Virus record (IMG/VR): IMGVR_UViG_3300009703_002927
Coordinates: 1 to 21,852 of that record
DNA: 21,852 nucleotides
Origin: a virus
Strand: one strand, 5' to 3'
The notes below the pieces were generated by a model. It was not told the origin of the DNA and did no database searches. It worked only from the letters and a program-made list of their open reading frames with translations. The position numbers were made by a program, and so were the translations under genes. Position 1 is the first letter of the stretch. Each line of letters begins with the position of its first letter. Below are positions 1 through 21,852 of this stretch, one piece after another.

Positions 1-242
1 TCTGTTGCGTCGATCTTCTTATAACGTCTTTCCTCGCTAACATGGAAACGGAGAGCTTTTCCGAAGCGTTCAACAAGACTTTTAGGGTTTATACCTTCAT
101 CGACTAAACGGTCGTATTCTCTATGAAATGAATTAACGAAATCCTCGCTGAGGTTAAGGTTGCGAGGGTAGTATACCTTTTTTGAAGGAATCGGACGATA
201 CCCTTCTAAAACATGATCGAGTTTAGACTTGTTGTTTTCCAC
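1..242 (-). CDS. Hypothetical protein, cut by window edge (N-terminal 80 codons)
   Basis: The reverse strand is open from a GTG at 242 to the window edge; the protein begins MENNKSKLDHVLEGYRPIPS and is hydrophilic with many charged residues. I do not recognise the family. GTG at 242-240 was chosen because an AATAAATA late-promoter core (248-255) lies five bases upstream, the same geometry seen before other - strand genes here. A second GTG at 244-242 is in another frame and reads into a different peptide. The promoter core overlaps the stop codon of the P-loop kinase gene upstream. Inference: a late, probably virion-associated protein. The C-terminus is outside the window. Confidence 0.65.
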   Translation of the reverse strand, partial: MENNKSKLDHVLEGYRPIPSKKVYYPRNLNLSEDFVNSFHREYDRLVDEGINPKSLVERFGKALRFHVSEERRYKKIDAT

Positions 243-247
243 ACAAT

Positions 248-255
248 TATTTATT
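248..255 (-). promoter_or_regulatory. T4-type late promoter core (AATAAATA)
   Basis: The reverse strand reads AATAAATA, five bases before the GTG at 242. It resembles the T4 late consensus TATAAATA recognised by gp55. No Shine-Dalgarno lies between the motif and the start. Confidence 0.6.
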
Positions 256-976
256 TCAAATTGTATGGATCTTTCAGGATTTCTTGATCAACATCTTCGA
301 TTCCTAGACCATCTTTAATTTCCTGGAGTTCTCTCAACTCTTCTTCGTTAATAATACCGACATTATCTAGTAAATCCCCATCAGCATCAAGATATAATTT
401 AATCATCTCAATGCGCTCGTGTGGGCTCCCAAATACTTCTATAATAGCTGGCTTATCTCTAGGGTCAAAAATCTTTGATTCTGCGTTAGAATCCCAGTCA
501 TATTTCAATGCTTTGAAAAGATAGTCGATCTCTTCCCGATAATCTTCATCAGCAGTACCAGATTTCTTATCTTTTTCAAGTTTTTCTTCGACATATTCAA
601 ATGGTCTAACATTTGTTAATGGGACAAAGAAAATAATATCAAATTTCTTGACAGCTTCTCTTACAATCGGTATACATTCTTGAACAAATTTATCATCTAT
701 CTTACCTTTTTGATTAGCCCATAGCGTATAAACTAAGTTATCCAATGGTCCTCTGTCGAAAATAATTTTATCTGTTGATCTAAGATTAGATGTCTCTTCT
801 TTCATTAGATCAAGAATCTTCTTCTGCTTAGATTTATTTGTTTTCTTTGAAAGAGTCGTCTTCTTGACGATGTCTCTGTAATCTGCTGGCGTCTTATAGT
901 CTGGCCACGTTTTTAAGAAATCATCTACAAGGGTAGATTTACCTACACAATTCGTTCCGCTAATACAAATACGCAT
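251..976 (-). CDS. P-loop kinase, NadR/AAA_28-like (nucleoside or nucleotide kinase)
   Basis: A 241-aa protein with an N-terminal Walker A motif GTNCVGKST (residues 7-15) directly after a beta strand, and a downstream FDRGPLDN (73-80) resembling the DR motif of deoxynucleoside/NMP kinases and of the ribosylnicotinamide-kinase domain of NadR. The family assignment is from these motifs only; the phosphate acceptor cannot be read from sequence. The C-terminal third is acidic and has no recognisable domain. It lies eight bases after the 428-aa gene in a late-type operon, which is unusual for a nucleotide-metabolism enzyme because those are normally early genes. No clear ribosome-binding site was seen. 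Alternatives are a dNMP kinase or a polynucleotide 5'-kinase. Confidence 0.75.
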   Translation of the reverse strand: MRICISGTNCVGKSTLVDDFLKTWPDYKTPADYRDIVKKTTLSKKTNKSKQKKILDLMKEETSNLRSTDKIIFDRGPLDNLVYTLWANQKGKIDDKFVQECIPIVREAVKKFDIIFFVPLTNVRPFEYVEEKLEKDKKSGTADEDYREEIDYLFKALKYDWDSNAESKIFDPRDKPAIIEVFGSPHERIEMIKLYLDADGDLLDNVGIINEEELRELQEIKDGLGIEDVDQEILKDPYNLK

Positions 977-984
977 TATTAATA

Positions 985-2271
985 TTAACTATCTTTTTGA
1001 TTATTTGCAAGGTGTGATGTTAATAGAGAAGTAAATTTGCTATATTTAGTTTGCACCGAGTCCATAGGCATATCGCCCTCACTACCTGGGTTACCGCTAG
1101 GATTATATGATTTAATATATTCAGCTTCAGCTTCAGCTTCTTTCTCGTCGTCTCTCTTTTTACCAGCGGCGCCTGTTTTAGTAGCCTGTATTGCGCCTCG
1201 CAAAGTTTTCAGATCCTTTGTTCTTTCATATACTCGATCTCCAAGTCGATGACTCATAGCAGCTTTTACAATTAATACGACTAATACTGCCGTTCTTCCT
1301 GCTAATGGATTTTTTTCAATCGATTGGATTACCTTTTCAAATTGATTGTCATCAAGTACTTTATTTGTCCATCCAAAAATTTCTTCAATAATTTCACCTT
1401 CAGGTACATTAGAAATTGTCAGTGGTATATCTCTACCCGTAGCGGTAGATGTTCTAGCTGGTACTTCAGCGCCAGCTTTCAGTTCGGCAGCCGCGCCACC
1501 AGCAAGTGCTCTGTCAATTCGTTGCAACATCTCAACAATTTTATTTTCTGTTGGCATAGCCTTGATTGTATTTTCAATCTGCTTGTTCTTGTCCTTATTA
1601 AGACTGCTAACGACCCAGCTTCTAGGAATCGGTCTCAAATACCAAGGGCCTTTTCCAGTACGCTTGGCATTTTCAAGCGCTTCTTTAATTAATGCTATAT
1701 GAGGAAGTTCAGTAAGCGCCGCTTCAACTTCCTCTGAAACAGATTCACTCTCAGGCCACTCAGCCATTTCGCTAATTATCTGAATATATTTGTCAACCCC
1801 TTCTTGATCTTCGATTACATAAACCTCGTTTTCATCCTTATTAAATTCACCAGTTAGCTGCCCTAACCGGTTCATAGCATCTTCACTTATAGCTGTAAAT
1901 ATTGCCGGCCATTGACCCTTCATATTAGCATATATATAAACATGCTGTTGAGGTTGAAGATTTCTAACGATGTCAACTATCTCATTTACTTGCCATACAT
2001 CGCCAGATACATCTATTCCTAATTCTTCGACGAGTTGAGTAATAGCTTCAGGATAAGCTTTCAGTTCTTTGGCTAACCAAGGAATAAATTTCCGTTGATC
2101 AAATTCAATTACCGCGGGAGCGGTTGTAGATGTTTCAGCTTCCGGGGCCGGTGCGGGGTCAGGGCCTGTATCTGATTCAGCAGAACCGCCACCGCCCAGC
2201 TCGGAATCCATTACACGTGTTGGTTCAGCTTCTTGTAACAGTTTTATAAATTTACCAAATTCAGTGCTCAT
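985..2271 (-). CDS. Unknown 428-aa late protein with capsid-targeting-like N-terminus
   Basis: The family is not recognised. The N-terminus MSTEFGKFIKLLQEAEPTR is a short amphipathic segment ending LQE followed by A, which fits the (L/I)xE cleavage rule of the T4 prohead protease. A Gly/Ser/Pro/Ala-rich linker follows (about residues 26-52), then a mostly helical, charged body. Near the C-terminus is an Ala/Glu/Lys-rich stretch, and the last 20 residues (KYSKFTSLLTSHL) again look amphipathic. The start ATG overlaps the stop of the preceding gene by four bases (ATGA) and has AAGGAG eight bases upstream, so it is translated from a longer mRNA rather than from its own promoter. Inference: an internal head or other virion protein. 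Confidence 0.75.
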   Translation of the reverse strand: MSTEFGKFIKLLQEAEPTRVMDSELGGGGSAESDTGPDPAPAPEAETSTTAPAVIEFDQRKFIPWLAKELKAYPEAITQLVEELGIDVSGDVWQVNEIVDIVRNLQPQQHVYIYANMKGQWPAIFTAISEDAMNRLGQLTGEFNKDENEVYVIEDQEGVDKYIQIISEMAEWPESESVSEEVEAALTELPHIALIKEALENAKRTGKGPWYLRPIPRSWVVSSLNKDKNKQIENTIKAMPTENKIVEMLQRIDRALAGGAAAELKAGAEVPARTSTATGRDIPLTISNVPEGEIIEEIFGWTNKVLDDNQFEKVIQSIEKNPLAGRTAVLVVLIVKAAMSHRLGDRVYERTKDLKTLRGAIQATKTGAAGKKRDDEKEAEAEAEYIKSYNPSGNPGSEGDMPMDSVQTKYSKFTSLLTSHLANNQKDS

Positions 2272-2636
2272 CTCGCAACTCCTTCCTCTTCTGATTCAGC
2301 GGATTCATCACCAGGATCAACAGCGCCTTCAGGATTCTTTGGTACACCGCGCATAAATATCTGCTTAAATTCTGGATCTGCTGGGTCTAGTTTACCGGTA
2401 CTAACTAAATGTTTAACATGCCCTACTAAAATTTGTTGCCATTCTTCATTGTTATGGCCGCGTAGTTCATATATTATTGTCCCAATATCTGTTTTAGTAT
2501 CTTGACTCCTGATCTCATCAACTACTGCATTAAAAGCTACTACAGCTTGTTCATTGCCAGCAAAACTGGGCGGAGCTTCAATGCCTGATGCAGCGCTAGT
2601 AGCCGGTGTTTCTTCTCCTGTTGGTTCGTCTGCCAT
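2268..2636 (-). CDS. Unknown 122-aa acidic late protein
   Basis: Small acidic protein with a low-complexity Glu/Thr/Ala-rich N-terminus (about residues 1-25), a compact central part with likely helices (about 28-95), and an acidic Glu/Ser tail. No known motif was found. It starts three bases after the previous stop with AGGAG eight bases upstream, and its own stop overlaps the next ATG by four bases, so it sits inside a co-translated cluster (3254 down to 985). By context a virion or assembly protein; function unknown. Confidence 0.7.
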   Translation of the reverse strand: MADEPTGEETPATSAASGIEAPPSFAGNEQAVVAFNAVVDEIRSQDTKTDIGTIIYELRGHNNEEWQQILVGHVKHLVSTGKLDPADPEFKQIFMRGVPKNPEGAVDPGDESAESEEEGVAR

Positions 2637-2639
2637 AAT

Positions 2640-3254
2640 TTATACTCCTGGTGGTATTGGGTGACCGTTTGCTGATAACCAATTTAGCAAATCTATTTTC
2701 TGCTCAACTGTTAAAGACGATAAATGCTTCATCCAATCAACTTTTAATTGCGATGAACCTGATGCGACAATTTCTTGTAGCTCGCCTGAAACAGTTCTAA
2801 GTAGCTCAAATAATTGTTTGTGGTCTAATACTTGATCAGGTTGAGCGTACGCCTGCTTAAAAATTTGTAACTTGTCAACTTTAATTGTATCTCCACCATC
2901 TGTTAAAGGCGTTCTTGCTAATACATCTTTAACTTGCTGTACTGTTATCTTCATGCCATTTTGTTGAAGTACAGGTAATACTTTATCATACAAGAAATTC
3001 GCTGTATCCATCTCATTTGCATTATTTTGCAAACGTTTGTGAAACGTGCCACCAACCATTGATAATGGTTTGGCTACTAATTGAGATATTCCGCCACCTT
3101 GGCCAGCGAAGAAATCAGCGACAGCTGCTGCAGCTCGATTGTTTGGAGCGTCCATGCCAAGAGGAGCACCTACAGTACGGTTCAAGAAATTACCACTCGA
3201 CTTCGCGGTCCAAGCTTCTTGATTTATTTTATCGTCATCAGATCTATACGACAT
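2640..3254 (-). CDS. Unknown 204-aa late protein
   Basis: The family is not recognised. The N-terminal 60 residues are Asn/Ala/Gly-rich (including FFAGQGGGISQLV) and likely flexible; the rest is predicted helical with an LTVEQKIDLLNWLSANGHP ending. No signal peptide or membrane segment. The start ATG at 3254 follows a GATAAATA late-promoter core by six bases, with no Shine-Dalgarno, so this looks like the first gene of the transcript carrying the 122-aa and 428-aa proteins. Inference: structural or assembly protein. Confidence 0.72.
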   Translation of the reverse strand: MSYRSDDDKINQEAWTAKSSGNFLNRTVGAPLGMDAPNNRAAAAVADFFAGQGGGISQLVAKPLSMVGGTFHKRLQNNANEMDTANFLYDKVLPVLQQNGMKITVQQVKDVLARTPLTDGGDTIKVDKLQIFKQAYAQPDQVLDHKQLFELLRTVSGELQEIVASGSSQLKVDWMKHLSSLTVEQKIDLLNWLSANGHPIPPGV

Positions 3255-3259
3255 TGTAA

Positions 3260-3631
3260 TTATTTATCTAAAGATACATGAGTATTAACATAGGATACCC
3301 AAAAATCCCAATTCTTATCTATCATATTGTATCCGATCTGTGAATATGCACGTCTGCCAACCTGGGAATAAAATCTAACACCAGGAGTACCTCTACGTCT
3401 TTTACGTGATCTAACAACATCAGGCATAACTGATACACTAAAAAAACAGTCATCAGCTAAATCTGTTAATGGCTTAAATCGTATAGTACGGTCGTTTATA
3501 GATTCGATAATGCCAATAAAATCGCGTTTATCATTAAAGTACCTCGATAAACATTGAAATATGCGGAAAGTTTCAGCGTCTGTTTTATTCGCTTTATATA
3601 AAGTTTCTAATAACCAATTATGATCAGTCAC
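3260..3631 (-). CDS. Unknown 123-aa late protein (GTG start)
   Basis: A 123-aa protein with a likely helical N-terminus (TDHNWLLETLYKANK), a central beta-rich part (FIGIIESINDRTIRFKPL) and a basic cluster RSRKRRRG near residue 75-82. The family is not recognised. The start is GTG at 3631; the overlapping ATG in the same stretch is followed immediately by TGA, so it cannot be used. An AATAAATA core lies five bases upstream, which supports the GTG. The stop lies inside the next late promoter. By context probably a small virion protein. Confidence 0.72.
   Translation of the reverse strand: MTDHNWLLETLYKANKTDAETFRIFQCLSRYFNDKRDFIGIIESINDRTIRFKPLTDLADDCFFSVSVMPDVVRSRKRRRGTPGVRFYSQVGRRAYSQIGYNMIDKNWDFWVSYVNTHVSLDK
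3261..3268 (-). promoter_or_regulatory. T4-type late promoter core (GATAAATA)
   Basis: The reverse strand reads GATAAATA followed by ATTACA and the ATG at 3254. The motif contains the TAA stop of the upstream gene. The gap is six bases, so transcription would begin at or next to the start codon. Confidence 0.7.
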
Positions 3632-3636
3632 ATAAT

Positions 3637-3644
3637 TATTTATT
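3637..3644 (-). promoter_or_regulatory. T4-type late promoter core (AATAAATA)
   Basis: The reverse strand reads AATAAATA, then ATTAT, then the GTG at 3631. The motif sits in the 30-base gap after the 46-aa gene. There is no Shine-Dalgarno between it and the start. Confidence 0.7.
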
Positions 3645-3661
3645 TGGATCCCGTAAGAAAA

Positions 3662-3802
3662 TTAATGATCTTTCCAGACTAAGACCATTCTAGGCCCATT
3701 CTCAAGTATCTGTACAAGAGTATCAGTACCTACAGTAGTAACGATAAACTCTTGGAGATTATGCCCCGAAATTTCAGGAACTACAGTTGTGTAATATGCC
3801 AT
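3662..3802 (-). CDS. Small unknown late protein (46 aa)
   Basis: A short open frame encoding a 46-aa protein that starts MAYYTTVVPEISGHNLQEF and ends MVLVWKDH. It has no membrane segment and looks like a small beta-rich domain. The case for a real gene is its position: the ATG at 3802 lies five bases after a perfect TATAAATA late-promoter core, and the frame fills the gap between queE and the 123-aa gene, ending 30 bases before the next late start. Function unknown. Confidence 0.7.
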   Translation of the reverse strand: MAYYTTVVPEISGHNLQEFIVTTVGTDTLVQILENGPRMVLVWKDH

Positions 3803-3807
3803 GTAAT

Positions 3808-3815
3808 TATTTATA
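3808..3815 (-). promoter_or_regulatory. T4-type late promoter core (TATAAATA, exact consensus)
   Basis: The reverse strand reads TATAAATA, then ATTAC, then ATG at 3802. The stop codon of queE lies inside the motif. It matches the T4 late consensus exactly and is the strongest late site in the window. Confidence 0.8.
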
Positions 3816-4566
3816 CTCCCGTGGTTTGATTCCACGCAGAAATATGTAATCTTGTAAGCCCAATATAGCCGTGCTCTTTAGCCATTTGAAGGCAAAACTC
3901 AGTACGTTCGTGAAAATTATCCTGATGATCTAAACCTGGCATCATAAGAACACGGTGAGGTGGTATATTAAGAGGTTCAATGAAATCTCGCTTAATCTCT
4001 TGTATATCGTCTTGACTGCTGATCACAAACTTAAACCAATAATTATCGTGCTCCATAATACGTTTTAGAGCATCTTCGTTAAATCTTTTTTCATATGACA
4101 TACCACAGTTGTCAAGTTTAACGGAGCAATTAATTTGATCTAGATCGTCAAACAACTCATCTTCAATATATTGAGTTCCATTAGTCTCGATCTCATTATA
4201 CAAGTGACACCCTTCATATTCTTGATATAAATGATTAATACAACTAACAATATCTTTCTGATGCTTCTTTAAGGTAGGCTCTCCACCAGTCCATATCAAA
4301 TGAACACGTCCTTCAAGAACCCAATCTAAGATTCCTTCGCTCTTCCAGTCGTCAATTAGTACGTTGAGATCTGTTGTTTCGCCTTGACGCCACACAGCTT
4401 CTGAATCACACCACCAAGTGGCTTCTCCACTCTCCATGAGGCTTCCATTTTTACCACCACACATTAAATTACAACCTTTAAGGCGGATAAAATACGCTGG
4501 GTAACCAGTTGATGCTCCTTCACACTGTACCGAGTAAAAGTTTTCTGATAATGATAATGTTGCCAT
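3811..4566 (-). CDS. queE: 7-carboxy-7-deazaguanine synthase QueE (radical SAM)
   Basis: Third step of preQ0 synthesis: 6-carboxytetrahydropterin to 7-carboxy-7-deazaguanine. A 251-aa protein with an N-terminal ENFYSVQCEG typical of QueE, cluster-binding cysteines C32, C36 and C53, the radical-SAM motif GGEP (94-97) and NEIETNGT (124-131). The cysteine spacing is CX3CX16C followed by DS; the common form is CX3CX2C followed by DT, so about 14 residues are inserted between the second and third cysteines. The frame is open further upstream, but the ATG at 4566 was chosen because it starts at the conserved N-terminus, one base after the queD stop. It is co-transcribed with queD. Confidence 0.92.
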   Translation of the reverse strand: MATLSLSENFYSVQCEGASTGYPAYFIRLKGCNLMCGGKNGSLMESGEATWWCDSEAVWRQGETTDLNVLIDDWKSEGILDWVLEGRVHLIWTGGEPTLKKHQKDIVSCINHLYQEYEGCHLYNEIETNGTQYIEDELFDDLDQINCSVKLDNCGMSYEKRFNEDALKRIMEHDNYWFKFVISSQDDIQEIKRDFIEPLNIPPHRVLMMPGLDHQDNFHERTEFCLQMAKEHGYIGLTRLHISAWNQTTGV

Positions 4567-4567
4567 A

Positions 4568-5008
4568 TTAGTTTTGATAAGTTGCACTATTTCCTTCATG
4601 TTCCCAGACTTCAACCTTAACGCATCTACAACGACCGCCTGTACTGTCGTTAAGAAATTTATTTGCAGCATTATAACACCACTCTGCTGTTCTTTCAATA
4701 CCTACACCGTTTTCCATAATACGTAAATCTAAATCACCTGATTTCTGTAAAGCAATAAATCTAGATAGACTCGGGTCATCTTTAGCAATACAAGTAGTAT
4801 GGTCAAACTGATGCTCTAATTGCTTCTTAAACGGCTTTAGAGAACCGAAATCAACAACCCAATGATTAATATCTAACTCTTGAGCTTCAAACCAGAACTT
4901 AGCCTTCAATCTATATCCATGAATAAACTTACAATGAGATGTAGCTCGAGGTTGTCTAAACGCGCAGCTACCTAAATCGATAACTTTCGTGCTTTGAAAT
5001 TTTCCCAT
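4568..5008 (-). CDS. queD: 6-carboxy-5,6,7,8-tetrahydropterin synthase QueD
   Basis: Second step of preQ0 synthesis: converts dihydroneopterin triphosphate to 6-carboxytetrahydropterin. A 146-aa T-fold protein with SHCKFIHGY (24-32), VVDFGSLK (51-58), FDH (68-70) and a C-terminal VEVWEHEG. Most QueD proteins have C-x3-HGH as part of the zinc/catalytic site; here the last His is Tyr (HGY), and the usual FxAAH motif before it is replaced by FRQPRATSH, so it belongs to a divergent subfamily. The frame runs upstream to 5092, but the ATG at 5008 was chosen because a TTGACC-16-TATAAT promoter lies directly before it and the upstream extension looks non-coding. queE follows after one base. Confidence 0.9.
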   Translation of the reverse strand: MGKFQSTKVIDLGSCAFRQPRATSHCKFIHGYRLKAKFWFEAQELDINHWVVDFGSLKPFKKQLEHQFDHTTCIAKDDPSLSRFIALQKSGDLDLRIMENGVGIERTAEWCYNAANKFLNDSTGGRCRCVKVEVWEHEGNSATYQN

Positions 5009-5015
5009 ACACCTA

Positions 5016-5043
5016 ATTATAGTATATGAGAGATGAAGGTCAA
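5016..5043 (-). promoter_or_regulatory. Sigma70-like promoter of queDE
   Basis: The reverse strand carries TTGACC (5043-5038), a 16-base spacer and TATAAT (5021-5016), then TAGGTGT and the ATG at 5008. It is the best sigma70 match in the window. Transcription would start about at the ATG. It overlaps the stop of the gene at 5040. Confidence 0.8.
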
Positions 5044-5360
5044 GATATTTTTTGCATACCACAACCACATTCTTGCGGTTCACCAGCTGCAAATTTTCGG
5101 TACATTTTTAGAAAGCATTCATCGCAGTATTCTAAATTTCTTAAATAGCTTTCTATTTCTTCAACAGTACCTGAACTTTCAATTTGTTTAATTACTTGAT
5201 GATTAGGTTCAATATTGTCATGGTCCATTATATAATGGATGACGAACTGTTTGAACTCGTCGAACTTAGGCGGCGTCGCAGGTACAATCTGCATATCAAT
5301 GCCTGATTCAGGAGGCATCGTTAGCGCGTTAAGTATAGAGATAATTTTATCATCAAACAT
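5040..5360 (-). CDS. Unknown 106-aa protein with C-terminal Cys cluster
   Basis: A small protein of unknown family. The N-terminal part is helical and acidic; the C-terminus has YCDECFLKMYRKF followed by ECGCGMQKIS, a CxxC plus CxC arrangement that could bind zinc or iron (inference). An AATAAATA late-promoter core lies eight bases before the ATG at 5360, so it seems to be a late gene, back to back with folE. Read-through from this gene would also transcribe queDE late in infection. Confidence 0.65.
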   Translation of the reverse strand: MFDDKIISILNALTMPPESGIDMQIVPATPPKFDEFKQFVIHYIMDHDNIEPNHQVIKQIESSGTVEEIESYLRNLEYCDECFLKMYRKFAAGEPQECGCGMQKIS

Positions 5361-5368
5361 TCTAAAAA

Positions 5369-5376
5369 TATTTATT
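5369..5376 (-). promoter_or_regulatory. T4-type late promoter core (AATAAATA)
   Basis: The reverse strand reads AATAAATA, then TTTTTAGA, then ATG at 5360. The motif shares bases 5375-5376 with the -35 box of the divergent folE promoter on the other strand. Confidence 0.6.
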
Positions 5377-5402
5377 GAATTTCCTTAGCAATGTCGTATA
5401 AT
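5375..5402 (+). promoter_or_regulatory. Sigma70-like promoter of folE
   Basis: TTGAAT (5375-5380), a 16-base spacer and TATAAT (5397-5402), then 11 bases to the folE ATG. No Shine-Dalgarno is present in those 11 bases. Confidence 0.7.
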
Positions 5403-5413
5403 ATATATGAAAT

Positions 5414-6061
5414 ATGAGTGTTGACGAATATAAATTACCTTACGCTAATGGGAACATGCCCAGGTCAGACGAAGAAAAAGAGAGAATTATTGAGAAAGCT
5501 GCGTTTCATTACGGTGAATATATGACCGCACTAGGGTTTGACTGGAAGGATGACCCAAACAGTGCAGATACTCCTCGAAGAGTTGCGAAAGCTTTTGTTA
5601 ATGACTTAGCTGAGGGCTGTTTTACTGCTCCTCCTAAGATTACAGCATTCGATAATGTCGACCAATATGATGGAATTGTGTTTCAAGGCAATATTAAGAC
5701 TAATTCCTTTTGCTCGCATCACCATTTACCATTTATTGGACAGACTCATGTTGCTTATATACCAGGTAAAGACGGTAAGGTGATCGGGTTAAGCAAATTG
5801 AACAGAATTGTTGAATGGTTTTCACGTAGACCTCAAGTTCAAGAGAACTTAACCATGCAAATTCATAAACATATTGATGAAGTATGTGAAGGTAACAAAG
5901 GAGTTGCTGTATATGTATCAGCAAATCATACTTGCGCTGGTCTTCGAGGTGTAAAACATGATTCAACTATGAAGACAGCTCGTATGTCAGGTGCATTTTT
6001 AGATAAGACAGATTTAACACGACAGGAGTTTTATGACTTCGTTAGAGATTTGAAACTATGA
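5414..6061 (+). CDS. folE: GTP cyclohydrolase I (FolE)
   Basis: Converts GTP to 7,8-dihydroneopterin triphosphate, the first step of both folate and preQ0/queuosine synthesis. A 215-aa protein with the family's zinc ligands in SFCSHHHLPF (C100, with the following His residues) and HTCAGLRGV (C174), plus GLSKLNRIVEWFSRRPQVQE (125-144). The length is normal for bacterial FolE. It starts behind a sigma70-like promoter and its stop overlaps the next ATG by four bases. With queD and queE divergent from it and queC at the other end of the window, it most likely feeds preQ0 synthesis rather than folate. Confidence 0.95.
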   Translation: MSVDEYKLPYANGNMPRSDEEKERIIEKAAFHYGEYMTALGFDWKDDPNSADTPRRVAKAFVNDLAEGCFTAPPKITAFDNVDQYDGIVFQGNIKTNSFCSHHHLPFIGQTHVAYIPGKDGKVIGLSKLNRIVEWFSRRPQVQENLTMQIHKHIDEVCEGNKGVAVYVSANHTCAGLRGVKHDSTMKTARMSGAFLDKTDLTRQEFYDFVRDLKL

Positions 6062-6237
6062 ACTATACAGAGAAAATGAATAGCTTGATGGCCCAAAGTC
6101 ATCAAATACAAGAATGTGTTGGCGGGCTTTGTGAGCATCCAGAACATAAAATAAACGCTTTAGTTTGGGTTATTCCGGGTATTATTGCAGCAGTTTTAAT
6201 TGGTAAACTAATTAAGACCGTTAGCGCCAAGAATTGA
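6058..6237 (+). CDS. Small single-pass membrane protein (59 aa), coupled to folE
   Basis: ATG at 6058 overlaps the folE stop (ATGA). The 59-aa product has a soluble N-terminus with two Cys (ECVGGLC, residues 19-25) and one hydrophobic segment, about residues 34-53 (ALVWVIPGIIAAVLIGKLI), followed by a basic tail (KTVSAKN). No Shine-Dalgarno is visible, so translation probably depends on re-initiation after folE. Its last 30 bases overlap the convergent gene 6208-6756. Function unknown; a small lysis or superinfection-type membrane protein is possible but unsupported. Confidence 0.7.
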   Translation: MNYTEKMNSLMAQSHQIQECVGGLCEHPEHKINALVWVIPGIIAAVLIGKLIKTVSAKN

Positions 6238-6756
6238 GAGTATCTCATCAGCTCTTTCCATCGCTTGATCAGGTATCCAAGACGTGTCGCTTAAATTTTG
6301 ACGTGTTGCTGTACCACTTATACGTCCAAATTGTGGTGGAACTGGTGATACAACAACGCTAGGATATGTTTCTTTATTTTTTTGGAAGTAATTATATCGA
6401 GCCATGTCTTCTTCACCAGCTCCTACTATAATCATCTCGTTTTTATGCTCATCTGCATAATCATACACGGATTTTACAGGAGAGATTGGCGAAATCTCTG
6501 TTTCGATGGGGAATTCCAGGTAGTTACTATAAATTTCCCATATTTTTTGGGAATGTTGAGCAGTTACCCCTTCTCTTTCGGGAGCTCCAATGAAAACAAC
6601 ACCTAACTGCCCGTCAAACTTACTTTGTAAGTATTTTAATGCTTCGAAGTGCCCTTTATGAGGTGGTTTGAACCCTCCTGGATATAAAACAATACTACCT
6701 TGACGTTCAAAAAGAACATTTCGCATTAACTCACTATATTTTTCGTCGAAGTTCAT
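6208..6756 (-). CDS. Nucleotidyltransferase (GxFxPxHxGH/ISxTxxR family) with capsid-targeting-like leader
   Basis: A 182-aa protein with the cytidylyltransferase/NMNAT-superfamily signature GGFKPPHKGH (27-36) and the second conserved motif ISGTATR (146-152). These bind a nucleotide triphosphate and transfer a nucleotidyl group; the other substrate (NMN, pantetheine phosphate, glycerol phosphate or another) cannot be told. Before the domain is a 17-residue leader MNFDEKYSELMRNVLFE, ending in LFE, a possible prohead-protease site. It is the last gene of a three-gene late operon; its ATG overlaps the ligase stop (ATGA). Confidence 0.85.
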   Translation of the reverse strand: MNFDEKYSELMRNVLFERQGSIVLYPGGFKPPHKGHFEALKYLQSKFDGQLGVVFIGAPEREGVTAQHSQKIWEIYSNYLEFPIETEISPISPVKSVYDYADEHKNEMIIVGAGEEDMARYNYFQKNKETYPSVVVSPVPPQFGRISGTATRQNLSDTSWIPDQAMERADEILSILGANGLN

Positions 6757-7955
6757 TTGAATGATGATTGTAACCCACCAACAATAAAGTCACCGGCTAT
6801 CTTGAACACAGGATAAACAATACTAGCACGCGGGGTAGGTCTCATACCACGTATAACAATACCTTCGCCGACGGGTATAACATCTCCATGCTGTGTTTCG
6901 AGGCTACTTAAAATTTCTCTACCTAATACACGCGTTGCATGCCAAAACACCGCAGCATCAATGGCTAGTTTGTTATTAACATTTGTATCTTTAATAAACT
7001 CATCTAAGGGCCCTACGGATCTGTTGTCTTCACCAATAACATATTGGTAGATCTTCTTCTGCATAACGAGAACTTTGCTTCCATCTAGTAATTCTACCTT
7101 TTTACCTAATGGGTTACGAGCTTGACTTAACCATAAATCTAATGAGCGTGTATCTTCATTATTTTCTGAGTGACGAATAGTCACTTTTGAATTTAACATC
7201 CCTTGCAAGTCTGGTTCAGCATTAAACCTAACTGGTATAACACCGTGAGTGTCAAAGTCTTTACTTTTAGATACAGCATGAACCTTATTAACCAATCTAT
7301 CGAAAGCGTTTATGTTATATTTTGGATTGCCGACAGAGTCAGCCATCTCTCTACCTTCTCTTCTATTAATTTGCCGCCCAGTTTTAGGATTCTTACCTGT
7401 AACATGCTTAAATTTATTAATACCATGAAAGGCTATAAAATTTTTACCGTAGTTTATAACATTTGTACCGCCTGCTTCAACAAATTCAGTATTAATAAAG
7501 CGCGACTCAGTAGCAGGTACTACATTCCACATTCTTAATGCTTTAAGCTCAGGTTCAATATGAGGAATAGCGTCGTTTAGAATTCCAAGAAGGATTTGAC
7601 CTGCTTTAACCATGCCATGTTGTTCTTCTTTTACCTCACCTGAAGCTACATCGATTTTGTTTGGCCATTTTTCTTCGAGCCTATCAATTGTAATACCTTC
7701 AAGGTCTAAATCTTTCATTGAACCGCGATCTAATGCAAATTCTTTACCGTTTGGGCCATCGACTAATCTAACTGAGACATTAACTCCATCAATTTTTGTC
7801 GCCGCCGATTTATCTTTGATATGAGTAATAGCGTTTTCGAAAACACGAGTTAAATCTTTACCGGTATTGATATTAGGTAAGTCAAAAGGATGAGGCATAT
7901 GCCCACCAGCGCCTCCTTCGTTAAGTAAGGAGTAAAAGTTGCTAAAATTAATCAT
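6753..7955 (-). CDS. RNA/DNA-ligase-fold nucleotidyltransferase with capsid-targeting-like leader
   Basis: A 400-aa protein with the ordered motifs of covalent nucleotidyltransferases: motif I KIDG (K54 the expected adenylated lysine), ALDRGSMKD (74-82), motif III-like FINTEFVE (153-160), FIAFHGI (173-179), motif IV EGIVIRG (364-370) and motif V-like FKIAGDF (384-390). This supports a polynucleotide ligase, most likely an RNA ligase. A DNA ligase is less likely because no OB-fold domain follows motif V. The N-terminus MINFSNFYSLLNEGG ends in LNE followed by G, matching the prohead-protease cleavage rule. The start overlaps the upstream stop (ATGA) and the stop overlaps the downstream start. 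Inference: packaged in the virion. Confidence 0.8.
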   Translation of the reverse strand: MINFSNFYSLLNEGGAGGHMPHPFDLPNINTGKDLTRVFENAITHIKDKSAATKIDGVNVSVRLVDGPNGKEFALDRGSMKDLDLEGITIDRLEEKWPNKIDVASGEVKEEQHGMVKAGQILLGILNDAIPHIEPELKALRMWNVVPATESRFINTEFVEAGGTNVINYGKNFIAFHGINKFKHVTGKNPKTGRQINRREGREMADSVGNPKYNINAFDRLVNKVHAVSKSKDFDTHGVIPVRFNAEPDLQGMLNSKVTIRHSENNEDTRSLDLWLSQARNPLGKKVELLDGSKVLVMQKKIYQYVIGEDNRSVGPLDEFIKDTNVNNKLAIDAAVFWHATRVLGREILSSLETQHGDVIPVGEGIVIRGMRPTPRASIVYPVFKIAGDFIVGGLQSSFK

Positions 7956-8323
7956 ACTGTTGGTGACCCATATCTAGTAATTAAATCGCGTAAACTTTCG
8001 TGCATATCGAATGCATTCTTAGGAGTTATTTTGTCGCTAAAGATATCTAAATCAGCTTCTTCAAGATCTTCTGGGTTAATAGAAAGTAGTTCAAGCATAT
8101 CACGAACAGCTTCAACGTAACCTTGGTCAGTCAACGTTTTAGTTTCTTGTTCGTCAGGTACAGGTGCCTCAGCAGCAGGGTCGCCAGGTGGAGGCGGTAC
8201 GGCAGGAGCAGGTTGCGCTGCCATAGCTGCATCAACAGCACCGCCAAGTTCATCACCGGGTGCTTCATACAAAACACCTTGTTTTTTTGCAAAATTTTGT
8301 AAAACGTCGTTAAGCTTACCCAT
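7952..8323 (-). CDS. Unknown Pro/Ala-rich protein with capsid-targeting-like leader
   Basis: A 123-aa protein and first gene of the late operon that continues into the ligase and the nucleotidyltransferase. The N-terminal 20 residues (MGKLNDVLQNFAKKQGVLYE) end in LYE followed by A, again the prohead-protease rule. A Pro/Ala-rich low-complexity linker (about 30-55) follows, then a likely helical acidic domain (EAVRDMLELLSINPEDLEEA onward) ending in a helix with MHESLRDLITRYG. The family is not recognised. A CTAAATA core lies eight bases before the ATG. Confidence 0.75.
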   Translation of the reverse strand: MGKLNDVLQNFAKKQGVLYEAPGDELGGAVDAAMAAQPAPAVPPPPGDPAAEAPVPDEQETKTLTDQGYVEAVRDMLELLSINPEDLEEADLDIFSDKITPKNAFDMHESLRDLITRYGSPTV

Positions 8324-8331
8324 ATCGTTAA

Positions 8332-8338
8332 TATTTAG
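8332..8338 (-). promoter_or_regulatory. Late promoter core (CTAAATA variant)
   Basis: The reverse strand reads ACTAAATA, then TTAACGAT and the ATG at 8323. This is a one-base variant of the late core. The TAA of the upstream orphan frame lies within it, the same arrangement as at the other late promoters. Confidence 0.5.
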
Positions 8339-8460
8339 TCAGTTATATATAGATAAACGGGTGTAACCTTATAATCAGGAGAATTGAGATCTAGCTCTGT
8401 ATCTGTATATAAGGGCGGCCCAACGGCTACATATAACCTTATTCTTGTGTCACTGGTAAA
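8335..8460 (-). pseudogene. Orphan reading frame without a start codon (possible 3' gene fragment)
   Basis: Between the gene at 7952-8323 and the one at 8450-9013 the reverse strand has 41 open codons ending in TAA at 8337-8335. The translation contains RLYVAVGPPLYTDTELDLN and ends VYLYITD, which looks like a real protein C-terminus. There is no ATG, GTG or TTG in this frame after the upstream TGA at 8461-8463. Its stop sits inside a late promoter, as for genuine genes here. It could be a gene remnant left by insertion of the two genes upstream, a product of +1 frameshifting from the 187-aa gene, or chance. Confidence 0.35.
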
Positions 8461-9013
8461 TCAACTGCTTCGACTTAACTTTCTTAAAATAGTTGTTCGA
8501 GAGATATTCAAGGCCGTTTGCATTCGCGAAATATCTAGCTTTTGAGTATGTAAATTTGGAAATATCATATTTATCTGCTATGCATTTCGCAGCTGTTACT
8601 ATATCAGCACACTCGCCTGAGTTTTTATTTCTCTTTAATAGTCCGAATGATATATTAGCTGATAAGATTTTAAGAGGAAGCATCTTCGTTATTTTAGATA
8701 TTAGTGTATTGAAGAACTTTATCCTATCATTGAGTGGTATATATTTGAGTAGATCGCTTTCGATTGGAATTTTGTCACTGTACAGTATGACAACCTTTTC
8801 TTTACTCTTACTGTTGAGTATGTACTCGCATAGCTCGAATATAATATGGTGATAGAATAGCCGTTTGACATCAGTTGACTTTATATTGAGCTGATTATCT
8901 TTAATTAGATCATATCGGTTGACATCATCAATTAATTTAGGCTCAGCATATTTTTTGTAAATGGATGCAAAATCTAATATCCGAAGATTGTATATTGGAT
9001 ATACTAGATTCAT
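8450..9013 (-). CDS. Unknown 187-aa protein, coupled to GIY-YIG gene
   Basis: The family is not recognised. The protein is Lys/Ile/Leu-rich and mostly helical (from MNLVYPIYNLRILDFASIYK), with a basic C-terminus (YFKKVKSKQLIYQ). The ATG at 9013 was chosen over an in-frame ATG 30 bases upstream because it overlaps the stop of the GIY-YIG gene (ATGA) with an AAAGAAA stretch just upstream. It may be a partner of the endonuclease, carried by the same insertion, or a DNA-binding protein; nothing in the sequence decides. Confidence 0.65.
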   Translation of the reverse strand: MNLVYPIYNLRILDFASIYKKYAEPKLIDDVNRYDLIKDNQLNIKSTDVKRLFYHHIIFELCEYILNSKSKEKVVILYSDKIPIESDLLKYIPLNDRIKFFNTLISKITKMLPLKILSANISFGLLKRNKNSGECADIVTAAKCIADKYDISKFTYSKARYFANANGLEYLSNNYFKKVKSKQLIYQ

Positions 9014-9414
9014 TTCTTTTTTGGTTTCCGTCCAATTCTGCAATTTATAATCCCGTTGTAATATTTGTCGCTAAGTAATACACCTAGTTTGAATTGTAGC
9101 TCTGCCTCGTAATAAGCGAGCTCCCATTTATTATAGCACAATTTGAGAATAGTGAAAGCAAAATTTTCCTTACCGTATGTTTCAATATCACTGTTTAGCT
9201 CATTACATGAGCCGGTATATGTTTTCCAATCTGATTCGGTAATTAATTTCCTTTTGTTCTTTTTACCTTTGAGAGGAGGCCGCTTAATAATTTTTTCAAT
9301 TTGCTTTTTACCAATATAACTCCTTTGACTAGAAAGGTTGGTAATCTCATAAATGAACCCATAGCAGCTCTCTTGCGGGAAATTTTCATGATAGTGCCAG
9401 TGACCAAGGTCCAT
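9010..9414 (-). CDS. GIY-YIG endonuclease
   Basis: A 134-aa protein. The GIY-YIG signature is seen as GFIYEITN (19-26) and SYIGKK (32-37), separated by the usual ten residues. It continues with a Lys-rich segment (about 41-57), WKTYTGSCNEL (63-73), a YYEAEL stretch (101-106) that would hold the catalytic Glu, and a C-terminal NCRIGRKPKKK. This is a small stand-alone nuclease of the sort common in T4-type phages as a free-standing homing endonuclease. It lies nine bases after the 76-aa gene and is coupled to the 187-aa gene. DNA repair rather than homing is possible. Confidence 0.8.
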   Translation of the reverse strand: MDLGHWHYHENFPQESCYGFIYEITNLSSQRSYIGKKQIEKIIKRPPLKGKKNKRKLITESDWKTYTGSCNELNSDIETYGKENFAFTILKLCYNKWELAYYEAELQFKLGVLLSDKYYNGIINCRIGRKPKKK

Positions 9415-9423
9415 TAACGTTAC

Positions 9424-9654
9424 TTATTGGGGAACCGTTAGAAATATAGTTTCAGGAGCAGTACGTGTTGCTACCTTTGCTTTAGTTTTCTTCTTCTTTT
9501 TCTTGGCACCAATAATTTTAGGTATACGTGTATCATCTGGAGCGTAAGAATCAGAATTACCGACGAGTTGTGATGCGCTGCCACCTAAACCAACAGACGC
9601 AACTGACATCTGTTCGTTAATAGACTCTAAAAAATATTTTCTAAATAGTGACAT
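9424..9654 (-). CDS. Small basic protein with capsid-targeting-like leader (internal-protein-like)
   Basis: A 76-aa protein. The N-terminus MSLFRKYFLESINEQMS is an aromatic-rich amphipathic leader ending INE followed by Q, fitting the (L/I)xE rule. A Ser/Gly-rich stretch and then a poly-Lys block (GAKKKKKKTKAKV, about 49-61) follow. Small, basic, leader-bearing proteins resemble the T4 internal proteins packaged with DNA. An ATTAAATA late-type core lies six bases before the ATG. It faces away from uvsY. Confidence 0.72.
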   Translation of the reverse strand: MSLFRKYFLESINEQMSVASVGLGGSASQLVGNSDSYAPDDTRIPKIIGAKKKKKKTKAKVATRTAPETIFLTVPQ

Positions 9655-9660
9655 TACAAT

Positions 9661-9668
9661 TATTTAAT
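9661..9668 (-). promoter_or_regulatory. Late promoter core (ATTAAATA variant)
   Basis: The reverse strand reads ATTAAATA, then ATTGTA and the ATG at 9654. It lies two bases from the -35 box of the divergent uvsY promoter. Confidence 0.5.
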
Positions 9669-9669
9669 C

Positions 9670-9697
9670 TTGATTATAGCAGTTTATATGTTATCAT
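9670..9697 (+). promoter_or_regulatory. Sigma70-like promoter of uvsY operon
   Basis: TTGATT (9670-9675), a 16-base spacer and TATCAT (9692-9697), then 11 bases to the uvsY ATG at 9709. No strong Shine-Dalgarno is present (only AAAGA next to the start). Confidence 0.6.
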
Positions 9698-9708
9698 TAA
9701 CATAAAGA

Positions 9709-10104
9709 ATGTCTCTACTTGACAAATATATCGAAGAAATGGGCGAAGATACCTCTATAGATGAGTTTAATATGAAAGAGGTTCAGATGAAGCTCCCCGC
9801 AATTAAACACAAATGGGCAGGTAGATTAATTAGAATTAAAATACAAATTGCTGAATTAAGCCGCAAAAAGAAAAACTTAGTAGAAAAGAGTACTGAGCAA
9901 TTAATTGAAGATTCGCCCGTAAAATTAACAGCTACAACAGTAAAGCAGCAAGTTGAAAAGTCAGATCTAATTAAACAATTAAACAAAGAGTTACAAGATT
10001 TATATCTCGCACAAGAGTTTTTAGAGAAAGTAGAAAAGATACTTAACAGTATGACATTTGATATTAAGAACCTTACAGATATTATTAAGTTAGAGACACA
10101 ATGA
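9709..10104 (+). CDS. uvsY: Recombination mediator UvsY
   Basis: A 131-aa protein, close to T4 UvsY (137 aa). In T4, UvsY loads the UvsX recombinase onto single-stranded DNA coated with gp32. The N-terminus (MSLLDKYIEEMGEDTSIDEF) is acidic, followed by a long basic helical region with many Lys (about 40-70) and a helical C-terminus (FLEKVEKILNSMTFDIKNL). The call rests on length, composition and the position directly before uvsW, to which it is joined by an ATGA overlap. Sequence similarity to T4 is weak by eye. Confidence 0.78.
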   Translation: MSLLDKYIEEMGEDTSIDEFNMKEVQMKLPAIKHKWAGRLIRIKIQIAELSRKKKNLVEKSTEQLIEDSPVKLTATTVKQQVEKSDLIKQLNKELQDLYLAQEFLEKVEKILNSMTFDIKNLTDIIKLETQ

Positions 10105-11621
10105 CAATAAAATTTGATTGGGATAGTCGACGCAGACAAGGTATTGTATCAGGTGAAATGTATGATTCAATTCGCGAGCACTTCTCTGTTGTAAATAAGA
10201 CAGCTAGATTTGCCCGAATGAGAGGTGCCCGCTGGGCCCCGAACAGGCATTATGCAATAACACCTGCTGGTAGATTTGATATAGGATTATATAAAGACAT
10301 ATTGTCGTATATTAATAGCACCGGTTATACTGGCTCTATTATTACTACGCCTGAGTTTAGAGCTCAAACATCACCAGTATATGAGGATACTGAAATAACC
10401 AAACTTAAATTAGAGTTAAGAGACTACCAGCGTGATATTGTTAAACAGTGTTTGGAGTCAGGCAGAGGAGTGACAGTATTAGCTACTGCTGGTGGTAAGA
10501 CCTTGACTATAGCTACTTTATTGGAGAGCATATATAAAAATGACCCATCTTTTAAGTGCGCTGTTATTGTTCCTGATTTAGGTTTAGTTGAGCAAACATT
10601 TAGCGACTTTTTCGACTACGGTATTTCATTTACTGTATCAAAATGGTCTGGTAATAATGAATTGAACTTAGGTACAAATGTTGTTATATGTAACCTAGGT
10701 ATTTTACAAAGTAAAAACTCCGACACGTCATGGCTTCAAGATATTGATACCTGTATTGTAGACGAGGTGCATAAGGTTAGAAAGGGTAATAAAATAAACA
10801 AAATTCTAAAATCAATTCGTACACCTCATAAGTTTGGGTTTACCGGTACTATGCCGGAAGAGCAAGTTGATCAATGGAATATAATTGGACATATAGGGAC
10901 TATAATTTATGAGCGCAATAGCTACGAATTAAGAAAAGAGCAATATGTGTCTCAAGTTAAAGTACAGGTGCTAAAATTAGACTATGTTGATGAGCCTCGA
11001 TATGTGTTGTATCCAGGAGAACAGTTAAACCCGACAGACCGTTATCAGCGCGAACTTGAGTTTATTAAAAACAGTCCATTTAGAAATAATGTTTTATCTA
11101 AACTATGTAATAAGTTCGATCGTAATAGTTTAATAATGGTTGATTATATTGATCATGGGTTTATACTACAGAAATATTTAACAGCAGCCTGTACAGGCAA
11201 AAAGATATATTATATTAGAGGAGAAATAGCAGTTGAGGATAGAGACCGAGTACGAGAAGTTATGGAGATGGAGGATAATGTTGTCGTTATCGCAATATCA
11301 AAAATATTTTCAACAGGTATTAATATTAAGAATTTACATTATATCGTATTTGCTAGCGGCGGTAAAGCTAAGATCAAGACAATACAGTCGATTGGTCGAG
11401 GTCTTCGGTTGCATAAAGACAAAGAACAGCTTATAATTTTTGATATATGTGATAATTTGCAATATAGTCTTAGCCACAGCGCTAAGCGATTAAAGCATTA
11501 CAAAAAGGAGAACATAGAATATGGCGTCCAAGACATCAAAGAAAAAGTCAGCATCGAAGAAAAAATCGGTAAAGAAGAAAACAGCGACAAAGAAAAAATC
11601 TGCGACAAAGAAAACGGCTAA
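10101..11621 (+). CDS. uvsW: DNA helicase UvsW (superfamily 2)
   Basis: A 506-aa protein (T4 UvsW is about 500). UvsW unwinds R-loops, branch-migrates recombination intermediates and, in T4, shuts off origin replication. Seen: the Q-like LRDYQ (106-110), motif I ATAGGKT (128-134), motif II VDEVH (220-224), motif III FTGTMPE and motif VI QSIGRGLRL (429-437). The C-terminal about 33 residues are Glu/Lys-rich and are encoded in the 101 bases shared with gp55, so this tail is probably a by-product of the overlap or the reverse. The start overlaps the uvsY stop (ATGA). Confidence 0.93.
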   Translation: MTIKFDWDSRRRQGIVSGEMYDSIREHFSVVNKTARFARMRGARWAPNRHYAITPAGRFDIGLYKDILSYINSTGYTGSIITTPEFRAQTSPVYEDTEITKLKLELRDYQRDIVKQCLESGRGVTVLATAGGKTLTIATLLESIYKNDPSFKCAVIVPDLGLVEQTFSDFFDYGISFTVSKWSGNNELNLGTNVVICNLGILQSKNSDTSWLQDIDTCIVDEVHKVRKGNKINKILKSIRTPHKFGFTGTMPEEQVDQWNIIGHIGTIIYERNSYELRKEQYVSQVKVQVLKLDYVDEPRYVLYPGEQLNPTDRYQRELEFIKNSPFRNNVLSKLCNKFDRNSLIMVDYIDHGFILQKYLTAACTGKKIYYIRGEIAVEDRDRVREVMEMEDNVVVIAISKIFSTGINIKNLHYIVFASGGKAKIKTIQSIGRGLRLHKDKEQLIIFDICDNLQYSLSHSAKRLKHYKKENIEYGVQDIKEKVSIEEKIGKEENSDKEKICDKENG

Positions 11622-12162
11622 GAAAGCGGTTGCTAAAAAGGCCGCAGTCAAAGCTGCACCTAAAAAGGCTGCATCTAAAAAGGCTGCATCTAAAAAGGCT
11701 GCACCTAAAAAGCGTAAGCGGAAGTCTAGTAAGGATAAGAAGCCGCATTATGTTGACAGTAAAGTTTTTTACGAGCAAATAAAAGAGTATTATCGTACAG
11801 ATATAATTCCTGACGAGCTTGCATCTTCACTTACTAAGATTGCACAAGGGCTAAGTTTTGCTCCAAACTTTATAAACTACTCATATAAAGATGAAATGGT
11901 TGGCGACGCGATCTTAAAAATGTTCTCCGCATTAAAAAATAAAAAGTTTAACATCGAGTCTCATAACAACCCTTTTTCATACTTTACTACGATTGCCTTT
12001 CACGCATTTATTAATAGAATTAAGAAGGAAAAGAAATACAAGGAGACGGTAACCAAATATCAAGAAACCGTTTATTTCGACACAATCCAGGACGATGAAA
12101 TGTCAGGTGGTAAGCACATTTATATCGACCCGGCTCCTGGTGACGACGATTATGACCAGTGA
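11521..12162 (+). CDS. 55: Late-transcription sigma factor gp55 with lysine-rich N-terminal tail
   Basis: A 213-aa protein. Residues 75-213 look like T4 gp55, the small sigma factor that directs RNA polymerase to TATAAATA; the clearest block is NPFSYFTTIAFHAFINRIKK (150-169), the sigma region 2 equivalent. The first 74 residues are a Lys/Ala/Ser tail with 33 Lys, like histone H1 tails, which T4 gp55 (185 aa) lacks. Start: ATG at 11521 with AAGGAG about ten bases upstream, inside the uvsW coding sequence; 101 bases overlap. The C-terminus is acidic (PGDDDYDQ). The tail may raise DNA affinity (inference). The - strand late promoters here are its likely targets. Confidence 0.87.
   Translation: MASKTSKKKSASKKKSVKKKTATKKKSATKKTAKKAVAKKAAVKAAPKKAASKKAASKKAAPKKRKRKSSKDKKPHYVDSKVFYEQIKEYYRTDIIPDELASSLTKIAQGLSFAPNFINYSYKDEMVGDAILKMFSALKNKKFNIESHNNPFSYFTTIAFHAFINRIKKEKKYKETVTKYQETVYFDTIQDDEMSGGKHIYIDPAPGDDDYDQ
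11653..11712 (+). repeat. Tandem 15-base repeat in gp55 tail (4 copies)
   Basis: Four head-to-tail copies of GCTGCA(C/T)CTAAAAAG, each encoding AA(P/S)KK. The only differences between units are single C/T changes. Such repeats can expand or contract by slippage, changing the tail length. Confidence 0.9.
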
Positions 12163-13210
12163 TATTTTTATTAACGATACTAAAGTTTGTTGCATAAGCG
12201 ATATTCATATTGGTGTTCATCAGAATAGTGGTGTGTGGCATAGTATTGCTTTGAAGTGGGCTCGATGGTTAAAAGAAGAGCTAACAGATAAAGGCATCCG
12301 TGATATTATTATTAGCGGAGATTTCTTTCATTATAGAGATGATATAGCTGTCAATACAATTGACTTTGCATCTAAGCTGTTAGATGAATGGAAAGATTTT
12401 AACATCGTAATGCTCGTAGGTAATCATGATGCATATTATAAAGATAAGTCAGATGTTAATTCATTATCAATTTTAGATGGCTGGAAAAACATTACTGTTA
12501 TATCAGAACCTACAACTGCAGTTATCTTCGGCAAAACAGTTACGTTTTGTCCATGGGGAACACAAGCAGATCAAATACCAGAAAGTGATTTAGTTTTCGG
12601 TCATTTTGAAATACAAAATTTCAAGCAGAACAGGTTCAAAGTTTGTGAAACTGGTGTACCAGCTAGCGATCTTTTAGATAAATGTAAATTGGTAATATCC
12701 GGTCATTTTCATCTACGCGATGAAAGGGTTTATAGTAATGGTAAGATTTTATATCTAGGTAACCCATATCAAATGGATTTCGGTGATATTGAGAATACAA
12801 AAGGGTATTATATTTTAGATTTCGATTCTCTCACGTATGATTTTACGCCGAACGATTTATCGCCTGAGCATTATAAAATATATTTGTCTGAGTTGGCTAA
12901 AGCAGGTAAGTTGACAGAGGAAATTAAAGACAAGTTTAGAAATAATTTTATTAAATTTGTTATTGACAAAAACATAAGCCCTGATGAGGTAGATTTAGTT
13001 ATTAAAAAGTTTATGTCGCTTAAGCCTATGCACATTAATGTAGATTACGCGATTAACTTTAGCAAATTTGTTGTTGACGATAGCAAGATACAGGATTTTA
13101 GTGGTGTCGATGTTACAACTGCAATTGAAGAGTTTATTAACTTAATGGAAATAGAGCATAAGGATGAAGTTATAAAACAAACAATTGAGTTATACAAGAA
13201 ATGTTCATAG
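12152..13210 (+). CDS. 47: Recombination endonuclease subunit gp47 (Mre11/SbcD-like)
   Basis: Nuclease subunit of the gp46/gp47 complex that resects DNA ends for recombination-dependent replication. A 352-aa protein from the ATG at 12152 (T4 gp47 is 339). Metallophosphoesterase motifs: DIH (17-19), GDFFH (56-60), GNHD (90-93) and GHFH (184-187). The frame is open 57 bases further upstream inside gp55, but the ATG at 12152 places the first motif at the expected distance. The start overlaps the end of gp55 by 11 bases. gp46 follows after 39 bases. Confidence 0.93.
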   Translation: MTSDIFINDTKVCCISDIHIGVHQNSGVWHSIALKWARWLKEELTDKGIRDIIISGDFFHYRDDIAVNTIDFASKLLDEWKDFNIVMLVGNHDAYYKDKSDVNSLSILDGWKNITVISEPTTAVIFGKTVTFCPWGTQADQIPESDLVFGHFEIQNFKQNRFKVCETGVPASDLLDKCKLVISGHFHLRDERVYSNGKILYLGNPYQMDFGDIENTKGYYILDFDSLTYDFTPNDLSPEHYKIYLSELAKAGKLTEEIKDKFRNNFIKFVIDKNISPDEVDLVIKKFMSLKPMHINVDYAINFSKFVVDDSKIQDFSGVDVTTAIEEFINLMEIEHKDEVIKQTIELYKKCS

Positions 13211-13232
13211 TAGTAACTCCAAATTTTTATTA

Positions 13233-13238
13233 TATAAT
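13233..13238 (+). promoter_or_regulatory. Possible -10 box before gp46
   Basis: TATAAT followed by 11 bases and the gp46 ATG. No convincing -35 box is at 16-17 bases. The distance to the start matches the other + strand promoters here, and no Shine-Dalgarno is seen. Confidence 0.4.
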
Positions 13239-13249
13239 AGATATTATTC

Positions 13250-15067
13250 ATGAAGTACGTTAATTTTAAGAAGGTAAAAATAGTTAATTTTTTATCTGTC
13301 GGGAATGAGCCAGTAGAAGTAGATTTCCGGCCAGGTCTTCATGTTATTACTGGAGCAAATAAAGACAAGCAAGACCGCAGAAACGGAGTTGGTAAATCTA
13401 CAATTGCTGATGCAATTCATTTTGCTATTTTTGGTAATACAATTAGAGAATTAAAAAAAGATAACATTGTTAACAATATTACATGTAAAGGATGCTGTGT
13501 TGAACTATCATTTAATATTGAAAGCGATAAATCTGTAACCGAATATAAGATTATCCGCTCATTAGAGCCGTCTCGATGTAAGCTCTATATTAATGACGTA
13601 GACAATACACGTGATTCGATTGCCAATACAACGAACTATATCTGTAAAGTACTAGACACTACAGAAGAGATTTTTCAAAATTGTGTTATATTGACAGTTA
13701 ATAATACAATTCCGTTTATGGCTAAAAAGAAAGTTGACAAGCGTAAATTTATTGAAGGTGTATTTGGTTTAGAGATTTTTAGTCAGATGCTATCGTTTGT
13801 TCGGCAAGACTATAATGAAGTTAAACGGGATTTTGAAGTAGAAGCAACACGTTATGAGGAGGCTGAGAAAAATATTGAACAATTGAAGCGTCAGCGTGAT
13901 AGAATTATAGCTGAAAGCGATGCCAAGAGAGAAAAGTACGAAAATAGACAAACAAACAATACAAAAGAACTTGAAGGGTTAAAAACTAATGTTTTCTCTT
14001 CAACTGAGAAAGATTTAGAAAAGGTAAACGAATCTATTTCATCAATTGAAGCTGGTATTGAGGTATGTAACGGTAAGCTTAATAGCATAACTGGTAAAAT
14101 TGCGAAATATGAAAATGATATTACTCATAAACGAGAAACGGGTAAGAAGCTAGGAACATCGAACGAAAAGTGTCCGGTATGTTTGAAACCAGTAACCGAT
14201 CATGATAGGTCGCATATAGATAAAGAAAAGAAAACAATTAACGATGGTATTAATGCTTTGGTAAAGAGCATTGAAGAAGAGAAGGAAAATATTAATACCA
14301 TTACAGATACAAAGATTAAGCTAAAGTCTTATCACACATCTCAAACAAATTTGAGAAATGATCATATGCTCAAATTGCAAGAGAATGAAAATGCCAAGTC
14401 GCGAATAAAGCAGCTTGAAGAATGGAACACCTCATTAGTACAAGATTTATCATCTATTAGTAATGAAACGTCTCATTTAGATCAAGATATTGAACGCGCT
14501 GATAATAGGCTACAAGGGCTTAAACAAAAATTAGATGAACTAAAGCATAAAATAAGCGTTTTAGATGCTATTAAATTTATCGTATCTGAAGAAGGTGTAA
14601 AATCATATATTGTTAGAAAGATCCTGCAATTGTTTAATAATAAAATCATGTATTATTTGCAAAAGATGGATGCTAACTGCTGCTGTATCTTTAATGAGTA
14701 TTTTGAAGAAGAAATTGTTGATGAAAAGGGTAAGATGTGCTCATATTTTAATTTTAGTGGCGCTGAGAGGAAGAATATAGATCTTGCATGTTTGTTTGCA
14801 TTTATGGATATTCGAAGACTACAAGGAAATGTAGCATATAATTTTAGCGTATATGATGAGCTACTTGATTCTAGTTTAGACGAGCGCGGTGTTGATCTTG
14901 TATTAGAATTATTAAGATCGAGAGTTGAACAGTATAATGAATGTGCAATGGTTATTAGTCATAGAAAGGAAAGCACGAGTATTGGTTCGCACTACAAGAA
15001 TCCCGGCGAAGTAATTTATTTAGAGAAGAAAAATGGTATAACTCGCCGGGTGGCTTATACCGAATAA
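13250..15067 (+). CDS. 46: Recombination endonuclease subunit gp46 (Rad50/SbcC-like ATPase)
   Basis: ATPase partner of gp47. A 605-aa protein (T4 gp46 is 560). Seen in order: an N-terminal ATPase half with Walker A NGVGKST (45-51) within the longer phage-type loop after TGANKDK; a long coiled coil (about 180-460) rich in Glu/Lys; the zinc-hook CPVC (308-311) in its middle; signature FSGAERKNID; Walker B VYDELLDSS (534-542); and a final SHRKES. It starts behind a possible -10 box. Confidence 0.94.
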   Translation: MKYVNFKKVKIVNFLSVGNEPVEVDFRPGLHVITGANKDKQDRRNGVGKSTIADAIHFAIFGNTIRELKKDNIVNNITCKGCCVELSFNIESDKSVTEYKIIRSLEPSRCKLYINDVDNTRDSIANTTNYICKVLDTTEEIFQNCVILTVNNTIPFMAKKKVDKRKFIEGVFGLEIFSQMLSFVRQDYNEVKRDFEVEATRYEEAEKNIEQLKRQRDRIIAESDAKREKYENRQTNNTKELEGLKTNVFSSTEKDLEKVNESISSIEAGIEVCNGKLNSITGKIAKYENDITHKRETGKKLGTSNEKCPVCLKPVTDHDRSHIDKEKKTINDGINALVKSIEEEKENINTITDTKIKLKSYHTSQTNLRNDHMLKLQENENAKSRIKQLEEWNTSLVQDLSSISNETSHLDQDIERADNRLQGLKQKLDELKHKISVLDAIKFIVSEEGVKSYIVRKILQLFNNKIMYYLQKMDANCCCIFNEYFEEEIVDEKGKMCSYFNFSGAERKNIDLACLFAFMDIRRLQGNVAYNFSVYDELLDSSLDERGVDLVLELLRSRVEQYNECAMVISHRKESTSIGSHYKNPGEVIYLEKKNGITRRVAYTE

Positions 15068-15089
15068 TTTTTTATATATTGTATAAGGT

Positions 15090-16325
15090 ATGTTTGTCCC
15101 TCAAATTCCAGGAGCCCCGTCAGTAGGTAACGCGATTGGCGCGCCAGTCCATCAACCTCCAGCAAATCAACCACCTGCACCTAAAAAGGACGATTTGCCT
15201 ATACAGCCTCCGGAGATGGATTTTGACCGTAGTGTAAATTATTTGGCTGATTACAGTGGCTGTGGTCATTGGCGTATGGCTTGGCCTGCGCAGATGTTAA
15301 ATGCATATCAAAAAAGCGTCATTCACAGTACAACTATGATGGTGCTGGACGAGCGTTGGTATCAACATACAAAGAGCGTCCGGATTCAGCGACAAGCTAC
15401 GAAACAGCAATTAGAGTTTGTTAAGCTTCTTAAATCTTATCAAGAAAAGCTAGGATTTAAGTTAATGTATGAAATAGATGATGTTGTTTTTCATGAAGAC
15501 ATCCCTGATTATAATAAATTTAAGTCTGCGTTTGTTGATCCACAGATACGTGAATGCTCAAGTGCTATTATGGGCCTATGTGATGAGATAACCGTTACAA
15601 ATCGATTCATGCAGCAATACTATATTGAAAAAACCGGTAACAAAAACGTTACTGTTATACCTAATTATCCTCCTAAATGGTGGATGGGTAATTTCTATAG
15701 TCCAGATAAAGTAAATCGCGATTGGAATAAGCATAAAAAGAAACCAAGAATTTTATATGCTGCATCTGGAGCACATTTTGATGTCGATAATAGATGTAAG
15801 CAGCGCGACGATTTTTTCCATGTTAATCAGGCTGTACTAAAAACAGTCAACAAATATCAGTGGGTATTTATAGGAGCATTTCCTTTAGGTCTTCAGTCAT
15901 TCGTTGCACAAGGTAAGATCGAGTTCCATCCTTGGAGCAACATTATTGATTACCCATCATTAGTTAATGATCTGGATATTAATATGATGGTCGCGCCGTT
16001 ACAGGATAATAATTTTAATAAAGCAAAGAGTGATCTAAAACATATTGAAGCATGTTGCTATGGATTACCTATTGCAGCTCAAAATCTCTGTACATACGAA
16101 AATGCGCCATATAAATTTGACACTGGATGGGAAATGGTCGATTTGATTGACGAATGCCTAAAAGATGAGGATTCCTATATGAAGATTTCAAAAGAATCTC
16201 GCGAGGTAGCTGAAAAGAGATGGTTAGAGTCAGAGGACAATCTCGGTAAATATGTCGAGCTATATAACCTTCCATACCAGCACGAAGACAGAAAGCTAAT
16301 TAATTCGCTTGAAGAAAACCGATAG
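15090..16325 (+). CDS. GT-B glycosyltransferase (GT4-like)
   Basis: A 411-aa protein with a Pro-rich N-terminal extension (about residues 1-40, PPANQPPAP) and then a glycosyltransferase body. The best evidence is the C-terminal donor-site pattern APLQDNNFNKAKSDLKHIEA (about 301-320) followed by CCYGLPIAA, which is typical of GT4-type enzymes, with ITVTNRFMQQYY and VIPNYPP in the N-terminal half. Acceptor unknown: phage DNA (as in T4 and its relatives), a virion protein or a host surface sugar are all possible. It sits 22 bases after gp46 and directly before the polymerase; AAGG lies two bases from the ATG, too close to be a normal Shine-Dalgarno. Confidence 0.82.
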   Translation: MFVPQIPGAPSVGNAIGAPVHQPPANQPPAPKKDDLPIQPPEMDFDRSVNYLADYSGCGHWRMAWPAQMLNAYQKSVIHSTTMMVLDERWYQHTKSVRIQRQATKQQLEFVKLLKSYQEKLGFKLMYEIDDVVFHEDIPDYNKFKSAFVDPQIRECSSAIMGLCDEITVTNRFMQQYYIEKTGNKNVTVIPNYPPKWWMGNFYSPDKVNRDWNKHKKKPRILYAASGAHFDVDNRCKQRDDFFHVNQAVLKTVNKYQWVFIGAFPLGLQSFVAQGKIEFHPWSNIIDYPSLVNDLDINMMVAPLQDNNFNKAKSDLKHIEACCYGLPIAAQNLCTYENAPYKFDTGWEMVDLIDECLKDEDSYMKISKESREVAEKRWLESEDNLGKYVELYNLPYQHEDRKLINSLEENR

Positions 16326-16337
16326 TGTTCATATAAT
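16309..16337 (+). promoter_or_regulatory. Sigma70-like promoter of gp43
   Basis: TTGAAG (16309-16314), a 17-base spacer and TATAAT (16332-16337), then eight bases to the ATG at 16346. The -35 box and most of the spacer lie in the end of the glycosyltransferase gene. Confidence 0.7.
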
Positions 16338-16345
16338 AGGCGTGG

Positions 16346-18949
16346 ATGTATAGGAACTGTGCTTATCTAAGTCGCGAGCAGGTAATGCGACTATTCACTT
16401 GGTCAGAGGACGGAGATCGGATATCCGTTGATTTACCATACAATCCATATTATTACAAAGAGTCTAATAGACATAATGATGGTACGTCATTGTTCAATAC
16501 AACATTAAGGAAATATGAGTTTCCGAACGAGTATCGGAGACGCCAATCGTTGCAAGATTCGGCTGAGTTTAATGACGAGGTACGCGTATTTGAAAATATT
16601 GGACCTGCACAGCAGTTTCTTGTTGACAGATATTGGACAACTAACAACGATGATACTTTTACGCAGCATCCTATTAAAGTATGTTTTGTTGACATTGAAA
16701 CATACTCACCGGACGCATTCCCTGTACCTGAAATAGCGTCAGATACGATTAATGTTATTACAGTTTATGACAACATACAAGATAAATTCTATTCATGGGG
16801 TCTCGGAGAGTATAAGGTCAAAGATGCAGATGTGGAATATGTCAATTGCTCTTCAGAACGAGAATTATTGGTTAATTTTATTGATTACATAAAGAGCGAC
16901 TATCCTGATATATTATCTGGATGGAACTCTGAGTTTTTTGATATACCGTATCTAATTAATCGCATTAACAAAGTTGTAGGCGAAGAAGCTGCTGCTCAAC
17001 TATCTCCTGTCAGTACAGTATATAGTAGAGAAATGGTAAGCCAATTTGGCAAATACAATGTAAGATGGCATATTAAGGGTATGTCCTGCGTTGACTACTT
17101 AGATGTATATAAAAAGTTTTCGCTAGGCTTGAGAGAATCTTATAAGTTAGATTCAATTGCAGAACATGAGCTAGGCGAAAAGAAGGTTGACTACGGTAGT
17201 ACAAACCTAGCAAGCTTATCGGTTGATAATTGGGACCTATTTGTAGACTACAACATTCAAGACGTGCGGTTGCTTGTTAAGATGGAGCAAAAACTTCAAT
17301 ACTTAGAGCTACTAAGAATGCTTGCATATACAGGATGTACTCAATTTGAAAATGCAATGGGTACATTAAATGTAATAACCGGGGCGTCAGTTATTCAGGC
17401 TCGAAAAGTTGGTAGGATTGTACCTACATTTATTAAGAAGAACGACGGTAAGAAATATGAAGGTGCGTATGTAGGTGAACCTGTTCGCGGTTTTCAAGAT
17501 CAAATCGTATCATTCGACCTTAACAGTCTATATCCGAGTATTATGATATCGCTCAACCTGTCTCCAGAAACAAAAATGGGTAGGTTTGAAATGACAAGTG
17601 ATGATAAAGTTATTGTACAAAAAATTAAAGGTACGTCTAACACACTCACGAAAGATAATTTTATAAAAGTTGTAAGAGATCAAGACTTAGCTATAACACG
17701 AGCTAAAGTTTTATTCTCTCAATCCCGTAAAGGTATATACCCCTCGATTGTAGATGACTTTTATAAAGAGCGGGTTAAGGTTAAAAAGAAGATGTCAACT
17801 CTTCAACGTAAGCTATCTAAACTAGATAAATCTAAGACTGATGAGGTAAAGTTATTAGAGGATGAAATTAGTAGGTTAAATACAAAGCAGTTTACGATTA
17901 AGATTTTTATTAATACGGTATATGGATATTTCGGAAACAAGCATGCACCGATGGGTGATCCTGATATATCTAGATCTATTACATTGACAGGTCAGGCTAT
18001 TATTAAAGAGTCGAATAGAATATTAACTGAATATGTAAAGTCGAAATGTAATCTAACGGATGAAGATTTAGAGCGTTCCCCGGTAGTAATTTATAATGAT
18101 ACTGATTCAGTGTATATTACAATTAAGCACTTAACAAAACATTTAGGTGTTAAATTTGCTGACGACAAGCTTAAGATTACTGAAGAGTGTAAGCAACTGA
18201 CACAAGACATTGAGGATCACTTAAACGGTCAAATTGTTAAATGGGGCGAGAGTGCTCTTAATTCCAAAGATTGTAGATTTATGTTTAAGCGTGAGTGTAT
18301 ATGTGATGTAGGTATCTTCCTGCAAAAGAAAAGATACATATTACGCGTATTGGATGATGAAGATATTCCAGTAAACAAGTTCAAATATACTGGAGTCGAA
18401 GTTGTTCGTACAACAATGCCTAAGCCAATCAAGCCGTATGTTAAGAAGATTATTGAAACAATGCTTACGTCTAAAGATTATGATAAGACTAACAAGGTGT
18501 TACATGAGACATATGATATATTCAAAGATCTACCTTTAGAATCCATAGCGTTCGTCATGGGAATTAGTGAATATAAGACGAGTAACAACGGAGATTCGTG
18601 TGAGGGATTCAAAACATATAAGGGAATGCCGATACACCTCAAAGGAGCTTACTATTATAATACGTTATTAGACAAGCTCGATATATCCGGTAAGTATGAA
18701 ACGATTAGCTCCGGTGATAAAGTACGTTACTTTTATGTTAAACAGCCTAATCAATATGGTATTAAGACATTTGCTTACAAATATTATTTTCCTAGCGAAT
18801 TGCAGGAAAGTTTGGTACCTGATTATGAAATGATGTTTGATAAAATCGTGTATAGTGTAGTTGAGCGCGTGTATGAGGCTGTTAATTGGAAACCTCGTCG
18901 ACCAGGCGAGATTGTTCAAACGTGTTTATTTGATTTATTCCAAGAATAA
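16346..18949 (+). CDS. 43: Family-B DNA polymerase gp43
   Basis: Replicative polymerase with 3'-5' exonuclease, 867 aa (T4 gp43 is 898). Exonuclease motifs: FVDIETYS (D116, E118), SGWNSEFFDIPYL and YNIQDVRLL. Polymerase motifs: A FDLNSLYPS (390-398, D391), B KIFINTVYG (519-527) and C YNDTDSVY (583-590, D585 and D587). The KKRY element is present (QKKRYILR). The C-terminus ends CLFDLFQE, a short hydrophobic motif fitting a sliding-clamp-binding tail like the end of T4 gp43. No intein or intron interruption is seen. It has its own promoter. Confidence 0.96.
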   Translation: MYRNCAYLSREQVMRLFTWSEDGDRISVDLPYNPYYYKESNRHNDGTSLFNTTLRKYEFPNEYRRRQSLQDSAEFNDEVRVFENIGPAQQFLVDRYWTTNNDDTFTQHPIKVCFVDIETYSPDAFPVPEIASDTINVITVYDNIQDKFYSWGLGEYKVKDADVEYVNCSSERELLVNFIDYIKSDYPDILSGWNSEFFDIPYLINRINKVVGEEAAAQLSPVSTVYSREMVSQFGKYNVRWHIKGMSCVDYLDVYKKFSLGLRESYKLDSIAEHELGEKKVDYGSTNLASLSVDNWDLFVDYNIQDVRLLVKMEQKLQYLELLRMLAYTGCTQFENAMGTLNVITGASVIQARKVGRIVPTFIKKNDGKKYEGAYVGEPVRGFQDQIVSFDLNSLYPSIMISLNLSPETKMGRFEMTSDDKVIVQKIKGTSNTLTKDNFIKVVRDQDLAITRAKVLFSQSRKGIYPSIVDDFYKERVKVKKKMSTLQRKLSKLDKSKTDEVKLLEDEISRLNTKQFTIKIFINTVYGYFGNKHAPMGDPDISRSITLTGQAIIKESNRILTEYVKSKCNLTDEDLERSPVVIYNDTDSVYITIKHLTKHLGVKFADDKLKITEECKQLTQDIEDHLNGQIVKWGESALNSKDCRFMFKRECICDVGIFLQKKRYILRVLDDEDIPVNKFKYTGVEVVRTTMPKPIKPYVKKIIETMLTSKDYDKTNKVLHETYDIFKDLPLESIAFVMGISEYKTSNNGDSCEGFKTYKGMPIHLKGAYYYNTLLDKLDISGKYETISSGDKVRYFYVKQPNQYGIKTFAYKYYFPSELQESLVPDYEMMFDKIVYSVVERVYEAVNWKPRRPGEIVQTCLFDLFQE

Positions 18950-18952
18950 CAG

Positions 18953-18981
18953 TTGCATACCTAATAGGAATATATTAAAAT
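18953..18981 (+). promoter_or_regulatory. Sigma70-like promoter before the 126-aa gene and uvsX
   Basis: TTGCAT (18953-18958), a 17-base spacer and TAAAAT (18976-18981), then ten bases (ATGAAAAGAT) to the ATG at 18992. An earlier ATG at 18982 is followed shortly by a stop in its frame. Confidence 0.55.
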
Positions 18982-18991
18982 ATGAAAAGAT

Positions 18992-19372
18992 ATGAGTGAT
19001 AAAAACTTAACTGTATTTGTTGATACTGTTGGCAGAACCATTATGGGCGAAGTTGTTAAAGATAGCAAAACAACTATTGAATTAAAGAACCCGGCTATTC
19101 TGCATGTACAGCCAAACGCACAAACTGGTCAAATCCAGGTCCAGCTTATCCCTTTCTTCTTTAAGGAATTTGCATCAGGCGCGGATGATAAAGATGTTAC
19201 ATGGGAGTTTCTTCGTAATAGTGTAACTGTAGCAAAAAATCTAAAGCTAGACGAACGTCTTGTAACTCAATATACAAATATGTATTCGGTAGTTCAAGCT
19301 CCTTCACAACCTGCTATTGTAGCACCTAGCGACGCCGCGAGTGCCCCTGTCGTTAAGTTGTTCGACGACTAA
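18992..19372 (+). CDS. Unknown 126-aa beta-rich protein between gp43 and uvsX
   Basis: The family is not recognised with certainty. Residues 1-55 alternate like a small beta-barrel: LTVFVDTVGRTIMGEVV, TTIELKNPAILHV and GQIQVQLIPFFFKEF. The pattern (G-R-x-x-x-G-x-V, then LKNPAILHV, then a long hydrophobic strand) resembles Sm/LSm-type folds, which is inference only. The C-terminus is Ala/Pro-rich and ends VVKLFDD, which could be a clamp- or partner-binding tail. Two bases separate it from uvsX, so the two are co-translated and a role in replication or recombination is likely. Confidence 0.75.
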   Translation: MSDKNLTVFVDTVGRTIMGEVVKDSKTTIELKNPAILHVQPNAQTGQIQVQLIPFFFKEFASGADDKDVTWEFLRNSVTVAKNLKLDERLVTQYTNMYSVVQAPSQPAIVAPSDAASAPVVKLFDD

Positions 19373-19374
19373 TT

Positions 19375-20424
19375 ATGGATAAAAAAGCATTAGAGGCGTT
19401 CAAAGCTTTAGATAAGCTTAACCCAGAAGCTACAATTTTATCAGAAACATCACTATCAAATGTAGACGAATGGTTTGACACAGGATGCATGGTATTGAAT
19501 TCGATTATCTCAGGTTCCCTGTACAAAGGTATACCCAAAGGGCGTATAACAGGGTTCGCAGGACCCAGCATGTGCGGAAAAACTTACATTATCAACAAGA
19601 TACTGGGGAAAGCACAGCAGAAAGGGTTAGTTCCGGTAGTTTTCGATACAGAAATGGCAGTAGACGATGGAAACGCGTCGGCCGTAGGGTTAGATCCAGC
19701 GAAAACCAAATACGTCCCGGTAAATACCATAGAAGATTGCAGAAATCAGCTGGTAGCACTACTAGACGGCATCGAATCGTCAGGGATGAATGGGAAATTC
19801 ATAGTTTCAATCGATTCTCTAGGGAATTTAGCTTCACAAAAGGAGATAAACGACGCAGAGTCGGGCAAAGCAGCAATGGACATGGGAATGCGCGCAAAGT
19901 CTTTGAAAAGTATGATGCGTCTACTTACGTACAAGGCAGCCCGTACGGGAACTACGATATTATTTGCTAATCATACGTATGATGACCCGGCTGCAATGTT
20001 TCCTTCGCTAGTTAAGAATCAAGCTGGCGGTAAAGGACCGGTTTATCTTGCAAGCGTATTAGTTCAATTAGCATCGCGCAGTGAAAAGCAAGACAATGCT
20101 AATGATGAAGATGAAATGTTACCTGAAGCTAAAAAGTATAGTGGTACGACACTTAGAGCGTTAACTGTTAAGAATAGATTTGTACCTCCCTTCTTAGAAT
20201 GTGAAATGTATCTTAATTTTAAGACAGGTTTAGATAAGTATGCCGGGTTAAAAGATGTAGCAGTCAATCATGGTGTTGTACAGCAGAACGGAGCTACATA
20301 TGCTATGGGAGATAAAAAGCTCGGCTACTATAAGAACTGGCGTAAGGATGAAGAGTTGTGGGAAAAAGAAATCCTCCCCAAACTTGAGGAGGTTCTTCAA
20401 GAAAAATATTGCTACGGTGGGTAG
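19375..20424 (+). CDS. uvsX: RecA-like recombinase UvsX
   Basis: Strand-exchange protein of recombination-dependent replication. A 349-aa protein (T4 UvsX is about 390). Seen: Walker A GPSMCGKT (63-70), the catalytic FDTE (90-93), Walker B IVSIDS (143-148) and ANHTYDDP in the L2 region. Its nucleotide usage is uneven: from about 19540 to 19980 the gene uses no GGT among 15 Gly codons and prefers G/A-ending codons, while the rest resembles the neighbours. The frame is intact throughout. It ends two bases before the convergent gene at 20427. Confidence 0.94.
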   Translation: MDKKALEAFKALDKLNPEATILSETSLSNVDEWFDTGCMVLNSIISGSLYKGIPKGRITGFAGPSMCGKTYIINKILGKAQQKGLVPVVFDTEMAVDDGNASAVGLDPAKTKYVPVNTIEDCRNQLVALLDGIESSGMNGKFIVSIDSLGNLASQKEINDAESGKAAMDMGMRAKSLKSMMRLLTYKAARTGTTILFANHTYDDPAAMFPSLVKNQAGGKGPVYLASVLVQLASRSEKQDNANDEDEMLPEAKKYSGTTLRALTVKNRFVPPFLECEMYLNFKTGLDKYAGLKDVAVNHGVVQQNGATYAMGDKKLGYYKNWRKDEELWEKEILPKLEEVLQEKYCYGG

Positions 20425-20426
20425 CT

Positions 20427-20807
20427 TTAGATGTTCCTATTATTAATAGCTGTTTGACCCGTATTTTGTTGAGCCATTGCCTGGTTAGGTTCTGGTGGCG
20501 CTGCTGTAGCTTGAGCTTGTTGTGCAGGATTCGCAGGTTGCGCAGGTTGTGCTTGCTGAACCGGTTGTGCTTGCTGTAGACGCTGCTTTAGTAAGTTTTG
20601 AACTTCTGGTAATTGTTCTAATTGTGAGATGAGAGCAGGGTCTTTAACAATTTCATCTGCTAATACGGGCGCTGCCGCAGGTGTTTCTTCTTCGATAGGT
20701 GTACCGTCCTCTGGCGCTGGCGCGTCATCTTCTGTTACAGGGCTGTAAGGAGTTACACCTTGAGAAATGAAATTTTCCCACATTATTCGGGTATCGTCGT
20801 CTTTCAT
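20427..20807 (-). CDS. Unknown 126-aa Gln/Pro/Ala-rich late protein
   Basis: A low-complexity protein. The N-terminus MKDDDTRIMWENFISQG is similar in style to the T4 capsid-targeting leader but has no (L/I)xE end. An acidic Pro/Glu/Ala stretch, a helix (LISQLEQLPEVQNLLKQRL, about 59-77) and a tail of QAQPA-type repeats follow. An AATAAATA late core lies six bases before the ATG. It faces queC. By composition a scaffold- or internal-type virion protein is plausible; not proven. Confidence 0.72.
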   Translation of the reverse strand: MKDDDTRIMWENFISQGVTPYSPVTEDDAPAPEDGTPIEEETPAAAPVLADEIVKDPALISQLEQLPEVQNLLKQRLQQAQPVQQAQPAQPANPAQQAQATAAPPEPNQAMAQQNTGQTAINNRNI

Positions 20808-20808
20808 C

Positions 20809-20836
20809 TTGATTATTTATTGTATTACACTATAAT
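20809..20836 (+). promoter_or_regulatory. Sigma70-like promoter of queC
   Basis: TTGATT (20809-20814), a 16-base spacer and TATAAT (20831-20836), then TAACTC and the GTG at 20843. With six bases between -10 and start, the mRNA should be leaderless. Confidence 0.75.
20814..20821 (-). promoter_or_regulatory. T4-type late promoter core (AATAAATA)
   Basis: The reverse strand reads AATAAATA, then ATCAAG and ATG at 20807. The motif lies between the -35 and -10 boxes of the queC promoter on the other strand. Confidence 0.65.
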
Positions 20837-20842
20837 TAACTC

Positions 20843-21550
20843 GTGAATAAGGCAGTAGTTCCAGTTTCCGGTGGTATCGACTCAACAGTACTATTACATC
20901 ACGCAGTAAAATGTGGTGATTTTGATGAAGTTCATGCGATTTCCTTTGATTACGGTCAGAGGCACAAGAGAGAGCTAGTATGCGCAGAGCTTACAGCGGA
21001 TTTCCTTGGAGTTAATCACAGAGTTATTAAATTAGACTTTTTCAAGGACATCAACACGTCATCTTTAACAAATCCAGAGATTGAAGTGGCACTCACGCGA
21101 GATGTATTAGGAGACGCGCAGACAGTCAATTATGTTCCGTTTAGGAACCAGATGTTATTGTCTATTTGTTGTGCAATTGCTGAATCATTGGAAGCTAATA
21201 CGGTATATCACGGAGCTGCCCAAGTAGATACACAAGCTGGTTATTGGGATGGTAGTGAAGAGTTCTTAGAAGCAATTAATAGCTTGACTTCCTTGAATAG
21301 AAAGCATAGAATTAAGATTGAAGCACCTCTTATAGAGTTGTCAAAGAAAGAAATTATTAAATGGGGGACTGAGTTACGTGTTAGTTTTGGATCTACCTGG
21401 ACCTGTTACAAAGGAGAAGACAAAGCGTGCGGAGAATGCACAGCCTGCTCGTCCCGGCTCCAAGGATTTATCGACGCAGGTGTTGAAGACCCTCTTGAAT
21501 ATAGCAGAGAGATTCCGTGGAACAAATTATTAAACATGAAAGTAAAATGA
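20843..21550 (+). CDS. queC: 7-cyano-7-deazaguanine (preQ0) synthase QueC
   Basis: Last step of preQ0 synthesis: ATP-dependent conversion of 7-carboxy-7-deazaguanine to preQ0. A 235-aa protein with PP-loop SGGIDST (9-15), FDYGQRH, the conserved VPFRN (about 97-101) and the four zinc cysteines C188, C196, C199 and C202 (CX7CX2CX2C). The start is GTG at 20843, set by the promoter and the position of the PP-loop. It is separated from queD/queE/folE by about 15 kb of replication genes in this window. The stop overlaps the next ATG (ATGA). Confidence 0.95.
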   Translation: MNKAVVPVSGGIDSTVLLHHAVKCGDFDEVHAISFDYGQRHKRELVCAELTADFLGVNHRVIKLDFFKDINTSSLTNPEIEVALTRDVLGDAQTVNYVPFRNQMLLSICCAIAESLEANTVYHGAAQVDTQAGYWDGSEEFLEAINSLTSLNRKHRIKIEAPLIELSKKEIIKWGTELRVSFGSTWTCYKGEDKACGECTACSSRLQGFIDAGVEDPLEYSREIPWNKLLNMKVK

Positions 21551-21765
21551 AATTAATAAAACCAACTCGAGATGAGAGAACAGTCATTCAAATTTTGGTC
21601 GCAACTTCATTCGGTCTAATAATTGGCGTTTGGGCGATGCTAGAAAGGGTTAATGAAGTAGAAGCTGAAAATGATTATCTGTTATATCATACAGAACAGT
21701 TGTTAAATACGCATTCTAATGTAAACAAAGTTGATACAGTAACGCAACCAAACGATGAAGATTGA
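21547..21765 (+). CDS. Small single-pass membrane protein (72 aa), coupled to queC
   Basis: The ATG at 21547 overlaps the queC stop (ATGA) and was preferred over an in-frame ATG at 21517 inside queC. The first 11 residues are basic, then comes a hydrophobic segment of about 20 residues (IQILVATSFGLIIGVWAML), then a charged, likely helical exterior or cytoplasmic tail. Family and function unknown. No Shine-Dalgarno is seen; re-initiation after queC is likely. It parallels the membrane gene coupled to folE, though the two sequences are not alike. Confidence 0.68.
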   Translation: MKLIKPTRDERTVIQILVATSFGLIIGVWAMLERVNEVEAENDYLLYHTEQLLNTHSNVNKVDTVTQPNDED

Positions 21766-21852
21766 TTATGAAATGTTAAAGTCAGGCTGGTGGATAAAAG
21801 TATCACCATTAGCAAAAATTAACCCTGAAACCTGGATTTGTAGTGTATATAA
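21755..21852 (+). CDS. Hypothetical protein, cut by right edge
   Basis: Open from an ATG at 21755, overlapping the previous gene by 11 bases, to the window end (32 codons: MKIDYEMLKSGWWIKVSPLA and on). Another in-frame ATG lies at codon 7. No motif can be read from this short piece. Confidence 0.5.
   Translation, partial: MKIDYEMLKSGWWIKVSPLAKINPETWICSVY

Follow-up and report, generated by a model that had tools for sequence, protein, structure and literature searches.

At least five otherwise unrelated proteins of an uncultured T4-like phage bear what is very probably a short, removable head-packing tag, and two of the five are probable enzymes. The proteins are encoded on a 21,852-nt stretch of DNA, here called the window (IMG/VR IMGVR_UViG_3300009703_002927, positions 1 to 21,852). 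The presence of the tag on five unrelated proteins suggests that a protein cargo is loaded into the particle and delivered with the DNA. The earlier note had interpreted the N-terminal leaders of these proteins as capsid-targeting propeptides of the T4 type. This interpretation is upheld and, judged from sequence, very probably correct, because dozens of homologs conserve the junction between leader and body, natural versions without a leader start right at the predicted cut, those with a fusion retain an internal LxE there, the Glu of one leader aligns with the inferred cut in the major capsid protein gp23, and the relatives have gp21 proteases.

The leader-bearing proteins would be synthesized late in infection, with the leader binding to the prohead core. 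A prohead protease homologous to gp21 would then cut after the Glu of the [L/I/V]xE motif, while the mature protein would stay inside the head. Packaging and cleavage of the tagged proteins are well supported as predictions, whereas their injection together with the DNA is inferred by analogy to T4 only. On that analogy, both nucleotidyltransferase-type enzymes would act at once after ejection into the host. The features of the window are collected in Table 1.

Table 1. Tagged proteins, their leaders and associated promoter boxes in the window; a slash marks the predicted cut.
Feature	Position	Strand	Basis or remark
p80, sixth probable tagged protein	1..242	-	leader VENNKSKLDHVLE/G at 204-242
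p428, orphan	985..2271	-	no relatives in viral_contigs
p428 leader, MSTEFGKFIKLLQE/A	2230..2271	-	motif only, matching P7, P4, P3 and P1
HxGH nucleotidyltransferase (PF01467)	6208..6756	-	profile match
Nucleotidyltransferase leader, MNFDEKYSELMRNVLFE/R	6706..6756	-	ORF start, homologs
KxDG protein, 400 aa	6753..7955	-	invariant motifs, model, fold search
KxDG leader, MINFSNFYSLLNE/GGAGGHM	7917..7955	-	E/GG junction conserved in homologs
p123, small Pro/Ala-rich acidic protein	7952..8323	-	leader-bearing homologs
p123 leader, MGKLNDVLQNFAKKQGVLYE/A	8264..8323	-	ORF start, homologs
TAAATA box	8332..8337	-	14 nt before p123 start codon
p76, 76 aa: leader, segment resembling the mature gp23 N-arm, lysine-rich tail	9424..9654	-	family profile
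p76 leader, MSLFRKYFLESINE/Q	9613..9654	-	ORF start, homologs, gp23 alignment
TAAATA, T4-late-type promoter box	9661..9666	-	12 nt before p76 start codon
Possible seventh tagged protein, divergent, MKDDDTRIMWE/N	20427..20807	-	beside uvsX, partial resemblance only

Tagged proteins and their homologs

Homologs of the KxDG protein trace the junction across a wide range of leader forms. Among 77 anchored homologs, 65 carry a leader or a whole fused domain ending in [L/I/V]xE at the E/GGAxGHM junction, with P3 always being L, I or V. The length of the leader varies from 5 residues to that of the fused domain, while the junction Glu and the hydrophobic P3 are kept. The remaining 12 lack a leader, their Met standing at the same point (Met-GGAAGHM). 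The earlier note had held that homologs lacking the leader would speak against capsid targeting; both the 65 sequences with leader or fusion and the start of the 12 leaderless ones at the junction favour targeting. The idea that phages with a leaderless KxDG protein are those without gp21 was rejected, as five such records do encode the protease. The occurrence of leaderless homologs together with gp21 in five of their records is a point against capsid targeting and indicates that packaging of the KxDG protein is not obligatory.

The motifs K54-x-D-G-x-N and E364-G-x-V are invariant across 54 aligned KxDG sequences. A fold search of the PDB with the predicted structure (pLDDT 91) yielded T4 RNA ligase 2 as the best match, at an E-value of 0.05 and a low TM-score, and a KxDG profile run against PDB sequences gave chance-level matches only. 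The protein is a probable covalent (RNA-ligase-like) nucleotidyltransferase.

The second putative enzyme matches PF01467 with 22.3 bits (cut-off 21) and contains the HxGH motif, with the profile beginning at residue 24, after the leader. Its relatives show weak matches to NMN and pantetheine adenylyltransferases, and a search of the PDB with the window protein found no sequence match. A few of its homologs (L091, L212) start much like the others but lack the Glu, and these are counted against capsid targeting. In fusion proteins, an internal LxE is retained at or near the domain junctions. These include proteins of the Microcystis phage Mel-JY01, the nearest cultured case, for which the predicted N-termini after cleavage are GGLGGHMNHPF (after IIAE) and DDSFGDKQVLAIF (after IFSE); WWT39297 would be cut in this way.

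For p76, the candidate cuts lie after FLE at residue 10, which matches the spacing in T4, or after INE at residue 14. The profile of its family matches gp23 of the relatives with E-values of 4e-11 to 3e-6, and the Glu of the leader is aligned with the inferred gp21 cut in gp23. Furthermore, p76 follows the gp23 arm of the lineage it belongs to (permutation p 0.004, ten genomes, uncorrected for phylogeny); a search for gp23 on shorter contigs carrying p76 found none, so that the pairing rests on these ten genomes. The same profile gave nothing convincing among the ORFs of T4, P-SSM4, phiM12 and Mel-JY01. Since a copy of the gp23 N-arm follows the equivalent cut, p76 probably attaches to the inside of the capsid lattice, and its lysine tail may tether DNA. 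Tentatively, and at somewhat less than even chance, the family acts as a dedicated capsid-arm mimic: its own leader would take it into the head and be removed at the corresponding Glu, the partial arm copy would occupy a place in the gp23 lattice from the inner side, and the lysine-rich tail would link the shell to DNA or other cargo.

The orphan p428 matches no phage record at the DNA level, and its motif makes the leader a candidate capsid-targeting sequence. The earlier note had also raised the possibility of other genes with the same leader, and the window contains one further probable case, p80, besides a possible divergent one starting at 20807. Homologs of p80 in four relatives retain the hydrophobic-x-E, and the gene may extend past the end of the window. 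The gene beside uvsX in relatives encodes MNxDxxLIFEAY leaders; no sequence match was found between it and the protein at 20427..20807.

It is conceivable, although unlikely, that the tagged proteins belong to the prohead core or assist assembly, being targeted and cut but serving only while the head is built, and are never injected. A structural role would suit p76, given its copied gp23 N-arm, as well as p123, being small, acidic and rich in Pro and Ala, whereas two of the proteins resemble metabolic or nucleic-acid enzymes without an obvious role in assembly.

The leader motif and its predicted cleavage

The five N-termini first noted, 13-20 residues long and ending in LQE, LFE, LNE, LYE and INE, are genuine minus-strand ORF starts (2271, 6756, 7955, 8323 and 9654), three of which overlap by 4 bases with the stop before them (2271/2268, 6756/6753 and 7955/7952). 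The aromatic residues claimed for them are present, as F or Y, in 5/5 leaders, and the remainder of the proteins is indeed unrelated, with the short N-terminal segment in common. Their description as amphipathic had to be given up: the helical moments, ranked among internal segments, fall at the 46th-95th percentile, and that of p428 alone is high.

Mutagenesis of the T4 capsid-targeting sequence has assigned residues 4 and 7 to targeting and residues 8 and 10 to processing. The hydrophobic P7 and P4 that correspond to the first pair are present in the KxDG protein, the nucleotidyltransferase and p428, and also in p76 if it is cut after FLE. The hydrophobic P3 and the Glu at P1, corresponding to the second pair, are conserved at the junction in the KxDG (65/77), p123 (61/61) and p76 (39/41) families. 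A strict pattern covering all four critical residues (hydrophobic-x-x-hydrophobic-[LIF]-x-E within residues 2-25) occurs in 5 of the 27 ORFs in the window, compared to expectations of 0.91 (internal windows) and 0.76 (shuffles), and none of 500 shuffles reaches 5. The simple [LI]xE count shows modest enrichment only. Counted against capsid targeting are the p123 leader, which falls outside the strict pattern with a Lys at P7, the lack of homologs of p428 in viral_contigs, and the relative G005, in which the strict motif is not enriched (5 vs 5.2 expected). Two leader profiles built by expectation-maximisation were abandoned, the first having converged on the start Met and the second on sets of orthologs.

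Comparison of the window with its nearest relative, L001, yielded 20 synonymous and 11 nonsynonymous differences over four pooled leaders. The resulting pN/pS is 0.12 (binomial p ~1e-8), compared to 0.20 in the bodies examined alongside, which indicates that the leaders are translated and constrained by purifying selection.

Neither gp21 nor gp23 is encoded on the 21.9-kb fragment, another point against, and the protease sought following the earlier note is instead found in long-contig relatives, with the catalytic motifs GELNHP and SSRxLG. TAAATA boxes precede p76, p123 and p80. Among the relatives, leaders of the broad class go together with this box (odds ratio 2.3, p 4e-5), but those of the strict class do not.

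The leaders might also direct or tether the proteins elsewhere, to the membrane, the replication site or the tail for instance, with LxE serving as an uncleaved docking motif. The tie between leader and head in this phage is itself drawn from sequence, and a few homologs have a leader without the Glu. However, gp21 is known to cut behind the Glu of a short motif (PMC5694885), which the leader end fits, and this end also lines up with the site of gp23 maturation, which makes this alternative very improbable. Similarly improbable is that the N-termini are ordinary first helices ending in LxE by chance, since, although many N-termini contain a simple [LI]xE and UvsY (9709-10104), probably a false positive among the five, matches the strict pattern too, leaderless homologs begin exactly at the junction, the junction residues persist across all leader lengths and known domains begin after the leader.

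Comparison with known packaged proteins

The T4 internal proteins IPI, IPII and IPIII carry the capsid-targeting sequence MKTYQEFIAE, which is processed by gp21, and are the textbook injected phage proteins. To our knowledge, the users of this code form a small set. The leaders in the window resemble those of the T4 internal proteins in being N-terminal segments of 10-20 residues on unrelated proteins, in the hydrophobic P7, P4 and P3 and the Glu at P1, and in belonging to putatively late genes. A nearly identical T4-type leader, MKTFKQYISE, occurs in the relative G002, and gp21 is present in relatives. Unlike the T4 internal proteins, the predicted cargo includes an HxGH nucleotidyltransferase and a ligase-like protein, and the leaders are longer and more varied, with a second class in relatives (NxDxxLIFEAY) and with natural fused and leaderless versions. 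In this reading, the capsid-targeting code extends through a large group of uncultured T4-like phages and is used by both enzymes and small proteins, with the tag being naturally lost, swapped and fused. It would provide a sequence rule for spotting probable injected cargo in uncultured phages and make it testable which enzymes enter the cell ahead of the first phage transcript.

The ADP-ribosyltransferase Alt of T4 is cut by gp21 after ITE-6 and LTE-619 (PMC5694885). Like the enzymes predicted here, Alt has LxE-type cut sites and is carried in the head, but no ADP-ribosyltransferase domain was found in the window. The ejection proteins of phiKZ and SPN3US are likewise head proteins, several in number, with propeptides cut after Glu by the prohead protease, as predicted here. 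Their sites are A-X-E or S-X-E behind mostly long propeptides, compared to [LIV]xE and short leaders in this phage. Finally, the p76 family ties one group of putative cargo to the major capsid protein: the p76 body and the mature gp23 N-arm of this clade are homologous, and the end of the gp23 propeptide coincides with the leader Glu in the alignment, but unlike gp23, p76 lacks the capsid fold and has an added lysine-rich stretch.

Leader sequences at gene starts

Five window genes, whose starts and leader residues are as the earlier note had described them, begin with short N-terminal segments ending in an (L/I)xE-type motif (see table; a slash in motifs marks the predicted cut, with Glu at P1). 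Mutagenesis of the T4 capsid-targeting sequence (CTS) MKTYQEFIAE assigned residues 4 and 7 to targeting and residues 8 and 10 to processing (PMC9026906). These residues, corresponding to P7, P4, P3 and P1, have the same spacing as our strict test pattern (hydrophobic-x-x-hydrophobic-[LIF]-x-E within residues 2–25), which was fixed before they were looked up. The pattern occurs at 5 of the 27 ORF starts in the window against 0.8–0.9 expected, a count reached by 0 of 500 shuffles; one of these five matches, that in UvsY, is probably a false positive. Among large relatives, a clear excess was seen in G003 (13 vs 5.6 expected), G002 (8 vs 4.0) and G011 (15 vs 6.5) and none in G005 (5 vs 5.2). For T4 the count was 19 vs 6.6–9.4, with IPII and IPIII recovered. 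Between the window and its close relative L001, the leaders carry 20 synonymous and 11 nonsynonymous changes and are thus translated and constrained.

The window spans the whole of a virus record of 21,852 bases from what is, judged from its gp43-type DNA polymerase, UvsY and other T4-type genes, a T4-like phage; UvsX, UvsW and gp46/47 are putatively assigned by reading of the sequence. No DNA-level match to it was found among 50,697 phage records, and its polymerase shares no more than about 57% identity with those on other viral contigs, and about 31% with those of cultured phages. It also carries a 7-deazaguanine gene set that may serve DNA modification.

Coordinates of features in the window and in related genomes
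Feature	Location	Coordinates	Remarks
p428	window	985-2271, minus	tagged
nucleotidyltransferase	window	6208-6756, minus	tagged; PF01467
KxDG 400-aa protein	window	6753-7955, minus	tagged
p123	window	7952-8323, minus	tagged
p76	window	9424-9654, minus	tagged
gp43-type DNA polymerase	window	16346-18949	
7-deazaguanine genes (GTP cyclohydrolase I, QueC, PTPS/QueD-type, QueE-like)	window	5414-6061, 20843-21550, 4568-5092, 3811-4698	three by Pfam; QueE-like frame without Pfam match
nucleotidyltransferase-KxDG fusion	L128 (Mel-JY01, cultured)	5302-7221	'cytidylyltransferase like protein'; internal IIAE/GGLGGHM site
retropepsin-like aspartic peptidase	L098	7153-7551 (= G003 107153-107551)	PF05618; NCBIfam RloA/RimB type
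CTS-like starts and DUF6267 block	L220 (P-SSM4)	11258-15116 (= P-SSM4 about 151-155 kb)	

Leader junctions in the tagged enzymes

A removable tag should drift in length and sequence while its junction with the body stays fixed, and this is what the homologs of the KxDG protein display. The GHMxHP anchor is present in 77 unique homologs, of which 65 place a Glu exactly five residues ahead of it, with P3 being exclusively Leu (44), Ile (14) or Val (7); what precedes this Glu varies from five residues up to an entire fused domain. The remaining 12 are leaderless, a state that the earlier note had named as refuting; they start exactly at the junction, with an in-frame stop just upstream and the start Met at the Glu position (Met-GGAAGHM). 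As all 12 sit within a single nested clade of the tree for this family, with two changes needed, the leader appears to be ancestral and its absence a later loss. Loss of gp21, the prohead protease, does not account for the missing tag, since five records of the leaderless group retain a gp21 homolog. Microcystis phage Mel-JY01 has the nucleotidyltransferase joined to the KxDG protein in a single polypeptide, and several KxDG-nucleotidyltransferase fusions retain, for example, FDAIYNSVMLNE/FEEP between the domains. One KxDG subclade carries a LIFE(A/S)Y-type leader, typical of a second leader class, ahead of LLNE/GG, so that the two classes are interchangeable on one body. Starts of this second class, MNxDxxLIFEAY-like, are found in uvsX-adjoining genes of four relatives and in six genes of G011 (one a uvsX neighbour); the window gene at 20807 is a possible divergent member.

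The KxDG protein is a probable covalent nucleotidyltransferase, as its best solved fold match is T4 RNA ligase 2 (E 0.05) and the KxDGxN and EGxV motifs are invariant in the family. Its model (pLDDT 91) leaves residues 1–17 unstructured, which says little about the leader because most other alignment rows lack one. In the adjoining nucleotidyltransferase family the leaders differ (FFLE/Q, FLLE/Q, YISE/V, FVTE/A, LFE/R) and the domain behind them is the same (PGGFKPPHKGH or PGRFQPFHxGH), with L091, L212 and L200 as exceptions; relatives' members weakly match NMN and pantetheine adenylyltransferases. All 61 p123 family members keep a hydrophobic-x-E leader end.

p76, gp23 and the prohead protease

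The search for a gp21-like protease, raised in the earlier note, found none within the 21,852-base fragment; relatives with long contigs encode one that carries the GELNHP and SSR-x-LG motifs of T4. In the major capsid protein gp23 of relatives, WCFE/AS, WCME/AS, WCLNE/AGP or WCIRE/AGP stands opposite the T4 cut FLTE/A, the alignment thus indicating a putative cut site. A hydrophobic-x-E leader end is present in 39 of 41 p76 family members, and the family profile matches gp23 (E 4e-11 to 3e-6) from at or near this site to RLPKIL, with the p76 leader Glu coinciding with the end of the gp23 propeptide. By this match, p76 and its homologs are partial paralogs of gp23, in which a leader is joined to a copied mature gp23 N-arm and a lysine-rich stretch; p76 often ends in sequence like gp23's IPMIRRTF. 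Across the ten genomes that have both genes, the p76 arm is closer to its own genome's gp23 than a permutation test would predict (p 0.004), as in relative G042, VPGAPNDVYAPNDTR with FPGSPNDTYAPNDTR; shared ancestry can explain this likeness. In G049 (L265) the arm copy is not a small protein but closes a long open frame (>400 aa) at its C-terminus, and in L055 and L065 it stands behind a different upstream sequence, in frames of 163–182 aa.

Proposed packaging and late expression

The comparative pattern strongly suggests that the tagged proteins are enclosed in the head and cleaved. Most likely, they would be synthesized late, the leader would bind the prohead core, and gp21 would release the enclosed proteins by cutting after the Glu. 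Injection with the DNA, also proposed in the earlier note, and early action in the host would follow by analogy with T4; it is possible that the tagged proteins, above all p76 and p123, act purely inside the head. It is speculation that the enzymes counter early host defences through repair or nucleotide-cofactor work. CTS-tagged head cargo is a known kind of system, and a review has suggested the CTS as a means for T4-like phages to package various proteins (PMC9026906). This cargo, its leaderless and fused natural variants and the gp23 N-arm copy were not found described in the papers that could be searched.

About a quarter of genes in the window and relatives G002, G003, G005 and G011 have a T4-late-type TAAATA box at a fixed 11–14 nt ahead of the start codon (window, 7 of 26 vs 0.2 expected; G003, 52 vs 2.6; G011, 65 vs 3.0), almost never accompanied by a Shine-Dalgarno sequence. 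The box of T4, P-SSM4 and phiM12, in contrast, lies mostly about 23–40 nt upstream. If promoter geometry is as in T4, the shorter spacing would put the transcript start on the ATG or right beside it, so that leaderless late mRNAs are predicted for this clade.

The retropepsin-like peptidase of contig L098 has a perfect T4-like leader (MKTFKNFFIE/K), and in the other relatives, genes close to the same block have similar N-termini that lack the Glu (MKTFKDYY, MDNFKEYY, MKTFKEYV). In cyanophage P-SSM4, genes with the CTS-like starts MKKFSAFLKE/A and MLSFKAYLAE/K adjoin a DUF6267 gene that likewise contains a KxDG-like motif (KWDGAP); this block is possibly the cyanophage counterpart of the window cargo block.
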